From a bacterium (lineage in GTDB: Bacteria; Sumerlaeota; Sumerlaeia; SLMS01; JAHLLQ01): 64,000 nucleotides of DNA. The notes under the pieces were generated by a model, which ran no database searches, was not told the origin of the DNA, and was given only the letters and a program-made list of their open reading frames with translations. Of the stretch, positions 1 through 64,000 are shown piece after piece. The stretch spans positions 196,979 through 260,978 of the forward strand of contig JAHLLQ010000003.1 in assembly GCA_020444065.1 (NCBI GenBank), given 5' to 3'. Positions within the stretch are counted from its first letter, which is position 1, and every line of letters begins with the position of its first letter. The translations under genes and the position numbers were made by a program.

Positions 1-786
1 GACGACTCCTGGATGGAAATTGGTCGCCTCGTCCTCGTCCTGACGAATCACAAAAACTCCCAGCTCTCTCGTATCACCTCGTCGCCGTGCTCCCCAGAAA
101 AGGATACTCCCATCAGGAAGCGAGAATATCCGCAAGACGATGCTGCCGTCTGGCAAGATCTGTTTCAGGTCGCCAGACTCTCGCCTCCACCGATACAGGG
201 ATTCTGGCGAGTTCGCTGGCCTGCCGTAGAGATAGAGATTATTCCTGCTCGCATCCCATGCAATTAGCGGCCCATCATCCCGGTCCAGTTGGGCAAGCAG
301 GCGGCTTTGCTTACTCCGAACATCGAATTCCCTGAGTGTTCGAAGCGCTCCTTCAGAGGATAGTGTCCTATCATAGTCACACGGAGCTTCCAAAATCGTT
401 AGCGCTTGTTGAGACTCATCGAAATCCAGGATCTTGTGGTCGAGTCCATCGTCGACAAGCACGTCGAGATCGCCTGATTCAAGACTGTAGCTGTATATGG
501 TCACAGGATAACATGATGCGCTAACGGATGTTCGGTGCTCAATCGTGGAGACAATCGCACCGCGCTTGTAAGGGAAGATTTGTGCCCCAGAACACCCCTG
601 GAGCTTGACAACTGTGACTTCGTCTGCCCTCAGATTCACATCGTGGCCAGACTGTTCGAAGACCCATTCCGGCATGTCACTCTGGTCGGCTCTCTGATTG
701 GTATCCGGATGTCCCTGTGTAATGCTTCCACATAGGATGCATATCAGGAATCCTAACCGGATGGTTTCAACCAAATGAGCTTTCAT
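1..786 (-). CDS. Secreted protein, N-terminal part (runs off the window edge)
   Basis: The minus-strand reading from an ATG at 786 stays open for 262 codons to base 1, so the C-terminus lies outside the window. A Shine-Dalgarno-like AAAGGA sits about 10 bases upstream of the ATG. The first ~25 residues have a basic start and a hydrophobic core (RLGFLICILCGS), typical of a Sec signal peptide; the cysteine does not sit in a good lipobox. The mature part has repeated short blocks that bring together Tyr, Asp and Gly (for example IYSYSLESGDLDVL and LYRWRRESGDLKQIL), as in beta-propeller proteins of the TolB/WD40 type. That fold is inferred only from this pattern. A copy of the 220 bp repeat lies 85 bases upstream of the start. 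Confidence 0.7.
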   Translation of the reverse strand, partial: MKAHLVETIRLGFLICILCGSITQGHPDTNQRADQSDMPEWVFEQSGHDVNLRADEVTVVKLQGCSGAQIFPYKRGAIVSTIEHRTSVSASCYPVTIYSYSLESGDLDVLVDDGLDHKILDFDESQQALTILEAPCDYDRTLSSEGALRTLREFDVRSKQSRLLAQLDRDDGPLIAWDASRNNLYLYGRPANSPESLYRWRRESGDLKQILPDGSIVLRIFSLPDGSILFWGARRRGDTRELGVFVIRQDEDEATNFHPGVV

Positions 787-870
787 GTATCGAGTTCCTT
801 TCGATTGACGCCATTTATCGCACTGCCTCCTAAACAGAACAAGGGCAATTAGAAGAAGGGCAACACGCGG

Positions 871-1090
871 CAGGATACTCTTATCTTGCCTCCGACATCG
901 GCCGGGATGTTTTCTCTGCATGCAGGTATTTCGAGGATATCTCATCACGGCACGGCTTGCTCGCATCATTTCGCCCGGGGCGGGACTTGCCTTCGGCGCC
1001 ATTAGCGCGGGCGGTTATCGAAAGAGGAAGAACCCCCCGGCCAGATGGAACTGATGTTCGATGAATAGAGTTTCCTGTCGCCGAATTTCC
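871..1090. repeat. Dispersed repeat, copy A (~220 bp)
   Basis: This block recurs at 2117-2337 in the same orientation. The first ~135 bases are about 95% identical, the rest is more diverged, and the last ~25 bases match closely again. Each copy lies 70-85 bases upstream of the start codon of a minus-strand secreted-protein gene. Read on the minus strand both copies encode a similar peptide (containing KYLH and SRPMSEAR) with no convincing start or gene context, so I treat it as a repeat, not a gene. Bases 787-1133 hold no other feature. Confidence 0.85.
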
Positions 1091-1133
1091 TGGAAATGAC
1101 AACCGGGCCTGATCGCGTTCTTGAATCTCATTC

Positions 1134-2045
1134 TCAGTTTCCTTCAGGCAGGGAATCGGTTCGAGGAGCCTTTCCGATGGATTCAAGATCCAACAGGGTC
1201 GCACCTTTGAGGAAGGTGATATCCGACTCGTGATCCCAAATGTATTCCCCATCCGGGAAGACGAGTTGAAACAGATCAGGCGGGTAATCGACATTCATTT
1301 CGCATTCGACTTGGAATTTGTGTAAACGACTCACTTCTTCCCAGTTCTCAGGATTCAAATGGATAGCCCAGGTTCCCTCTTTTGGGAACCAGATTCCCTC
1401 TGCCAGCTCTTGCAATTCAAACTTCATTTCTGCCCTTGAGTGAGGTCGAATATCCCGGAACTCGACCAACTGGAATCCCTTCGAAGCGTCCAGGACGGCT
1501 CTTTGGCGAGGAGAGCCATCCGGAGTATTCAACCCAACTGTGTAGAGGTTGCCATTAACAGAGATAAGTTCACAACGACGCACGAGATTTTCGAGTCTCA
1601 CACTTTTCCACTGGGGCGAGCCGTCTTCGCGTGTATAGAAGAAGGAGATGGTCTCGAAGATGTTAAAATCTTGTGCCACGAGAGTTGTCTGGAAGCCGGG
1701 AGTAGTTTGGGCGCCGGCATCCGGATTGGTACATTCTCTTGTTTCTTGGCCATCAAACGCGATGTAATGTTTTGATGCGACAAAATCCGGCGCTTTCCCG
1801 GACTCTTGGACAATCAGTTTCATCCCATTCTGCCAGACTGCCTCTGTGATCACCTTCTCGTCGAGTTGGCCGTCCAGGAGTACTTCTTCGCGCACAATAG
1901 AGTGATAGCTCGTTATCTTCGCGTTGCGCTCTTGAATTGAATCTGCGATTTGCTCTGGAGAGATTTCCGAGAACGCGGCAGTTGCCGATAGGAGGATCAA
2001 GAATGACGCCAGTACTACATTTCGATTTGAGAACATCTGCTTCAT
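1134..2045 (-). CDS. Secreted LolA-like protein of unknown function
   Basis: A 303-aa protein with a clear signal peptide: basic N-terminus, hydrophobic core VVLASFLILLSATAAF, predicted cleavage near residue 26. The mature part begins with a helix about escaped residues of the type IADSIQERNAKITSYHS and continues with alternating beta-strand segments (VWQNGMKLIV, KHYIAFDGQE, FELQELAEGIWFPKEG). That pattern is typical of the LolA/outer-membrane lipoprotein-sorting fold found in many planctomycete-like secreted proteins. The assignment is by pattern only. The ATG at 2045 has GAGGGG about 8 bases upstream. It is flanked on both sides by copies of the same repeat and points toward the truncated gene at 1-786, with which it may share a duplicated upstream region. 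No catalytic residues are evident. Confidence 0.65.
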   Translation of the reverse strand: MKQMFSNRNVVLASFLILLSATAAFSEISPEQIADSIQERNAKITSYHSIVREEVLLDGQLDEKVITEAVWQNGMKLIVQESGKAPDFVASKHYIAFDGQETRECTNPDAGAQTTPGFQTTLVAQDFNIFETISFFYTREDGSPQWKSVRLENLVRRCELISVNGNLYTVGLNTPDGSPRQRAVLDASKGFQLVEFRDIRPHSRAEMKFELQELAEGIWFPKEGTWAIHLNPENWEEVSRLHKFQVECEMNVDYPPDLFQLVFPDGEYIWDHESDITFLKGATLLDLESIGKAPRTDSLPEGN

Positions 2046-2116
2046 GACGGACCCCTCTCAGGTCAATTTTGCGTTCGAGGACGGCACTCTGCTGTCCGGA
2101 TTCGGTAATACGGGCA

Positions 2117-2337
2117 CAGGATACTCTTATCTTGCCTCGGACATCGGCCGGGATGTTTTCTCTACATGCAGGTATTTCCAGGATATCTCATCACGGCACG
2201 GCTCGCTCGCATCGTTTCGCCCGGGGGCGGGACTTGCCTTCGGCGCCATTAACGGGGGCGGAAACCGAAGGGGGAGGAGTCTCCCGACCAGATGGAGATG
2301 ACGTGCGATGAATAGAGTTTCCTGTCGCCGAGTTTCC
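2117..2337. repeat. Dispersed repeat, copy B (~220 bp)
   Basis: Second copy of the block at 871-1090, with the same orientation and a one-base length difference in the conserved half. It ends 72 bases upstream of the start codon at 2045. Confidence 0.85.
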
Positions 2338-2720
2338 GATGTGTTCATCACGAGATCCTCCGCTCCTTATGCAGATCCTTCGGTTCGTGAAGCTCCCCTG
2401 AACTCCGGGACAAACCTGCCTGGCGCATCAGGACATTAGTCCATCGAACTGTTTGATCCTACTGTATGGCGCCCAGGATTCCGTCGTTCAACCAAGATCT
2501 TCCCCGCAGTCGAGTTGGTAAAGCGATGATGGATGCGTATTCTGTCTGAGTTGGGGGGCGTTTTGCCGTGCAACAGGTTGACCTGCGACGCTGCGAGCGA
2601 GCCGCATTGCGGGGGGGGGGGGCAGTGAATGCGACGGAGGCATGTCTGCCCAGCTGCGATATCCCGGGTCTTCCCGACGAGTTTGCGGCATGCTCGTGTT
2701 ACGCGGACCCCGAAAGCAGA
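2338..2720. other. Intergenic stretch with a 12-base G run
   Basis: I see no gene here: short readings have no ribosome-binding site and no recognisable protein content. A homopolymer of twelve G residues occupies 2611-2622. It could be a slippage-prone tract or an assembly weak point. Confidence 0.5.
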
Positions 2721-2748
2721 ACCGGCGACCCTGGAGGGGGTCGCCGGT
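2721..2748 (-). terminator. Hairpin downstream of the displaced tRNA-Gly 3' end
   Basis: ACCGGCGACC (2721-2730) and GGTCGCCGGT (2739-2748) form a perfect 10-bp stem with an 8-base loop. On the minus strand it lies ~32 bases beyond the CCA end of the tRNA-Gly fragment and is followed by the T-containing TCTGCTTTCGGGG. It is probably the original terminator of the tRNA gene before the element inserted. Confidence 0.6.
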
Positions 2749-2779
2749 CTTGCTAAATCTTGCGATTTCAAGAATCTTT

Positions 2780-2825
2780 ATGGAGCGGGACACCGGGCTC
2801 GAACCGGCGACCTCCACCTTGGCAA
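2780..2825 (-). repeat. Left attachment site: tRNA-Gly 3' fragment
   Basis: This 46-base block is identical to 30955-31000 and covers CCA, the acceptor 3' strand, T arm, variable loop, anticodon-stem 3' strand and the whole anticodon loop of tRNA-Gly(GCC). Similarity stops abruptly at 2826, just past the anticodon loop. It represents the original 3' end of the chromosomal tRNA gene, pushed away by the insertion. Confidence 0.93.
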
Positions 2826-3504
2826 TTCTCTAAGGCTAATAACCACAGTGCTATGCAATGCAAGAAGAGCCCCCGTTTGTCCGAGTTTTGCCATTATCCC
2901 TATCCCAGCCAGACCAGCCTAATCCCAACCATTCCCGACAGCTCTCCGGACATATTCCGGACAAGTCTAGGCCTGTTCTGTGCCAATTCACCGCCACCAG
3001 AGTGGATTGCCAGCCCGAGGGGCTCATCTCCAAATCGAGTGTGGGCGCAGTGGCCGTCGGAGGAAGAGGAGTGCTACAAAACTACTCCCACCCGAGTGAC
3101 AAGTAGCATCTGCATTGCGCCGAACTTCAACATTAATCTGACCTGCCCCCCAGCCCCCGCTCCGCCACTCAGCCACCCTCGACAGGCACCGAAACCCTAA
3201 CATACGACCTAGTACCGTGCTCGGGGGCAGGTCAAATCCGGGCATCTCCGTCGTTGGCGCAGGTCGGGTTTCCTGCACTGATTTTGGACAACGAGCCGAG
3301 ATTCCCTCGACGATGAATTACACCTTGCGCCTTGCGATCGCACCGCATAAAGATTGCACATTAGATTCGCGTTCGGCATGCGTATAATGCATGAGCCTTG
3401 CCGACTGTATGCAGCATACTCGCAAATCCGCTCAATGATTGATGGGGCGAATGAGTGCCCATAGTCCAATTCGTCAAGGCCAGGATTACACTAAGGAGAT
3501 GAGA
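2826..3504. promoter_or_regulatory. Left end of the element and leader of the Hsp70-like gene
   Basis: No gene is supported in this stretch. It contains the putative recombinase arm site at 2946-2963. A good -10 hexamer TATAAT lies at 3383-3388 and could drive the plus-strand gene starting at 3505; I see no good -35 at 17 bases (the best TTGCAC is too far). AAGGAG at 3493-3498 precedes the ATG at 3505 by 6 bases. Confidence 0.45.
2946..2963 (+). promoter_or_regulatory. Putative recombinase arm-type site, left
   Basis: CCGGACATATTCCGGACA is identical to 30871-30888. Each copy holds two CCGGACA repeats spaced 11 bases apart. Both lie inside the element, 121 and 67 bases from the respective core repeats, as expected of arm-binding sites of tyrosine recombinases or excisionase sites. 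Confidence 0.6.
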
Positions 3505-6261
3505 ATGTCGAAGAGTTCGGAGAATACGCACAATCTGGTGATTCCATCCATAGAATCGATCTACTTCGGCGACTCCCATTCTGTTCCTACAGTGATTTGC
3601 TATGATGGAGCGGAAGGGACTCCCTGCATTGGAAGAGCGGCATGGGCGAAACGGGCGAGAGGCGCGATGGTCAATACTGACTTCAAGGTCGATGTTGGAA
3701 GGCACTCTGCTGATCAGAAGAACCCAAGGAAGTTCCCGACCGCCGGAAGCGATGCAAAAACCAAGCTACAAATGGCACAGGACTACTTCCGGGCGCTTTT
3801 CGATGGAGCCTCAAATGACCTGCCGAACCTGGAAGAGAGATCGATCGGCATCATGGTTTCTGAGCCGATATGTATCGAGGGCGAGACTGTCAGCAGAGCG
3901 TGGGTCCAACAATACAGATCAAACATTCGATCTTATCTCACCGAAATCGGTTTCTCAAACATATGGTTTTTGCCGGAGCCATTTGCGGTCTACCAGTACT
4001 ATCGCCATGGTCAACGTCATCCACTTCTTGTTGGGAGGAAGCAGACCTGTGCGTTGGTTTTAGATCTTGGGGGAGGCACGTTTGACGCGTGCATCATCAT
4101 TACGACAGGACAGGGGGATGTGAGCAAGAATCTTCGCATGGCGGATGCCGCTTCAGCGGGTTCGATCCCCGTCGGAGGATTCGATCTGAACCGACGTCTG
4201 GCCAAGAAGCTTCTTACCAAGCTCGTGAGCACAGAGAAAAAAGTCAATCAGCAGGAACTAACAAGTGCATTCCGAGCTTACAGAAAGTGGGCTGCCTATC
4301 AAATCGGGGATGATGAAGTGACCCCCCGACAAAGAGACTTCTTCGTGAATTTCAATCGTCTCGTATATTCTCTGGAAGAACCGAAGATACGACTATCCAA
4401 TTCCATTCAGAAGTGGGGACTGAACTTAGCGCTTACGGGAAGTGAGTTGGTTGAGATCCCCGAGGATCCCTTTAACCTCAATAGCCCTATGATCCAACTG
4501 CGCCTGACCACGTCTGAGTTCCAAGAGGTTTTCATTTGTGAATGGAATGAGTACCTGAAGGCTCTCGTGGTGCAGACGATTGCCCGGCATGCCAGGCAAA
4601 ATGATTCAAGACCCATAGACATAGTGCTTCTATCAGGGGGAGGCGCGAATATTGGCTGGCTTCGCGAATTGCTTCATCGAGATATCGATGGTCTCGCGGA
4701 AGAGGTCCCGATAGTCACTGTCGAGGACTACCAACAAGTAGTTGCCCACGGTCTGGCGATCGAGTGCACCCGGCGATATTACGACGAAAATCGAGTGGGC
4801 GACTTCAGATCGGTGACATACAACAGGCTCTGCCTCAGGCTGTCTGGAGATGACTACGAAGAGCCGCTGCACAAATTCAAGAGTGTGACGGCTGATTTTC
4901 CATCATCGCTAGAACCAGGGGTTGTGCTTCCCTCGGCAATGGCAATGGAGAAACATATAAATCTACCTCTGCGCTGGAAAGTCAAATTGGACCACAAGCC
5001 TCGCAGGCGACTGGACTACGTTTTTGTCATTGATAGCGAGACGAAACCTGATACGGCTTGTCCCCAGAACTTCGAGGAAAGATTCGTTCAACTTCCCAAG
5101 AACGTCTCTTGTGATAGCAAGCTGGGGCTCGAGTTGCGAGTCGGTCATGATTGCTGTGGACAAGCCAAGTTCATCTTACAACATGAAACGGACAATTGCG
5201 AAGAAGTTTCGATCAGTGCCAGACCTTTTCCCATCGAAATGACTGACGCTTCGGTTGAGGAGGTTGCTGTTGAGGCTTATCTGGGACTGGACTTCGGAAC
5301 ATCCAACTCCTCAATGTCGTTCGTGGACCACGCCAGGATCGAGTACTTCGAGGCCAAGTTGGACGACCAATCGTACGTTGATACTGCGAGCCTCATGTAC
5401 GAGTTGCCCATGGTTCTCTCGGAGCCCCTCCGTGGATATGTATACCAAAGATCTAAGTCTGATGGTGTAAGAGCGGCCAGAGAATTCCTCGAGAGTTCAT
5501 TCATGATGTGCTACTCAATCATTTACATGGAGCTCTGCACTAAGGCATCCCAGACAGAGTCTAAGTGGTTCAAGAAGTTTCATGAAGCCTCAATTGGGAA
5601 GCTCTGGGATTTGCTGGTAAAGATTTCTTCGACAATCGATGATAGCTTTGAATTCGCAGGGCCTCTGCGTGATTTATTCCACGGTGAGCGCATGGCGCGG
5701 ATCGATCATCTGGTTAAACTAATCAATGCTGAGAAGCACGATAAGCAAAGCGCGGCGGGTATTGACGCTTCTTACCAGGTACGGCTCGTGGGAAGTGCCA
5801 TGGCCTCCGTGTTTCGGAGGTTCTCCCTTGGCCATTTCGAGTCAGTCACTGGGGAGCGACTCTCAGGTTGTTTCTCAGGGTATTTTAGAGTCTTCAAGGG
5901 GCTTGGTGGAGTGACAAAGGAGTACTCGTACCGAGGCCCGGAATCTCAGTATGATGGGAGACTCTGCCTCGTCTCGATTTCTAAAGGCAGAATTCTGCCC
6001 TTGGAACCTTTGCTGATCTTCGGGGATGGTGGACTCAACTCCCAAGAAAGCACAATCTGGATGCTTGATCGCCAGGTGAAGAAGCGGGAAGCGGAGTATC
6101 CCGATGGTTACTTCTCCTTCCGGGCCCCCACACTGAAGAGGGAGTGGAAGTGCACTCCAGTTGAGAATTCAGCCGTGTTCAGTTTCTTGAGTGGCATGCG
6201 GGATTGCGACCCCAACCTTGCCGCTGTTGGCGGTGGGGTATTCGAAGAGCGCGGCATGTAG
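3505..6261 (+). CDS. Hsp70/actin-fold ATPase-like protein with permuted motifs
   Basis: A 918-aa protein. Start chosen at ATG 3505 because AAGGAG lies 6 bases upstream; earlier in-frame TTG/ATG codons lack this. Residues ~183-197 read ALVLDLGGGTFDACI, the phosphate-2 loop of Hsp70/actin ATPases. Residues ~375-384 (LLSGGGANIG) match the adenosine-binding motif. The phosphate-1 motif expected at the N-terminus is not there; instead LGLDFGTSNSS appears at ~593-603, followed by another ~310 residues. So the protein is either two actin-fold halves in tandem, each with part of the site, or a rearranged Hsp70. No DnaK substrate-binding domain is obvious. It precedes a DNA methylase operon by 415 bases, with a terminator-like hairpin between, so it may be a separate transcript. 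A sensor or chaperone-like switch for the system is inferred, not shown. Confidence 0.75.
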   Translation: MSKSSENTHNLVIPSIESIYFGDSHSVPTVICYDGAEGTPCIGRAAWAKRARGAMVNTDFKVDVGRHSADQKNPRKFPTAGSDAKTKLQMAQDYFRALFDGASNDLPNLEERSIGIMVSEPICIEGETVSRAWVQQYRSNIRSYLTEIGFSNIWFLPEPFAVYQYYRHGQRHPLLVGRKQTCALVLDLGGGTFDACIIITTGQGDVSKNLRMADAASAGSIPVGGFDLNRRLAKKLLTKLVSTEKKVNQQELTSAFRAYRKWAAYQIGDDEVTPRQRDFFVNFNRLVYSLEEPKIRLSNSIQKWGLNLALTGSELVEIPEDPFNLNSPMIQLRLTTSEFQEVFICEWNEYLKALVVQTIARHARQNDSRPIDIVLLSGGGANIGWLRELLHRDIDGLAEEVPIVTVEDYQQVVAHGLAIECTRRYYDENRVGDFRSVTYNRLCLRLSGDDYEEPLHKFKSVTADFPSSLEPGVVLPSAMAMEKHINLPLRWKVKLDHKPRRRLDYVFVIDSETKPDTACPQNFEERFVQLPKNVSCDSKLGLELRVGHDCCGQAKFILQHETDNCEEVSISARPFPIEMTDASVEEVAVEAYLGLDFGTSNSSMSFVDHARIEYFEAKLDDQSYVDTASLMYELPMVLSEPLRGYVYQRSKSDGVRAAREFLESSFMMCYSIIYMELCTKASQTESKWFKKFHEASIGKLWDLLVKISSTIDDSFEFAGPLRDLFHGERMARIDHLVKLINAEKHDKQSAAGIDASYQVRLVGSAMASVFRRFSLGHFESVTGERLSGCFSGYFRVFKGLGGVTKEYSYRGPESQYDGRLCLVSISKGRILPLEPLLIFGDGGLNSQESTIWMLDRQVKKREAEYPDGYFSFRAPTLKREWKCTPVENSAVFSFLSGMRDCDPNLAAVGGGVFEERGM

Positions 6262-6676
6262 TCATGTTGGGCCTCGCTGAGTTCATCGGCCCTGAGAAGT
6301 CGGAGACTAGTCAGATGAAATAGACATTGAGTCGCACTGGAGTGGAGTGAGGAGCAGTGGGCGGCCACCAGTCGTTTGAGGTTCTCCCCTCCAGGATAAG
6401 GAAGGCCGCCACACTTCTTTTTCGCAGAACCTTCGCTTTTGGCTCGACATCCTTGTCCCAGCTCCGCTAGAAAAGAACTGAGGTGTCTTCGAACATTGAT
6501 TTGATTTGGTTTATCTACCGTCTTTTTCTCGTGGGAAACCTACGGTAGGCGGTTTTTGCCTGCTAATGGAGGACTTCAGGCGACCGAAGCTGTGCCGATC
6601 GGATCACAAATCCTGAGACCGACTCGAAGTATACCGGGACGGAATCAAGATCAACAGGACAGAGGAGCAGTGTAAC
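6262..6676. other. Intergenic region between Hsp70-like gene and methylase operon
   Basis: No gene seen. It includes an inverted repeat with a T run (6515-6557). GAGGAG at 6661-6666 serves the GTG start at 6677. A promoter for the methylase operon probably lies downstream of the hairpin, but no clear hexamers are visible. Confidence 0.5.
6515..6557 (+). terminator. Candidate Rho-independent terminator
   Basis: CTACCGT (6515-6521) pairs with ACGGTAG (6542-6548) across a 20-base loop and is followed by GCGGTTTTT. It would end the Hsp70-like transcript, or act as an attenuator ahead of the methylase operon. Confidence 0.5.
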
Positions 6677-7987
6677 GTGGCGGCTGTTAAGTTGGTAAAG
6701 GGAGATTCTCCAACTCGTTGCTTCTTGGATCTATTCGCTGGCGGAGGTGGACTCTCGCTGGGATTGATGCTCGCCGGCTGGAATGGGCTTTTCGCTGTTG
6801 AACAGGATGCATTGGCATTTGGAACACTGAAGCACAATCTTATCGACGGGCATCCCAACTGCCCAGTCAGGTACAATTGGCCTGACTGGATAGAGAAGAC
6901 CCCGATTGAGATCAGACAGTTCATCCGAAAGCATCGTGGTCAGCTAGCGGCAATGAAAGGGCAGGTGGCTTTGTTGGCCGGCGGTCCACCTTGCCAAGGC
7001 TTTTCGCTCGCTGGACGGCGAAAGAGCGACGATCCGCGCAACGAACTCTTCAAGCACTACGTGACGCTGGTCAAGATATTGGCGCCCCCGTTCCTTATTT
7101 TGGAGAACGTCAAGGGTATCTCTGTTGCGTTTAGGAAACAGGCCCACGCAAATAGTGGAGAGAGTGCCTGCTTCCTCAGGCCATTTTCTGAGCGTATCAA
7201 GCGGAGCCTGACCAGAGCCGGGTATGCAGTGTTCACCCAGCTTGTGCATGGAACGGACGTAGGAGTCCCCCAATTCCGGCCAAGGTATATCATGCTCGCG
7301 ATTCGCAGGGATCTACTTACCGATCACCCCGGTCTAGATCCATTCGCGGATTTCCATGAGCGTCGTGAGAAGTTCCTGAAATCCAAAGGTTTGCCGGTGA
7401 ATCGACCGGTGACCGTGAGACAGGCGATATCGGATCTGGAGGTGCGGAACAAGACGATCATCGATTGCGTCGATTCGGCAAGAAGTAAGCAGATTAAGTA
7501 CAAGCGGCCTCTCAGCAAGTACCAGCGCCTCTTGCATGGGCATCTCAATGGCACTGCCCCCAATAGCATGCGTTTGGCCAACCACGGAGAAGATGTGACT
7601 GCGCGGTTCACCCAGATACTTGAGACTTGCCGGAAAGGCGTCCAGCTTTCGGCATCTGATCGAGAGCGATTCCACCTCAAGAAGCACTGCACTGTTCCGC
7701 TTGATCCGGATAGGCCCTCCCATACCTTGACCACTCTGCCGGATGACCTTCTGCACTACTCAGAGCCCAGAGTTTTGACCGTGCGTGAGTTCGCCCGATT
7801 GCAGTCTTTTCCAGACTGGTATGAGTTCAAGGGGAAGTACTCCACTGGAGGCGATCGACGTCTTCGAGAATGTCCACGCTATACTCAGGCGGGAAACGCC
7901 GTGCCGCCATTCCTTGCGGAGTTCGTTGGGAGAGTACTGGCTGACTTGTGGAGAAAGATCATCGGTATGGAGGAGACATGCAGGTAA
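6677..7987 (+). CDS. DNA (cytosine-5-)-methyltransferase
   Basis: A 436-aa C5-cytosine methylase with all key motifs in order. Motif I is FLDLFAGGGGLSLG (16-29), motif IV GGPPCQGFS with catalytic Cys106, motif VI ENVKG from Glu143, motif VIII around QFRPRYIMLAIRR. A variable target-recognition region follows, then REFARLQSFP (motif IX) and QAGNAVPP (motif X). It should be catalytically active, using S-adenosylmethionine to make 5-methylcytosine at a sequence I cannot predict. GTG start with GAGGAG 9 bases upstream. The stop overlaps the next gene by 10 bases, so the two are translationally coupled. No cognate classical restriction enzyme is next to it; the downstream P-loop/nuclease/motor genes take that position. 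A Mig-type glycosylase closes the operon, which fits protection of the host from 5mC deamination. Confidence 0.93.
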   Translation: MAAVKLVKGDSPTRCFLDLFAGGGGLSLGLMLAGWNGLFAVEQDALAFGTLKHNLIDGHPNCPVRYNWPDWIEKTPIEIRQFIRKHRGQLAAMKGQVALLAGGPPCQGFSLAGRRKSDDPRNELFKHYVTLVKILAPPFLILENVKGISVAFRKQAHANSGESACFLRPFSERIKRSLTRAGYAVFTQLVHGTDVGVPQFRPRYIMLAIRRDLLTDHPGLDPFADFHERREKFLKSKGLPVNRPVTVRQAISDLEVRNKTIIDCVDSARSKQIKYKRPLSKYQRLLHGHLNGTAPNSMRLANHGEDVTARFTQILETCRKGVQLSASDRERFHLKKHCTVPLDPDRPSHTLTTLPDDLLHYSEPRVLTVREFARLQSFPDWYEFKGKYSTGGDRRLRECPRYTQAGNAVPPFLAEFVGRVLADLWRKIIGMEETCR

Positions 7988-10059
7988 ATCTAAACGATCA
8001 CGTCGTCCACTTGCTGGGTTGGCATGGACACTCATCCGGCGGAGTACATGTCCCTTTTCAAGAAGCTCCAAACCCAATTGGTCGGGTTATAGAGACACCG
8101 CTCATTCACAGATTGCGCCACTTGGCAGAGCAGATCGCGTCAGGATCCGAAGTGCACCCTCGGTGGATCTTTCTCGTAGGGGGGCCGGGGAACGGAAAGT
8201 CTGAGACTGTCCAGGACTTCTTGGCGAGTTTGGACGCTTCTCTTGAATTGAGAGGGGCGCTAACGAGTGCGCTCAGATCCAAATTCTCGCAGACTGGACT
8301 ACTTCCCAGAAAAGTGGAAATATTGGCTGAGGATCTTCCGCCCAGCGCGGGAGGTTTCTTAACCAAGGTGGGGCGCCTCTTGGTGATCCAGGATGCCACT
8401 GCGACCGAGTGTGCGGCAGGCAACGCTGCCCGAGAGCTTGCTCACGATATCGCTGATCTCCTCACCTGCTCGGGATCAGAGCCAATTCCTGTCTTCATCG
8501 CCTGTGCGAATCGCGGTCTGCTGGCTCGATCCATGGTCGAGGCTGTCCGGGAGTATTCTAGTGGCGATTCAGATAATTCAATCAGAGATATTCTGGCACA
8601 AGTAATTCGGAAATCAAGTTTGAGGCTTGGGGCAGACTCGACGCTGGAATCTTGCTGGCCACTCGAAGTAGATTCTCGATTCGCGTGCTGGCCCCTTGAT
8701 CTAGAGAGCTTAATGATCGATAGAAACGCCACTGAAGTTCTTGGATCAATTCTCGATCAAGCAACGAACGTGGAGAGATGGGAAGCTGAGGCGAAATGCG
8801 CAGACTGCAGATCTCGTGAAAGCTGCCCATTTCGGGAGAATGCCACACTCCTGCGCGACTTGGCGCATCGACGTAATCTCATCGCCATACTCCGCCGCGG
8901 TGAATTGGCATGCGGCCAGAGGTGGAACTTCCGTGACGCGTTCTCTTTAGTGGCCGAGCTGCTGGTAGGGCAATGGAGTGATTTCGAGGATTGCCCCCAT
9001 CCCTGCAAATGGGTGCACAAGCATGCCGCCGCCGCTGCGTCCACTCCCGAGAGCAGTAGCATACTTACTCTGGCGAGACGCTTGTATTTCAATTCCCTTT
9101 TTCCCAGCAACTCGATTCGCGATACAGTCTCCGCGTTCTTGAAGCAACATACAGATAATTCCTCGCTTAAGCCCTTGACCAAGAACCTTCTGGCCGAGAT
9201 TCGGAGGGGAGACGGTCTGGCCTCCTCCAAGCCGATCAGGGAAACGCTCCTGCGCGACTATTCTCGACTTGATCCAGCTTTGTGTACACCGAAGGACAAA
9301 TCACATGAGCTGAGGATTCTCGAGGATGCATTCTGCCAGTCTGCGGAGCAGGGCTTGGTGCAATATGGAAGCTCCCCCCCCTCTCCAATTGCATACCGCT
9401 CACTTCTTCTGTTTCAGTCCGCGGAACAGGAGTGCGAGGAGCTCCTCCGTGATTCAGATTCCGCCATGCTTGGTTCTTGCATTAGCCTACTTCGTAGCGT
9501 AGGATGCATGATGGCAAAACGGAGCTTTGGCGTTCTCTTCGGGCACCACTCCTTGGAAGAGCACTTGGTGGAATACGAGGCGGCATTGAGGTCACCGGAT
9601 CGGCTTTCAGCCGTAAGGGCTGCATTGCAGTCACTCCTGGGAGAGGCTGATCCCGGCTTTAACATGCTTGAGATCCTTGGACAACCAACTGCCGAGAAGC
9701 GACCGAGAGTGACCTTATCTGCTCAGCCTCCGGGAATTAGACCTGTGGCTGCTCCGACTGGCAACGAGTCCTCGCCTGGCCATGATGTACCGTGCATTGA
9801 GTTCAGCAACTTAGACTATCGGATCCCCCTCACATTTGACTTCTTCATGGCGATCCGGCTTCGCAAGGAGGGATGTGCTGGGAGCAGTCTTCCTGCGAAC
9901 GTCCGTGCTGCTATCGATAGGGTTCGCCATAGAATCGCAGGAGACCTATGCAGATCTGAAGAGCTATTCGCAGATGGACGGACCTCGGTGCGAATCGCTT
10001 CGCAATTTCAGATAGTCTTATCCAAGGTGGGCGAACGACCAACCCTAAAGAGGGAGTAA
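7978..10059 (+). CDS. P-loop ATPase of the methylase-linked defence operon
   Basis: A 693-aa protein. The ATG at 7978 is preceded by GGAGGAG and overlaps the methylase stop. Walker A is GGPGNGKS at residues 68-75; a Walker B-like strand LLVIQDA lies at 134-140, and FIACANRG further on looks like a sensor-1 segment. A Cys cluster C274-x2-C277-x5-C283 may bind zinc or a metal cluster. The C-terminal ~400 residues are helical-looking and unrecognised. Position and size parallel DptF, the first ATPase of phosphorothioation-dependent restriction, but I only infer this from order and layout. It could equally be a STAND/AAA ATPase of an undescribed family. It probably provides nucleotide-driven assembly or DNA surveillance. 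Confidence 0.7.
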   Translation: MQVNLNDHVVHLLGWHGHSSGGVHVPFQEAPNPIGRVIETPLIHRLRHLAEQIASGSEVHPRWIFLVGGPGNGKSETVQDFLASLDASLELRGALTSALRSKFSQTGLLPRKVEILAEDLPPSAGGFLTKVGRLLVIQDATATECAAGNAARELAHDIADLLTCSGSEPIPVFIACANRGLLARSMVEAVREYSSGDSDNSIRDILAQVIRKSSLRLGADSTLESCWPLEVDSRFACWPLDLESLMIDRNATEVLGSILDQATNVERWEAEAKCADCRSRESCPFRENATLLRDLAHRRNLIAILRRGELACGQRWNFRDAFSLVAELLVGQWSDFEDCPHPCKWVHKHAAAAASTPESSSILTLARRLYFNSLFPSNSIRDTVSAFLKQHTDNSSLKPLTKNLLAEIRRGDGLASSKPIRETLLRDYSRLDPALCTPKDKSHELRILEDAFCQSAEQGLVQYGSSPPSPIAYRSLLLFQSAEQECEELLRDSDSAMLGSCISLLRSVGCMMAKRSFGVLFGHHSLEEHLVEYEAALRSPDRLSAVRAALQSLLGEADPGFNMLEILGQPTAEKRPRVTLSAQPPGIRPVAAPTGNESSPGHDVPCIEFSNLDYRIPLTFDFFMAIRLRKEGCAGSSLPANVRAAIDRVRHRIAGDLCRSEELFADGRTSVRIASQFQIVLSKVGERPTLKRE

Positions 10060-10071
10060 TCAAGGTCACCT

Positions 10072-11625
10072 ATGGACGTACAAACTTTCGAAGGTGAGCC
10101 ACGAAGCACGTGTCACCCAAAGTACGAAGAGTCCATGCTCTTCACCACTGCCCCCGAGTGGTCGACAGGAGAGGTGCTGCTAGCGTCTGCCTACCGACGC
10201 CTCGTGCTTGGAATCAGCGAGAGGTTCGTAGATCTTGGAAACATCGCTACAATGCCGACATTGATGCCAGAGGAGGTGGGGGGGGAGCCGCTCTGGAGCG
10301 CATTGCTGCTGCAGCGTGATGGCATCGCAAGTCCACTGAAGCATGGTCAATCCAGCCCGACGGCCACGCGACAACTAATGCCAATCGTTCCGGCAACTGC
10401 ACGAATAGCGGGTGTATTGGGGAAGCGGCCAAGAAGTCGCTGGAATCCATCCAGTCTCCTGCTTGAGGCCATAGGAGCCGGAGGAGGAGAAGCCGACGGA
10501 AATTCCCTCCTGATGAGCCTTGGACAGGCCTTAGAGGTGACGGATAAGGATGACCTTTTTGCGCGATTCGTAGAAGAAGCTCTCGAGGCCGGAATGGAAT
10601 CCATTGCTCCGAGACCCCAAGACGATCCCGCTTATACTGAAGTTAGGCTGACCGAGGCGCAACTTAGTGCGTTCCGGCAGATGCCAAATGCGCAGAAGAA
10701 GAGCCCTGCCGAGCGATTCTTCCATGATTTGCCGGCAGTTCTAAATGCCAAGTGCAAGCTCACAAGGCGGCAATGGACCGTGCTGCTGGAGGCAATCTTG
10801 CGGTTGGGATTGGGAATGCATGTTCTATGGACCTGTCGCGCCAATGTGCTCGTCTGGGAGCTTGCTCTCTCAGCAGCAAGTGGCACCCAGCCCCCGGGTA
10901 CGAACGAACTAAGACGTCGTATTTGGGAGAGCCACGATGAGGCCCATCCGCTTCTGGAGCTGGGCTCGGATGCACTTCCATTGATCAAGAACTTGATTGA
11001 GCGATACGCCTATGCCCGGACTGGACTCAACCTTCTCCTTTGCCGACTTGAGGAAAACGGGAAACCTATCCTGAGTGACCAGATCATCGGGTATCAGCTG
11101 GCACAAGGGACTAATGCTCCGACTGGGCTCTATGAATTCCTGAGTCACATTCATGAGCATCGAACCATAATCGACAAGATCGACGCAAACAAGTGGCTTC
11201 GGGTCCAAGTTGCACGCCTTTTTGACGAAAGATCAGACATGCGCGCCTTGGCTCAGCGGAAGTCAGGGTACACAAGAAACCTATTCGAATTTGCCAGACA
11301 TAGTCTTGGTCAGGTAAGAACCAAGGACCCAGACCAGCGTTGCTACGATCTTTCTTACATGTTTGCATATACCGACGATCGGAAGCCGCTGCTCGTGCAT
11401 CCAGGTCCTGCCATGCTCCTTTGCATTGTTCACGCATGTTGTTCCGAAAGCTCGGACATTCCCGTTAGCCTGGACGACCTTCGTCGGCACTTGGGCGAGT
11501 ACGGGCTTCGAGTTCCTGCGGGTGAACTCATTCACGGTCGAACAGGGCAGGATCTAGCCATGCTCGGATTGGTTGTTGACAGTCCGGATGCCGCAGGAGG
11601 CCGCCTCCTTGTAAGACCACTTTGA
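10072..11625 (+). CDS. Unknown protein, middle component of the defence operon
   Basis: A 517-aa protein with no motif I recognise. ATG at 10072 follows the preceding stop by 12 bases, with AAGGT upstream. It lacks a signal peptide or membrane segments and has mixed helical composition, with a central basic stretch (AQKKSPAERFF, NAKCKLTRRQWTV). The central and C-terminal thirds are rich in long hydrophobic helices. Its place between a P-loop ATPase and a giant nuclease/motor protein corresponds to that of DptG in dptFGH clusters, suggesting a bridging subunit. That is inference from position only. Confidence 0.6.
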   Translation: MDVQTFEGEPRSTCHPKYEESMLFTTAPEWSTGEVLLASAYRRLVLGISERFVDLGNIATMPTLMPEEVGGEPLWSALLLQRDGIASPLKHGQSSPTATRQLMPIVPATARIAGVLGKRPRSRWNPSSLLLEAIGAGGGEADGNSLLMSLGQALEVTDKDDLFARFVEEALEAGMESIAPRPQDDPAYTEVRLTEAQLSAFRQMPNAQKKSPAERFFHDLPAVLNAKCKLTRRQWTVLLEAILRLGLGMHVLWTCRANVLVWELALSAASGTQPPGTNELRRRIWESHDEAHPLLELGSDALPLIKNLIERYAYARTGLNLLLCRLEENGKPILSDQIIGYQLAQGTNAPTGLYEFLSHIHEHRTIIDKIDANKWLRVQVARLFDERSDMRALAQRKSGYTRNLFEFARHSLGQVRTKDPDQRCYDLSYMFAYTDDRKPLLVHPGPAMLLCIVHACCSESSDIPVSLDDLRRHLGEYGLRVPAGELIHGRTGQDLAMLGLVVDSPDAAGGRLLVRPL

Positions 11626-11646
11626 TTTCGTGGATGGGGATACAGA

Positions 11647-14600
11647 ATGCACGCTCTGGCTAGCTACTTAAAGAAATACGTTGAGAGACACTTTGCTGCA
11701 GCCCTTTTGAGGGATCCGACGGCATCTGTTCGACCCGTCCTGATCGGCCCCCCGGACGAAGCCAATCGAGAGCTATTCTCACTCCTCACAGGGGGAGGCA
11801 CGCACGACTGGCAAGTCCCATGCGGAGGCAAGCCGCAGGAAGTGATCGTGTTGCTTGTGGATTCCCGTGAAACTCCCTCAGGAGAGGCGCTCTCACAAGT
11901 GTGCAACTGGGACTATGCAGTTTCAGTTCGCAACTCTGCGCCCCTGGTATTGATGCTTGCAAGCCGACACTCCTGGGATGTCCGTCCAGAATCACTGGCC
12001 AATACCACGGAAACCATCGGAAAAGTCGGCACACTGCGCTCCAATGAGGATCCTCTGCAATCTCACCTAGCAAATGTAGTTGCGGATAAAATCGGTTTGT
12101 CAGCAGATCAGGCCACAGAACTTCTGGATATCGTTTGCCGTGATTCCAGTTCCTTGGATCCGAGCTCGAGAGACTCCGCATTGTGGGAGGTGATCAATCG
12201 GTTGCTTTCAACTGACAAAACAGGATCTGCCATGGACGATGGCTCTCGAGCAACTGGACTTCCAGTTCCGGGCAATGCATCAATTGGTTTCCAGCGGGCG
12301 TATCAGACTCTCGATAGTCTCTCCCAATTCATTGCTAGAGAGGGGCTCCAATCTGCCGTTCAACAAATGAAAGCAACTGATGCCGCTAAGCGCCACAGCG
12401 TGGAGTCAGATCTTGATGGGCTGCTGGCACACCTTGCGCCCCAACTAACCTCTCCTACCCTGATGTCAACTGCACCAATCCACTTCTATCGGGCGGGACC
12501 TCCATCCCCTCAGTGGTACAATTCTCTATCAGCGGTCATCATCGAGGATCTGCTTTCGGAACTCACTCAGGGCACTGATCAGGGGCGCATGCGACTCGTA
12601 TGCAACAATGCACTCCAAGCTGCCAATCCCCTTCGCAAGGGACCCTACGTTGTCATTCAGGACGTGGAATTAGCGGCGTCTTGCCAAAGTGGACAGGCTC
12701 CATCTGACACAATCTTCACACGCAAAATCGATCGCACAGATTCAGCCCAACTGGCACAATCAGGACAAGATCCACTCCGAATTTCTGACCCTAGACCTCC
12801 CGAGCATTTGAAGGCCATCAAATATTCCGTTGCCGCCGCGAATCTACGCCCCGGCACCATTCAGGTCATATCACTCGATTCATTTGCCTGCGGCGGACTC
12901 GTGGTCATAAGCGGAGCTGATCGGAGCTCAATCCCCATCCAAACTCGAAGGAGCAAATCCTGGAGCCAGGAGCTCTCCATTTCTCGGGGAGGGGCCACTG
13001 AGTTGACCGTCTATCACTCCACGACAGCTTCAAGGGTTTGCCTGAGCGGAACGGGAGAGACACCCATTTGCCAGCAAGTGCCTCCAGGTTCTCCATGCAC
13101 GCGATTCAAAGTCGACATCGAGAACAACGATGAGTTCCATGTGGAGGTACGTGGCCCAGATAATGACCTGATGGGTGAGTGGACACTTCGGATTGCGGTG
13201 CAAGAACCTACAGAAATCTCGAAGTCTCGCCTGGAGGCACTCATATCAGAGCACCGCTCCAGGAAGGGCAAATGCATCCCCCATGCTCCAGATACATGGA
13301 TTCACCGCCTGGAGCTCGGATCCTATTTGACGTCAAAGGAGAGCTGGCGCCCTATCCTAGCGTGTTGGGGGAGTAAGGACATTGGACATGCACCGATCCA
13401 GTGGGAGGGCACGCGGCTGCTCGGTAACATTGAACCATCTATTGATCCGCGCCCCAATCTTTCTCCCCCAGAATCTCTTCTCAATGCCCGGGAGGCTGTG
13501 CGGATCAGGCTGCACGATGAACAGCGGTGTATTTCTGAGATTGAGTTGGATCGCCCTGATCTCGCCCCTTTGTTTCTTGAGTATCTAAAGCAATATGTTC
13601 AGTGGCTCGAACAGGATCAGGTTGGTGCCAGTTGGGTGGACGTTATCGCTCTATTTGCTGCGGAATGGAATCCTCAAGCAGGACGCGAAATCGCAACAGA
13701 TGAGCCGGTCGTAATTCTTCTCTCACCGCTCCACCCACTGCGGCTGTGTTGGCATGCCATAGCGCAGCGTCAGTTAAGGGAATCGCTGGAGCTTGACTGC
13801 CGCTGTCCCGCGGCTGGGCTTCTGGGTCCCATGCAGTGTCCAGATGCTTCGGTTCTTCACTTGTGGAATGGTAATGAGCTCAAGGCACGCTCCTTCTTCG
13901 CCCTTCCGTGCGAGCATACAAACTGGAGCGTGCTAATAAATACCAGCTTCTTGGACAAATCCGAATCTCGTGGTTGGGCGATGCGCCGACTTGCTGAACT
14001 GGGTTTAGATGTGCGTACAATAACGGGCGGCTTCACGGCCAACCAGACCCAAGATAGCCTCGAGGAGGTCGCCCAATTACTCCCGGCGCGAGCTACGTTA
14101 CGAATCGGGATAGTTGGAGACGCAGAAGCCTCTAGCGAATGTGGAAGAGGAGTCTTGAGATGGAGTGAGGAGCAGTACGCGGAGGATACCTTCCGTGCGC
14201 GTGGCTGTCTTGGGGTCGAGGTGTTTGATACGCGAGGGGGGGGCGATCCATCTCCGGAAATGCTTGCGAACCTGTCGGAAATCACCGGGGAACAAGTGCG
14301 CTGGTTCAGAAGAGACTCGAGCGCTATCGATTCTTCAATTGATCTGACCATAATCGACCAACTTGGCGTGCGGAAGCACGAAGGAATTCGAGGAGCAACC
14401 AGATCGGCAATCACGCCGGGCGGGACATTTCGAATTCGCATCCGTCGGGATTTCTCTGCAGCCCGCTCCATAGTGGAGTCCCGTGTTGCTTCAACTCGCT
14501 TGACTGGTGAAGACTTACCAGAGTTGCTCGCGCGAGCGATTCAGAAGTATGAGGAACAAGCAGCCCTCAAAACTGACTGCTCTCAGTTCCGATTTATCCC

Positions 14601-16890
14601 CAACAGCGATGCCATCGGTAGCCGTCTCGGAGAATCAACTTACCTTTCGATAACTTCAAGTCAGGTGGATCCTGCATGCATAGTCCGCGGTACGATTGGC
14701 CAGACGGGCTACATGTGGAACTATGAGCTACCGGGAGTGCTGGGGGAGGGGGCGGCAAGCAGTCTTGGGTATTATCTGGTCGCGCGTCCCAATCAAGCGA
14801 TGAACGATGCTATCAGTCGTGCCGCTGCGCTTATCGTTGATCCCCCACCTTCGGTGAAGGATCTGCTAGAGGAGATCTCAAGACGCGGAATTCCGATTCT
14901 GAAGCGTTTGGCTGCGGGAGGAAGTCAATCGCGTGGTGAATTGGGACTCCTTCTCGCAGCCCGCCTACTGCAGGATTCATTTCGAGGCGGAAACATTGAG
15001 TCTCGGCTACCCGTCCAGAAGGGAGAATGCCTCCACTTCGTTCTTCCGGTAGATCCCTACAGGGAGCTACTATCCCGATTGCGCGACTCCAGGATGGAGA
15101 AATCTGGCACGCTTCAACGACCCGATCTTCTCGTACTGGGAATCCAGTTGTCCGCCGATGCGGAGCCAGTTCGCATCAAGATGACTCCTGTGGAGGTCAA
15201 ATTTCGGGCTCAAGGAGCAAGCCCCTCCGAGATGCGAGCCCATCTTTGCCAAGCCCAGAATCTGGGTGACCTACTGAACTTATTCTACTGCAAGTTCGAA
15301 GAAACAGAGCTCTGGCGAACATGTACTGCAGCGTTGCTCTCACAGATTCTTGACTTTGGCTTTCGCATTTATGGCGACCCGACGATCCATCAAAGGGCAG
15401 TTGATGAATGGGCTGAGATACACCAGCGAGTCTTGCAGGATGTCTTGGAGTTCAAAGCAGATATGATTGTGAATGCTGCAGGTCGCCTGCTGATCTTTGG
15501 CGACTTCCCTGAGACAAAGCTGGCCGATTTGGATGGGGATTCAAGAGTGGATACTCTGGTCATCTCTCATCCGGACGCTCGCGCCCTGCTACTCGGAGAG
15601 GCACCCGTGACTCAAAGCCTCGACTCGAAGGTAAGACAAATGGATTTTTCTTTCCCAAACTGTCACAGTCGGACGACCCATGCCAAAGGTGAGGAGTCTC
15701 CTTCCTACACCTCACACCCTATCCAACTGGGGCAGGCCTTCCCAGATCGTGCTATGCCAGAAGTGATCATTACGGATCCATCGACGCCTTCCGATTTGGA
15801 GACTCCACCTGACGGGCTACTGGACAAGCCTGACACTACTAGTCGCACACATCGACTCCCAGGTTTCGTGCAGGCAGGTACGTCTGTGCCCCAGGAGGTG
15901 AGACAGCAGGTTCGGGACGCATTTGAGGGATTTATCGGAAATGAACCCGCGATAATGCGCCTGACTAACGATCTTCTACGGGCTCTCATTGAGCAGCCAC
16001 CTCATCTTGCGAAGAACTACCTCCTCACGGGACTTCCCAGTACTGGCAAGACCGAGTTGGCACGTCGTGTCGCCATCGCACTTGGACTGCCCTTCATCAA
16101 GCTAGATGGCCGAGGCGTTTCCAGTCGCAACAGACTGTTCGAGTTGATCAACGGAGAACTCGAGACGCACGGACTATCGCCCTCCCAGACGGGACAACAA
16201 CTGGGGCTCCCTGTTCTCGAGTATCCCCCACTCACAGTCTTCATAGATGAAGTTCACCTTGTATCGCGCGCAGTTCAGGAGACTCTACTCACGATGCTCG
16301 AGGCTGCGGATAGAACCGTGGTTCTGTCCGATCAAGTCGCCCGAGTTGATCAAGCGACATTCCTGTTTGCTACAACACGCGCCTCAGAAGTGGATGCAGC
16401 CTTCGTGAGTCGATGCGACGAGATACAGTTGCGCGAGTACTTCCAAGATGAGGTAGCGCTAATGGTTGCGGGGAAGGTAAGACACGATGAGTGGCCGGAG
16501 GAAGTCTACAAAGCGTTGGCCACCTTGGGACGGTGCGTGCCACGAATTGCAATCCAGCTTGCAGAGGCGCTTGAGACAGCGACCATCGTGGCCGAAAAGC
16601 CAAAGCCCCTGCTGGGCCATCTTGAAGATGTTCGGTGTGCAAGGGAGATGGATAAGAACGGGCTGACTCCGATGGACTTCCAGTATCTGTCGATTCTGGA
16701 AAGGTCCAAGGGGCCTGTAGGCGAGCAGAATATCCTTAATCTAATGCGAACAGTCGACAAGGATCGCATATTGAATGAGGTCGAGCCCTTCCTTGTGCGT
16801 CTTCGCTTCATTCGACACGGACCACGCGGACGGGAACTCACGAAAGAGGGCCTCGACTACCTCTTGGTCCATCGATTGAATGACCGGTAG
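11647..16890 (+). CDS. Giant protein: nuclease-like region plus C-terminal RuvB-like motor
   Basis: A 1747-aa protein. ATG at 11647 has GGGGAT just upstream. The N-terminal ~1100 residues are unrecognised and include a conspicuous SPLHPLRLCWH segment (HPLRL at 696-700). At 1159-1160 Pro-Asp is followed 23 residues later by Glu1183-Val-Lys1185, the spacing and context (hydrophobic strands on both sides) of a PD-(D/E)XK nuclease core. From ~1426 to the end it closely follows RuvB: FIGNE, Walker A GLPSTGKT (1462-1469), Walker B VFIDE (1531-1535) followed by SRAVQETLL, FATTRASEVD, and a winged-helix end with GPVG (1689-1692), VEPFLV and GPRGR (1725-1729). So it looks like a restriction effector carrying its own branch-migration-type motor. 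Order and length recall DptH, whose motor is of another type as far as I know. Confidence 0.8.
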   Translation: MHALASYLKKYVERHFAAALLRDPTASVRPVLIGPPDEANRELFSLLTGGGTHDWQVPCGGKPQEVIVLLVDSRETPSGEALSQVCNWDYAVSVRNSAPLVLMLASRHSWDVRPESLANTTETIGKVGTLRSNEDPLQSHLANVVADKIGLSADQATELLDIVCRDSSSLDPSSRDSALWEVINRLLSTDKTGSAMDDGSRATGLPVPGNASIGFQRAYQTLDSLSQFIAREGLQSAVQQMKATDAAKRHSVESDLDGLLAHLAPQLTSPTLMSTAPIHFYRAGPPSPQWYNSLSAVIIEDLLSELTQGTDQGRMRLVCNNALQAANPLRKGPYVVIQDVELAASCQSGQAPSDTIFTRKIDRTDSAQLAQSGQDPLRISDPRPPEHLKAIKYSVAAANLRPGTIQVISLDSFACGGLVVISGADRSSIPIQTRRSKSWSQELSISRGGATELTVYHSTTASRVCLSGTGETPICQQVPPGSPCTRFKVDIENNDEFHVEVRGPDNDLMGEWTLRIAVQEPTEISKSRLEALISEHRSRKGKCIPHAPDTWIHRLELGSYLTSKESWRPILACWGSKDIGHAPIQWEGTRLLGNIEPSIDPRPNLSPPESLLNAREAVRIRLHDEQRCISEIELDRPDLAPLFLEYLKQYVQWLEQDQVGASWVDVIALFAAEWNPQAGREIATDEPVVILLSPLHPLRLCWHAIAQRQLRESLELDCRCPAAGLLGPMQCPDASVLHLWNGNELKARSFFALPCEHTNWSVLINTSFLDKSESRGWAMRRLAELGLDVRTITGGFTANQTQDSLEEVAQLLPARATLRIGIVGDAEASSECGRGVLRWSEEQYAEDTFRARGCLGVEVFDTRGGGDPSPEMLANLSEITGEQVRWFRRDSSAIDSSIDLTIIDQLGVRKHEGIRGATRSAITPGGTFRIRIRRDFSAARSIVESRVASTRLTGEDLPELLARAIQKYEEQAALKTDCSQFRFIPNSDAIGSRLGESTYLSITSSQVDPACIVRGTIGQTGYMWNYELPGVLGEGAASSLGYYLVARPNQAMNDAISRAAALIVDPPPSVKDLLEEISRRGIPILKRLAAGGSQSRGELGLLLAARLLQDSFRGGNIESRLPVQKGECLHFVLPVDPYRELLSRLRDSRMEKSGTLQRPDLLVLGIQLSADAEPVRIKMTPVEVKFRAQGASPSEMRAHLCQAQNLGDLLNLFYCKFEETELWRTCTAALLSQILDFGFRIYGDPTIHQRAVDEWAEIHQRVLQDVLEFKADMIVNAAGRLLIFGDFPETKLADLDGDSRVDTLVISHPDARALLLGEAPVTQSLDSKVRQMDFSFPNCHSRTTHAKGEESPSYTSHPIQLGQAFPDRAMPEVIITDPSTPSDLETPPDGLLDKPDTTSRTHRLPGFVQAGTSVPQEVRQQVRDAFEGFIGNEPAIMRLTNDLLRALIEQPPHLAKNYLLTGLPSTGKTELARRVAIALGLPFIKLDGRGVSSRNRLFELINGELETHGLSPSQTGQQLGLPVLEYPPLTVFIDEVHLVSRAVQETLLTMLEAADRTVVLSDQVARVDQATFLFATTRASEVDAAFVSRCDEIQLREYFQDEVALMVAGKVRHDEWPEEVYKALATLGRCVPRIAIQLAEALETATIVAEKPKPLLGHLEDVRCAREMDKNGLTPMDFQYLSILERSKGPVGEQNILNLMRTVDKDRILNEVEPFLVRLRFIRHGPRGRELTKEGLDYLLVHRLNDR

Positions 16891-16893
16891 GAA

Positions 16894-17598
16894 ATGTTGT
16901 ATCCTACGGACCGGCAATTGCAGGCTCGACTAATTCGTCATCGGTGGAGAATTGCCGAGTTCCGTTCCAAGCTCCTTCGCTGGTTTCGGCTCGATGGACG
17001 CACCTTCCCGTGGCGCAATCCAGAAGCGACCGAGTATGAGATGATAGTCTCCGAACTCCTGCTCCAACGCACCCGGGCAGAGACTGTTGCCGTGTTCTTC
17101 CCTGACTTCTTCGATCGATTTCGATGTTGGGTGGATCTGGCCAACGCAAGAGAATCCGAACTCAAGCAATTCCTGGAACCCCTCGGTTTGTCCAGCAAAC
17201 GTGCTGCAACTTTGAGCAAACTCGCGAAGATGATGTTGAAGACTGATGGCCGCTTCCCGTCTGCGCGCGAAGAAATCGAGTCTCTGCCAGGCATAGGGCA
17301 GTATGTCGCCAACGCAGTACTGTTGTTCTGCCATGGATGTCGTGAACCGCTGCTGGATGTGAATATGGCACGGGTTGCAGAGAGATGTTTTTCGCCGAGG
17401 AGACTCGCGGACATTCGCTATGACCCGTGGCTTCAAGCTCTGTGCCGAGAGGTAGTCAACCATCGTCGAGCCTGCGAGATCAATTGGGCGATTCTCGATC
17501 TTGCCGCGCTCTTCTGCAAGAGAGAGATTCCGAGATGTGAGGAGTGTCCGGTGCAGAATTGCTGTCGCCACGCGAAGCGCCGGAGGTCTCGACAGTAA
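16894..17598 (+). CDS. HhH-GPD Fe-S glycosylase, T:G-mismatch (Mig) type
   Basis: A 234-aa enzyme of the endonuclease III/MutY superfamily, starting 3 bases after the preceding stop. FPWRNP (38-43) and SELLLQRT with Glu54 are the N-terminal landmarks. The helix-hairpin-helix is LPGIG (131-135), the catalytic Asp is D155 (LLDVN), and the [4Fe-4S] ligands are C208-x6-C215-x2-C218-x5-C224. The residue following the hairpin that decides chemistry is Tyr137 (GIGQY). Endonuclease III has Lys here and MutY Ser, while Tyr is found in Mig.Mth, the thymine-DNA glycosylase encoded beside the MthTI methylase. A MutY C-terminal 8-oxoG domain is absent. I therefore read it as a guard that removes T from T:G pairs formed when 5-methylcytosine deaminates, matching the methylase that opens the operon. 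Confidence 0.85.
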   Translation: MLYPTDRQLQARLIRHRWRIAEFRSKLLRWFRLDGRTFPWRNPEATEYEMIVSELLLQRTRAETVAVFFPDFFDRFRCWVDLANARESELKQFLEPLGLSSKRAATLSKLAKMMLKTDGRFPSAREEIESLPGIGQYVANAVLLFCHGCREPLLDVNMARVAERCFSPRRLADIRYDPWLQALCREVVNHRRACEINWAILDLAALFCKREIPRCEECPVQNCCRHAKRRRSRQ

Positions 17599-18625
17599 TC
17601 TGCAGGGTATCTCAGGATCTTTGAACGAAGCCGATGATTTGAACTTGCCCTTCAAAGGTACCGTAGACTGAAGCGAGTCAGCGGGGCAGAACATCATGCA
17701 CTTCCACGCCCACCTTATCGCTAGGCGGGACGGTGAAATTGATGAACCCCGGGGAGAAGCATGGGGAGCAATACCGGGAAGAGGGGCGTATTAGCGAGTC
17801 GTTCTACTTTAGTTTTGATATGTGGATGCTCTTTGTGCAATCCCCCATCGCATCCGTTTCAATGAAACGGGATCCGAGGCCTTTGCGCTTTGAATTAACG
17901 GACTGGATTGCCCTCCTGAGACTCAGAGGGATACTACTGGCTCTCGTGGGCAACGATGCTTGAAGACCTCCGTCTCCGTTTCAGGATGGCCTGCAACTCT
18001 CATCTCGGCCATCACGGATTCTGCGTCCCAAACAAGGTGCCGACAGATCTCCGCACGCTGAGATTTCTACTTCTATAATCCAGTCAAGATCATTCATACG
18101 GTGCAGGGGCTGCAGCCGAAGTAGGAAATTCTCATTGACAGGCTAGAGGGAGGAGGGTGAGAAGCCGTCTAGGCGATGAAGATTCTGTTTTGGTACTTCT
18201 TCATCCCCTCACAGGGAATCTCACTTAAGTCTAGTTGCCAAATGTAACATCGCCCTTTCAGCAATTGGCGAGGGGTGATCTGAGCGACGATTCCACGATC
18301 CCACAATTCCCACATTGTCTCATTTTGACCGTGTCAACTGGCACGTTCTTCGTGCAAGCACTCTTCTTCTGAAGGCGAAGATGTGAGAGCGTACGTGGCC
18401 TGCGTTCGTTTACCGCGGGGCCAGGTCCTTCGGTTGGACTGGACCGCGGGAATTCGGCAGAGGCGATGGAACATCTACTGAGTCGAACTGAGCCAGAGAA
18501 TGATTGCGATAGTTGCCCTGGACACGACAACGGGCAGCGTTTCGGTGCAGCAATTTGTGAAAGCGATTTTCTCAACGCAGCGATGCACATAATATTGAAA
18601 AGAAACTACTCAGGGAGATTCATGA
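17599..18625. other. Intergenic region, ~1 kb, possible gene remnants
   Basis: I see no intact gene. Short readings (for example 17733-17963 plus, 18258-18590 minus) lack ribosome-binding sites and recognisable content. On the minus strand around 18330-18178 a stop-bounded stretch reads like protein (MWELWDRGIVAQITPRQLL, then WQLDLSEIPC) and might be a decayed transposase or integrase remnant, but I cannot place it. The stretch separates the defence operon from the regulatory/accessory genes and may be a recombination junction. Confidence 0.4.
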
Positions 18626-19246
18626 ATGACAACCAGCTTCAACCCACAGTTCCCCAGCGTGGACCAGCTACGTTTGCGTGCCCCGAAGCCTCGCAGGCGG
18701 CCGCAAGAACCTCATGAATGGGATCTGGAAAACCGCTTCGAGAAGTACAGACATGCCTCGCAGAGATTCGATGACTCGGTGAGACGTGGCTATACACCAA
18801 CGGTTCCGAGCGGCCCCTCCGGGCTCATGTATCCCCTGGGAGTCGCCTACACATTGGAAGGACTAGCCGCGTATTTCGAGGCGCTTCAGCGGCAGCAGGA
18901 AGCGGCGGGAAATGCCCATGGCGCTCGATTCTACAAGGTAATTCATGCCGTCTACCTCGCAGGCCGAGATCCTCTGACGAATCCCTGGCTCTTCGACATT
19001 GGCCTGAAGAAGAGGACAATCCAGAAGTACTGTTCTCTATACAAAAACAACGGACCGATCCCAGGCACCAAGCGCCGGGGCAGGAGGTCCCAGTTTCCGG
19101 AATGTGCTCCCATTGTCCGTGCGATCTTGGCCGAGAATACGCATGCGACTTTGGCGGAGATTAGAGCAAAGCTCGACGAGGCGGGACACTCGATCAGTAT
19201 CGCAACCCTCTCAAGCTGGCGACGTAACGTACGAGCCGAGGTTTGA
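18626..19246 (+). CDS. Putative DNA-binding protein, paralogue of the 20886-21428 gene
   Basis: A 206-aa protein; ATG at 18626 with GGGAG 8 bases upstream. It shares an architecture with the gene at 20886: SGL, a helical block with an EAAGNAHGARFYKVIHAVYLAG segment matched there by RRGNAVGAKYWRVISAIFIAG, a PIPGTKRRGRRS versus PVPGTRRPGSRS linker, and a C-terminal helix-turn-helix-like end (TLAEIRAKL...ISIATLSSWRRNV). The basic linker plus terminal HTH suggest a DNA-binding role like homeodomain-type regulators of mobile elements. No catalytic residues seen. Function unknown. Confidence 0.6.
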   Translation: MTTSFNPQFPSVDQLRLRAPKPRRRPQEPHEWDLENRFEKYRHASQRFDDSVRRGYTPTVPSGPSGLMYPLGVAYTLEGLAAYFEALQRQQEAAGNAHGARFYKVIHAVYLAGRDPLTNPWLFDIGLKKRTIQKYCSLYKNNGPIPGTKRRGRRSQFPECAPIVRAILAENTHATLAEIRAKLDEAGHSISIATLSSWRRNVRAEV

Positions 19247-19363
19247 TCGATGCTGCTGGTTCCTGGACCTGAGAGGTCAGGAAGACCCTCAGCGGAAAAA
19301 CAGGGCCCTTATTAGTGGTTACGGACACTCGATGTGTTCGAATCCAAAAGGAGAGGGTCTGTC

Positions 19364-19924
19364 ATGAAAGACATCTACGACTTCACCGACGCGATCAAGG
19401 ACACCTGCGACCGCATCCACTATATGGAAACGAAGAAGAAAGAGGAAATCGTCAAGCTGGCCATGTTGGCCCTGGACGAGTTTGATGACGAGCCACCCAG
19501 TCGTCTATTCGACCAACCTCCGTATTTCGAAGCAGACTTGATCGGACTCGTTGCACAGCACGCTAGGGCGCTCAGAACGATCATGAGCGATCAGGGTATC
19601 ATCTTGCTGCTCGCCCGGATTGATTACGGCGATCTGGTCTGGGACGATGACGACCTTCCACACGAAGATTGTGGGAATGACGAAATCTTGGAGTTTTTGC
19701 GTCATCTACTCAACTCGGCCGCAGAGTTCATCAGAGGCAACCATGCTTCGTTTATCATCGATGGCATAATCCTCGAGGATGACGACGATGGCATTTGTGG
19801 CACTCCGGATGAGGACCCCGAACCCACAGATCCTGGTCCCATGAGGGGGGAACTGGTCGATCCTGACTACTCGACGGATGGGATAATCGATCTCGGGCCC
19901 GACGACTGGGAAAGGATCGAGTGA
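19364..19924 (+). CDS. Very acidic small protein, DNA-mimic candidate
   Basis: A 186-aa protein with the ATG at 19364 preceded by AAGGAG. By hand count it has 33 Asp and 16 Glu against 6 Lys and 9 Arg, a net charge near -34. The acidic residues cluster in runs (WDDDD, LEDDDDG) and toward the C-terminus. The N-terminal half has helical hydrophobic segments (IGLVAQHARALRTI, ILLLARI), so it is probably folded. Strongly acidic small proteins on mobile elements are often DNA mimics that block restriction (Ocr, ArdA) or DNA-binding regulators. That parallel is from charge and context (ardC and radC-like genes nearby), not sequence similarity. Confidence 0.6.
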   Translation: MKDIYDFTDAIKDTCDRIHYMETKKKEEIVKLAMLALDEFDDEPPSRLFDQPPYFEADLIGLVAQHARALRTIMSDQGIILLLARIDYGDLVWDDDDLPHEDCGNDEILEFLRHLLNSAAEFIRGNHASFIIDGIILEDDDDGICGTPDEDPEPTDPGPMRGELVDPDYSTDGIIDLGPDDWERIE

Positions 19925-20028
19925 ACCTTCTCGGCATCCCACCCAGAACATCTGAGCCAAATCCCCCGGGTGATATGGAACTCATTTGGATCTCTTCGAA
20001 CCCTGCCTGTGAACATCGATATGGCTTC

Positions 20029-20042
20029 ACCCCCCGGGGGGT
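20029..20042. repeat. Perfect 14-base GC palindrome
   Basis: ACCCCCC followed directly by GGGGGGT, lying between the acidic-protein gene and the next HTH gene. It could be an operator or simple chance; nothing else in 19925-20198 stands out except the GGAG (6 bases upstream) for the ATG at 20199. Confidence 0.35.
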
Positions 20043-20198
20043 CCAAGAACTGATTCCTGCGAGGGTCGGCTGATCGTTCGATTGAATGCATCCGTTGCCA
20101 GGATCTCCAGAGTCTCCCTCGTCACACGCTCAAGTTCCCCGAGGCGGCGATTTAGACCCCCTGCTATTTAATGGAAGTGCAGTAAATCGGAGCTACCA

Positions 20199-20834
20199 AT
20201 GCCAGCGCCCAGACTTACAGCCAAGGACACAGATCTAATCGTATTTCTCCTTCTGTGGATGCGGATCCCTGTGGCCGAAGTTGCTGTTGGGCTCGGAATC
20301 GCAAGGCAAACCATTTATCGGGTGATGCGAGCCCGAGTTGGATGGATCCGGCAGTTCGACAAGCTGATCAAGATCTGCCCGCGTGTATTCCCGTGCATTG
20401 ACGTCTACGAAGAGCTTAAAGAGACGTTTCCTTTGAGACGGCAACCCGGCCAGGCAAACCGTTCACTCAACGTTTCATTGCAGTCAATCCTCAAGTACCA
20501 CCCGGATAGGGAGATGATCCTGGTGCGCATCTATGAGTGTGTCGATGAGATGAAGGACATCGAAACTCGGCGGATCGAGGCACTCTCACAAAGGTATCTG
20601 ACCCGGAAGCAGTTCGCACTTGTTGAGGGCGGCTTCCCTGTCGAGTTCCAGCGCTTCATCTACCGGGCACCAGCCGTTGTGGCATTCGAGTTCATGGACC
20701 CGGAGTACTGGCTTTTCCCAGAGATTCGCATGCTTGTGGAAGAGAGGCGGTTTGGAGCCTGTGAGGGCATCTCCGAGTTCATGACGGAGGACTTTCTTGC
20801 CTGCATGCTCGCCTCAGCAGCCACATCACGATGA
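20199..20834 (+). CDS. HTH-containing protein of unknown function
   Basis: A 211-aa protein; ATG at 20199, GGAG 6 bases upstream. Residues ~22-43 (IPVAEVAVGLGIARQTIYRVM) form a textbook helix-turn-helix of the resolvase/TetR-like kind, with the turn at GLG and recognition helix ARQTIYRVM. The remainder is helical and charged, without a recognised effector domain. As a plus-strand gene in a run of small accessory genes it may regulate the element's transfer or maintenance functions. Confidence 0.6.
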   Translation: MPAPRLTAKDTDLIVFLLLWMRIPVAEVAVGLGIARQTIYRVMRARVGWIRQFDKLIKICPRVFPCIDVYEELKETFPLRRQPGQANRSLNVSLQSILKYHPDREMILVRIYECVDEMKDIETRRIEALSQRYLTRKQFALVEGGFPVEFQRFIYRAPAVVAFEFMDPEYWLFPEIRMLVEERRFGACEGISEFMTEDFLACMLASAATSR

Positions 20835-20885
20835 ATGCAATCCGAAAGGGCTGTTATTGCGAAAACAGATGAAAGGAGCGAAACC

Positions 20886-21428
20886 ATGTTACTCGAGACC
20901 ATGCAGTACAAGCAATGCCACCTCGAAGAGCCTCATCCGGTTGTTGTGCGGATGCGCCTCGTGGCATACCAAGATGCCCGAGCAACGGATCGGAAAGGAC
21001 CATCTGGACTGAAATTGCCTGAGAGCGTTCCTGCCACACGGGAGGACATCGAATCGCACTTCGAACGACTGGCTCAGATAGAGGAAAGGCGCGGAAACGC
21101 TGTGGGGGCAAAGTACTGGCGAGTAATCAGCGCCATCTTCATCGCCGGCGCAAACCCCGACTTGAATTTCTACCTTCATCGACTGAATGTCAGCCAGAGC
21201 ACAGTGAACGTCTACCGTACGACATATCAACACGGGCTTCCGGTCCCCGGGACGAGGAGGCCGGGCAGTCGATCGGAGTACGCCCGATGTAGCCACGTGC
21301 TGAGGAACTACTTGCGAATCCGGCCAGCAGCCACCCTCAGCGATCTGCATTACCAGATTCGCGAACAGACGGGAAAGACCATTCCTCTTCAAACGATCGG
21401 ACGCTGGAAGAAGCGTCTGAAAGACTGA
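20886..21428 (+). CDS. Putative DNA-binding protein, paralogue of the 18626-19246 gene
   Basis: A 180-aa protein. Start chosen at ATG 20886 because GGAG lies 7 bases upstream; the longer reading from 20835 lacks a site. It shares the block order with the protein at 18626: SGLKLPESVPATREDIESH, RRGNAVGAKYWRVISAIFIAG, PVPGTRRPGSRS, then a basic end with ISLQTIGRWKKRL-like HTH (IPLQTIGRWKKRLK). The two probably arose by duplication and diverged. Confidence 0.6.
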   Translation: MLLETMQYKQCHLEEPHPVVVRMRLVAYQDARATDRKGPSGLKLPESVPATREDIESHFERLAQIEERRGNAVGAKYWRVISAIFIAGANPDLNFYLHRLNVSQSTVNVYRTTYQHGLPVPGTRRPGSRSEYARCSHVLRNYLRIRPAATLSDLHYQIREQTGKTIPLQTIGRWKKRLKD

Positions 21429-21663
21429 GAGTAACGCAGTGATTGAAATGCCTACCGATCGACCAACGAGTGACACCAGCGGGGAAATGCGCTGGGGGTC
21501 TATCACTATCGCGAGATGGTGGGGCCCGGTCTACCTTCGGGCGAAGATGAGAGTCAGCGGCAACCGACCGGCTTATCTCGGAGAAGGCGACAGCTTAGGA
21601 ACCGAGCGTCTCTCATACCACTCAGGAACTGATCGGAGCAGGAAGATTATAGGAGGACGACCC

Positions 21664-21951
21664 ATGCGACGAGTTGAAGGCTCCAGCAGCGCCAAACCCG
21701 GCGGTCGTGAACGGCTGGTCCTCCGGCAAGGAGACAGGGGCAACACGCCGCCGCCCCTGCAAATCTTCCTGCTGGAAGTGTGCATACCCGACAAGCACAC
21801 GCTGTTCTTTGAAACCGAGATGAGCGCATATTGCAGGTCCAACTCGGACCAATGGCCGGGGGGGCAACCTACCCTCAACGTGGCCGACCGTCGAGAAGTC
21901 CAGCGCTTCACTGGATGGGCTGGCGGGAATCATCCGGGGAATGAGAACTAG
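21664..21951 (+). CDS. Small hypothetical protein
   Basis: A 95-aa protein from ATG 21664, which has AGGAGG 8 bases upstream; the reading is open further upstream to 21439 but no ribosome-binding site supports a longer form. The sequence (LQIFLLEVCIPDKHTLFFETEMSAYC) looks like a compact beta-hairpin/helix fold. Not recognised. It belongs to the run of small plus-strand genes of the element. Confidence 0.45.
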   Translation: MRRVEGSSSAKPGGRERLVLRQGDRGNTPPPLQIFLLEVCIPDKHTLFFETEMSAYCRSNSDQWPGGQPTLNVADRREVQRFTGWAGGNHPGNEN

Positions 21952-22339
21952 GCCGCCTGTGTTGCCCGAGTAATTCAACGGGCATCACATTCATCGGCCA
22001 ATCCCCTTGTGCCTTAGCAAGCAAGGAGAAATGGGGGCGGCATGCCCTGGACTCGGAGTCGTCATTCAGGCTCTTCTACTCCTTCAGGAAAGTCCGGATG
22101 ACCACTTCAGACCTGCTCCAAGCGCGATGGCACTATGAGTCTTACACGCGAGGGTCTCGATCCTCGTCACACAGGCCGGTAGCTTGCGTGGCATGGGGCG
22201 ACACGCTCGATTTCGAGGGGGCGGGGTCATTATGAGTGGAAACCCCGCCGTTCCGCCACCCGTCTGTGCCCGAGAAGCAGATCCAAGAACAACAAGAACA
22301 TGGGGTTTCTTCCGTCGGCATCCCACAAGGAGGCCGAAC
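21952..22339. other. Intergenic stretch before the radC-like gene
   Basis: No gene supported. An open reading from 22184 joins the radC-like frame, but its upstream part has no start signal. GGAGG at ~22328-22332 marks the real start at 22340. Confidence 0.4.
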
Positions 22340-22828
22340 ATGCCCCAGACCAAGATGAAGCGAAAGGCAAGAGCGTATCCGAAGGTTCACACCGGAACGA
22401 TCCAGTTGATTCGCGAGGTCAGCGACAATCCGGTCGTCAAAATATCACGATCCGACGATGTATTCAAACTTCTCCGAGACGTACAGCAGCGCGACAGAGA
22501 GTCGTTCTTCTGCCTGCACCTAAACACGAAGAACGAAGTCATGGCGATCGACGAGGTCAGCCGTGGCACCGTCAACCAGTCGCTCGTTCACCCGAGGGAG
22601 GTTTTCAAGGCAGCGATTCTATCGAACGCGCACACGATCATCATCGCGCACAATCACCCCAGCGGCGATCCAACGCCATCGCGACAGGACCGCGACGTGA
22701 CACGTCGTCTTGTTCAGGCGGGCGAACTGTTGGGTATCAGGATCCTAGACCACGTCATTGTCGGCTATGGCGACTACCATAGCTTTGCCGACAACGGCGA
22801 GCTGGACTGTGGTCGACGCCTGTCCTGA
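22340..22828 (+). CDS. radC: RadC-like JAB-domain protein
   Basis: A 162-aa protein of the RadC/YeeS family (JAB/MPN metalloprotease fold). ATG 22340 with GGAGG 6 bases upstream. The zinc site HNHPSGDPTPSRQD has H104, H106, S108 and D117. Around it are FFCLHLNTKNEVMAI and RILDHVIVGYGDYHSF, typical of the family. It lacks the N-terminal helix-hairpin-helix UPF0758 region of chromosomal RadC, so it is the short form common on islands and plasmids, often beside antirestriction genes. The molecular role of this short form is not settled. Its neighbours ardC and the acidic protein suggest a function in establishing or protecting incoming element DNA. Confidence 0.85.
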   Translation: MPQTKMKRKARAYPKVHTGTIQLIREVSDNPVVKISRSDDVFKLLRDVQQRDRESFFCLHLNTKNEVMAIDEVSRGTVNQSLVHPREVFKAAILSNAHTIIIAHNHPSGDPTPSRQDRDVTRRLVQAGELLGIRILDHVIVGYGDYHSFADNGELDCGRRLS

Positions 22829-22921
22829 AGCCGCGACGGGCGAAGATGGGGTTCCATGGATTCGTGAGCGAGCCGGTCTACGTAATGCTGCCGGACACTT
22901 AATCCAACTTGGAGATGATCG

Positions 22922-23641
22922 ATGAACACGACAATGCCCATGCGCCGTTCGAACGGCCGCAACCACGACTTCCAGAACACACAACCACAAAAGAACGCGA
23001 CTGATTTCCCGCCGCCGAATGACGAGGCAAACGATTCCGACTTCATCCGCCATGCAGCAGAACGGCTAGCCACCGACGATCATATCACATGGATTGCTGG
23101 AGAGCTCATTCAGGCCGAGGTCGAGGCCTTAGGTCTGCTGATCGATGCGAACCTCAGTCGCCTGAACGAGATGATCAACAACCAGAAGCCGATCTCCGAG
23201 GAGACGCCGCTGCTCGAAATCCTCGTGGCGATTCAAGTAAACCTCGCTGGCAGGGATCGAGATGAAGCCAGACGCTGGATCATGGCACGGCGGAGCTACG
23301 ATTGCTATCGACGGGATGCGATCTGGGAAGCGCTCGCATGGATAACTGCAGCCGCAGAACATGATCAGCGTGGTCAGGCAATCTGCCAGGCCACGAGCAG
23401 GGCATTCCTGCACGATGAACTAGTTCGGAATATGTACCAGCCGGCTGAAAAGACGATCGATGCACTCGAGAAGATTCTGCGTGAGGACGGCAACTTCTAC
23501 GAGCTGGCTCTTGCCCGACGGGAGCAGTACCTGACCCGGCAGCAGCCCAGAGACAACGACCGAAAGAGACAATCGGGGCAGAACAGTCGGCAGTGGTCGA
23601 ATGGAGCTCGGAACAACCGACAACGCACACCGAGTCGCTGA
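22922..23641 (+). CDS. Hypothetical protein of the element
   Basis: A 239-aa protein; ATG 22922 with GGAG 7 bases upstream. It is helical, with long amphipathic stretches (ITWIAGELIQAEVEALGLLI, ALEKILREDGNFYELALARR) and a low-complexity basic C-terminal tail rich in Gln, Asn and Arg (RQQPRDNDRKRQSGQNSRQW), suggesting nucleic-acid binding. I do not recognise it. A terminator-like hairpin follows it. Confidence 0.5.
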   Translation: MNTTMPMRRSNGRNHDFQNTQPQKNATDFPPPNDEANDSDFIRHAAERLATDDHITWIAGELIQAEVEALGLLIDANLSRLNEMINNQKPISEETPLLEILVAIQVNLAGRDRDEARRWIMARRSYDCYRRDAIWEALAWITAAAEHDQRGQAICQATSRAFLHDELVRNMYQPAEKTIDALEKILREDGNFYELALARREQYLTRQQPRDNDRKRQSGQNSRQWSNGARNNRQRTPSR

Positions 23642-23670
23642 TTCGCAATCTCATGTTTCACGCCACAGGG

Positions 23671-23706
23671 AGAGGGCCCGTCCACCGAGGCGGGCTCTTT
23701 CCTTTT
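23671..23706 (+). terminator. Candidate terminator between the hypothetical gene and ardC
   Basis: AGAG-GG-CCCG (23671-23680) can pair with CGGGCTCT (23691-23698), with a small bulge, around a 10-base loop, followed by TTTCCTTTTC. Confidence 0.5.
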
Positions 23707-23720
23707 CAAGGAGAATTCCC

Positions 23721-24593
23721 ATGTCCAAGAAAGTCTACGAAGTCATCACCGACCGAATTCTAAAGCTCCTGTCGCAGGGCACGGTGCCTTGGCGCAAGCC
23801 GTGGAGTTCCATTAGTGGCCTTCCGAAGAACTTGATCTCGGAGAAGACCTATCGCGGCGTGAACCTCTTCATGCTGGCATTCTCCGGCTACGCATCGCCC
23901 TTTTGGGTGACCTTCAGGCAGTGCAAAGAACGCGGCGGCCACGTTCGCAAAGGCGAGCAGGGCTGGCCAATCATCTTCTGGAAGGACCTTCGCCCCATGG
24001 AATCCGAGGGCAAAGGGACTGATGAAGATGAAGATCACCCCCAGTTTGTGGTGCGCTACTACACCGTGTTCAATGCCACACAGTGCGAGGATCTTGATTA
24101 CCCGCAACCCGAGATTAGGAACGCGGATTTCGATCCCCTGATTCAATGTGAGCAGATAGTGGCACAGATGCCCTATCCGCCAGCGATCACGCACGACAAG
24201 GCCCAGGCGTTCTATGCGCCTAAGCCCGATTTGGTGAATGTTCCGCCAGGAGAATTCTTCCAGACGGAAGGGGAGTACTACAGTGCCCTGTTTCACGAAC
24301 TGGCTCACTCCACAGGCCACGAATCGAGGCTGAACCGCACGACGCTCTGCGAGTCAAAGGGCTTCGGCTCCGATCCGTACTGCCGCGAGGAGCTAGTTGC
24401 CGAAATGACAGCGGCAATGCTTTGCGGACTCGTCGGGATCGACGGTGCCGTCATCGAGAACAGTGCCGCCTATATCGCCCACTGGATCGAGAAGCTGAAG
24501 GAAGATCCGAAGCTGGTCGTCTTTGCAGCCAGCCAGGCGCAGAAAGCCGCCGATTTCATCGTGGGCAAATCTGTTCTGAGCGAAGCCAACTGA
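23721..24593 (+). CDS. ardC: ArdC-like antirestriction protein
   Basis: A 290-aa protein from ATG 23721 (GGAG 7 bases upstream). The N-terminal domain reads YEVITDRILKLLSQGTVPWR, then KTYRGVNLFML, the ssDNA-binding ArdC/DUF1738 domain that also begins TraC primases of plasmids. The C-terminal half has a metallopeptidase motif FHELAHSTGH (H192-E193-x2-H196) and a downstream Glu in EELVAEMTAAML. In plasmids ArdC protects incoming single-stranded DNA from type I and other endonucleases. Here it travels with a complete methylase operon, so the element carries both defence and counter-defence. The xis-like gene follows within 64 bases. Confidence 0.88.
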   Translation: MSKKVYEVITDRILKLLSQGTVPWRKPWSSISGLPKNLISEKTYRGVNLFMLAFSGYASPFWVTFRQCKERGGHVRKGEQGWPIIFWKDLRPMESEGKGTDEDEDHPQFVVRYYTVFNATQCEDLDYPQPEIRNADFDPLIQCEQIVAQMPYPPAITHDKAQAFYAPKPDLVNVPPGEFFQTEGEYYSALFHELAHSTGHESRLNRTTLCESKGFGSDPYCREELVAEMTAAMLCGLVGIDGAVIENSAAYIAHWIEKLKEDPKLVVFAASQAQKAADFIVGKSVLSEAN

Positions 24594-24607
24594 CCCCCAA
24601 CCTGTCT

Positions 24608-24657
24608 GGAAGGGCTCCGTTATTCCCTGATAGTCCAACTAGGGAAGGAGCCCTTCC
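24608..24657 (+). promoter_or_regulatory. Stem-loop sequestering the ribosome-binding site of the excisionase-like gene
   Basis: GGAAGGGCTCC (24608-24618) pairs perfectly with GGAGCCCTTCC (24647-24657), and inside it TTCCCT (24623-24628) pairs with AGGGAA (24641-24646). The right arm contains the Shine-Dalgarno AAGGAG and ends one base before the ATG at 24658. An mRNA with this leader would hide its start site, so translation likely depends on unfolding. No T run follows, so a plain terminator is less likely. Confidence 0.7.
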
Positions 24658-24876
24658 ATGCAACCATCACAAAGACAAAGCAGATCCATTTCCCAGCTAA
24701 TGACCGTCCAGGAAGTTGCAGATTACCTGCACGTGTCGGAGAAGTCTTTCCGCCACATTATGGCTCGCGGTGACGGACCAAGCCAGTACCGGCTCGGTCC
24801 GCGCACGATCCGATTCCTTCGCGAGGACGTCGAGACTTGGCTGATGGATCGAGCAAATCCCAAACGTCGACACTGA
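24658..24876 (+). CDS. Excisionase / AlpA-type small HTH protein
   Basis: A 72-aa protein with the pattern LMTVQEVADYLHVSEKSFRHIMARG, a MerR/AlpA-type winged HTH as found in excisionases and directionality factors beside tyrosine recombinases, followed by the usual basic end TIRFLREDVETWL. Starts 14 bases before the recombinase. Its start codon abuts a strong leader hairpin. It probably binds near the attachment sites to steer excision and may also repress or activate the recombinase. Confidence 0.8.
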   Translation: MQPSQRQSRSISQLMTVQEVADYLHVSEKSFRHIMARGDGPSQYRLGPRTIRFLREDVETWLMDRANPKRRH

Positions 24877-24889
24877 TTGGAGAACGATC

Positions 24890-26293
24890 ATGAAGAACCC
24901 GGAACCGGCCTACCGAAAGAGGCGATGGAAAAGCGTCGATGGATCGGTTAAGACGAAGTGGATAGTCGAGTGGCGAGCCATTGATCCCGGGACGGGCGAG
25001 CGAAAGGAGAAGCGTAGAGGTGGTTTCCTCACCAAGACGCAGGCACAGACCTGGGTGCGGGATCATCTCAAGCCCGCCCTGGAAGCCGGCCACATGCATC
25101 CGGACGATCTGATGCACGCTCGGCAGCAGGAGTGACTCGCAGCGGAGTCACGAGCCAAGACACTGGGCCAGCTCTTTCGTCTATTCACCGAGAATCGTGG
25201 CCCGGCATGGACAAAGAAAACCGAGGAACGCTACCAAAGCGCTTTCAACCTCGCGCTTCGGCAGATTGGAGATATCCCGCTTAGCCGGATTACTCCCAGA
25301 ATGGTCAGGGATTTCATGACGGCGGATTTCCGAGAACGCGCTGTGACGAACGACACGATGCTCACTCGGTACCGAATGCTGAGCGCCAGTCTTCGATTCG
25401 CTGTCGTTGAGCGCATCATGGAGAGAAATCCTTGTGATTCGGTCAAACCGCCACGACCGCGTCATGGCCGGCTGGTCTTCCTCGAGCTGCACGAATGTCA
25501 GAGATTGCTGGAGGAGTGCGGGAAGATTGAGTCCCGGAACGACTCCCTCACTTCCCCGGTGCTCTTGAAAGCGATTGTCGCGACCGCCATCTTCACGGGA
25601 GCGCGGCGAAAGGAGATCTTCCATCTGGAGTGGTCTGATCTGGATCGAACGATTGGAACCTGCCGGATCCAGCCGAAGGCCCATCTTCAGTTTAACACAA
25701 AGAGCGGAAAGTCCCGAACAGTCGGCGTAAACCCACAGCTTTTTGAGATCCTCGACGAGTTCCGTGCCGATCTTGGATGTCGTATCGAGCGGGCCAGGAA
25801 GCGAATGGTACGGCTTGAGCACTGGAAGGAGATCCGGAGTGGCGATGGGATCATGCAGGAGAAACCGCTAGAGCTGAAGAAGTACGAACGGGCACCCTCG
25901 ATCGATCTTCTCATGCAAAAGGTTGGAGGGCTGCTCCATTCGCTCGAGATGCAGATCGCTTCGTCGCTTCTGTTCCCCAGCCCGGTGTCGGGAGGTCCAT
26001 TGACGGACTTACCAAAGGGATACACCCAGGCCGTTGAGCAAGCTGGACTAAAGGAGCGGGGCGTGTGTTTTCACACGTTGCGGCACACGTACGCTTCGTT
26101 CCTGGTCAAAGCCGGCGTGGACCTTCCAACCATTCAGCAGCTCATGGGTCACGCCGACATCAAGACGACAATGCGCTACGCTCACATCGGCGACTCGCAT
26201 GTCGTTCAATCCGGTGCCAAGGTGCCGAGTCTATTCAAGAAGGAGAAACCCGACGAGGATCCGGTGCAGACGGCGAAGGTCGTCAAGATGTAA
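24890..26293 (+). pseudogene. Tyrosine recombinase (integrase), interrupted by one in-frame TGA
   Basis: One continuous reading frame of 467 codons, broken only by TGA at 25133-25135 after residue 81. Before it lies an arm-binding-type N-terminal domain (VDGSVKTKWIVEWRAI, GGFLTKTQAQTWVRDHL). The text resumes in frame with RAKTLGQLFRLF, the core-binding SAM-like domain, and then the catalytic domain. Counting the TGA as residue 82, the catalytic residues are R239 (TGARRKE), H395-x2-R398, H421 and Y430 (MRYAH), all present. ATG 24890 has GGAG 7 bases upstream. An internal product from 25301 would miss the arm domain. Either a recent nonsense mutation (CGA to TGA is one step), a base error, or rare readthrough. 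A selenocysteine is unlikely. Confidence 0.85.
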
Positions 26294-26333
26294 CGTCATC
26301 TCGAGCCCTGCTCGTCGGCCCCGAGTCCAGAGC

Positions 26334-26380
26334 GCCCTCAGCAGTCACTTTCGCCGGGATTGCTGGGGGCCTCTTCTTTT
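26334..26380 (+). terminator. Terminator after the recombinase
   Basis: GCCCTCAGCA (26334-26343) pairs with TGCTGGGGGC (26361-26370) through a 10-bp stem with one G-U pair, followed by CTCTTCTTTT. It ends the integrase transcript. Bases 26381-26653 downstream show no gene. Confidence 0.65.
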
Positions 26381-26653
26381 GGGAGGGAGGTCTGGTGGGG
26401 GAGTGGAAGGGGCAACGTTGCTTGCCTAGGATGCTTGGTAGATGCCCGAGAGGCCCGAACGAAACAGAAGCCCGCTATCATCGTCTTGTTGGCGATCGCG
26501 TCTATGGATTGCGTGAGAACTTGGTTAGGCTTGTCACCCGATCGAGCAATCCCGTGGAAAGCAGTTTGTGTCAAACGCGTCGTGTGGTCACCCCTCCCAC
26601 ACGTCACTAGAAATCGCCCCTCCCACCCCTTGAATGGCTCGATAATGGAGCAT

Positions 26654-28837
26654 TTATGTTCCCCTTATCAGCCACATCTCAAGTCTGTGGTTGAGTCGAG
26701 ACCAGTAGCCCTCTTCAATTCGATCCCCGGGGAAGAACTGTGGACTGATCTGTCGACCATCTTTCCTTCGAACTCTGAGGTGCTCTCTACACAGCTCTCT
26801 CAGCCTTTCCTCGGCGGAGCGAAGGAAGTGAACCAATTCATCAGCCTCACTCCCGATTTCTCTCAGGGAATCGTGATTTGCCTCACCACGAGCTCGACAC
26901 GCCTTCTTGGGGATATCATCGCATACTACTTCGAGCAACTCCTCCAGTCCCCCAATGATGCCGTTCAACCTGCGTCGTGCCTGACCCCAATCGTGCGGTG
27001 ACATCGCCTCAGTGAGCCCCGACAACAAAGACAACTCCTGTTCCATGATGATCACCGCAATGCGTCCCATTGCGGAAACGACATGGTACACACGCTCCAT
27101 ATCGAATCGCATATTGCAGTCGCTGTGCCGCTTCAGTCTTCTCTGGTGCTTCGCCAGGAACTCTAGGCCCAAGTCCGTTAGACCCGCATTCCATTGGAAC
27201 CGTGGGCGCCTTGATGCTACCGTCCCCATGACCTTTAGCTTGTACATGTCGTGGCTGCGCCACAGGATTCTTCCGCTCGACGCGGTAAGAGTGATCTCGC
27301 AGGCACGAAGCAAGTCCTTCAGTCCGGAGGAGTCTTCCCGATCAATGAGTTCTTCCAGGTACTGAAGGAAGAAGTCTCGAGACAATCCTGCTTCCCGCAC
27401 TTTCGACTGAGTCACCCTTTTTCTGGAGGAGCCTGCGTGTGGATTCGCCAGAAGTACCGTGTTCGACAGTGGCGTACCACTGGGGTCCGCTATCCAGGCC
27501 ACAGCGGTCATCTGATCGAGCTTCTGCGCATCAGCCTCGGAGCATCTTGCTGTCACTCTGGCTTCACGGGTCACAAAGGGCAATCTCCATTCCTCGCCTA
27601 TATGCGCTTGGAGGGCGAGCTCCAGAGAGGATGTGGAGATCGCTTCCCTGATAGGCTCGAATGTGACATGGATATCCGGAGCTTCCAAACGAGCTTCCAG
27701 AAGATGGATTGGCAGGTCGGCAGCAGGTTCGTCGTCATCCGCCTGATCCTGAGTCTCCAGTTCGCTAAAACTCAGTAGACGTTGTGACGTGCCGAGCGGA
27801 TCGATCAGCTCTGCAATGCGCTTCGTGCCGAGACGCACTGGCGGAACCAGGACAAGACACTCCGTGTTTCCCTTGTCTGCAACCTCCCAGAGGGCTCGGT
27901 GTGAGAAGTTGGCGCTGCCGTAGGCAATTCTCTGCACGGTTCCATAGTCCAGGCAGTAGAGCTTTGCGTGAGAGATCTGGCGGATGCCTCGGGAGTCCGC
28001 GTGGTTGCAGCGCCACAGCTTGGCCTTCCCCGTTTGGACCTCCTTTCTGGATATCCATGTTTCCGGGAAGTTGCTCTTCGACTCGGGAACGAAGATCTCC
28101 AACACGTCAGCACGCGTCAGGTTGAGCACTTGATTCAGAAAGTCTGGTCTTCCAGAGAAGAAGGGCGCCGTCACCAGCAGTCGTCTCGGTTTTTCACTGG
28201 CGTGCTGTTGAATTAGTTGCTCGAGCAACGGTTTGTCAAGATTATGGAGAAGTCTTGGGTGCTTGGCTGCGGAGCCTGTTGGGAGATCGGCAAGAAGCCA
28301 GGAAAGTTCCTCCTCAAGAGTATGCAAAATCAGTTCGCCTGTGTTCGGGACCGAGTCAACCACTCGGCGGAAGAAGCCAAGAGCGTCCTTGATTATGGGT
28401 GGACAAGATTGGACCTTGCCTTTGATTGCTCGGAATACTCCGACAACCTCGGCATTGCTCCCCAAGCCTTGTTCTGTGAGATTGGCACTTCCCACGATGA
28501 GAAGAGCTCTCTTTCTTGATCCAAGCAGGATGATCTTCGGGTGGAAGCACGGGGTATTGGAAACGGGTAGCAACTGATAGTGGATGTTGGCACGGCGAGG
28601 ACGCCTGATCTCTTCCCAAGCATCCCCCCCAGAGCCACGGAAGGTCTGAGCAATGGTGTGATACTGCCCATTATCAAGGAGAACTGCCAAGTTGCCGGTC
28701 GATGGTATGCTGGATAGCTTGGGCAGAGCATATTCTTCGAAGAAGGGCCAGTCGAACCGATACGTGGCGATTAGGCCAGATGTGTACATCCCTCTGTCTA
28801 GCTCGTCCAGCAGTTTGGGGCGCATGTTGGTTGCCAT
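26654..28837 (-). CDS. Phospholipase-D-fold nuclease-like protein
   Basis: A 727-aa protein on the minus strand; ATG at 28837 with AAGGG upstream, two bases after the stop of the neighbouring gene, so they form one operon. Two HKD half-sites are present. The first is H99-P-K101 followed by GSANL (116-120), the second HAKLYCLD with H290, K292 and D297, then GSANF (307-311). Only the second has the canonical HxKx4D; in the first the Asp position is Gly. The paired half-sites are as in PLD-superfamily nucleases. The rest (residues ~320-727) is unrecognised and helical. PLD-type nucleases are frequent in defence islands (DISARM DrmC and others), and this pair sits close to the element's right end. 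Confidence 0.8.
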   Translation of the reverse strand: MATNMRPKLLDELDRGMYTSGLIATYRFDWPFFEEYALPKLSSIPSTGNLAVLLDNGQYHTIAQTFRGSGGDAWEEIRRPRRANIHYQLLPVSNTPCFHPKIILLGSRKRALLIVGSANLTEQGLGSNAEVVGVFRAIKGKVQSCPPIIKDALGFFRRVVDSVPNTGELILHTLEEELSWLLADLPTGSAAKHPRLLHNLDKPLLEQLIQQHASEKPRRLLVTAPFFSGRPDFLNQVLNLTRADVLEIFVPESKSNFPETWISRKEVQTGKAKLWRCNHADSRGIRQISHAKLYCLDYGTVQRIAYGSANFSHRALWEVADKGNTECLVLVPPVRLGTKRIAELIDPLGTSQRLLSFSELETQDQADDDEPAADLPIHLLEARLEAPDIHVTFEPIREAISTSSLELALQAHIGEEWRLPFVTREARVTARCSEADAQKLDQMTAVAWIADPSGTPLSNTVLLANPHAGSSRKRVTQSKVREAGLSRDFFLQYLEELIDREDSSGLKDLLRACEITLTASSGRILWRSHDMYKLKVMGTVASRRPRFQWNAGLTDLGLEFLAKHQRRLKRHSDCNMRFDMERVYHVVSAMGRIAVIIMEQELSLLSGLTEAMSPHDWGQARRRLNGIIGGLEELLEVVCDDIPKKACRARGEANHDSLREIGSEADELVHFLRSAEERLRELCREHLRVRRKDGRQISPQFFPGDRIEEGYWSRLNHRLEMWLIRGT

Positions 28838-28839
28838 GC

Positions 28840-30543
28840 CTATGTTCCCTTCAGATGTCTGGCCAGGTGTCGACGCCCTGCCTTGGTTACAGCGAGTTCA
28901 TGTTTGTCAAGACTCTCGAGCAATCCGAGATCCGCCATGATTGCGAGAGAGTTCACGGAGCGGCTGGTTCTTCTGAAAGCCCTGTGCTCCTGGACCCAAG
29001 TGTACTTGGCTTGATGACTTTGTAGCCACTGGCTCTCAAGTCTGCCCTTTGAGTGGCGAATACGTTCATGTTGCATGTAGATGATTGGAACGAGCTCTTC
29101 GATGGCTTCGGGCCAGGTGACCTTCCGGCCGTGCCAATGTGCCCAGAGTCCATTCCCTGTGACGAACCCCCATTCTTCAGGCCCCATCCCCGCAACTACG
29201 CTCGCATGATCCCCTCGTGCAAACTGCCCCCACTTCGCGAATGACAAGCCAAGAATTAGCATTGCCAGTGCGGTCGGGTATCCAGTGATGCTACTCGCTG
29301 TGTGTTGGTCACGCACGCGAAGGCACTCAATGAACAGGTCCTCTTCATTGAGGTCATGTGACAGATCGAACTTCTGCCGTGCCATGAGGCAAGAATCTCC
29401 CGTCGGCCCACCGTCAGGGGTATCCAGGATACGCAGGAGGTCCTTAGTGAAACGGACTCGTTTGCCGGTTTGATCGGAGAGGAGTTCACGAAATTGCGAT
29501 CCAGTCAGAGATTCGGCTATCTCGCCGGCATCGAGACCTCCAGGATTGTCGCGCAAGAGGATGAGGATGTCTTCCAGGATATACTCGAAAGCGAAGCTCA
29601 CGTACTGATGAAGACAGAATTGCTGGAGGAATCCCGCGGCGTCCAGGAGTCCTGGAGGAGGCTCGTAATCGTACAGATCGCCGCCGCAGGCCACTTGCCT
29701 GTAGTAGAAGGCGGGGTATAGGAGTGTGTGATCGGGATGACGTGTGACCTCGCGCGGATCGCAGGGTGGTCGTATGCCCTCTCCATTGCAGTTCTCGACT
29801 ACTTCAAGAAGGGCAAGGAGACAGTCGCGTTGAAGTTCAAGGGCACCAGATGGTGAGTGAGATTCGAAGAAGATCTTCCTCAGCACACGGCGCTCACCTT
29901 GCGGAACCCTGTTCAATGAGAGTTGAGTCTTCGACGCTTCAAGCAGTGGAAGTGGAAACTGCGACTTGAGGTATGCCTCGTTCTTGAAATAGGGACTCGT
30001 AGAGATCTCCTTCTGGACAGCTTCTGCAAGATCTGAGGCCGCTCCATCAGCAAGCACTGGGATGCCTCTCTCATCTCGAGAAAGAAGTCCGAGGTTCTGA
30101 ATGGAGCCTCGATAGTACTGTCCAAAGGTGCTCAATGGGTTTCCCGGCAATGCCTTGAAATCTTCCAGGTCGACCTGTCCGGCTTCTTCCCAGTCCTCCA
30201 GCTTTGGTTTGAGTACATTGATACCAGACACGTGGCTGGCTCGATCATCCAGTCTCGTGGCTGCGGCGACAGCTCCTTCGCGTCGGAATAGAGCCGATGC
30301 AAAATCCGCCATGTCTTCCGGAGGTTCCGTGGCGTGGATGTTCTGAATCATCCACACAAACATTGAATAGTACCGGACTCGCTCAGTTGTGGAAGTGATT
30401 CCGGGAAACAGACCCCGCAGAATCTCCCCTCCGATTCGATCGAGTCCTAGCGGATCCTGTCCCGTGGAGTCCCTTTTGGATCTATCAGTCCACATCGGGA
30501 ACCCCTCAATGGAAGCAGCTCTTCGCTTTCTTGCGGGAGGCAT
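28840..30543 (-). CDS. Unknown protein paired with the PLD nuclease
   Basis: A 567-aa protein. Start chosen at ATG 30543, which has GGAG 7 bases upstream; further upstream codons lack it. The N-terminal region contains DPLGLDRIGGEILRGLFPGI followed by TERVRYYSMFVWMI. It has a pattern of short conserved-looking hydrophobic blocks but no motif I recognise. The last ~170 residues contain WLQSHQAKYTWVQ and end basic. It precedes the PLD protein in the same operon by two bases, so the two are likely a functional pair, perhaps effector plus sensor. No named system fits this two-gene arrangement in my knowledge. Confidence 0.6.
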   Translation of the reverse strand: MPPARKRRAASIEGFPMWTDRSKRDSTGQDPLGLDRIGGEILRGLFPGITSTTERVRYYSMFVWMIQNIHATEPPEDMADFASALFRREGAVAAATRLDDRASHVSGINVLKPKLEDWEEAGQVDLEDFKALPGNPLSTFGQYYRGSIQNLGLLSRDERGIPVLADGAASDLAEAVQKEISTSPYFKNEAYLKSQFPLPLLEASKTQLSLNRVPQGERRVLRKIFFESHSPSGALELQRDCLLALLEVVENCNGEGIRPPCDPREVTRHPDHTLLYPAFYYRQVACGGDLYDYEPPPGLLDAAGFLQQFCLHQYVSFAFEYILEDILILLRDNPGGLDAGEIAESLTGSQFRELLSDQTGKRVRFTKDLLRILDTPDGGPTGDSCLMARQKFDLSHDLNEEDLFIECLRVRDQHTASSITGYPTALAMLILGLSFAKWGQFARGDHASVVAGMGPEEWGFVTGNGLWAHWHGRKVTWPEAIEELVPIIYMQHERIRHSKGRLESQWLQSHQAKYTWVQEHRAFRRTSRSVNSLAIMADLGLLESLDKHELAVTKAGRRHLARHLKGT

Positions 30544-30870
30544 TAGCAATCTCCAACGACATGATATCCTATTCCGGCACACATGACTGCCATTGCCAAT
30601 ACCAACCGACGAAGGGGAATCGGGTTTCATCTCCCTGAGTTCTCGCAAGGTTTCTTCGGTGCACGATGGTCAACCGCCCGTGGGCCATGAAGCGCAGTGC
30701 TTTCGGAGTCTCAGGTCATTCGCTAGAAGTGGACACTTGCCAACTGTCGGGTGCAGATCGGGAGAGGAAACACTTCAAGGGTCTGTGTGGGAGTTGCTCC
30801 CTCCATTGGTATTTGCGATCCAGTTGAGAGGAGTCCTCCCCCCAGGATCATGCATGAGCCTTGTTCCAGA

Positions 30871-30888
30871 CCGGACATATTCCGGACA
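30871..30888 (+). promoter_or_regulatory. Putative recombinase arm-type site, right
   Basis: Identical 18 bases to 2946-2963, in the same orientation, 67 bases inside the right core repeat. A 14-base match ATGCATGAGCCTTG (3387-3400 and 30850-30863) also lies near both ends but could be chance. Confidence 0.6.
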
Positions 30889-30893
30889 TGAAG

Positions 30894-30926
30894 ACGCCCC
30901 CAAGGCTGGAGATGCCGAGGGGGCGT
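30894..30926 (-). terminator. Hairpin downstream of intact tRNA-Gly
   Basis: ACGCCCCC (30894-30901) and GGGGGCGT (30919-30926) form a perfect 8-bp stem beyond the CCA end on the minus strand. It lacks a good T run, so it is a weak or Rho-assisted terminator supplied by the element. Confidence 0.4.
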
Positions 30927-30954
30927 GGCGAATCACTGATTCTACTAAACTTGA

Positions 30955-31000
30955 ATGGAGCGGGACACCGGGCTCGAACCGGCGACCTCCACCTTGGCAA
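30955..31000 (-). repeat. Right attachment site within tRNA-Gly
   Basis: Same 46 bases as 2780-2825. The element-borne 3' half restores an intact tRNA gene here; identity ends just after the anticodon loop, so crossover probably lies in the anticodon arm. Confidence 0.93.
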
Positions 31001-31032
31001 GGTGGCGCTCTAGCCAACTGAGCTAGTCCCGC
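30956..31032 (-). tRNA. tRNA-Gly(GCC)
   Basis: A complete 77-base cloverleaf with encoded CCA. Acceptor GCGGGAC pairs with GTCCCGC, D arm AGCTCAGTTGGCTAGAGC, anticodon stem CCACC/GGTGG with loop TTGCCAA giving anticodon GCC, T arm GCCGG-TTCGAGC-CCGGT. It is functional after insertion because the element brings an identical 3' half. Confidence 0.97.
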
Positions 31033-31121
31033 TCAGGCGAACAACGCGGGAAGGGTTGGCGATTTGGGGGGCGCCGGTCAAGAGCAAAATGCGCGGTTTT
31101 TTCGGTCCGGAAAATAGGCCA

Positions 31122-31149
31122 CCACGGATTGCACAGAGGCCACGGATTG
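31122..31149. repeat. Short direct repeat CCACGGATTG
   Basis: Two copies (31122-31131 and 31140-31149) 18 bases apart, with ACAGAGG between. This resembles a dispersed non-coding motif (CACGGATT/ACAGAGG family) seen in many environmental bacterial genomes. Confidence 0.4.
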
Positions 31150-31232
31150 GGCTCGGCTTCGGCCTTGCGGCGCGGGCCGGGAGGGGCACATGGTGCCTGG
31201 TAATGCAGTCTTCTCGCTCAAGGAGTTCGGTT

Positions 31233-31985
31233 ATGGCGGTCATGCGGATTTGCGTGTTGTTGCTGGTGGTGGCGATGGCGGGCGGCGGGTGCGCGCGCCG
31301 TGGGCTGATCCAACGGGCGAGTTCGGACAGCGTTACCCCGGCGATCGTCGTGGGCGATGCACGCCAGGCATTGGCCGGCGAGGAGCCATCTCACCCGGTG
31401 CGAGCGGAACTTTTCCGCGTGGGACTCGGCGAGGCGGCGGATGAGCAGCCGCTGGTGTTCTGGGGCGGCGAGGCGTTCTCCGGTCGGCCGGCGAAGGCCC
31501 AGGAGCAGGTGGACGCGATGTTCGCGCTTGGCGTGCCGCGGCGGATCCAGCCAACGGCTTGCTATGATTTCAAGGCCGGTGGCTCGGGGTGGACGCTTGC
31601 GGAGCTGTACGAGGAATTGGCGAAGCTGCACGGCGAGCGCTTTGTGGTGGCGGGCATTGGGTCGTTCAACGCCTGGCCGCCGTTTGCGGGCGATCAGAAG
31701 GCGCCGAAGGAGCCGGGCATTTTCGTGGGCGTGGTGACCACGCTGGTCGATGACCTTTCTCGTGAAGAGAAGCGCATCTTCATCGACGATCCGGCCGATC
31801 ACGATCAGTTGAACGTGCGCAGCCATACGGTTGCAGGGTGGATTCACGAGTGCAAGTCGTGCGATCCGCAGATGCCGGAGGAGCAATCTCCAGTGGTTCG
31901 CGATGTGCGCCGCATTCCGTCGCAGAGCAAGATCCGCCGGGCGCGGCTGGTGGTTTATCTCGTAGACAACTGGGAGACGCAGTAA
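31233..31985 (+). CDS. Predicted lipoprotein of unknown function
   Basis: A 250-aa protein. ATG 31233 chosen because AAGGAG lies 7 bases upstream. The signal peptide VLLLVVAMAGGG ends in a lipobox-type Cys (GGGC). The mature part (GVPRRIQPTACYDFKAGGSG, FVVAGIGSFNAWPPF) has no recognised domain. It faces the GT4 gene, which ends 2 bases away on the other strand. Located just outside the element on the chromosome. Confidence 0.65.
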   Translation: MAVMRICVLLLVVAMAGGGCARRGLIQRASSDSVTPAIVVGDARQALAGEEPSHPVRAELFRVGLGEAADEQPLVFWGGEAFSGRPAKAQEQVDAMFALGVPRRIQPTACYDFKAGGSGWTLAELYEELAKLHGERFVVAGIGSFNAWPPFAGDQKAPKEPGIFVGVVTTLVDDLSREEKRIFIDDPADHDQLNVRSHTVAGWIHECKSCDPQMPEEQSPVVRDVRRIPSQSKIRRARLVVYLVDNWETQ

Positions 31986-31986
31986 C

Positions 31987-33129
31987 TCAGTGCCCGCGGG
32001 CGGCGATGGCCTTGCGGTAGACGGCCTCGGTCTGGCGGGCGATGTTTTCCGGCGTAAAGATCTCCTGAACAAGAGCATGTCCCGCCAGGGCCCATTCCTT
32101 GGCTCGATCGGGGTGATCGAGCTGATCGATGATGGCCTCCGCCAAGGCGTCTGGCTTGGCGGGCGGAACAAGGCGCCCTGTCTCCCCGTCGCGGACGGAT
32201 TCGCGGACGCCGCCCACGTCAGTGGCGACGACGGGGCGCTTCATCAAGAAGGCCTCAAGGATTGATGTTCCTAGACTTTCGCCGGAATCCGGAGGGAGGA
32301 CAAAGAGGTCGACTCCCTGCAGCAGGCGGGGAACGTCTTCTCGGAATCCGGTCAGGATGACGCGATCCTTGATGTCAAGCTGTTCGACTTGCTCTTCGAT
32401 GGCCGTGCGGCTGCGTCCGGTGCCGATGAAGAGGAACTTGGTCTTGGGATGTTTCGCCAGGATCTGTGGGGCTGCTTCGAGCAAGTAGCGGTGCCCTTTT
32501 TCGGGGGCCAGGCGTGCGACGACGCCGATCAGGGGTTCGTCGGGCGCGATGCCGAACTCCGTGCGAACGTCGTCGCGGCAATCGCCAACATCGAAGCGTT
32601 TCGGGTCCGGCGCGGAGTAGATCGGCGTGAAGGCGGACTCGTCCTTGAGCCCGGCCATCAGCGGGATGACCTGGGGGCTGATCGTGATGATGTGGTCGAT
32701 TTTGCGATACAGCCAGCGGTTCAGCAGGTGCGTCGCGACGGGGAAGGTGTTGTGGCGGGTGCGGACGAAGGCCGGGGGGTCAGCCATTCCGCGCAGTGCG
32801 AAGGCCACGGCCCAGGTGTCCTGGCTGCCGTGGGTGTCGATCACATCGTATTTCTGCTCTTCGAAGTGCGCGCGCAGGGCCCTGACATCGCGGCGCATCG
32901 AGAGCGGCTTGAAGCCACGGGCCAGATCCAGGTCCTCGAACGTATCGAAGCCCTTGGCGCGGGCGCGTTCGGTCAGCATCGCCCCCCGTGGGCCCGACAC
33001 GCAGACGTGATGGCCCAGCGTGCGCAGTCCCTCCGACGTCATCAGGACGCGGTTGGGCTGGCCGCCCCACTTCAGGTGCATATTGATGTGGAAGATCCGC
33101 AGGGGCCGATTTGCCGGGCTGTCCGTCAA
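31987..33129 (-). CDS. Glycosyltransferase, GT4 family
   Basis: A 380-aa protein with the GT-B fold of family GT4: N-terminal HINMHLKWGGQPNRVLM, and the C-terminal nucleotide-sugar domain with VARLAPEKGHRYLLEA, DLFVLPPDSGESLGTSILEA, and VVATDVGGVRE. Start is TTG at 33129 with AGGAG 6 bases upstream. It transfers an activated sugar to a lipid- or sugar-linked acceptor, probably in cell-surface polysaccharide synthesis; donor and acceptor unknown. The shikimate kinase lies 24 bases upstream on the same strand. Confidence 0.88.
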   Translation of the reverse strand: MTDSPANRPLRIFHINMHLKWGGQPNRVLMTSEGLRTLGHHVCVSGPRGAMLTERARAKGFDTFEDLDLARGFKPLSMRRDVRALRAHFEEQKYDVIDTHGSQDTWAVAFALRGMADPPAFVRTRHNTFPVATHLLNRWLYRKIDHIITISPQVIPLMAGLKDESAFTPIYSAPDPKRFDVGDCRDDVRTEFGIAPDEPLIGVVARLAPEKGHRYLLEAAPQILAKHPKTKFLFIGTGRSRTAIEEQVEQLDIKDRVILTGFREDVPRLLQGVDLFVLPPDSGESLGTSILEAFLMKRPVVATDVGGVRESVRDGETGRLVPPAKPDALAEAIIDQLDHPDRAKEWALAGHALVQEIFTPENIARQTEAVYRKAIAARGH

Positions 33130-33153
33130 GCAGCACTCCTTGTCGATCGGTGA

Positions 33154-33687
33154 TTATTCCATCTGCGTCTCGACGGTCCGTTTTGCCATTTCGTCGATCA
33201 GCTTGTCGACAACCTCGGGTACGGTCAGGTCCTCGGTATCGATCGTGATGTTGGCTTGTTCGTAGACGAATTCGCGCTCGGAGAGCAACTCGCGCAGGCG
33301 CCCTTCGGGGTCCTTCGTCCGCAGCAGCGGGCGCGACTGATCGTTCTTCATGCGCAGGAAGAGTTCTTTGGGCGAGGCCTTCAGGTAAACGACGTGGCCG
33401 AGTCGATTGAGGATGGCGCGGTTTGCTGCGTCTGTCGGTGCGCCTCCGCCGACGCTGATCACGGCGCCCTTCGTATCTTTCAGTTCTTCGATAATTTCGC
33501 GTTCCATTTTGCGGAAGGTGGTTTCGCCTTCCTGATCAAAGATCTGGTTGATGGACTTGCCCGCGCGGGACGCCACCAAAGTATCCGTATCAATGAATTC
33601 ATATCCCAGCATATCGGCCAGTTCGCGGCCGACTTCTGTCTTCCCGGCTCCCATTAGTCCCGTCAAAACGACGCAACGAGTCGACAT
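33154..33687 (-). CDS. aroK: Shikimate kinase
   Basis: A 177-aa enzyme with Walker A GLMGAGKT (residues 10-17), the shikimate-binding FIDTDTLV (D33, D35), GGGAP loop region (ISVGGGAPTDAANR) and the lid arginine in QSRPLL. It phosphorylates shikimate in the aromatic amino-acid pathway. Length is standard. It lies just downstream of aroE, forming a typical shikimate pair. Confidence 0.95.
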   Translation of the reverse strand: MSTRCVVLTGLMGAGKTEVGRELADMLGYEFIDTDTLVASRAGKSINQIFDQEGETTFRKMEREIIEELKDTKGAVISVGGGAPTDAANRAILNRLGHVVYLKASPKELFLRMKNDQSRPLLRTKDPEGRLRELLSEREFVYEQANITIDTEDLTVPEVVDKLIDEMAKRTVETQME

Positions 33688-33813
33688 AAATGATTTCCGC
33701 CTCTCACAATGGGGATGATGCCGTTTGAACGCGGCATCGTCCGATAAGGTTCACGGTTCCCTGGTCTGCTGTCAACCCGGGCCGGTATTTGTGACGCACA
33801 GAAGTACCTTGGC

Positions 33814-34659
33814 TCAGCTTTCCAGCGCCTCGCGCATGACTTCGCGATCGATTGTAGCCTCGGTCCAGATTTCGAGCGAGCGGGCGCCCTGGGCAACGAG
33901 CATCGCCAGGCCATCGACGGTTCGCAGGCCATTGGCGCGACAGGCCTGCAGAAACGGCGTGACGGGAGGGGCGTAGACGGCTTCCAGCACAACGGCGTCC
34001 TTCGGGAAGGTGCCCGGGTCCGCCGGCAGCGGATCGTCGCCTTTCATGCCGAGGCTGGTCATCTGCAGAATAAAAGCCCCGGGGGCTAGATTGCCTGGCG
34101 CCAATTGGTCGATGACCGCGAATTCCGTTTCGGGACAGGACTGAGCGAAGTCGTGTGCGAGGGCTTCCGCCTTCTCGCGAGTGCGGTTCAGCAGAATCAC
34201 GCGTTGGGCGCCGCGCTCGGCTGCTCCACAGGCGGCCGCTCGGGCGGCGCCTCCTGCTCCGATCACCAGCACATCGCGTCCTTGTGCGGAACGGCCCGTC
34301 TGGTTCTTGATCGCGCCAAAGGCCCCATAGGCGTCGGTGTTCTCGCCGCGCAGCCGTCCATCCGGTTCCACGACGATTGTGTTCACGGCGCCGATCTGTC
34401 TAGCGGCGGGGGAGAGTTCGTCCATTAACTCGGCCACGGCCACCTTATGGGGAATCGTGACGTTCGATCCTCTGAAACCCATGGCCGCCAGGCCGCGAAC
34501 GGCTTCAGCCAGTTTCTCCGGCGCGACCGCCAGCGGGACGTACGCGTAGTCGAGCCCGGCGGCCTGGATCGCGGCTGCATGCATGATGGGCGATCGACTG
34601 TGTTCCACGGGCCACCCCATGACTCCCAGTAATCGAGTGCGGCCAGTGATTGCGGACAT
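33814..34659 (-). CDS. aroE: Shikimate dehydrogenase (NADP+)
   Basis: A 281-aa enzyme with substrate motif HSRSPIMH (20-27), catalytic Lys72 in VTIPHKVA, TDAYG, nucleotide motif GAGGAARAA, and QMTSLGM. It reduces 3-dehydroshikimate. ATG 34659 with GAGGAG 9 bases upstream. Transcribed from the same direction as aroK (126-base gap) and 22 bases after the prepilin peptidase ends. Confidence 0.95.
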   Translation of the reverse strand: MSAITGRTRLLGVMGWPVEHSRSPIMHAAAIQAAGLDYAYVPLAVAPEKLAEAVRGLAAMGFRGSNVTIPHKVAVAELMDELSPAARQIGAVNTIVVEPDGRLRGENTDAYGAFGAIKNQTGRSAQGRDVLVIGAGGAARAAACGAAERGAQRVILLNRTREKAEALAHDFAQSCPETEFAVIDQLAPGNLAPGAFILQMTSLGMKGDDPLPADPGTFPKDAVVLEAVYAPPVTPFLQACRANGLRTVDGLAMLVAQGARSLEIWTEATIDREVMREALES

Positions 34660-34681
34660 TCAGCGACTCTCCTCTTCAGAA

Positions 34682-36079
34682 TCAGAATGGAAAGAACAAC
34701 TTCTCGACGCCCAGGTGGATCTGGGAGTGGAAAATCAACATCAGCAGGCAAGCGGCGGCGATCGACGGCACAAATGGCAGGTGGTGGAGCTGTCGCGGCA
34801 ACGGCGCCAGCGTGGCGACCTCCATGTAGTTGTCGAATAGCGGCTGTTCGGCTTTCCCCTCAGCACTGTTGGCATCGCCCCACACGTGCGCGGCGAGCGC
34901 CCGGATTTGGCTCTCGGCGGCGATGGCGAACTCGACGTCGCGCTGGAAGTGCTCGCGCAAAGCGGCGATCAGCCGCGTGTTCATCGGGTCCGCCACGGCC
35001 AGACGGACTCGTTCTTCACCGATCTCGAGCGGGAACACAACGTTTTCGTTAACGAGATTCGCGGGGAACTGCTCGATGGCGGCTGGCGGAATTGCGGTTT
35101 CGGTCAAATCGACGAACTCCATCTCCAGATCGGCGGCGATGGCGGAATTCTGTCCGCGTTCGTCCTCGGTCAACTCGGGAATCTTTGGCCCCTCCGGTTC
35201 GAGCTTCGCGGCTCCCAGCGCCAGGGGAGAATCCTCCGGGCGAGTGCGCTTGCCGAACGCGATGGTCGACAGCCCGATGATCGAGCCGATGAAAGCGGAA
35301 AGAACAAGTACCAGGATGACATTGATGGGGCCGACGGTGGCGCCGATCGCGGCAAAGAGCTTCACGTCGCCAAAGCCCATGCCCTCCTTGCCGAACGCCA
35401 TCTTGCCGAGCACGCCGATTCCGTACAGGAGGAACGGCCCGAAGATCGCGCCCATGGCGGCGTTCGCAAAGGGCTCCCAGAAGTAGATCTGATCCGCACC
35501 CCATCCCATCTTCGTCGGCCCGCGGACGATGGCGCCGAGCTTATCGAACCAATCACCGCCGGCCAGCCGGATGGCGGGGAACGGGCCGGACTCCGTCAGG
35601 ATACCGACGGGGTCCCAGATCCCGATGACTAGCGCGGCGACCAGCGCGACCACGGTGCCGTACTTCGTCAGGCCGTCCGGCACGATCCAGTGATCCAGGT
35701 CGGTGAACGTGCCGACGATCAGGATACAGGCGAACGCGATGTACCATATCGTCGAAGCGCTGAAGCCGGTCTCGGGTGTGTTGTGCGCCATGAAGATCGC
35801 GACAAAGATCACGCCGGTCAGGAACTCGACCATGGCGTAGCGAATGCTGAACTTCGCCCCGCAGGCATGGCATCGCCCGCGCAGCAGGAAGTAGCTGAGG
35901 ATCGGGATGTTGTCGTACCAGCGGATCGGCGTCCCGCAGCGGAAGCAGAAGCTGCGCTTCGGGTCGTTGACCGAGACCCCGAGCGGCACGCGGTAGATGG
36001 CAACATTCAGAAAGGAGCCGAAGATCGTCCCGAACCCGAACGCGATCACGCACAGGAAAACATACATGTGCGGCGCCAT
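34682..36079 (-). CDS. pilD: Prepilin peptidase with fused GspE N-terminal-type domain
   Basis: Start chosen at ATG 36079 (465 aa); further upstream codons would add an implausible Pro-rich leader. It begins MYVFLCVIAFGFGTIFGSFLNVAIYRV, has the zinc-like C45-x2-C48 and C70-x2-C73 cluster, and the two aspartates D127/D129 (FTDLDHWIVP) and GFGDVK (D238). A ~45-residue insertion lies between them. From ~318 to 403 it continues as FVDLTETAIPPAAIEQFPAN, VRLAVADPMN, AIAAESQIRALA: the T2SSE N-terminal (MshEN) domain of type II/IV pilus assembly ATPases. A C-terminal membrane segment follows. This fusion is unusual. The catalytic part cleaves and N-methylates type IV pilins; the fused domain might tether the peptidase to the assembly ATPase. 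Confidence 0.85.
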   Translation of the reverse strand: MAPHMYVFLCVIAFGFGTIFGSFLNVAIYRVPLGVSVNDPKRSFCFRCGTPIRWYDNIPILSYFLLRGRCHACGAKFSIRYAMVEFLTGVIFVAIFMAHNTPETGFSASTIWYIAFACILIVGTFTDLDHWIVPDGLTKYGTVVALVAALVIGIWDPVGILTESGPFPAIRLAGGDWFDKLGAIVRGPTKMGWGADQIYFWEPFANAAMGAIFGPFLLYGIGVLGKMAFGKEGMGFGDVKLFAAIGATVGPINVILVLVLSAFIGSIIGLSTIAFGKRTRPEDSPLALGAAKLEPEGPKIPELTEDERGQNSAIAADLEMEFVDLTETAIPPAAIEQFPANLVNENVVFPLEIGEERVRLAVADPMNTRLIAALREHFQRDVEFAIAAESQIRALAAHVWGDANSAEGKAEQPLFDNYMEVATLAPLPRQLHHLPFVPSIAAACLLMLIFHSQIHLGVEKLFFPF

Positions 36080-36240
36080 GAGGACTTCCGTCAGTGTTGG
36101 GGCTGCTGTCTGGACGGGCAAGGATTGCTCCGAGGGGTCGGTCTCTCCGCGCGGGGGCGGACAAATAGGAGTGCCCCGCCCGCCGTTGACGGGCAAGACG
36201 ATTTCCTGCTTTCCGACTGGTCGAATTCAGACAGGGGCTG

Positions 36241-37476
36241 CTACTGCGCCACAACCTTGCCGAGCGGCGGGAAGTCCACCGCGACCTCGTCGGCCTTCCT
36301 GTGCTGATAGGGGAAGATCAGATTGATCTCCTGCATGATGAAGAGGCGTAGGCGTATCGGACGCTCGCGCGAGTTCGTCAGTTGGAAACGCGGGGGCTTG
36401 TTGGGATCATCCGAGCCGAGAAGGTACGGGAAGATCTCCGCGAATGTGTGCGTCCGGAGAATCTCGTCATAGTAGGTCCGCGCGAGCCCCTCGGCCTTGA
36501 GGCGTTCCGCCTCGGTGAGGGGGCCTTCGCCCTGGCGGATCAGGTTGATTCCGATCGCAAGCGTCGAGGAAGAGGCCTCGTCCATCAGATCGGCGCGGAG
36601 TGCCTGGATGACCTCCGGATCCATCGGTTCACCCTCGGGAGGCGCGATTCCGACGCCGCTCATCTTCAATTCGGGCAATCCGGCTTCTTGCGGCAGGAGG
36701 TATTCGCGCTCGTAGCGGGCGATGCGTTCAGCGGGTGTGCGCCCCGGCCACGTCAGCACCAGGAATGCGCCCCAGATCAGGACCAGCGTGACGATGCCGC
36801 TGATCACCGGCTGCATCTGGTATTTCTTCCACCCCTGGCCGATCGTCTCTGTCAATTCGCTGAACGTTGGCGCCGGCGCGGCGGCCGGACGAACCAGTGT
36901 CCGGACGAAGTAGTCGTGCAGGCCTTGCTTGAACGGATTGAAGATAATCGTCAGCAGCGTCGCGAAGAATAGCGAGATCAGCAGGTAACCGCCAAAGACT
37001 TCGCCGATCTTGTTATGGATGAAGCTGCCTTCGTCCAGCAGCAATGGGGCAATCCAGTAGGACGTCACCAGCAGCGGGAACAGCAGCAACGTGCGCAGGA
37101 AGGACTGCGGGAGCGACGGCGGGTTGCCGGCGTAATCGGTAACGCGGATGCCGGTGAGGAACTTGCCCAGCGTGCGGCCCTTGCCAAAGAACTTGGCCCC
37201 GAATGGGCCATTTCCGATCGTGAAATAGGCGATGAAGATCAGCGAGCCGACCTTCGGCGCCCAGTCGCCCAAGGCGAAGAAGGGGCCCGGCATGGCCGAC
37301 GTCAGGATGCGCAGAACGGTATAAAGAAAGATCAGGTCGAACAGCAGCGCCCCGAACCGGCGCAGGAATCCCGCGACGGGCAGCTTGGGCATATTGAGCG
37401 CATCGCGGTCCGGCTTGTCGGACTTGGCGGGGCCGCGCTTCCCATCGGGTTTCAGATAAGGAGCAACTTGAGGCAT
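36241..37476 (-). CDS. RDD-family membrane protein with C-terminal extension
   Basis: A 411-aa protein. The RDD domain runs from about residue 33 (GFLRRFGALLFDLIFLYTVL) through GRTLGKFLTGIRVTDYAGNPP to the third TM segment near ~190. A fourth TM (VISGIVTLVLIWGAFLVLTW) follows, then a soluble C-terminal ~180 residues with acidic helices. The family's function is poorly known, with some members acting in ion homeostasis. ATG 37476; short 161-base gap to the prepilin peptidase start. Confidence 0.8.
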   Translation of the reverse strand: MPQVAPYLKPDGKRGPAKSDKPDRDALNMPKLPVAGFLRRFGALLFDLIFLYTVLRILTSAMPGPFFALGDWAPKVGSLIFIAYFTIGNGPFGAKFFGKGRTLGKFLTGIRVTDYAGNPPSLPQSFLRTLLLFPLLVTSYWIAPLLLDEGSFIHNKIGEVFGGYLLISLFFATLLTIIFNPFKQGLHDYFVRTLVRPAAAPAPTFSELTETIGQGWKKYQMQPVISGIVTLVLIWGAFLVLTWPGRTPAERIARYEREYLLPQEAGLPELKMSGVGIAPPEGEPMDPEVIQALRADLMDEASSSTLAIGINLIRQGEGPLTEAERLKAEGLARTYYDEILRTHTFAEIFPYLLGSDDPNKPPRFQLTNSRERPIRLRLFIMQEINLIFPYQHRKADEVAVDFPPLGKVVAQ

Positions 37477-37844
37477 GAGAGATTCCGTCTGGCGATCTGC
37501 AGAGGCGACTGCCCCCGCGGGGGGATGCTATGCCCGCCCTGGGGGGGCGGGGTCGAGGGGAATCGGGCCGTGGCAGCAGGGCGTTCTCATTGTCCCAGGC
37601 TCTTCGTTGCGCTGCGGTCGGTTGCCTCGGTCACGTACTTCAGTACGCTCCCTCGGCCGCCGCCTTGCGCGCCTCGATCCTGGAACAAGCAGAACGCCCT
37701 GCTATTTGGAGGGCATTCTGCTCCAGGTCGTTCTCCGTTCGAATTCGCATGTGCTTGCAACCGTTTCTCGCGGATTCCCGAACTCGAGGACGACTCAATG
37801 GCACCGCCTTGCTGAGCACGGGCACGACGAAGTTGAGGGCCAGC
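37477..37844. other. Intergenic, contains a long palindrome
   Basis: No gene supported. Contents are the GC-rich palindromic element at 37576-37702 and flanking G-rich sequence. Confidence 0.6.
37576..37702. repeat. 127-bp imperfect palindrome (REP/MITE-like)
   Basis: GCAGGGCGTTCT (37576-37587) pairs with AGAACGCCCTGC (37691-37702). In the centre CGTACT-TC-AGTACG (37634-37647) is a perfect 6-bp hairpin with loop TC, and CCAGG / CCTGG arms further out also pair. The content GGTCACGTACTTCAGTACGCTC and neighbouring GGCCGCCGCC resembles dispersed palindromes of other bacteria. It has no recognised transposase. Confidence 0.6.
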
Positions 37845-39047
37845 CTAACTCTCGTTGTCTTTCAGGCGACCGTGGAAGGCCCAGTGCTCGATGGGTTGGA
37901 ACGGGTTCAGCAGGAGGCGCTCGATCAGGTAAGCCGTCGAGCCGACGAGCCACGTGAACCAGAGCCGTTTGCCGTAGGCGTAGTGGACGAGCTGCTCGAT
38001 ATCGAAGTAGAGCCGCAACTCGCCGTGCTCGTCCAGGCGTCGGAAATGCTGTCGGATCGCGGGTCGCACCTGGTCCATGGAAACGTCTTCGTTGGCCGAG
38101 TCGCGCAGCAGGTCCGGCGGAATCTCGACGGACGGGTAGCGGCGCTTGATCTTGCGGACCAGTGGGGGACTGATCTTCTCCAGAACGCGGCGTTTCAGTG
38201 GCGACGCGCCGATATGCTCGTAGCACCCGAACCCGGCGCCAGGGCCCAGCAGCGCCAGCAGTGTTGGGAAAACCGCCGCCAGATTCGGCACGTGGTGCAG
38301 TGAGTCCTTCGCAAGCATCAGATCGAAGACGGCCGGTTTGAACGGCGGATGCTCTGGCTCGGCGCGTACGTAGTCGATTTCGACATTCTCATCGCGGGCG
38401 TGCTGCAAACCGAGGCGCAGCTCCATCATCGACGGGTCGCAGCCCACCATACGGACGCCTTGGCGGGCGGCCTCGAGACCGTACTGACCGCCGCCACAAC
38501 CGACATCGATCCCCCAGGTTCCGGCGTGCTCGCGCAACCACGGAAACAGCACACGAGACACGTGATTGGGAAAGACACCGTACTCGCGATCGGTGTCGCG
38601 TTCATCGGGTTCCAGGATCCCCGCCATGTAATATGACGGGTGGGAGCCGCGCTTGCGAACGTCGAAGATCGACCGGTCGCCGACATCCCAGAAGTGCTTC
38701 ATGTACGCCCCCCAGTGGACGCCTTCATCGAAGACGCGCTGCTGATCGGGGGTGCGCCGGATCGTCGGGTTGGCCAGATTCACCGGCGGGGCGCTGTCGG
38801 CGAGCCCGGCCGGGAGATTCGCGGCATGGCGCTGCAGGAAGGCGATGTCCGCGTCCGCATCGCGCAGGCCGTCGACGACGAGATCCGGCACGCCGCCTGA
38901 GACGGGAAACCAGCGCCCACAGCTTCCGCACGTCAGAACGGCTTCCTCGAGCTCCGCGCCCTGGCGTCTTTCGAGGACGTGCGCCTCCAGCCCGCCGCCC
39001 GCGCGGCACACCGGACAATCCAGCAATTCGAGGAGTTTCTCGCGCAT
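37845..39047 (-). CDS. Trm112-like zinc-ribbon plus SAM methyltransferase
   Basis: Start at ATG 39047 (400 aa): upstream sequence has no convincing coding content. N-terminal zinc ribbon (C11-x2-C14 and C40-x2-C43, CGRWFPVSGGVPDLV) is the Trm112-type head seen in many type-11 methyltransferases. The catalytic Rossmann domain has WGIDVGCGGGQYGLEAA, ending in a helical region. It methylates an unidentified small molecule or sugar/lipid. Faces the RDD gene across the palindrome. Confidence 0.8.
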   Translation of the reverse strand: MREKLLELLDCPVCRAGGGLEAHVLERRQGAELEEAVLTCGSCGRWFPVSGGVPDLVVDGLRDADADIAFLQRHAANLPAGLADSAPPVNLANPTIRRTPDQQRVFDEGVHWGAYMKHFWDVGDRSIFDVRKRGSHPSYYMAGILEPDERDTDREYGVFPNHVSRVLFPWLREHAGTWGIDVGCGGGQYGLEAARQGVRMVGCDPSMMELRLGLQHARDENVEIDYVRAEPEHPPFKPAVFDLMLAKDSLHHVPNLAAVFPTLLALLGPGAGFGCYEHIGASPLKRRVLEKISPPLVRKIKRRYPSVEIPPDLLRDSANEDVSMDQVRPAIRQHFRRLDEHGELRLYFDIEQLVHYAYGKRLWFTWLVGSTAYLIERLLLNPFQPIEHWAFHGRLKDNES

Positions 39048-39541
39048 CAAAGGCCCCCGATCGAACCGAGGGGCAGGTTCCGCGGCCAGACCGGATTGCC
39101 GCAAGGGGAGATGGCGGAGATGACCTCCGGCAGCCTTCGCCCCCTCCGGGGACGGGGCACGCTGTTGCGCAAACCTCGTGCTCCCTCCCATCCCCCTTGG
39201 CGCCCCGCGCCTCGTCGGATAGTCGATCACCCGAGGCCATTCAGCTTCGCCCCCCTGTCGGGGGACGCTGGGTGCGGCGACCGCTCTACTCAATGTCGAT
39301 GGCGGATCTTCGGTCGTGAAGTCCTCCGGAGGAAGACCAGTTGAATGGCCCCGGGGGGAAGCTGACGACAGTATTAAGGTCCCCGAAGGGGGCCAAGATC
39401 GCCTCATGTGTGCTCATCCCATCCATACTGCGGCGACTTATGCCTTGAGGACTCCGCTCGTCCTCCCGATATTCGATTTCATCAAGAACTCAACACGAGT
39501 CGGGCGCCTGCGCGGGCCTGAGCCCCAATGGAGGTGGCGAG
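39048..39541. other. Divergent intergenic region
   Basis: No gene supported; a long minus-strand reading here only extends the methyltransferase frame. It is GC-rich with several local inverted repeats (for example CCCCCTG/CGGGGG near 39250). Promoters for both divergent genes likely lie here but no clear hexamers are visible. Confidence 0.4.
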
Positions 39542-40180
39542 ATGGAAGTATGCGCGGTGGAATGGTTGCCGGATCCGGAAGTCGTCATGGCCCGATCGAA
39601 AGCAGCGGCTGCGGCGGATGCCTTGCTATCGGCGGACCCGGACTTGCGTCAGTACCGGTGCAACGTCCAGCGGCCCGACGGCACTGAGTTGGCCTGGCGG
39701 CATGATGGCGCCGGCTCCTATTATTATGTCCTCAAAGACGGCGATTCGATGGCGATCAAGGCGTGTGCCTTGCGCATGTCGATGGGGCCGGACCCGTTGG
39801 CGCGGTTCCAACGCGAGCCTGACGTCGAAATGCCGGATGTAGCCCTTCGGCTTCTTCGCGAGCCGGAGTTCCGATACCAGGAAATGTCTTTCCTGGCCTG
39901 GAGCGAAGGCGGCCAGCCTTGGCAGGGGCTGCTCTTCCGGGTCGATAACGTCTCCAGCCTCGACATGGGCAAGCCGCTGCTGGAGTTGGTTCACGTCGGG
40001 CCCAAGACGTTCTACCTTTATGCCCAATCCTACCACGAAGTGACGCCAGACCCGCCGACCTTGAAGGCGATGTTCTCCCTTCAGTTGATGGACGATCAGC
40101 TCGCCCAGTCCCTCCCGGCCGAGCGCAAGCTGGCGAACGCCCGCAAGGACCTGGAAGAGATCGGGTATCCGCTGATGTAA
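39542..40180 (+). CDS. Hypothetical cytoplasmic protein
   Basis: A 212-aa protein; ATG 39542 with GGAGGTG 7 bases upstream. No signal peptide or membrane segments. Aromatic-rich (YYYVLKDGDSMAIKA, FRYQEMSFLAW, KTFYLYAQSYHEV) with the look of a mixed alpha/beta fold. No recognised motif. Confidence 0.5.
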   Translation: MEVCAVEWLPDPEVVMARSKAAAAADALLSADPDLRQYRCNVQRPDGTELAWRHDGAGSYYYVLKDGDSMAIKACALRMSMGPDPLARFQREPDVEMPDVALRLLREPEFRYQEMSFLAWSEGGQPWQGLLFRVDNVSSLDMGKPLLELVHVGPKTFYLYAQSYHEVTPDPPTLKAMFSLQLMDDQLAQSLPAERKLANARKDLEEIGYPLM

Positions 40181-40419
40181 CTCGGGGCTGCGATCCTGAC
40201 TTGCTGATGTCCCTGGTTTCCTCCGCTGGTGGGAGAGCTGTGACTCAGCGCGCCTGGCCCTCTCCTATTATCCCCTGGATTTTCAAAAACAGCCGGGCTC
40301 ATCCCGCTTGGTCAAAAATCGGATAAAATGTTTTACGCTTTTATGCCCATTTCGGCCTAAATCCGGGATGACGGCGGCGACCGGTGCGGGATAGGCCAAT
40401 CTCAACGCAGACAAAAACC

Positions 40420-40444
40420 GCGTTGCAAAAGCCAATTGCAACGC
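40420..40444. promoter_or_regulatory. Perfect 9-bp inverted repeat upstream of the CBM gene
   Basis: GCGTTGCAA (40420-40428) and TTGCAACGC (40436-40444), 7-base spacer, ending 30 bases before the ATG at 40475. It could be a repressor site or an mRNA 5' hairpin. The rest of 40181-40474 (including AT-rich GATAAAATG near 40322) holds the probable promoter and no gene. Confidence 0.5.
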
Positions 40445-40474
40445 ATCTTGCCGAGAGAAGGGGCTTCACCCACC

Positions 40475-42247
40475 ATGAAATTCACACTCCGCAGCATCCT
40501 GAGCGTCTTCGCGCTCCTCCTGATGGTCCAGGCGGCCAACGCTTTCCCGACCTGGATGGGCGTGTACGGCAGCTACGAACGCCACTCCGACGCCAACCCG
40601 GGGACCTACACGATCCTGATGAACCAGGACTACTACGGCCTTCATGCCGAGGTCGGCGTCCAGGTCGATGGCGGTTCCTGGGAATCGTTCGAGATGGCTT
40701 ATGCGGGCAACGTGGACGGTAACTCGATGTGGACGTATACGCCCGCCGCGGCCTATCCGGCCGGCGCGACGGTCAGCTTCTACTTCCACGGATACGACAA
40801 CTGGGGCGGCAACATCTGGGACAGCAACGGTGGCGCGAACTACTCGTTCGATATTCCGGCCGCGGCGTCCGATTTCGTCTGGGGCACGCCGGTCGCGCTC
40901 CCGATGGAAGGCAACGCCTGGGGCGGCGTGACCGCCGTCGCGGGCGGCACGATCTACGCCGCGTGGACCAACCCCACGCAGCCCTACGGCAACCAAGGCG
41001 AGATTCGCTTTACCAAGAAGACCGTCGACACCTCGTGGCAGTCCTCGATCGTCGTGAGCCCCGGCCAGTACGATCACAACGTCACGATCGCGGCCGAAGG
41101 CAACGTCGTCTACCTGGTCTACACGACGGACACGTACCACACCTACGCGATCCGCAGTTTCGACGGCGGCGCGAACTGGGGCGCCCCGATCGAACTACTG
41201 GCCGAGACAGGCTACATCCGCGGCGTTGAGATCGAAGCCAAGGACGGCGTTCTGTACGCGGTTTACAATGACTACTCGGTTCCGGAGACGTCGCGGATTC
41301 GCATGCGCACGTTGGCGAACGGATCAAATTCCTGGAGCGCCTCGTCGCTCGTGCACGAGTTCAGCGCCTACAAGACGACGCTGTACATGGACGAGTTGGT
41401 GATCGCCGACAGTGGCAACAAGCTGGCCGTTACGACGCACATGATGAGCTGGTACGGCGGCTATACGGAGCACTTCTATCACGAGAGCACGAACGCCGGC
41501 GCCAGTTGGGCGGCCGCGGACTACGTCGGCAACGCGGCGCAGATCGCAGCCGACGCGGCCGGCAATGTGGCCTTCGTTTCCTACAACACCGGCCCGGCGG
41601 GCGGTGGCCTTTACTTCAGCGAGCGCACGATCGGCGGCTCCTGGAGCACCCCGGCGCTGATTTGGGAAGCGGCCACAATTTCGCCGCGCGCTCTGCAGTT
41701 CACGGCCCAGGGCCTGATCCTCGTGGCGCAGGTTGATGGTGTTCGCGAGATTCGCACTTCGGCTGACTACGGATATACCTGGGGCGCCGCGGCGGCGGCC
41801 GGCCCGGCTGGCAGCGAAGCGATGTGGTCCGCGGACGACGTGATGGACGGCGGCGACCTGTTCCTGACGGGCACGATCGCGCAGAAGACCTACGTCATGG
41901 CCGCCCAGGCAGACGAAGGCACCGCGGTGGCCTGGGCGGGCGACGCCTACAACTGGCCGTTCAACGGCGACATCGATGCGGGCGAAGACGTCTGGGTGAA
42001 CATCGACGTTTATCCGGCCGGTGCGGCGACGTCGGCGCGCGTGGTTGTTCAGGTGAATGGCGGCGACTGGGAGTCGGTTCCGATGAGCTGGTCCGAGACG
42101 CACAATAGCAACGACTGGTGGCACGTGAACCTGGGCTCGTTCAACTCCGGCGATTCGGTGCAGTACGCGATCGAAGTGATCGGCGGCCAGGAAGACTCGC
42201 ACTGGGATAACAACGGCGGCGGCGACTTCACGTTCAGCGTGAACTGA
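40475..42247 (+). CDS. Secreted protein: CBM25-like, propeller, CBM25-like
   Basis: Start ATG 40475 gives a signal peptide (LRSILSVFALLLMVQAANAF). 590 aa. The C-terminal ~100 residues (YNWPFNGDIDAGEDVWVNID, VQVNGGDWESVPMSWSE, WDNNGGGDFTFSVN) closely follow CBM25 starch-binding modules; the N-terminal part (residues ~25-120) repeats the pattern with VQVDGGSWESFEMAYAG and WDSNGGANYSFDI. Between them ~350 residues contain BNR/Asp-box repeats (FDGGANWGAP, TNAGASWAA, DYGYTWGAA) of a sialidase-like beta-propeller. It probably binds starch or related glucans at the cell surface. A strong terminator follows. Confidence 0.8.
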   Translation: MKFTLRSILSVFALLLMVQAANAFPTWMGVYGSYERHSDANPGTYTILMNQDYYGLHAEVGVQVDGGSWESFEMAYAGNVDGNSMWTYTPAAAYPAGATVSFYFHGYDNWGGNIWDSNGGANYSFDIPAAASDFVWGTPVALPMEGNAWGGVTAVAGGTIYAAWTNPTQPYGNQGEIRFTKKTVDTSWQSSIVVSPGQYDHNVTIAAEGNVVYLVYTTDTYHTYAIRSFDGGANWGAPIELLAETGYIRGVEIEAKDGVLYAVYNDYSVPETSRIRMRTLANGSNSWSASSLVHEFSAYKTTLYMDELVIADSGNKLAVTTHMMSWYGGYTEHFYHESTNAGASWAAADYVGNAAQIAADAAGNVAFVSYNTGPAGGGLYFSERTIGGSWSTPALIWEAATISPRALQFTAQGLILVAQVDGVREIRTSADYGYTWGAAAAAGPAGSEAMWSADDVMDGGDLFLTGTIAQKTYVMAAQADEGTAVAWAGDAYNWPFNGDIDAGEDVWVNIDVYPAGAATSARVVVQVNGGDWESVPMSWSETHNSNDWWHVNLGSFNSGDSVQYAIEVIGGQEDSHWDNNGGGDFTFSVN

Positions 42248-42282
42248 TCCATCGCTCGACAAATTGCAACCCCCCGAAGGAA

Positions 42283-42328
42283 CGGCGGGAGTGACCAAGC
42301 GCATCGGTCCTCCCGCCGTTTTCTTGTG
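42283..42328 (+). terminator. Rho-independent terminator of the CBM gene
   Basis: CGGCGGGAG...GACC / GGTC...CTCCCGCCG forms a long stem (42283-42319) with a one-base bulge, followed by TTTTCTTG. Confidence 0.75.
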
Positions 42329-42341
42329 GGAACAAACGAAC

Positions 42342-42367
42342 GGCCGGCGCGAAGATTCGCGCCGGCC
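42342..42367 (-). terminator. Terminator of the rsmG operon
   Basis: GGCCGGCGCGAA and TTCGCGCCGGCC form a 12-bp inverted repeat; on the minus strand it is followed by GTTCGTTTGTT, ~30 bases beyond the rsmG stop. Confidence 0.7.
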
Positions 42368-42395
42368 CGTTTGACATTCGGATGTCGTTCGCTGG

Positions 42396-43148
42396 TCAGC
42401 TCTTGCTGCCGCGCAGAGGTCGCTTGGCGGGGATGCCTTCGCGTCGCGGATAGCGATCCGGCGTCAGGCCCACCTTGGGGATCCAGAGCGCGTGACGGCG
42501 AGGTTCGCTCGGGCCCGCGTTGTAGGGCTTCACGTCGACGTCGCCGGCGCCGAGTTTATTCAGGGCGAACTCGGCTTCCTTAATCTCTTCGTTGGGGTTG
42601 CTGCCCTTGAAGGTCAGCATCCAGCCGTCGAGAGCGAGGTATGGCAGGCAGAGCTCAAGGGCGATAGGAAGGGGAGCCAGCGCGCGGCTGGTTACGAGGT
42701 CGAAGCGTTCGCGCCAGAAGAGTTCGTGGGCGTGGCTTTCGGCTCGTCCTTCCAGAATCTGGCAGTTGTCCAGTTCGAGCGTTTCGATGGCTTCGTGGAG
42801 GAACTCCAAGCGCTTCTTGTTGGACTCGAGCAGGTAGACTTCGCACTCGGGCCAGTAAAGGGCGTAGACGATTCCGGGGATGCCTGCGCCGGAACCGACG
42901 TCGAGGAGTTCCTCGGGTCCTTCTTCGATAATTTCGGCGGGGCCGTCCGCGAGGGGAGCCAGTGCGTCGCCGACGACCTGGATGGCGAGTTCGTTGCTGT
43001 CGCGGAATCCAGTCAGGTTGTTATCCCGGCCGCGGTTGCGCAGCATTTCGAGAAAGGTTTCGTACTTGTCAACGAGGAGCTGAGTCCGCCCGTTGGTCAG
43101 GTAGGGTTCGATTACTTCGGAAAGAGCTGTCTGAAGTTCAGTCATCAT
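42396..43148 (-). CDS. rsmG: 16S rRNA (guanine527-N7)-methyltransferase
   Basis: About 250 aa from ATG 43148 (or 43145), overlapping the stop of the upstream glycosyltransferase, so coupled. It has the RsmG landmarks ELLDVGSGAGIPGIV (SAM motif I), VTSRALAPL and LSEVIEPYLT near the start. It methylates G527 of 16S rRNA. The longer reading to 43187 lacks a ribosome-binding site. Confidence 0.9.
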   Translation of the reverse strand: MMTELQTALSEVIEPYLTNGRTQLLVDKYETFLEMLRNRGRDNNLTGFRDSNELAIQVVGDALAPLADGPAEIIEEGPEELLDVGSGAGIPGIVYALYWPECEVYLLESNKKRLEFLHEAIETLELDNCQILEGRAESHAHELFWRERFDLVTSRALAPLPIALELCLPYLALDGWMLTFKGSNPNEEIKEAEFALNKLGAGDVDVKPYNAGPSEPRRHALWIPKVGLTPDRYPRREGIPAKRPLRGSKS

Positions 43149-43861
43149 AAGACTCGCACCGGTGGCCTGCCGAACCGCAGCCGCCATTGAGCGGCCAGTC
43201 CGGCTAGCATGATTTTGGAGTTAAAGGTGGAATTACCAGCGCGCCGTTCTTCGAATTGGATGGGAACTTCGACGAAACGGGCGCCCATTGCTCGTGCTGC
43301 GACAAGGACCTCCTGGACAATAGCCGGACCTGTGGATTGCACGCGGTCCCATTCGATGCCTTCGAGGACCCACCGGCGGAAAACGCGATAGCCGGTCGTG
43401 CAGTCCCGAACAGGCAGACCGAGGATTGCTCGGATGTAGAAATTCGCGGCATGGGTGATTGCGGTTCGGATGGGGCTGCGGCCAGCTTCTCCGCCTCCTC
43501 GAACCAGGCGGGAGCCGATGACCACGTCCGCACGCCGAGTGCCTTCCAGCAGGGCGCGCAGGAACCGCGGGTGGTGGGACCAATCCGCATCCATTTCGAC
43601 AATGAGCTCGGCTCCCAAGGAAAGCGCTTCGCGGAAACCTGCGATTCCCGCGGTACCACGTCCTCTGTCCGTCGTTCGGTGCAGCAGGTGGACCCGGGGG
43701 TCCGCTTCCGCCCTTTTGCCGACCAGTTCCCACGTACCGTCCGGGGAGTCGTCATCGATCACCAATACTTCAAGATTCTTGGACACCGCCAAAAGCGCAT
43801 CGATCAGAGGCAGAATATTCTCCGACTCGTTATAGGTTGGCAACGTCGCAATGATCTTCAT
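43145..43861 (-). CDS. GT2 glycosyltransferase, polyprenol-phosphate mannose synthase type
   Basis: A 238-aa single-domain enzyme with ATLPTYNESENILPLI, VIDDDSPDGTWEL, VEMDADWSHHPRFLR (DxD), and VIGSRLVRGGG. It is typical of dolichyl/polyprenyl-phosphate mannosyltransferases and lacks a membrane domain. ATG 43861. First gene of a two-gene operon with rsmG. Confidence 0.88.
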   Translation of the reverse strand: MKIIATLPTYNESENILPLIDALLAVSKNLEVLVIDDDSPDGTWELVGKRAEADPRVHLLHRTTDRGRGTAGIAGFREALSLGAELIVEMDADWSHHPRFLRALLEGTRRADVVIGSRLVRGGGEAGRSPIRTAITHAANFYIRAILGLPVRDCTTGYRVFRRWVLEGIEWDRVQSTGPAIVQEVLVAARAMGARFVEVPIQFEERRAGNSTFNSKIMLAGLAAQWRLRFGRPPVRVL

Positions 43862-44309
43862 GGGCGATCATTCTGAGAGTTCCCCCAGGGAGGGCCGCGC
43901 CGGCAAATCCTGCCCGAATTTCCCCCTGCCGCAGCGCGAGTTTACTTTATCCCTGCAACTTTCCTTCCCGGCAAGCCCAAAATTCCCTTTCCCCCCCAGC
44001 GGCCAAGTCACTAAATGCTTAGAAGCGCCCTTTTTTGCGATTCGTGCGGAAGGGGCGTTTTTCTCGTCCTGGCCTCTGATTATTGAGGTTAGGGACGGTA
44101 GTTTGCGAGGCGCAATGCTGCGTCCCCGTTGATGTCCGCGAGTGGTCACACAGGCCCATGCGCACAAAACCGTGTGCGTAATACCGCTCTGCGAAGCCAT
44201 CCGCGGCGGGGTTTGGGCGGATCGGCTCGCAGCATCGAATGCCTTGACAGGATGCCGAAACGCCCCGTCGATTGACTGGGCGCTTGAGACTGTCCGAGTG
44301 GAGTTTTTC
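43862..44309. other. Divergent intergenic region
   Basis: No gene supported. It separates the divergent GT2 and radical SAM genes and presumably holds both promoters. A reading from 44142 joins the radical SAM frame but lacks a start signal. Confidence 0.4.
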
Positions 44310-45866
44310 GTGGCAATATTCCCAACTCGCAATCCCTATCCGGACCTGGCCAGCTTTGGCGAGCGGGCCGAGGCCAATCCTCTCCACTTGGCGGTTGAAC
44401 CCACCACGGTTTGCAACACGAAGTGCGTTTTCTGCGCGCACTACTACGATAACTTCGGGCACCATATGGAAGACGGTGTCTTCGATATCATCTGCGAGTC
44501 GCTGCTACCTACGGCGAAGAGCGTCGATCTGACGGGACTGGGCGACCCGCTGACTTCGCCCCGATTCTGGCCGATGTTCGAGCAGTGCCAGCACCATAAT
44601 ATTCCCCTTTCCTTCACCACAAATGGGATCCGGCTGCGCAAGGAGGAGTTCATCGCTCGCCTCGTGCGGGAAGACGTTCTGATGCGCGTCTCGGTCGATG
44701 GTTCGAGCAAGGAGACCTTCGAGTTTGCGCGTCCATTGATTAAATGGGAAGACATGATCGCGACACTTGAGAAACTGAAACGACATGTCGAGGAGGCGGG
44801 TTCGGAACGTCGCATTCGGCTGATGATTAACTTCGTCGCGATGAAGAAGAACATCGCCGACTTGCCGGATATGATTCGCCTCGCTGCAAAGTACGGTTTC
44901 GAGTGTATCGAGGCTCTTCCGCTTGGTTTCGAAGAAGACCATGAATTGACGAAAGGGCAGTCGCTGAACGATTGCCCTGAACTGGTTGCCGAGCCGGTGA
45001 CGGAAGCGCTGCGACTGGCGACCGAGTTGGGCGTTGAGCTCCGTCTGCCGGGTTCATTTCGCGACATGGTGATGATGCAGAATCGAGGCAGTGGGCTGAC
45101 TGGCGCAGTGCGTCGCGCCGGTCGCAAAGTCTCGTTGGCGAAGGGCGTTCTGCAGCGTCGCGGGGTTTCGCGTGCATTGGAAGTTGCGCGTTACGGCTTT
45201 GGTCCGAAAGTGAAGGCCGGGACGTCGTTTTGCCTGGCACCGTGGCGACAGACTTACATCGAAGAGAACGGCAAGGTCCACGCGTGCTGTCGGATCATCG
45301 AGCCGTTGGGGAATTTGAACGAGCAGTCCTGGGAAGAGATCTGGAACGGGCCCGACTATCGCAACATCCGTCGGACAATCATGAGTTGGAACCCATCGGC
45401 GGTTTGTCGCTACTGCCACATCAATATGGGAATCACGGCCGGGGACGAGCATTACTACGATCGGTTTTTCAGCGGGTTTGAACGGGAGGAGCTTCCGCTC
45501 GATTCTCCGGATATTCAGCGTGTCGAAGGCTGCTACGATCTGGAGTTTGACGAGGACGGGGCGGTTAGCCACTTCTGGACTGGGAAGAGGGCGATCCTCT
45601 CATTGCCGATGAAGAAGGGCGCACGATTCCTTCGGATCCAGACGCTCCCGCGCCAGCCGAACGGCATCATGAATCCCGGCATGGCCCGCGTCGATGACGG
45701 CGAACCCGAGCCCTTTGACAACACCTGCGACTGCATGCACTTTCCCATCGATCACGTGCAGGGCGATCGCTTCGAGTTGACGCTCGAAACAGAAAACGCC
45801 TGGCAGATTGGCGAAGACACACGCCACCTGAGCCTGCTCATCAAGGGGTTGGCTTTTTTGTCGTGA
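44310..45866 (+). CDS. Radical SAM/SPASM protein with C-terminal beta domain
   Basis: Start is GTG 44310 with GGAG 6 bases upstream. The radical SAM cluster site is CNTKCVFC, followed by ACR-type LTGLGDPLT. A SPASM-type C-terminal cluster region reads FCLAPWRQTYIEENGKVHACC and CRYC. The last ~140 residues (SHFWTGKRAILSLPMKKGARFLRIQT) form a beta-rich extra domain of unknown role, perhaps carbohydrate-binding. It acts by S-adenosylmethionine radical chemistry on an unknown substrate. Its neighbour at 45889 (opposite strand) is another SPASM enzyme, suggesting a shared pathway. Confidence 0.85.
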   Translation: MAIFPTRNPYPDLASFGERAEANPLHLAVEPTTVCNTKCVFCAHYYDNFGHHMEDGVFDIICESLLPTAKSVDLTGLGDPLTSPRFWPMFEQCQHHNIPLSFTTNGIRLRKEEFIARLVREDVLMRVSVDGSSKETFEFARPLIKWEDMIATLEKLKRHVEEAGSERRIRLMINFVAMKKNIADLPDMIRLAAKYGFECIEALPLGFEEDHELTKGQSLNDCPELVAEPVTEALRLATELGVELRLPGSFRDMVMMQNRGSGLTGAVRRAGRKVSLAKGVLQRRGVSRALEVARYGFGPKVKAGTSFCLAPWRQTYIEENGKVHACCRIIEPLGNLNEQSWEEIWNGPDYRNIRRTIMSWNPSAVCRYCHINMGITAGDEHYYDRFFSGFEREELPLDSPDIQRVEGCYDLEFDEDGAVSHFWTGKRAILSLPMKKGARFLRIQTLPRQPNGIMNPGMARVDDGEPEPFDNTCDCMHFPIDHVQGDRFELTLETENAWQIGEDTRHLSLLIKGLAFLS

Positions 45867-45888
45867 ATGGACGCGGCTTGTAGTCGGC

Positions 45889-47061
45889 CTAAGCCTTCTT
45901 CTTCTGAACGGACGGGAAGTCGCTGTCGACCTTCGGAGCGTCTTTCCTGTACTGGCGGATCTTCTCGATCTTGTTCTTGGCCTTCTTCCAGATCAGGTCC
46001 GGATCTTCCGCGACCTGGTAGGCGAATTTGCGGACGCTCCACATCCAGCCGAAGTTTGGCCGCCGGTTGGCCAGACAGGTGGGGGAGCAAAAGACGAAGT
46101 TGTCCTTCAACATCTTGCGGCGGAAGTCGCGGGCGCGCGGGCCGTTCCAGATTTCCTCGATCGATTGCTGGTGCAGGTTTCCAAGTGTGCGCCAACTCAT
46201 GCAGCACACGGTGACTTCCCCGCGGTGCTTGACGTAGATCTGTGTCCACGGGATCTGGCAGAGATCCTGGGCGCGGGACTCGCGGCAGCGCTCGGCAGCG
46301 GTCGGATCCTGGCTCATCAAGTTGTGCCGCTGGCGGTAGAGCAGTTCGAAGCTCTCCAGGCCGTCGACTTCCAGTTCGGGATGCTCGGCAATGGCTTTGT
46401 AAGCGCGTTCGAGTTCGCGCAGCGTACCCTCGGTGTCGCTGCTGGCGGCGCTAAGGAGTTGATCCGTGAAGAACAGGACCTTGTCGATGCCGCGCTCGGC
46501 GGCAAATCGGACGTAGTCCGCCATGTCGCAGACATTCTCGGGGACAATGACGAAGCTGACGGCGACTTTGAGCGGGCTGTCGAGTTCACGGCGGCGCTCA
46601 AGCAGCGCATCCATGTTCTCCATCACTTTTTCGTACTGCCCGAAGCGCATCGTGCGGTCGTAAATCTTTTGGTTTGAGCCATTCAGGCTAAACTGCGTCA
46701 AGTAACCATGCTTGAGCATGATTTCGCGCCACTGCTTGTCCAGGCGCAGCCCGTTGGTCACGATTCCGATTTTGATGTGGGGGAATTTCTCGACGAGCAG
46801 GTCGCGCAGGCCGATGCAGTTCTTCATGATCGTCGGCTCGCCGCCCTGCAGGAAGACCGACTTGAGGGTGGGGTAGAGTCCGATCAGGCTCTCGCGCCAG
46901 ATGGTCTCATCCATGTTCTGCTTGGCGGAGAAATCCACCTGATAGCAGAATGTACAACGGTAGTTGCACTGGTAGCCCATCTCGATATGGAGATGGTTGA
47001 CGGATGAAAGGGGCCAGACCTCATTGAGGTCTTCTTCGGGATGTTTCTGAACTTCAAGCAT
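45889..47061 (-). CDS. Radical SAM/SPASM protein
   Basis: 390 aa from ATG 47061 (GAAGGATC upstream; longer form to 47121 possible). CNYRCTFC radical SAM motif, LQGGEPTI, and a SPASM end with LCQIPWTQIYVKHRGEVTVCC and CSPTC. Ends in a lysine-rich tail. It faces the other SPASM gene tail to tail (22-base gap). Confidence 0.85.
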   Translation of the reverse strand: MLEVQKHPEEDLNEVWPLSSVNHLHIEMGYQCNYRCTFCYQVDFSAKQNMDETIWRESLIGLYPTLKSVFLQGGEPTIMKNCIGLRDLLVEKFPHIKIGIVTNGLRLDKQWREIMLKHGYLTQFSLNGSNQKIYDRTMRFGQYEKVMENMDALLERRRELDSPLKVAVSFVIVPENVCDMADYVRFAAERGIDKVLFFTDQLLSAASSDTEGTLRELERAYKAIAEHPELEVDGLESFELLYRQRHNLMSQDPTAAERCRESRAQDLCQIPWTQIYVKHRGEVTVCCMSWRTLGNLHQQSIEEIWNGPRARDFRRKMLKDNFVFCSPTCLANRRPNFGWMWSVRKFAYQVAEDPDLIWKKAKNKIEKIRQYRKDAPKVDSDFPSVQKKKA

Positions 47062-47487
47062 GCGCGATCCTTCGCCAATCTGCCGCCCCAAACGTGGATA
47101 AGCAGCGTAAGTCGTCGGCATTGCGCCGTCAACGCCACTGACAAGAGGGGACGCAAGGTTCCCGCCACAGGGAGTGGACAGGATTCACAAGATTAACAAG
47201 ATTCCGCCTCGATTGGTCGCGCCTTCAGCCCTCGTGTTTGTCGGGCACCTTCCCCAGGGCTGGTATGGATCGCGCCGTCGGCGCTTCTAGTTGGCGGCGG
47301 TTGGACTTGGGAGATGGCGATTGAGAGTGAGACGGCTTAGCATCCTGTTCATCCTGTAAATCCTGTCCATTCAGCGGCATCCGGGCGCCCAATCGTGTCA
47401 CTTCAGGGTCGTCGGGTGACTTGTCTCATTGACGGCGCGGACCTTGTTAGGGTTCAACCCCCGGGAACTTGGAAGGAGCCCGAACGC
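47062..47487. other. Intergenic with inverted pair of an ACAGGATT motif
   Basis: No gene supported. A block TGGACAGGATTCACAAGATT (47175-47194) and a reverse-complement-like block at 47341-47369 bracket ~135 bases; 24 of 29 positions match. These ACAGGATT-type units are a recurring non-coding motif in many genomes. The lysS ribosome-binding site GGAG lies at the end. Confidence 0.5.
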
Positions 47488-48942
47488 ATGTCCGAATATG
47501 ATGAAAGACTCGAGAAGATCAATCGCCTGCGCGAAGAGGGCGAGATTGTCTACAAGGGACGGTACGACGTGTCCCACACGGCGGCCCAGGCCCGCGAGCT
47601 GACGGATGGCTCGGCGGCGAGCCTTGCCGGTCGCGTGGTGCTCAAGCGCACCTTCGGCAAGCTGCTCTTCGCGACGCTGCAGGATCGGTCCGGCCGCATT
47701 CAGTTCTCGCTGAAGGTCAACGACGTTGGCAAAGAGACGTTCGATCGCTGGGCGAAGGACTTCCAGTTGGGCGACTACGTCGGGCTCGCCGGCGAAATGT
47801 GGACGACCCAGAAGGGCGAGCGCACCCTCGGCGCGACGGAGCTCGTTGTGCTGTCGCGAGCCATTCGCCCTCTGCCCGAGAAGTGGACCGGCTTGACGAA
47901 CCAGGAGCTGCGCTATCGCAAGCGCTTCCTCGATCTCGTCTCGAACGAGGAGACGCGCGAGCGTTTCCAGATGCGGTCGCGGATGGTTTCGTACATTCGG
48001 CGCTACCTGGACGATCGGGACTTCCTCGAGGTCGAGACGCCGATTCTCCAGGCGGCGGCCTGCGGTGCTTCGGCGCGGCCGTTCTCGACACATCACAATT
48101 CGCTGGATTGCGATTTCTACCTGCGCATTTCGCCGGAGACGTACCTGAAGCGTCTCGTCGTCGGCGGGTTCGAGCGCGTCTACGAGATCGGCAAGAATTT
48201 CCGCAATGAAGGTATGGATCCGTCGCACTTGCAGGAATTCACCATGCTGGAGTGGTACGTGGCGTTCTGGAACTACCGCGACAACATGACGTTCGTCCGT
48301 GAACTGATCCAGGCGGTCGTCGAGAAGTTCTGCGGCGGGCTGGTCGTGGAATACGAAGGCCAGAAATTGGACTTCAGCGGCGAGTGGCCGGTCGTCGATT
48401 ACCGCGATGCGGTGAAGGAAGAAACGGGCATCGACCTCCACGTCGTGCGCGACGTCGAGACCCTGAAGAAGGAAGTCAAGGCGCGCGGATTCGATGAAGG
48501 CGAGGACGAGGATTTCGTTTCGTACGCCGGCATGGTGGATTGGCTTTACAAGAAGACCGTGCGGCCGAAGCTGATCCAGCCGATGTTCCTGGTGCACCAT
48601 CCGTCGGAGCTGGTTCCGCTAGCGCGGCGCAGCGACGAGGACGGCACGCGCCTGGACATGTTCCAGGTTGTCGTCAACACGTGGGAAATCGTGAAGGCCT
48701 ACTCGGAGCTCGTCGATCCGACGGAGCAGCGCGCGCGTCTCGAGGAACAGATGGAACTGCGCGCGGCAGGCGACGAAGAGTCGATGATGCTCGAAGAGGA
48801 TTTCCTCGAGTGCATGGAGTACGGCATGCCGCCGATCTCCGGGCTGGGGCTTGGGATCGATCGTTTCATCGCGTTGCTGACCGATTCGCCGACGTTGCGC
48901 GACGTGGTTCTTTTCCCGTCGATGCGCCCGGAAGGGCAGTGA
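47488..48942 (+). CDS. lysS: Lysyl-tRNA synthetase, class II
   Basis: 484 aa from ATG 47488 (GGAG 9 bases upstream). OB-fold N-terminal domain (LAGRVVLKRTFGKLLFATLQD), GASARPFSTHHNSLD, motif 2 FRNEGMDPSHLQEF, motif 3 GLGLGIDRFIALL. Attaches lysine to tRNA-Lys. Its end is followed within 14 bases by rlmD. Confidence 0.96.
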   Translation: MSEYDERLEKINRLREEGEIVYKGRYDVSHTAAQARELTDGSAASLAGRVVLKRTFGKLLFATLQDRSGRIQFSLKVNDVGKETFDRWAKDFQLGDYVGLAGEMWTTQKGERTLGATELVVLSRAIRPLPEKWTGLTNQELRYRKRFLDLVSNEETRERFQMRSRMVSYIRRYLDDRDFLEVETPILQAAACGASARPFSTHHNSLDCDFYLRISPETYLKRLVVGGFERVYEIGKNFRNEGMDPSHLQEFTMLEWYVAFWNYRDNMTFVRELIQAVVEKFCGGLVVEYEGQKLDFSGEWPVVDYRDAVKEETGIDLHVVRDVETLKKEVKARGFDEGEDEDFVSYAGMVDWLYKKTVRPKLIQPMFLVHHPSELVPLARRSDEDGTRLDMFQVVVNTWEIVKAYSELVDPTEQRARLEEQMELRAAGDEESMMLEEDFLECMEYGMPPISGLGLGIDRFIALLTDSPTLRDVVLFPSMRPEGQ

Positions 48943-48955
48943 GCGAGGAACCGTC

Positions 48956-50353
48956 ATCTCCACGAAAGCCAAACAACGTCCCCAGCGCGGCCAGGTAATT
49001 GAACTGGATATCGATCGCCTCGCTTACGGCGGCCGAGGCATCGGTCGGTTGGACGGCTATGTCGTCTTCGTGCCGTACACGGCGCCGGGCGATCGCGTGA
49101 AGGCACGCGTTTACAAGAGCAAGTCCAGCCACGGCGAAGCGAATCTGCTTGAGATCGTGCGTCCTTCCGAATCGCGGATCGACGCGCTGTGTCCGCTGTT
49201 TACGCGTTGCGGCGGTTGCTCGTGGCAGCACCTGCCGATGGATGTGCAGGAGCATTGGAAGGCGGACATCGTAGCTGGGGCGTTGCGCCAGGTGAAGGGC
49301 CTCGACCCGGCGGACGTCATTCTCGACCCCATTGTTTCGAGTCCGAACCCGTTCCATTATCGCAACAAGATGGAGTTCACGTTCGGCCAAGAGGGACCCG
49401 ATGCGCCGCTGAAGATCGGGTTTCACATGCCTGGCAACTGGAAGCACATCCTTGACGTGGAGCAATGCTGGCTGCACCCGCAGCCTTTCGAGGCGTTGCT
49501 GACAGCGGCTCGTGAGGAAGGCGTGCGCCAGGGATTGTCCTCCTGGAATCCAATGCGGCACGAGGGAATGCTGCGGCAGTTGGTGGTGCGCTGGAGTGAA
49601 TACGAACAGCGGGCATTGGTCGCGATCCTGACGGGAGCGCAGAAGGGGTTCGACTTCCAGGCGTTCGTCAGGGCGCTGACCGAGGCCTGTCCGCAGGTGA
49701 AGGGCATTGTGTGGGGGCTGAATTCCGGCCGCAGCGATGTCGCGCGCGCCGAGGATGTGATCGAGACCTGGGGTGAGGATGTTCTGGAGGAGCATCTCGG
49801 CTCGCTGAAGTTCCAGATCTCGCTCGCCAGCTTCTTCCAGACGAATACGCTCGGCGCGGTCGGGCTGTACTCCGTGGCTAAGGACTACCTCGGCCTGACG
49901 GGGTGCGAGCGTCTGTTGGACGCGTACTGCGGGACCGGAACGATCGGGCTTTTCTGCGCGGATCAGGCGCAGCATGTGTACGGCATCGAAGTCGTTCGCG
50001 ATGCGATCTGGGACGCGCGCATGAACGCGACGCGCAACGGGATCGAGAATACGACGTTTATGGCGGGCGATATGGCGTCGACGTTGCCATCTCTGCTCGG
50101 CGGAATCGAAGGGCCCGTGGACCGTTTGGTGGTTGATCCTCCTCGCTCGGGCATGGACAAGAAGGCGTTGGCGCAGCTCGTCGCCATCAAGGCTCCGGTG
50201 CTGGTCTACGTTTCCTGCAACCCGACGACGATGGCGCGCGACCTGCAGCAGATTTTCGACGGCGGATACAAGATCGAACGGCTGCGTCCCGTGGATATGT
50301 TCCCGCAAACCTATCACATCGAATGTGTGGCCCGCTGTGTCCTCGAGCCTTGA
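48956..50353 (+). CDS. rlmD: 23S rRNA (uracil-C5)-methyltransferase, RlmD/RumA family
   Basis: The protein is complete in pattern: TRAM domain (QRGQVIELDIDRLAYGGRG), [4Fe-4S] ligands CPLFTRCGGCSWQHL, SAM motif LLDAYCGTGTIGLF, catalytic VSCNPTTMARDL. The TRAM homology begins upstream of the first ordinary start (TTG 49049). In frame there is no ATG, GTG or TTG between the lysS stop and 48990; the best candidate is ATC at 48956 behind GAGGA. So start coordinates are uncertain, and a base error is possible. It methylates U in 23S rRNA or tRNA (TrmA-like family members differ). Confidence 0.85.
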   Translation: MSTKAKQRPQRGQVIELDIDRLAYGGRGIGRLDGYVVFVPYTAPGDRVKARVYKSKSSHGEANLLEIVRPSESRIDALCPLFTRCGGCSWQHLPMDVQEHWKADIVAGALRQVKGLDPADVILDPIVSSPNPFHYRNKMEFTFGQEGPDAPLKIGFHMPGNWKHILDVEQCWLHPQPFEALLTAAREEGVRQGLSSWNPMRHEGMLRQLVVRWSEYEQRALVAILTGAQKGFDFQAFVRALTEACPQVKGIVWGLNSGRSDVARAEDVIETWGEDVLEEHLGSLKFQISLASFFQTNTLGAVGLYSVAKDYLGLTGCERLLDAYCGTGTIGLFCADQAQHVYGIEVVRDAIWDARMNATRNGIENTTFMAGDMASTLPSLLGGIEGPVDRLVVDPPRSGMDKKALAQLVAIKAPVLVYVSCNPTTMARDLQQIFDGGYKIERLRPVDMFPQTYHIECVARCVLEP

Positions 50354-51281
50354 AGTCCAATCTCCCGTAGCGGCCAAGAGCACGCGCAATTTCTTTGCGC
50401 GTCTGTGGTACAGCCGTGAGTTGATCTTCACGCTGGTGAAGCGGGACTTGAAGATTCGCTACAAGTCCAGCGCGCTCGGGTTCCTGTGGTCCTTTGGTCG
50501 GCCCCTGTTGCTGATGCTTGTGATCTGGGGCGTGTTCAGCCTGGTCGTTCGACTGATTCCCTCCAGCCATCCGATGCTGCCGTATTCGCTGCATATCCTG
50601 ACGGCTTTGTTGCCGTGGATGTTCTTGAGCACCGCGATTGCGGAGGCGCTGTTCACGATTCTTGGCAATGCGAATGTCGTGAAGAAAGTCTGGCTGCCAA
50701 CCGAGGTATTCCCGGCGGCGGTTGTTGTGGGCCAGTTGGTGCACTTCGCCCTGACGCTGCTGGTTCTTGCCGGATTTGTGATCGTGTACGCGATCTTCGG
50801 GAAGATCCCCGAGGGGCAGCCGGGCGCAGGGGGACATCTCGGAGTTCTGATGTTGCCGGGCTGGGAGATCATCTTCCTTCCATTCCTTGTCGTCCTGCAG
50901 GCGCTGTTTGCGCTGGGGCTGGCCCTGATCGTGTCGTCGCTGAACGTTTTCTATCGCGACGTGAGCTCGATCGTCGAGATTGTGCTGAGCGCTTGGTTCT
51001 ATCTGACGCCGATCATTTACCCTGGTAATCTGGCGCGGCCGGCACTGAAGGGCATGGGGCTGGAGCCGTTGTATTGGATCTGGCTCTCGAACCCGATGAC
51101 GCCGATCACGTTGGCGTATCGACGGATCTTTTTTGGGCGCCTGTTCCGTCATGCGCCGGAAGTTTCCGACTCGACCCTGTTCATCGGATTGGGCGTCACG
51201 ACGCTGGCGACGATGCTCATTCTGTGGGCGGGAATCGCCCTTTTCCGGAAGCAGAGCCTGCGTTTTGCGGACGAGCTCTGA
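50337..51281 (+). CDS. ABC-2 type transporter permease (polysaccharide export)
   Basis: 314 aa, start likely GTG 50337 (or 50325), overlapping the rlmD stop. Begins with a cytoplasmic helix NFFARLWYSRELIFTLVKRDL then six TM segments, with the typical LKIRYKSSALGFLWSFGRPL loop. It is like the Wzm/KpsM permease for export of lipid-linked or capsule polysaccharide. The ATPase partner is not in the window. The Wzc-like gene follows. Confidence 0.85.
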   Translation: MSSSLEVQSPVAAKSTRNFFARLWYSRELIFTLVKRDLKIRYKSSALGFLWSFGRPLLLMLVIWGVFSLVVRLIPSSHPMLPYSLHILTALLPWMFLSTAIAEALFTILGNANVVKKVWLPTEVFPAAVVVGQLVHFALTLLVLAGFVIVYAIFGKIPEGQPGAGGHLGVLMLPGWEIIFLPFLVVLQALFALGLALIVSSLNVFYRDVSSIVEIVLSAWFYLTPIIYPGNLARPALKGMGLEPLYWIWLSNPMTPITLAYRRIFFGRLFRHAPEVSDSTLFIGLGVTTLATMLILWAGIALFRKQSLRFADEL

Positions 51282-51350
51282 CTTTGCCGCCCCTTTTCTC
51301 CCCTTGTCGCCGTGGCCCTCGGAATCTAGCACTGTTCCCGGAGTGCTGAC

Positions 51351-53639
51351 ATGACCGAACACCCCGACAAATCCGCCGGTCCCGCCCCGTGGCAGGATCC
51401 CGCCGCTACGACCCAGGAGGGCCGTGACCTGCGCGGCTATATGGAACTCGTGTGGGGGCGGAAGTGGCTCGTGCTCTTCTGCATTGTGCTGGCCTTCTTC
51501 GCGGGCACGTTCTACCTGCGGCGCACGCATCCGGTCTATGCGGCGACGGCAGTCATGCAGTTTCAGCGCGAGTCGCCGCGGGTCTTTGAATTCAACCAGG
51601 GCCCGACGCAGCAGGGTGCGAACGAGGACTTGCGCACGCAGATCGAACTGATCCGCAGTCCCGCCGTGGCGCAGCGCGTCATCAATGCCCTGGACCTTTT
51701 TGCCGGCCAGTCGGATGCCCCGCTTGCCGAGAAGGATCTTGGCGAGCGGCTGATCGCGTCTATTGGTAAGATCAAGGCGCTGTTCCGCGACAAGGTTGTC
51801 GGAATGGAAGCCCCCGAGATCGATCCCGAGACGCTGCAGCGGCAAATTCGCATTCAGTCTGTTCTCGACAATCTGAAAGTCACTCAACGCCCAAAGACCC
51901 ACTTGATCGAAGTGACCTTTTACTCACACGACCAGCGAGAAGCGGCACGCGTCGCGGACGAGTTCTGTCGCCAGTTCATTGGCTTCGTAAACGAGGTCGC
52001 TTATCTCGCAACGGAAACGGCGCGTGAGTCCGCGCAGGAGAATATCGAAGCAGTTCGCGAGAAGCTGGAACAGGCCGAGCAGGACTTGCTGGATTACGCC
52101 GTTGCCGACCAGAAGATGTTGGAGATGAAGAAGCGGCTGGTCGAAGATCGCGTCGAGGATATCTCGCGGCGTGTCGATGAACTGGCCGACAAGACGATTC
52201 AGGCAGAGGCCGAAGTTTCCGGCGCGAAGATGGCCGAGGATGCGGGCGTGATTCTGCGCGAGAATAACTACATCTCGGACCTCCGCAAGCGACTGAACGA
52301 ACTGCAGATTCGCCGCGCGACGTTACTGGCGGAGGCAAAGAAGGATCACCCGGAACTGCAGCAGGTGGAACGCGAGTTGGTCGTGTTGAACGATCAACTG
52401 ACCTCCGCGGTCGTGGGGTTGCGAATCGAATCGGACGTTCGGCGGGCGGTGACGGATCAGACTCTGAAGGTCCAACGTGAACGGCTGACAGAGGCCGAGG
52501 AAGAGCTGGAGTACCTGTCGCAGAGCCTCGTGAAGCACGGCGCGCTGCAGCGCGACGCGGAGACCTACCGCGAGCTCTACAGCGAGATGCTCCAGCGCTA
52601 CAAGGAGATGACTGTCGAGGCGACGATGGAAGAATCGCCGCTGACGGTCGTGAGTTACGCCGACATCCCGCGCTTCCCCGAGCGCCCGAAGATGACGCGC
52701 ACGATGGCATTCTCGATCTTCGCCGGGCTCGTGCTGGGGCTGCTGCTGGTGTTCTTCCTGGAACAGATCGATCGCTCGGTGAAATCGCCCGCATTTGCGG
52801 AGAAGACGCTCGGGCTGCCGACGCTGGGCGTCGTTCCGTTCCTCGGGGCGCCGGGGCGGATTTTCAGCCGTTCCAAGGGGCGCCAGATTCAGATCGTCAG
52901 CGAAATGAACCCGAAGTCGCCGCAGGCGGAGGCCTTCCGGTATCTGCGGACGGCGATCCAGTACTCGGTTGCCGGCGCGCGGCCGCGGGTGCTGCTGGTG
53001 ACGAGCTGCGCGACCCGCGAGGGTAAGTCGACGGCCTCGATCAATCTGGCGATCACGTTGGCGGGTCGGGGAGAGAAGACGCTCCTGATCGATGCCGACC
53101 TGAAGAAGCCGGTTGTTCACCAGACGTTCAAGACGATGCGCATGCCGGGGCTGACGGACGTCCTGACGGAGAACAAGACGATCGAAGAGAGCATCATTGC
53201 CTGCGACACCGTGGCGGACCTGGACCTGCTGCCGGCCGGGCCATCGACGCCTTCGCCCGCGGATATGCTGGATTCCGAGGACATGACGGCGCTGCTGACG
53301 AAGCTGCGGGAGAAATATGCCAATATCGTGATTGATTCGCCACCTCTGTTCGGTATGGCCGATTCCTACGTCCTGGCGACGAAAGTCGACGGCGTCTGTC
53401 TTGTCATCCGCAAGGGCGTGACGCGGCGGGATGTGCTGAGCAAAACGGCCGGGGCGCTGGACAACATGGGCGTTCGGCTGCTGGGCGCGATCTACAACGT
53501 CCAGGGCCGGGAGCGGCGCAGCGGCGAGTATTACGCCTATGGCTATTATGGTTACGGCTCGGAGGGGTACTACAACGAGGACGATGGAGGAGAAGACTCT
53601 CCGAAGCGCCGGCCCGCTGAAAGCGGTTCAACAGGCTAA
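51351..53639 (+). CDS. Wzc-like polysaccharide co-polymerase / tyrosine autokinase
   Basis: A 762-aa protein with ATG 51351 (GGAG upstream). N-terminal TM (WLVLFCIVLAFFAGTFYLR), long coiled-coil periplasmic part, second TM near residue 450 (MAFSIFAGLVLGLLLVFFLE), and a C-terminal kinase: Walker A' TREGKST with Lys559, LLIDADLKKP, VIDSPP. Ends with tyrosines (YYAYGYYGYGSEGYY) that are autophosphorylation targets. It controls chain length or export of an exopolysaccharide. Confidence 0.92.
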   Translation: MTEHPDKSAGPAPWQDPAATTQEGRDLRGYMELVWGRKWLVLFCIVLAFFAGTFYLRRTHPVYAATAVMQFQRESPRVFEFNQGPTQQGANEDLRTQIELIRSPAVAQRVINALDLFAGQSDAPLAEKDLGERLIASIGKIKALFRDKVVGMEAPEIDPETLQRQIRIQSVLDNLKVTQRPKTHLIEVTFYSHDQREAARVADEFCRQFIGFVNEVAYLATETARESAQENIEAVREKLEQAEQDLLDYAVADQKMLEMKKRLVEDRVEDISRRVDELADKTIQAEAEVSGAKMAEDAGVILRENNYISDLRKRLNELQIRRATLLAEAKKDHPELQQVERELVVLNDQLTSAVVGLRIESDVRRAVTDQTLKVQRERLTEAEEELEYLSQSLVKHGALQRDAETYRELYSEMLQRYKEMTVEATMEESPLTVVSYADIPRFPERPKMTRTMAFSIFAGLVLGLLLVFFLEQIDRSVKSPAFAEKTLGLPTLGVVPFLGAPGRIFSRSKGRQIQIVSEMNPKSPQAEAFRYLRTAIQYSVAGARPRVLLVTSCATREGKSTASINLAITLAGRGEKTLLIDADLKKPVVHQTFKTMRMPGLTDVLTENKTIEESIIACDTVADLDLLPAGPSTPSPADMLDSEDMTALLTKLREKYANIVIDSPPLFGMADSYVLATKVDGVCLVIRKGVTRRDVLSKTAGALDNMGVRLLGAIYNVQGRERRSGEYYAYGYYGYGSEGYYNEDDGGEDSPKRRPAESGSTG

Positions 53640-53820
53640 CTGCCAGGCGCCATTCTTCCTTGTCATCCTAGCGGTTTTGATGCACTCTTTCGTTGGCTGC
53701 GAGGGGAGATACTGGCCAGTATATATGGCCGCAGCCGAATGCGACTGTTGAAGGAAATCCGATCCGGGGGCTAACCTGGCGACAGGTTCAGTGGGTCAGG
53801 ATTTCCAGGAGAGGATCAAA

Positions 53821-55410
53821 ATGACCACTCGAACCAGCACATTGGGATTCCTGGGGATGATTGTGGCGGTCTGTCTGGCCGCGACGGTGGGAAATGCGCA
53901 GTATCTGATTCCTCAGCCCGAGATGCCGCGAAACGTCGCGGGTGGGATCGAGTTCCGCATCAAGGCGCCCAGTGCGACTGGGGCTTTCGTGGCGGGCGAT
54001 TTCAACTCCTGGGGCGATGCCTCGGAGGGCGAGATCGTCAATGAAGATGCCCGAATGGCAGGCCCCGATGCGAATGGGTACTTCTCGAAAGTCTACTCGC
54101 TGACTCCCGGCACATACAAATTCCAGTACGTTCTGGAAGATCGCTGGTCCGATTGGTTGCACGTCCCCAGCGATCGGATGCCGGTGGACGAGTCCGGCAA
54201 CAACATCCTGGTCGTTCGTCCTGATGGCACGGTCGTCCCGGCCGGTTACCCCTATGTGTTTGCTCCCAAGAACACCCCCGGTGGCATCGAGTTCCGCGTT
54301 TACGCGCCGGGGTATCGGATGGCCTACGTGGCGGGCTCGTTCAACAACTGGGCGAATCATGTGAATGGCCAGATTCGCGACGGACGCTACCAGATGTTTG
54401 TCGCGCCCGATCACGAGTTCGTCCGCACGATTCCGATCAAGCAGGGCGTCTATCAGTACATGATCAACCTGGACGGCCGGGCGGATCGCTGGTTGGAAGG
54501 CTCTTCCGAACTCCCGCGCGACTCGTCGGGGCACCGGTACTTCACGGTGACTCGGAGCGGTCTGATCGCAGAGACGGCGGATCTGGCGATTCTGCCTCCG
54601 CGCGTCACCAGCGACGGCATGGTGGAATTCCGCGTTTACGCGCCGAAGACACAGTCGGTCTATGTGGCCGGTAGCTTCAACGAATGGGCGAACAACGACC
54701 AGGGAACGGTGACCGATGCCGATGCGCTGATGATCCCCGATGCGAACGGTATGTTCAGCAAGAAGATCGAACTGGAACCCGGTAAGTACAGCTTCAAGTA
54801 CGTGTTGAACGGTGCGGCGGACAGTTGGATGTCGCTCGATCCGAACGACCTGCCCCGGGACCTCGACAGCAACTCGGTGTTCACGCTGACCGAGGACAAC
54901 ACGATCCTGGAAATGGAAGGGAAGCCTGATCCGTGGACGGAGTTCGGCCTGGCGGCTGCCCGCGCGCAGCAGTCCAGCACCGGCGGCCAGGCGGTCGCTT
55001 CCGCGCAGTCCGCGGGCGAGGCGCTGATCGAGAGCGAACTACAGAACGAGTTCTCCGCCCAGTTGGCCAAGACGATTGGAACGACCGGCAAGCCTCGTAT
55101 CCTGTTCTTCTACCATCCCAAAGCGCAGTCGAGCATCGACGCCCGGAAGTGGCTGGAAGGCCCCGAGGGGCGGGCGTTGCAGTCGGCAGCCGAGGTGCTG
55201 AGCACGGATGTTTCGGAGCAGCGCGCCACGGCGCAGCGTTACGGCGTTTTCCGCGTCCCAGCTGCGGTTCTTCTGGGCCAGGGTGGCGCCGCGGAAGAAG
55301 TCGTGGTCTACTCCGGCAATCAGAAGGACTTCACCGAGAAGATGACTGAGTTGGCTGGCGTTCCGATCCCCCAGGCGAGGGAAGGGGCAAATAATCCCTT
55401 CCTGGAATAG
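53821..55410 (+). CDS. Secreted triple E-set (CBM48-like) protein with thioredoxin-like end
   Basis: 529 aa from ATG 53821 (signal peptide ending near NAQ). Three E-set modules related to AMPK glycogen-binding/isoamylase-N domains: FRIKAPSATGAFVAGDFNSW (~41-62), FRVYAPGYRMAYVAGSFNNW (~154-180), FRVYAPKTQSVYVAGSFNEW (~267-290). A C-terminal thioredoxin-like domain (RILFFYHPKAQSS) lacks the CxxC. Likely binds glycogen-like or other glucans outside the cytoplasm. GGAG 9 bases upstream. Confidence 0.8.
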   Translation: MTTRTSTLGFLGMIVAVCLAATVGNAQYLIPQPEMPRNVAGGIEFRIKAPSATGAFVAGDFNSWGDASEGEIVNEDARMAGPDANGYFSKVYSLTPGTYKFQYVLEDRWSDWLHVPSDRMPVDESGNNILVVRPDGTVVPAGYPYVFAPKNTPGGIEFRVYAPGYRMAYVAGSFNNWANHVNGQIRDGRYQMFVAPDHEFVRTIPIKQGVYQYMINLDGRADRWLEGSSELPRDSSGHRYFTVTRSGLIAETADLAILPPRVTSDGMVEFRVYAPKTQSVYVAGSFNEWANNDQGTVTDADALMIPDANGMFSKKIELEPGKYSFKYVLNGAADSWMSLDPNDLPRDLDSNSVFTLTEDNTILEMEGKPDPWTEFGLAAARAQQSSTGGQAVASAQSAGEALIESELQNEFSAQLAKTIGTTGKPRILFFYHPKAQSSIDARKWLEGPEGRALQSAAEVLSTDVSEQRATAQRYGVFRVPAAVLLGQGGAAEEVVVYSGNQKDFTEKMTELAGVPIPQAREGANNPFLE

Positions 55411-55440
55411 CCGGGGAACGGGGATTGCTCTCCGACCAGC

Positions 55441-56310
55441 ATGATGAAGAGTTCTGCGACAATTGCGACAACTGAAGAACGTGCGTCCGCGCTGGAGGAT
55501 TACTTCCGCCAGTTCGATCGTGTTGTCGTCGCATTCTCCGGCGGTGTGGACAGCACCGTTGTGACGAAGGCAGCCGCGATGGCCATTGGAGAGCGTGCGC
55601 TCGCCATCACGGCCGATACGGAATCGAACACGGATGACGACCTGGAGCTCTGCCGCCGCATTGCCGAAGAGCATGGTCTGAATCACGAGATCATTGCTTA
55701 TAGTGAACTTGCGATTCCGAACTACGCCGAGAATCCGGTCAATCGATGCTACTTCTGCAAGCACACGCTCTACAGCCAACTGGCGGAGATTGCGGGGCAG
55801 AGGGGCTTCTCGGCGATCTGTGACGGATCGAATGCGGACGATGTGGGCGACTATCGACCGGGGCTCAAGGCTGTGGCCGAGCTTCAAGTGCGTTCGCCGC
55901 TGAAGGAGTTGGGTTACTCGAAGGAAGTGGTGCGCGATCTGGCGCGTCATTTTGGCCTGCCGAATCGGGACAAGCCGTCCAGCCCGTGTCTATCGTCGCG
56001 CATTCCATACGGATCGCCGGTGACGCGCGAGAAGCTGGACCAGGTGGGCCGCGCGGAGAAGTATCTGCGGGAGGAACTGGGGCTGACCGAGCTGCGGTGC
56101 CGCCATCACGGGCAGGTTGCTCGTCTGGAAGTTCCGGCGGCGGATTTCGAGGTTGTCCTTGCGAACCGCGAGGAGATCGTCAAGTGTCTGCGGACTTTCG
56201 GATTTCACTGGATCGCTCTGGATTTGGCTGGATTCCAGAGCGGTAGCCTCAACCGCACAGTACCTGACGAAGACTTGAAAGCAAATCGGATCGACATCGA
56301 TTCACACTAA
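55441..56310 (+). CDS. larE: Nickel-pincer cofactor sulfur transferase LarE
   Basis: 289 aa with PP-loop FSGGVDSTVV (32-41), NRCYFCKHTLYSQL, GSNADD, and CLSSRIPYG with Cys183 matching the sacrificial cysteine of LarE. It donates sulfur to P2CMN in nickel-pincer nucleotide biosynthesis for lactate racemase and related enzymes. larB/larC are not in the window, but hyp nickel-maturation genes are 6 kb away. Confidence 0.9.
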   Translation: MMKSSATIATTEERASALEDYFRQFDRVVVAFSGGVDSTVVTKAAAMAIGERALAITADTESNTDDDLELCRRIAEEHGLNHEIIAYSELAIPNYAENPVNRCYFCKHTLYSQLAEIAGQRGFSAICDGSNADDVGDYRPGLKAVAELQVRSPLKELGYSKEVVRDLARHFGLPNRDKPSSPCLSSRIPYGSPVTREKLDQVGRAEKYLREELGLTELRCRHHGQVARLEVPAADFEVVLANREEIVKCLRTFGFHWIALDLAGFQSGSLNRTVPDEDLKANRIDIDSH

Positions 56311-56343
56311 ATAGTTTTGATTGTAGGTAAGGAGACAGCAACC

Positions 56344-57666
56344 ATGAAGCATCCGCAGAAGATCAGAACCCTGCTGGCCGCACTGGCCATCGGAGGCCTG
56401 GCAATCGTTCCGGCCGCCGCACAGCACGAGGGGCACGGCCATTCGGAGGGGCAACCGGCAGCCCCGGCGCATCCTGCACCGAGAGCCGACAAAGTGCCCA
56501 ACCCTGATGCAACCGGCATCGTCTTCGAGACCGAGGAGCACGATTTCGGAGCTATCCATCAGGGTGAGAAGGTGACCGCCGAGTTTGCCTTCGAGAACAA
56601 ATCGGACAAGACGATCGAGATCGAGAAGATCCGGACGAGCTGCGGTTGCACGGCGGCGGCATTGGACAAGCGGACCTACGCGCCCGGCGAGGGCGAGAAG
56701 ATCACCGTGACCTTCAATTCTGCCGGTCGCAAGGGTGCCCAGCACAAGGTCATCACCGTCAGCACAAACGATCCGGACCACCCGGCCTATCAGTTGAAGA
56801 TCGCTTGCAACGTGATCACAGAGATGGAGATGACCGCGCGGATTCTTAATTTCGGTTCTGTGCAGGAAGGCGATGGAGCCAGCAAAGAAGTGGCGTTGCT
56901 GGACTTCGCCGAGACCCCCATCGAGATCAAGAACATCGAGGTTCAAGCCGAAGGTATCGAAGTCGCCCAAGGCGACCCGGAAGAGTATCTCGATACGGCC
57001 ACAGGCCGCAAGGGCCGCAAGATCCCGTTCCTGATAAGCGTAAAGAAGGACTTTCCGGCCGGCCGTCTGTTGGGCCGCGTCATGATTACGACATCCAACG
57101 AGCACGAGCCCGTTCAGAGCGTTGCGATCACCGGCACGGTGCGGGGCGACCTGGCTGTCTCGCCGAACCAGGTTTTCTTCGGTGTGATCGCACCGGATTC
57201 CGACCTGGAGCGCGTCGCTCGCCTGATGGTTCGCGACGATCTGGAGTTCAAGATGACCGGCTTCACGCTTTCGCAGATGTCGCGGGACGGCAAAGACTAC
57301 GACCTGACTGATAACATCGATGTGAAGCTGACAAACAGCGAAGCCAATCCGAAGACGCAGTTGCTGAGCCTCTACTTCCTGGCTCCGGGTGAGCGCGGAA
57401 CCTACAAGGGAATCGTGACGGCCAGTGGCACGGTTGGCGAAAAGAAGGCCGAAGTGAATCTCCCGTTCCAGGCCGTAATTCGTCCCGAGGTGAAGCGGCA
57501 GGCCGACGGTCAGCCCAGTACAGCGGACGTCATTTCTGGCCGGGCGACGTTGCCGCGGGATGAGATCAAGCGCCAGCAGGATGCAGAGCGCGAGAAGCTG
57601 CTTCAGCGTCGCATGGAACTCCAACAGCGGGTCAAGGAAGCCAAGGAGAAGGCGGCTTCGGAGTAA
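56344..57666 (+). CDS. Secreted DUF1573 protein
   Basis: 440 aa from ATG 56344 with GGAG 9 bases upstream; signal peptide (LLAALAIGGLAIVPAAAQ). A DUF1573 domain follows: FETEEHDFGAIHQGEKVTAE, IRTSCGCTAAAL, then a second immunoglobulin-like part. A long C-terminal helix rich in Glu/Lys/Gln ends the protein. DUF1573 proteins are secreted with unknown function. A terminator follows. Confidence 0.85.
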   Translation: MKHPQKIRTLLAALAIGGLAIVPAAAQHEGHGHSEGQPAAPAHPAPRADKVPNPDATGIVFETEEHDFGAIHQGEKVTAEFAFENKSDKTIEIEKIRTSCGCTAAALDKRTYAPGEGEKITVTFNSAGRKGAQHKVITVSTNDPDHPAYQLKIACNVITEMEMTARILNFGSVQEGDGASKEVALLDFAETPIEIKNIEVQAEGIEVAQGDPEEYLDTATGRKGRKIPFLISVKKDFPAGRLLGRVMITTSNEHEPVQSVAITGTVRGDLAVSPNQVFFGVIAPDSDLERVARLMVRDDLEFKMTGFTLSQMSRDGKDYDLTDNIDVKLTNSEANPKTQLLSLYFLAPGERGTYKGIVTASGTVGEKKAEVNLPFQAVIRPEVKRQADGQPSTADVISGRATLPRDEIKRQQDAEREKLLQRRMELQQRVKEAKEKAASE

Positions 57667-57694
57667 CCACCGCGAGATGAATGGATGCAATCGG

Positions 57695-57722
57695 CCCGCT
57701 CCTCGGAGCGGGTCGGTTTCTT
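57695..57722 (+). terminator. Terminator of the DUF1573 gene
   Basis: CCCGCTCC and GGAGCGGG separated by two bases, then TCGGTTTCTTT. It lies just before the convergent gene at 57731. Confidence 0.7.
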
Positions 57723-57730
57723 TAAAAGGA

Positions 57731-59635
57731 TCACTCGGAAAGCATCTGAGCCTGATGCTCGAGCATCGGGGCAAGCCGCGGGTCGTGCTCAGCGGCTTTG
57801 CGAAGAAGCTCGGTGGCGCGCTCGCGATCGCCGCGCTGCAGGGCGACCTGGGCTTGCAGCACGAGAGCCGGTCCGAGTGCGTCGAGCGCTTCCAGTTCAC
57901 GGATCACATCGGGAATGATCGCGGGCTGATCCGTTGCGAGTGCGTAGTTCCCAAAAACCATCCAGTAGGAGACGAATCTCTCGCCGCCCTGCGTTCGCGC
58001 ATTGGCGAGCGACTGAGCGACGGCTTCGAGGCGGCCCATGCGCATGGCAAGCTGTGCCTGCGCGAGACGACCATGGACGGAGGGATAGCCGGCGGTTTCG
58101 AGTTCATCGCATCGCGAGGCGAGTTCCTGGAGCGCCGCAGGCGTTGCCGGGGCCGCGTCGACGTTCAAAGGATCCACTTCGTAGGTTCGCAGGCCATGGC
58201 GGGTCGCGATCCCTGGCCGCGCGGCCAGCCGACCGCTGTTGTCCCAGGCGATGATCTGCCACCCGGCGGCCTGGGCCTGCGCCATGGCGCGCAGCGTTGG
58301 TCCGATGAACGGCTCGTAATAGAACATGGCCGGGCTCGCGTTGAGGCGATCGCTCCAGCCAGGCTGCGGATCGAGCAGCGGGAGGTACTCCTTGCGAAGA
58401 TACTCGGGCGTGTAGGCTTCCTGGCGGCCATCCATCAGGACGCCCTGCCGCACCGCGCCGGGCTGGGAGAGCAGGAGGCTCGCCCATCCGTAGCTGGCGA
58501 AGATGGGACCTTCGTGGTCGTCGATCTGTGCGAGCACATCGCCCACTCCGCGGCAGTCGATCTCCGGATCCCACCCGAACCCCGGCCTCATCCACGGAGA
58601 GAAGGCGACCGCGGCGACGCAGATCGCCACGCATCCAACCCCCGCCAGGAAATCCCGGCGCGCGGGTCGTTCCAGCTTGGGGAATGGAATGGCCTGGAAC
58701 AACTCGCCGACGGCTGGAAGACCGACGATCGCAAGCGGCAGCACGGAGCGGGGGACCTTGAGTGTCAGCAGCAGAAGGATCGCCAGGAGGAGCGCCTCCC
58801 AGCGATCGCCCTGCACGGCGCGCCGGGCGAGTGCCGCCACAGTCAATGCGACAACCAGAAGGCCGAGTGGCATCGTCTGCCATGAGACAAGGGCGAACTC
58901 GGCGGTCTGGAATTCCCCGGTTGCCGTGAATGGCAGAATGAGCGGCCCCAGGACGCCTATGAGGCCGGCCGGGTGGAGGATCGCGAAGGACAGCCAGGGA
59001 ACGAGCAGCGCCGTGAATCCGACGATCAGTGTCTGGCGCCACGGGACGTCCCGGCTGCGAAGCAGGCAACCCAGGGCCGCCAGGCCGACGTACCACTCTG
59101 GATGCGTCCACGACCAGACGGTGGAGCCGACCGCGACGATGGCCGCGGAGCGGACCGGCTTGCTGCGAACAAAGTCGATGACGGCAGGAGTGACGGCCAG
59201 AAGGCAGAGCCCCCCGAGGAAGAGGGCAGAGAAGAGGCCGGGGCGTTCGACCATGCGAGCGGAGACGCCGGCGGCTGCGATCGCTCCCCACAAACCGGCG
59301 CGCCACGTTTCAACGCCGCGCCGGCGGGCGGCTTCCACGGCGAGCAGGAAACCTCCGCCATAGCCGATGAGCTTCAGGATTTCCAGTCCGGCGGGGCCCG
59401 CGATCTTCCATGCAACGGTGAGGAAGATCGAGCCCAGCAGCCATTGGCTGGCCCATGGCTGGTCGGCCAGCAGAGGCGCCAGGAACTCGTGGCGTGGGAT
59501 GCCGTGCTCGAAGAAGAAGCGCCCGGTGGCCAGGTGGAAGCCGAAGTCCTTATCTCGAACCAAGACGAACGAGAGCGCCGCCAGGCCGATTGCGAGTCCG
59601 GCGAAGACGAGCGCGTTGGAGGAAGGGCGCTTCAT
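57731..59635 (-). CDS. Multi-pass membrane protein with C-terminal TPR-like helices
   Basis: 634 aa, several TM segments in the N-terminal ~330 residues (LVFAGLAIGLAALSFVLV, LLLTLKVPRSVLPLAIVG), resembling a GT-C-type glycosyltransferase. The soluble end contains TPR-like helices (GRLAQAQLAMRMGRLEAVAQ, LQAQVALQRGDRERATELLR). Start 4 bases after the OmpA gene stop, so coupled. Substrate unknown. Confidence 0.6.
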   Translation of the reverse strand: MKRPSSNALVFAGLAIGLAALSFVLVRDKDFGFHLATGRFFFEHGIPRHEFLAPLLADQPWASQWLLGSIFLTVAWKIAGPAGLEILKLIGYGGGFLLAVEAARRRGVETWRAGLWGAIAAAGVSARMVERPGLFSALFLGGLCLLAVTPAVIDFVRSKPVRSAAIVAVGSTVWSWTHPEWYVGLAALGCLLRSRDVPWRQTLIVGFTALLVPWLSFAILHPAGLIGVLGPLILPFTATGEFQTAEFALVSWQTMPLGLLVVALTVAALARRAVQGDRWEALLLAILLLLTLKVPRSVLPLAIVGLPAVGELFQAIPFPKLERPARRDFLAGVGCVAICVAAVAFSPWMRPGFGWDPEIDCRGVGDVLAQIDDHEGPIFASYGWASLLLSQPGAVRQGVLMDGRQEAYTPEYLRKEYLPLLDPQPGWSDRLNASPAMFYYEPFIGPTLRAMAQAQAAGWQIIAWDNSGRLAARPGIATRHGLRTYEVDPLNVDAAPATPAALQELASRCDELETAGYPSVHGRLAQAQLAMRMGRLEAVAQSLANARTQGGERFVSYWMVFGNYALATDQPAIIPDVIRELEALDALGPALVLQAQVALQRGDRERATELLRKAAEHDPRLAPMLEHQAQMLSE

Positions 59636-59639
59636 GACA

Positions 59640-60815
59640 TCAAGGGACGATTCGAATCTCGACGCGGCGGTTCTGGCGTCGCCCGGCGGGATTCTCGTTC
59701 GGCGCGATCGGATCGAAGAACGCGCGGGACTCGGCGATGAGCTTGCCGGAGGGGATAGACTTCTGGGCCGAGAACCAGCGCGTGACCGAGGCGGCGCGCG
59801 ACGCTGCCAGGTCCCAATTGTCCACGAACGGCATATTCTTCACGGGCACATTGTCTGTGTGGCCAATGATTTCTAGGCGACTGTATTCCGCGCCTTTCAG
59901 CACACCGGCCACGGCTTCGAGAATCTTCACGCCGTCATCGGAGAGCAATACAGTGCCGGGCGTGAAGAGCGAATCGCTGAGGATGCGAACGCGCAGATCG
60001 TTCTCATCGCTGACGAGCTTGGCGTCGCCGCTTTCGACGAAGGGCGCCAGCACCGTCGTCAACTTCTCTGCCAAACCGCGGCGGATCTGATCGGCGCGTT
60101 TCGTTTGCTGATCGAGGGACGCCAGCTTGTCCTCCGCCTCCTGCAGTTGGCGCTGGGCGGCGGCGAGTTCCTTCTCGCGATCGCGCAGAGAAGAGCTGAC
60201 TTCTTCGAGTTGCGCGGCGACTTCCTGCTGGTCTGACTGGGCCGCCTGAATCTGGCGGCGGAAATCGTCCCGCTCGGCGCGGGCATCGTCTCGTTCGGCG
60301 CGATAGGATTCGGCGGCCTTTGCGAGTTTCTCAAGATCCGCGGTGGCTTCATCCAGCTTCTCGCGGGTTCCCTTCAGCGATTCCAGTTCGCTCTCCAGTA
60401 GCGCCTTTGCGTTCTGCGTGGTTTCCAACTCTGCACCCAGTTCATCGATCCTCAGCTTCATCTCGTTCTCCCGCTGGAGTCGATCGGTCAGGTCCTGCTG
60501 CAGGGCTTCGGCCTGGCTGCGCTGAGATTCGCTCATCACGCGCTGGGTCGTGGAAAGTCGCTCGCGGACGGCGATCAGTTCTTCCTTCAACGAATCGCGT
60601 TCCTCGGCCAGCGCCGCGTTTGTGTCGACGGCCTCCTGGTAGCGCTCTTCGAGGATGCGCGCTTTGGCGTCGATGGCTTCAAGGTCTTGCCGAAGTTGCA
60701 GGACGCGCGCCTGGAGCATGTTGTTTTCGTCGGCAAGGCGCCGCGAGTTCAGAAAACACCCGGTTGTCAGTAGCGGGAGCAGGAGCAGCACGGGGAGCAG
60801 GGGGAATCGCTTCAT
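59640..60815 (-). CDS. OmpA-family lipoprotein with long coiled coil
   Basis: 391 aa from ATG 60815. Signal/lipobox LLLLPLLTTGC, then ~200 residues of coiled coil with heptads, and an OmpA peptidoglycan-binding domain (IIGHTDNVPVKNMPFVDNWD, ENPAGRRQNRRVEIRI). It tethers the outer membrane to peptidoglycan. Its start overlaps the WecA stop (ATGA). Confidence 0.88.
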   Translation of the reverse strand: MKRFPLLPVLLLLPLLTTGCFLNSRRLADENNMLQARVLQLRQDLEAIDAKARILEERYQEAVDTNAALAEERDSLKEELIAVRERLSTTQRVMSESQRSQAEALQQDLTDRLQRENEMKLRIDELGAELETTQNAKALLESELESLKGTREKLDEATADLEKLAKAAESYRAERDDARAERDDFRRQIQAAQSDQQEVAAQLEEVSSSLRDREKELAAAQRQLQEAEDKLASLDQQTKRADQIRRGLAEKLTTVLAPFVESGDAKLVSDENDLRVRILSDSLFTPGTVLLSDDGVKILEAVAGVLKGAEYSRLEIIGHTDNVPVKNMPFVDNWDLAASRAASVTRWFSAQKSIPSGKLIAESRAFFDPIAPNENPAGRRQNRRVEIRIVP

Positions 60816-61927
60816 TTGTTGTCGGACCTTCCTTTTTGACTTCGAGTGCGTTGGCTGACTCGTTCCATCCAATAGATTGCGGCGAACAGCATCGCAATAA
60901 GCGCAGTCTGCAACAGGCCGTAGCGCCAATCAAGAGGCCTGAGCACGATCGCTGCCAAACCGACGGCCAGCGTGACGCCGTAGAGGAAGACGACAGCCTC
61001 GCGCGGCGTCATTCCCAGATCGACCAGACGGTGCGAGATGTGATTGCGATCGCCTTGCATCAGCGGTTTGCCGCTTCGCCAACGAATCCAGAGTACCGTG
61101 ATCGTATCGAACAGCGGAACGCCGAGGACGATGACGGGCATCAGGATCGGCAGGCGCGTGGGTGTGCCTTCGTGATAGTAGGTCGCCACCGCGGTCAACG
61201 CCCCGAGCAGAAAACCCAGGTGCGTTGAGCCGTTGTCGCCGAGGAAGATGTTGTTGCGTGTGAAATTGTGAAGCCAGAATCCGATACATGCGCCCGCGAG
61301 CATCGCGAACAGCAGCATCATGTAGTATTCCTGCGACAAGGCGGAAATCAGCGCCATGACAGCGGCGACGATTGCAGCGACTCCGCTGGTCAGGCCGTTC
61401 ATGTTGTCGAGGAAGTTGAGACTGTTGGTCAGCAGGACGATCCAGAAGATCGTCAGGATCCAACCGGCCCACAGCGGGAGGAAGAACTTGATGACGACGC
61501 CTGTGGCCAGGAGAGGAACGACGGCGAGGATCTGGATGGCGAGTCGTAGCACCGGTGGCAGCGGGCGTCGATCGTCGATGGCTCCGGTGATGAAGATGAT
61601 CGCACATCCCACAAAGATGCCGCCGAGTTGGCCGAAGCGGAGCTCCGTATTGGCAGCCAGGACTCGGATGCGTTCAGGCAGGAAGTCGAGACCCGGGACG
61701 ACCGTTCGGGCGAGCACGAGGTTCAGCGCCATGCACCCCCAGAACGCTGCGAAGACGGCCAGGCCACCGCTGCGTGGCGTGGCTTCGGCGTGGATCTTCC
61801 GATCGAGCCCGGGGTGATCGATCATGCCCAGGCGACGTCCGAGGACACGAGCCAGCGGCGTCAGCAACGCGCCGACGACGAGCGATTCAACCAGGGCGGC
61901 TATGGCAAGAAGTACAAACGGGTTCAC
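60812..61927 (-). CDS. WecA/MraY-type glycosyl-1-phosphate transferase
   Basis: 371 aa with about ten TM segments. Landmarks: MIDHPGLDRKIHAEATPRSGG, NSLNFLDNMNGLTSG, FLGDNGSTHLGF. Starts with GTG 61927. It transfers a GlcNAc-1-P or similar sugar-1-phosphate to undecaprenyl phosphate, beginning O-antigen, ECA or other surface-polymer synthesis. Confidence 0.9.
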   Translation of the reverse strand: MNPFVLLAIAALVESLVVGALLTPLARVLGRRLGMIDHPGLDRKIHAEATPRSGGLAVFAAFWGCMALNLVLARTVVPGLDFLPERIRVLAANTELRFGQLGGIFVGCAIIFITGAIDDRRPLPPVLRLAIQILAVVPLLATGVVIKFFLPLWAGWILTIFWIVLLTNSLNFLDNMNGLTSGVAAIVAAVMALISALSQEYYMMLLFAMLAGACIGFWLHNFTRNNIFLGDNGSTHLGFLLGALTAVATYYHEGTPTRLPILMPVIVLGVPLFDTITVLWIRWRSGKPLMQGDRNHISHRLVDLGMTPREAVVFLYGVTLAVGLAAIVLRPLDWRYGLLQTALIAMLFAAIYWMERVSQRTRSQKGRSDNK

Positions 61928-61994
61928 GGGCGGCGCCTTTCGAGTGGAGCGTCCGCGGGCGTCCGCAGAGAGTCAAGACCCAGCAAAGCGTCGA

Positions 61995-63080
61995 TTACCC
62001 GCGCCGATAGCGATAGTAGGCGGCGCAGGCGCCTTCGTTGGAGACCATCGGGGCGCCGAGGGGTTTGTCCGGCGTGCAGCGGGTTCCGAAGGCCGGGCAG
62101 TCACAGGGCTTCAGAACGCCCTGCAGAACGAGGCCGCTCTGGCACTCGGTTTCGGCGGCCGGCGGGGCGGGGGAGAGGTCGAAGCGGCGTTCGGCATCGA
62201 AGTGCTCGTAGTCGGGTGCCAGTTCGTAGCCGCTCTGCGGGATCGTGCCGATGCCGCGCCATTCGCGATCGCCGACGCGAAAGACTTCGCCCATGATGCG
62301 AAGGGCGGTTTCGTTGGCTTCGGTTCGCACGACGCGATTGTAGGGGTTTTCGACCTCGGCGCGACCGGCCTCCAACTGGCGGACGGCCATCAGGATGCCC
62401 TGCAGAATGTCGACGGGCTCGAATCCCGTGACGACGATCGGAACGTGGTACTTCTCGGCGATCGGGTAATACTCGCCCGTGCCCATGACGGTGCAGACGT
62501 GCCCGGCGGCGAGGAAGGCCTGCACCCGATTCGTGGGTGAAGAAAGGATGGCCTCGATCGCCGGCGGAACGAGAACGTGCGAAACCAGGACGCTGAAATT
62601 CGGGACGTCGAGCCGGGCCGCCTGGTACACGGCCATCGCATTGGCGGGTGCCGTTGTCTCGAATCCGACGGCGAAGAAGATGACTTCCTTGTCCGGATTG
62701 GCGCGCGCAATCTTTACGGCATCGACGGGCGAGTAGACCATGCGCACGTCGGCCCCGGCGGCTTTCACGGCGAGGAGATCGGTCTCTGTGCCGGGAACTC
62801 GCAACATGTCGCCAAAGGACGTGAGAATAACGTTGGGCCTGCGGGCGAGTTCGATCGCCGCGTCGATCTTGGCGATCGGCGTGACGCACACAGGACAGCC
62901 GGGGCCGTGGACGAGCGTGATTCCGTCCGGCAGCAGTTCATCCACGCCGTACTTCACAATGGCATGCGTCTGGCCGCCGCAGATCTCCATCATTGTCCAC
63001 GGCTGCGTGACAGCCGCGGCGATTGCATCCGCATAGCGACGCGCCGCGTCGGCATCGCGGTACTCGTCCAGGTACTTCAC
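61995..63080 (-). CDS. hypD: Hydrogenase maturation protein HypD
   Basis: 361 aa; GTG 63080 overlaps the hypC stop (GTGA). Contains [35 protein letters not shown] and the Fe-S cysteines. Together with HypC it builds the Fe(CN)2CO moiety of [NiFe]-hydrogenases. Confidence 0.94.
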
Positions 63081-63331
63081 GTTTCTCCGTCCCTGATTTC
63101 TTCCAGTTCGCCCATTTGCTCGAGGTACTCGAAGACGCTGTTCGCTTCTTCCTCATCGATCGTGCGCAATGCGAAACCGACATGCACAATTACGTAATCT
63201 TCAACCTTCGCCTCGGGGGTGTATGCGAGCGAGATGTCCTTGACGATGCCGCCGAAACTGACCTTCGACATGCGCATCAGCGGATCGCTCTCGTCGATGC
63301 TAAGTACTTTTCCCGGAACTGCGAGACACAT
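63077..63331 (-). CDS. hypC: Hydrogenase maturation chaperone HypC
   Basis: 84 aa starting [12 protein letters not shown], with the invariant N-terminal Met-Cys that ligates the Fe. Overlaps hypF by 32 bases and hypD by 4. Confidence 0.94.
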
Positions 63332-64000
63332 CTCCGTCCCTCCTTTTTCTGCGCGCGGCGGCGGCGTAAACCTGACCAACGGCCAGGCCGCCGTCGTTTG
63401 GTGGCACGCGTTGGTGCCAGTACGGCGTGAACCCGTCGCGGCGCAGGCGCCCGATGGCGCCCTCCAGCAGCACGCGATTCTGGAAACACCCACCGGTTAG
63501 AATCACGCGCTCTTCACCGGCCATTTTCGCCACTCCGGCAATGACCTCAACCAATGTCTGGTGAAAACGGGCCGCGATTTCCGCGGCGGAAACGCCGGCG
63601 CGGCGATCCGAGAGAATGGCTTTCGCCATTGGGGCCCAGTCCGGTCCGTCCATTTCATAGGGCGATGCGGTGCCGAACGCGCGGGCGGCGAACTCGAGTT
63701 CCATGGCCGCTTGGCCCTCAAAAGTGGAAACCTGGCGAATGCCCGCGAGTGACGCCGCGGCATCGAACAGGCGGCCTGCGCTCGTAGTAATCGGCGCGTT
63801 CAGGCCGCGAGGAAGGGCCTGCACGAGGAGCTTCCACTCGGCTTCTTCGAATTGCTGCCGGAGGATTTCTTCATCGAATGCTGCATCGCCGAGCGCTTCA
63901 TACAGCAGGCCAAGCGCGCATCGTCGAGGCTCCCGCACGGCCTTCTCTCCACCGGGCAAGCGGAACGGGCGCAGGTGCGCAACGCGCTCGAAGTCGGCTT
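63300..64000 (-). CDS. hypF: Hydrogenase maturation protein HypF, C-terminal part
   Basis: The minus-strand frame is open to the window edge (64000), so only the C-terminal ~233 residues are seen. FERVAHLRPFRLPGGEKAV, and ILTGGCFQNRVLLE match the HypF Kae1-like domain. HypF makes the carbamoyl group later turned into CN. Order hypF-hypC-hypD. Confidence 0.92.
   Translation of the reverse strand, partial: ADFERVAHLRPFRLPGGEKAVREPRRCALGLLYEALGDAAFDEEILRQQFEEAEWKLLVQALPRGLNAPITTSAGRLFDAAASLAGIRQVSTFEGQAAMELEFAARAFGTASPYEMDGPDWAPMAKAILSDRRAGVSAAEIAARFHQTLVEVIAGVAKMAGEERVILTGGCFQNRVLLEGAIGRLRRDGFTPYWHQRVPPNDGGLAVGQVYAAAARRKRRDGDVSRSSGKST

Follow-up and report, generated by a model that had tools for sequence, protein, structure and literature searches.

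A C5-Methylase-Linked FGH Operon with a T:G Repair Gene and a RuvB-Type Motor Domain Points to a Fourth Lineage of FGH Restriction Systems

Results

Five Closely Packed Genes on a tRNA-Gly Island

The window, a 64,000-nucleotide stretch of DNA from a Sumerlaeota bacterium, contains five same-strand genes between positions 6677 and 17598 (Table 1). These encode a C5-cytosine methyltransferase (M), three proteins designated F, G and H, and an HhH-GPD glycosylase, with adjacent genes either overlapping or at most 21 bases apart. F, read from its ATG, overlaps M by 10 bases, and the gaps that follow are 12 (F-G), 21 (G-H) and 3 bases (H-glycosylase). The open reading frames lie exactly where a previous sequence-only reading, which proposed that this tightly spaced set is an undescribed defense system, had located them. 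An alternative GTG start at 7948 would extend F to 703 residues (7948–10059), but the ATG at 7978 is likelier.

The identical 46-bp repeats, one of them inside a tRNA-Gly gene, together with the tyrosine integrase, show the operon to be cargo of a 28-kb tRNA-Gly island (2780–31000). The island also carries an antirestriction gene and a ZacAB-like pair that is likely, from its sequence matches, to be a second defense system. The Hsp70/actin-like ATPase gene upstream of the operon has a homolog in none of the other loci described below, and is therefore excluded from the system. Immediately beyond the island end, two pairs of long direct repeats (871–1090 and 2117–2337; 85–95% identical, spacing ∼1247) flank a gene at 1134–2045.

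Table 1. Coordinates of the operon, its motifs and the surrounding island features
Feature	Position	Strand	Details
attL-like 46-bp repeat of tRNA-Gly 3' part	2780–2825		identical to 30955–31000
Hsp70/actin-like ATPase	3439–6261		940 aa; upstream of operon
M, C5-cytosine DNA methyltransferase, complete	6677–7987	+	436 aa, GTG start; PF00145 E=6e-46
F, P-loop ATPase, DndF/SspF/MADS-F type	7978–10059	+	693 aa from ATG
F, Walker A GGPGNGK	8179–8199	+	invariant in alignment
F, cysteine cluster CxxC...CPF	8797–8832	+	two Cys invariant
G, DndG-like winged-helix protein	10072–11625	+	517 aa; AF2 model, fold match to 7exx
H, nuclease-motor protein	11647–16890	+	1747 aa; hhalign to DndH, SspH-like, MADS H
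H, HPLR motif	13732–13743	+	in the part that aligns with H of MADS and SspFGH-like loci
H, PD-(D/E)xK nuclease core D1160...E1183-x-K1185	15124–15201	+	invariant; aligns with DndH REase
H, RuvB-type AAA+ ATPase domain, replacing HerA/FtsK	16021–16431	+	PF00004 E=4e-11; alignment with cellular RuvB
H, RuvB_C winged helix	16654–16863	+	PF05491 E=1e-15
HhH-GPD glycosylase, MIG (T:G) type	16894–17598	+	234 aa; nearest PDB 1kea
ArdC antirestriction gene	23601–24593		on island
Tyrosine integrase of island	25301–26293	+	PF00589 E=1.6e-23
ZacAB-like pair	26654–28837 and 28840–30648	minus	PADLOC ZacB E=4e-20, ZacA weak; PLD nuclease domain
attR-like repeat inside tRNA-Gly (30956–31032, minus)	30955–31000		identical to 2780–2825

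F, G and H Are Homologs of the FGH Restriction Proteins

The motifs PCQ, ENV, QFRPR and GNAVPP of M can be found by eye, and the protein scores above the cut-off of TIGR00675. Neither F nor G has a good match to any curated family in Pfam or NCBIfam. The reference loci for profile-profile comparison were L082, L083, L086 and L087 for true DndFGH, L098 and L100–L102 for MADS, and L097 and L099 for SspFGH-like triads. The DptH family TIGR03237 gave matches in 0 of 274 genomes, and the true DndFGH loci were therefore drawn from plasmids via the HerA domain. L098, found by the SspF model together with L097, proved to be MADS. The annotated stretch of L099 contains no phosphorothioation genes.

The profile of F matches SspF-like F (hhalign, 95%, E=3.4e-8, 266 columns) and MADS F (72%, E=3.4e-5). 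Its comparison with DndF is not significant, but the DndF profile itself matches both SspF-like F and MADS F at 98–99%. The P-loop GGPGNGK[TS] is kept in 57 of 57 loci, and the cysteine cluster probably forms a Zn-binding insert in the lid; for DndF, PMC10853773 describes a Zn insert.

By sequence, the G profile has no significant hhalign match to DndG, MADS G or SspG. The AlphaFold2 model of G (pTM 0.88) has a sole significant PDB match, DndG (7exx; E=2.6e-4, prob 1.00, TM-score 0.35–0.39), and it is by this predicted structure alone that G is tied to DndG.

The H family matches true DndH with E=1.5e-49 over a region spanning both the REase and HerA domains, SspH-like proteins with E=1e-15 over 577 columns, and MADS H with E=1e-9 (96%) in the HPLR region. 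The PD-(D/E)xK residues are invariant in 27 aligned H proteins and the pattern is present in 57 of 57 loci. The N-terminal parts of H have no significant match to the DndH N terminus, and a PDB structure search with the middle part (residues 545–1425) gave no match. The profile homology of F and H, the fold of G and the alignment of the nuclease core with the DndH REase together identify the middle three genes as FGH proteins, and the resemblance to DptF-DptG-DptH that had been noticed from order and size therefore reflects homology.

The Gene Set Recurs in 57 Loci

Loci were sought in plasmids, 84,980 species genomes and viral contigs. A tblastn search of plasmids with H returned loci from Sinorhizobium, Rhizobium and Shinella, in which the gene order is that of the window with Vsr replacing the glycosylase, and a Pseudoalteromonas locus in which the set is rearranged. 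With H as a single-sequence query the genome contigs gave no matches; an H alignment, used instead, recovered 54 loci in the 84,980 species genomes plus one viral contig. The resulting census comprises 57 loci with a usable H, including the window.

Because the loci were retrieved through H, the other operon genes constitute unselected evidence. F, G and H are all present in 57 of 57 loci, with a 4-base overlap at the F-G and G-H junctions in most, and a C5 methylase is likewise found in all 57, directly upstream of F in 47. Recurrence in 57 loci, nearly all of them retrieved via H alone, exceeds chance and rules out a fortuitous adjacency. The survey for co-occurrence that the sequence-only reading had proposed thus finds homologs of the set together widely.

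The 57 loci come from Alpha-, Beta-, Gamma- and other proteobacteria, Mariprofundus, a Phycisphaerales MAG and a Chloroflexi MAG, and include Pseudomonas aeruginosa PA7, rhizobia and plasmids. They are scattered sporadically over plasmids and islands, next to defense genes, and the neighbors elsewhere include AbiEii, type IV restriction genes and further methylase families; no relative was found in 38 other genomes of the window's class. Distances of F, G and H are mutually correlated at 0.94–0.96, those of M with FGH at 0.59–0.64 and those of Vsr at ∼0.43, indicating that F, G and H co-evolve tightly as one unit and that M and the repair gene have been swapped more often. In the Porphyrobacter locus (L030, 4902–6369) the methylase is split into two overlapping frames beside an intact FGH, which reflects either a sequencing error or a locus that naturally lacks M. 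In a Pseudoalteromonas locus (L025, 9454–9948 and 9956–14827) the N terminus of H is encoded by a gene of its own, with M downstream.

Vsr and a Probable T:G Glycosylase Alternate beside H

The glycosylase is an HhH-GPD protein (E=2e-12) whose nearest solved structure is the G-T mismatch enzyme MIG of M. thermautotrophicus. As in MIG, a Tyr occupies the position of Ser in MutY and Lys in EndoIII, and the catalytic Asp and Fe-S cysteines are kept. These residues lead us to predict that the glycosylase is specific for T:G.

The gene directly after H is Vsr in 43 of the 57 loci and a MIG-like glycosylase in four: the window, the Chloroflexi MAG (L079), the Phycisphaerales MAG (L074) and Marinobacter (L078). 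Either gene normally lies within ∼50 bases of H. Neither is present in the remaining 10, of which at least two (L032 and L036) stop at or near a contig edge. In Aquimonas (L067, 15577–16155) a protein that looks by eye like GIY-YIG occupies the Vsr position. The pairing of a 5mC methylase with a T:G repair enzyme as operon partners, proposed previously, is thus conserved across the surveyed loci; the glycosylase form of that enzyme holds for the window but not for most members, in which the gene is Vsr.

On the FGH tree, the glycosylase-bearing Marinobacter locus is sister to Pseudomonas, which carries Vsr, and the glycosylase appears again in the Phycisphaerales locus as well as within the RuvB clade described below. 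This placement implies that the two unrelated enzymes have been swapped at least twice, the pattern expected if they serve to control mutation next to a 5mC methylase. Base-excision restriction enzymes do exist (see PMC10273834), and the glycosylase or Vsr could by analogy be a weapon that excises bases from invader DNA. The alternation of two unrelated T:G-repair families in one operon position makes this extremely improbable, and the PADLOC match of the glycosylase to a “Type II nicking endonuclease” is a family label that says nothing on function.

A RuvB-Type Motor in a Rare Clade

The C-terminal motor of H is HerA/FtsK in 55 of the 57 loci, and RuvB AAA+ followed by RuvB_C in the window and the Chloroflexi locus L079. 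A search of 400 genomes from the phylum of the latter yielded a third RuvB-type H, 46% identical to that of the window, in a 58th locus outside the census (L108), which likewise has F, G, H and M, with M convergent. The three form one clade of the FGH tree with support 1.00. The RuvB-like giant noted previously is therefore a correct description of the window's H but does not apply to most members; the RuvB-motor form is a rarer clade, of three loci, inside the proposed 5mC-marked FGH branch. The L108 genome also encodes a genuine DndC, at a site well away from the operon (L109; G1125 C22:37167–38471).

The RuvB-type H retains the Walker A, Walker B, sensor and arginine positions. Its presensor-1 segment, in L108 as well, has six fewer residues than that of cellular RuvB, in which the presensor-1 hairpin binds RuvA domain III (PMC9477746). 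The shortening of this segment suggests that RuvB-type H may work without RuvA.

In the main text of PMC10853773, DndH is reported to have captured HerA/FtsK domains from several sources and the motors described for it are all HerA/FtsK; the words RuvB and Vsr do not occur there. We consider it somewhat better than an even chance that this clade represents the first RuvB-powered restriction complex, in which a Holliday-junction-type AAA+ motor, RuvB without RuvA, replaced HerA/FtsK as the DNA translocase of an FGH nuclease for which 5mC signals self.

The RuvB domain and the HhH-GPD gene could also be read as parts of a DNA repair or recombination module, in which motor, nuclease and glycosylase process damaged or branched DNA and methylation is regulatory. 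We regard this as extremely unlikely, given that HerA rather than RuvB is found in 55 of 57 loci, that the operon is spread sporadically on plasmids and islands beside defense genes, and that its homologs are restriction proteins.

Comparison with Described Systems

PADLOC profiles match the five genes to no named system, in agreement with the earlier view that the set lies outside those described. The DndF, DndG and SspG models match neither F nor G, and the SspF model matches F weakly (E=1.2e-4). PglZ/BrxC and DrmA/DrmB, core proteins of BREX and DISARM, are not among the window's PADLOC or Pfam matches, and PADLOC matches to DrmMII and DruM were dismissed as generic C5-methylase similarity.

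The window does have the defining features of the FGH superfamily, namely F, G and H in order (57/57) and an intact PD-(D/E)xK core in H. The HerA/FtsK end stated for DndH, which is typical rather than strictly defining, is absent. DndFGH (DptFGH) shares with the set the gene order, a P-loop F, the homologous REase and HerA domains of the H family and the DndG fold. In contrast, its mark is a phosphorothioate made by DndBCDE, no 5mC methylase or Vsr partner is described for it, and the window's F and G are not recognizable by sequence as DndF and DndG. SspFGH and SspFGH-like triads have F and H homologous to those of the window's family, but SspFGH uses a single-strand phosphorothioate mark from SspBCD, and the SspFGH-like F proteins of L097 and L099, unlike that of the window, have fused NERD and kinase domains. 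MADS (mad2, mad5, mad7, mad8) likewise pairs base methylation with an F-G-H triad, but comprises more genes, among them a methylase of the N6 type, a specificity subunit and an F that is fused to a kinase. It has no C5 methylase, Vsr/MIG or RuvB motor; the window has the C5, MIG and RuvB forms of these features, an F of ∼700 residues without a kinase, and no specificity subunit. Type II restriction-modification systems with a C5 methylase and a V gene (Vsr or Mig) also pair methylase with T:G repair enzyme, but use a single restriction enzyme rather than an ATP-dependent F-G-H complex.

Because F and H are clearly homologous to their counterparts there, and G is by its fold, the operon could also be a known system, DndFGH, SspFGH or MADS, with an unusual neighbor. 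This is very unlikely: the PADLOC models for DndF, DndG and SspG miss F and G, no phosphorothioation genes are among the main neighbor families listed, DndC was not found in the window's genome, and the distinguishing MADS genes are all missing. The literature searched, which included the main text of PMC10853773, contained no description of a C5 methylase with FGH and Vsr/MIG, though an earlier listing of this branch may exist. The best reading is that the operon represents a new, fourth branch among FGH restriction systems, marked by 5mC and with a dedicated T:G repair enzyme.

Discussion

Considered together, these data make it quite probable that the operon encodes modification-dependent restriction of the DndFGH/SspFGH/MADS kind, with 5mC as its self-mark. 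From homology and genomic context we infer that it restricts phage or other foreign DNA, with a division of labor in which M would methylate a specific motif on host DNA, while G, through its winged helices, and the recognition part of H would inspect DNA, probably for absent marks. F would serve as an ATP-binding regulatory subunit, and the H motor would drive movement along DNA, allowing the PD-(D/E)xK domain to nick or cut where the mark is missing. The MIG-type glycosylase, or Vsr in most relatives, would excise T from T:G mismatches after 5mC deamination, sparing the host the mutations that its own marking would otherwise cause. In the window's clade, the HerA/FtsK motor has been exchanged for RuvB AAA+. 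Points that weigh against this reading are the ten loci with neither Vsr nor glycosylase, the split methylase of L030, the purely structural link of G to DndG and the absence of a PDB match for the middle part of H.

SspFGH damages DNA without its mark and is toxic when the mark is absent (PMC8092258), and by analogy with this homolog FGH would restrict DNA lacking 5mC. DndFGH has been argued to act against invaders as a standalone system, decoupled in part, with nucleotide sensing by F (PMC10853773), and SspE, which belongs to a sister system, is a mark-dependent effector (PMC8092258). FGH might accordingly be an abortive or modification-sensing effector triggered by a methyl mark, phage proteins or nucleotides, with M providing trigger context rather than protection. 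We consider this unlikely, since M is present in 57 of 57 loci and beside F in 47, unlike the decoupling described for Dnd, and since SspFGH attacks unmarked DNA.

If the restriction reading is correct, the FGH engine would be independent of the chemistry of its mark, 5mC joining phosphorothioate and N6 methylation, and its motor too could be swapped for another ATPase class. The proposed 5mC-marked branch is widespread, yet its F and G are missed by the PADLOC models used here, and its linked T:G repair gene offers a direct test of why 5mC defense systems need mutation control. Should the RuvB-powered form prove real, motor capture by FGH would reach beyond the HerA/FtsK class, and the self-mark would be freely exchangeable among phosphorothioate, N6-methyladenine and 5mC.

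What the first reader, a model, noticed from the sequence alone, without database searches (positions are those of the whole stretch)
16894..17598. Glycosylase carries the Tyr of T:G-mismatch (Mig) enzymes, next to a 5mC methylase
After the hairpin LPGIG the sequence has QY; endonuclease III has Lys and MutY Ser at the Y137 position, while Mig.Mth has Tyr. The MutY C-terminal domain is missing. Mig.Mth itself is encoded beside a restriction-modification system.
Basis: partly seen in the sequence, partly recalled or inferred. Interest (0 to 1): 0.78.

Follow-up and report, generated by a model that had tools for sequence, protein, structure and literature searches.

The report
Mismatch-repair glycosylase in a methylation-restriction operon
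This gene most likely encodes an enzyme that removes the T left when a methylated C decays; it is the last gene of a DNA-methylation/restriction operon on a mobile island, in the position that the unrelated repair nuclease Vsr holds in most sister operons, so evolution seems to have filled the same job with two different enzymes.

Summary
The ORF at 16894-17598 (+) is real: 234 aa, LPGIGQY with Tyr137, no MutY C-terminal domain. The conclusion holds on better tests. The protein falls in a clade with Mig.MthI and other methylase-linked glycosylases (97/84), apart from MutY (100/95) and Nth (100/100). At the two positions shown by mutagenesis to separate T/G from A/G enzymes it has Ala (as Mig; MutY Val/Ile 31/31) and Trp (MutY Gln/Glu 31/31). 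Its best PDB match by sequence and fold is 1kea (Mig).

The gene ends an operon: 5mC methylase, F-like ATPase, G, H (PD-(D/E)XK-type motif plus ATPase), glycosylase, on a 28-kb tRNA-Gly island. I found the F-H pair in 73 loci: 71 have a C5 methylase, 42 carry Vsr and 12 a Mig-type glycosylase, mostly directly after H, never both. On the F tree the two swap at least twice. This genome has no Vsr and no other C5 methylase.

Best explanation: a T:G glycosylase repairing deaminated 5mC for a DndFGH-like, 5mC-based restriction system that I did not find described. Activity is inferred. New variant of a known kind; interest 0.6.

The parts
16894..17598 (+). Mig-type HhH-GPD DNA glycosylase, 234 aa, last gene of the operon; starts 3 bp after the stop codon of H
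17302..17304 (+). Tyr137 (Mig Tyr126)
   Evidence: invariant in the Mig-type set but also present in 20 of 31 MutY
17077..17079 (+). Ala62 (Mig Ala50; E. coli MutY Val45), T/G-versus-A/G determinant
   Evidence: functional meaning from PMC2714593
17485..17487 (+). Trp198 (Mig Leu187; E. coli MutY Gln182), T/G-versus-A/G determinant
   Evidence: PMC2714593
17356..17358 (+). Asp155, catalytic aspartate (Mig Asp144)
17515..17565 (+). four cysteines C-x6-C-x2-C-x5-C of the 4Fe-4S cluster
6677..7987 (+). C5-cytosine DNA methyltransferase, 436 aa (PF00145, 6e-46), GGPPCQ catalytic motif at 6980; the only C5 methylase found in this genome
7948..10059 (+). F-like ATPase, 703 aa, Walker A LVGGPGNGK at about 8173-8199; remote similarity to SspF/DndF
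10072..11625 (+). G protein, 517 aa, no known family; conserved between F and H
11647..16890 (+). H protein, 1747 aa: conserved N-terminal part, PD-(D/E)XK-type motif, C-terminal RuvB-like AAA plus RuvB_C domain in place of the HerA domain of most homologues
15118..15201 (+). RPD...VEVK motif of H, candidate restriction-nuclease active site
   Evidence: motif found in 68 of 74 H sequences scanned; fold not confirmed
2780..2825 (.). 46-bp direct repeat, left end of the island
30955..31000 (.). 46-bp direct repeat, right end of the island, over the 3' end of tRNA-Gly (30956-31032, - strand)
25301..26293 (+). tyrosine integrase (PF00589, 1.6e-23) of the island

Best explanation
The gene encodes a Mig-type DNA glycosylase that removes T (and probably U) opposite G. 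It is the repair arm of a 5mC-based restriction operon (methylase, F, G, H, glycosylase) on a mobile island. The methylase marks host DNA at its target site; F, G and H act on unmarked DNA, with H carrying the candidate nuclease; spontaneous deamination of 5mC would turn marked sites into C-to-T mutations and lose the mark; the glycosylase removes the T so that base-excision repair puts C back. In most sister operons the same slot holds Vsr, which nicks beside the same kind of T:G mismatch. Shown here: gene, operon, clade, specificity residues, slot sharing. Inferred: catalytic activity, role of F-G-H as restriction module, methylation site.
For: Clade with Mig.MthI and methylase-linked plasmid glycosylases, 97/84, operon clade 100/99; MutY and Nth are separate clades. 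Specificity positions: Ala at Mig 50 in 12/12 operon enzymes, Val/Ile in 31/31 MutY; Trp/Arg at Mig 187, Gln/Glu in 31/31 MutY; Phe at Mig 27 in 11/12 against Leu/Met in 31/31 MutY, Arg at Mig 47 in 10/12 against Gln in 31/31 MutY. PMC2714593 reports that A50V plus L187Q turns Mig.MthI from T/G to A/G. Best PDB match is 1kea by sequence and by fold, TM 0.82/0.88, model pLDDT 92.8. Homologous operons carry Vsr at the same place; in a set chosen by F alone plus the plasmid operons, 71 of 73 loci have a C5 methylase, 42 Vsr, 12 glycosylase, none both. At least two Vsr/glycosylase switches on the F tree. The genome has its own MutY and Nth, no Vsr and only this C5 methylase. Other Mig-type genes lie close to C5 methylases.
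Against: No assay. Position 187 is Trp, not the Leu of Mig.MthI, so substrate range may differ. By sequence score Mig (2.6e-32) and MutY (3.3e-32) are nearly equal. Exclusivity of Vsr and glycosylase is strong by count (P 1.3e-6) but confounded by descent: only one informative independent pair. 14 untruncated loci have neither gene, so the repair gene is not indispensable.
Confidence: 0.85

Rival explanations
1. It is a reduced MutY that lost the 8-oxoG domain and still removes A from A:G or A:8-oxoG.
For: Sequence scores to MutY and Mig are nearly equal, and the best NCBIfam model is mutY at 2.1e-47, though far below its cut-off (162 against 286.5 bits). Tyr137, Glu54 and Asp155 are shared with many MutY.
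Against: Outside the MutY clade, which has 100/95 support. Val and Gln/Glu of the adenine pocket, present in all MutY here (one Ile), are Ala and Trp. The genome has a full-length MutY elsewhere (locus L103). The gene is tied to a 5mC operon.
Confidence: 0.06
2. It is an offensive enzyme: a restriction glycosylase or a glycosylase against modified phage bases, making abasic sites in invader DNA.
For: It lies in a defence-like operon on a mobile island. Base-excising restriction enzymes exist (PMC10273834 and PMC4357717, abstracts).
Against: Its slot is taken by Vsr, a repair nuclease, in most sister operons. H already carries a candidate nuclease motif. The clade contains Mig.MthI, a characterised T:G repair enzyme.
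Confidence: 0.06
3. It is a housekeeping endonuclease III-like repair enzyme with no tie to the methylase.
For: Same superfamily, Fe-S cysteines and fold.
Against: Nth clade is separate at 100/100; the catalytic Lys of Nth is Tyr here; an Nth gene exists elsewhere in the genome; the place after H is kept in 10 of 12 loci.
Confidence: 0.03

Closest known systems
Mig.MthI (1kea), thymine/uracil-DNA glycosylase of Methanothermobacter plasmid pFV1
   Same: Same clade and fold, catalytic Asp, Tyr126, Ala50, Phe27, Arg47, Fe-S cysteines; gene close to a C5 methylase.
   Different: Trp instead of Leu at position 187; 29% identity; sits in a methylase-F-G-H operon, not beside a type II endonuclease.
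Vsr, very-short-patch mismatch endonuclease
   Same: Same slot directly after H and the same expected lesion, T:G from 5mC.
   Different: Unrelated fold and chemistry: Vsr nicks DNA, a glycosylase removes the base. A non-homologous replacement.
MutY
   Same: Same superfamily; shares Glu, Asp and often Tyr.
   Different: Has a C-terminal domain absent here and the Val/Gln adenine pocket; separate clade.
DndFGH (DptFGH) and SspFGH restriction modules
   Same: Same gene order and similar sizes; F is remotely similar to SspF/DndF (1.2e-4 for the window, 5e-8 for another family member); most H proteins carry the HerA-type ATPase of DndH.
   Different: Linked to a C5 methylase and a T:G repair gene rather than phosphorothioation; G not recognisable; the window's H has a RuvB-like ATPase. 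PMC10853773 describes DndFGH as lacking an inbuilt modification module and does not mention Vsr, glycosylase or RuvB.
MvaI/BcnI-type R-M locus of an Alisedimentitalea plasmid (L007)
   Same: Carries the closest plasmid homologue of the glycosylase (45.6% identity) after a C5 methylase and an endonuclease.
   Different: Type II-like endonuclease instead of F-G-H.

Membership tests
Mig-type thymine-DNA glycosylase | Phylogenetic grouping with Mig.MthI apart from MutY and Nth | tested here: met
   97/84 clade; MutY 100/95 and Nth 100/100 separate
Mig-type thymine-DNA glycosylase | Ala at position 50 and no Gln/Glu at 187 | tested here: met
   Ala62 and Trp198 in the window protein; 187 is Trp, not the Leu of Mig.MthI
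Mig-type thymine-DNA glycosylase | Tyr126 and catalytic Asp144 | tested here: met
   Tyr137 and Asp155; Tyr is shared with most MutY
Mig-type thymine-DNA glycosylase | Short catalytic domain with C-terminal 4Fe-4S cysteines | tested here: met
   CKREIPRCEECPVQNCC
Mig-type thymine-DNA glycosylase | Removal of T from T:G in DNA | not testable with these tools
   needs an enzyme assay
MutY | C-terminal 8-oxoG recognition domain | tested here: not met
   protein ends at residue 234; matches MutY models only over their first ~213 positions
MutY | Val45 and Gln182 (E. coli numbering) of the adenine pocket | tested here: not met
   Ala and Trp
Endonuclease III (Nth) | Catalytic Lys120 | tested here: not met
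   Tyr at that position
DndFGH restriction system | F homologue of DndF/SspF | tested here: inconclusive
   SspF 1.2e-4 for the window, 5e-8 for a family member; family profile against one DndF 7e-5 with two collinear pieces
DndFGH restriction system | G homologue of DndG | tested here: inconclusive
   no significant match
DndFGH restriction system | H with restriction-nuclease domain and HerA/FtsK ATPase | tested here: not met
   PD-(D/E)XK-type motif present, but the window's C-terminal ATPase is RuvB-like; homologues do have HerA
DndFGH restriction system | Restriction of foreign DNA | not testable with these tools
   needs phage or transformation assay

The most novel reading that the evidence does not exclude
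The operon is an undescribed, widespread type of 5mC restriction-modification system: a C5 methylase paired with a DndFGH-like F-G-H module and a dedicated T:G repair gene that is either Vsr or a Mig-type glycosylase, with a sub-branch in which the HerA ATPase of H has been replaced by a RuvB-like AAA domain.
Probability: 0.6. Interest if true: 0.75.

Novelty: new variant of a known kind. Interest (0 to 1): 0.6.

Why it matters
It suggests that systems using 5mC as a self-mark repeatedly carry a built-in cure for its mutagenic decay, and that two unrelated enzymes can fill the same genomic slot. It gives a testable family of bacterial T:G glycosylases, corrects the use of the Tyr as a Mig marker, and points to a 5mC-linked relative of DndFGH, a module that published work describes as having no modification arm of its own (PMC10853773).

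Tried and rejected
First genome-contig scan with the single F protein found nothing; the scan with the five-sequence F alignment gave 70 loci. The 40 genomes held for the window's phylum gave no homologous operon besides its own. TIGR03237 in 200 genomes gave no DndH reference; PDLC02684 gave one. The DndH matches of homologues rest almost wholly on the C-terminal HerA domain: without it the best is 0.0095, so I do not file the system as DndFGH. Foldseek of the H nuclease region gave no significant hit, so the nuclease rests on the conserved motif. The Hsp70/actin-like gene at 3439-6261 has no homologue in the other loci, so I left it out of the system. The 2002 paper on A50V/L187Q is not held; its result is taken from PMC2714593. 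A sign test on independent pairs could not confirm exclusivity.

Full report
Observation. The ORF at 16894-17598 on the + strand codes for 234 aa and starts 3 bp after the stop codon of the 1747-aa gene before it. It is an HhH-GPD protein (PF00730, 1.9e-12). LPGIGQY is present; Tyr137 aligns with Tyr126 of Mig.MthI. The protein ends before any MutY C-terminal domain. [quoted passage not shown]

What it is. I aligned the protein with glycosylases found in homologous operons, glycosylases near C5 methylases on plasmids (Mig.MthI among them), and MutY and Nth proteins from the same genomes. A careful tree of 80 rows puts the window protein with Mig.MthI and the methylase-linked enzymes (97/84), with the operon enzymes and one plasmid enzyme as an inner clade (100/99); MutY (100/95) and Nth (100/100) are separate. 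PMC2714593 states that Ala50 and Leu187 of Mig.MthI correspond to Val45 and Gln182 of E. coli MutY and that changing A50V and L187Q turns Mig.MthI from T/G to A/G. At position 50 the operon enzymes have Ala in 12 of 12, MutY Val or Ile in 31 of 31. At 187 they have Trp in 11 and Arg in 1, MutY Gln or Glu in 31 of 31. Phe27 and Arg47 also follow Mig in 11 and 10 of 12, against 0 of 31 MutY. The AlphaFold2 model (pLDDT 92.8) matches 1kea best (TM 0.82/0.88), although MutY structures come close, as expected for one superfamily.

Surroundings. Upstream on the same strand lie a C5 methylase (6677-7987; PF00145 6e-46), a 703-aa ATPase F, a 517-aa protein G and H. Tblastn in plasmids found homologous operons in Sinorhizobium and Rhizobium where the gene after H is annotated vsr; the unannotated Shinella operon has Vsr there too, PF03852 1.4e-33. 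A scan of genome contigs with an alignment of F alone returned 70 loci. With the window and the plasmid operons, 73 loci hold F and H; 71 have a C5 methylase in the held DNA; 42 have Vsr, 12 a Mig-type glycosylase, none both, 19 neither, of which 5 are cut by a contig end. Vsr lies within 350 bp of the end of H in 40 of 42, the glycosylase on the same strand in 10 of 12.

How strong the exclusivity is. By simple count the chance of no overlap is 1.3e-6. Descent confounds this: most Vsr loci form one clade of the F tree. The tree needs at least two Vsr/glycosylase switches; in one place Marinobacter (L030, glycosylase) is sister to two Pseudomonas loci with Vsr. A sign test on independent pairs has only one informative pair and proves nothing. 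I rest the functional argument on the shared slot and the repeated switch, together with the residues and the clade.

The system. The HerA-type H homologues match DndH models at up to 3.2e-71, but almost all of that comes from the ATPase domain: without it the best is 0.0095, at the nuclease region in collinear position. F is remotely like SspF/DndF; G is not recognisable. H has an RPD...EVK-type motif in 68 of 74 sequences scanned, one of them a second copy of the window; the six without it are cut short or divergent. That fits a PD-(D/E)XK nuclease, though a fold search of the region gave no significant hit. In the window, and in loci L020, L021, L022, L023 and L025, the C-terminal ATPase is RuvB-like instead of HerA-like. 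PMC10853773 describes DndFGH as a stand-alone system lacking an inbuilt modification module and contains no mention of Vsr, glycosylase or RuvB; no held paper has both DndH and Vsr. The operon thus looks like a 5mC-linked relative of DndFGH, but membership is not shown.

Genome context. The window's genome has one C5 methylase by PF00145, this one, no Vsr, and its own MutY and Nth elsewhere. The operon lies on a 28.2-kb element between 46-bp direct repeats, the right one over the 3' end of tRNA-Gly, with a tyrosine integrase and lower G+C than the right flank (0.546 against 0.619).

Verdict. The enzyme is most likely a T:G glycosylase repairing deaminated 5mC made by its own operon's methylase. 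Activity remains to be shown. Mig-type enzymes near methylases are known; their use in the Vsr slot of an F-G-H operon was not found described in the held literature, which leaves out most subscription journals.

Noticed in passing
window 11647-16890 (C-terminal ~320 aa); L020, L021, L022, L023, L025: H proteins of this sub-branch carry a RuvB-like AAA plus RuvB_C domain where homologues have a HerA/DUF87 ATPase.
   Followed up: partly
window 2780-31000: 28.2-kb integrated element with 46-bp tRNA-Gly direct repeats, tyrosine integrase, RadC and ArdC-type genes.
   Followed up: yes
window 26654-28837 (-) and 28840-30648 (-): PLD-domain protein of 727 aa and a 602-aa neighbour of no known Pfam family, possibly a second defence module on the same element.
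   Followed up: no
window 3439-6261 (+): 940-aa Hsp70/actin-like protein upstream of the methylase, not present in the other F-G-H loci.
   Followed up: partly
L078 16077-18080; L030 19081-21357: Glycosylase and an inverted C5 methylase lie side by side after H, as if the pair moved in as one module.
   Followed up: no
L086, L088, L089: Divergent F and H with no recognisable G, C5 methylase present; two of the three have a Mig-type glycosylase.
   Followed up: no
window 18626-19246 and 20835-21428: Two proteins of about 200 aa with similar sequence (shared PSGL...P, RRG/RPGSRS stretches) and no Pfam family, on the same island.
   Followed up: no
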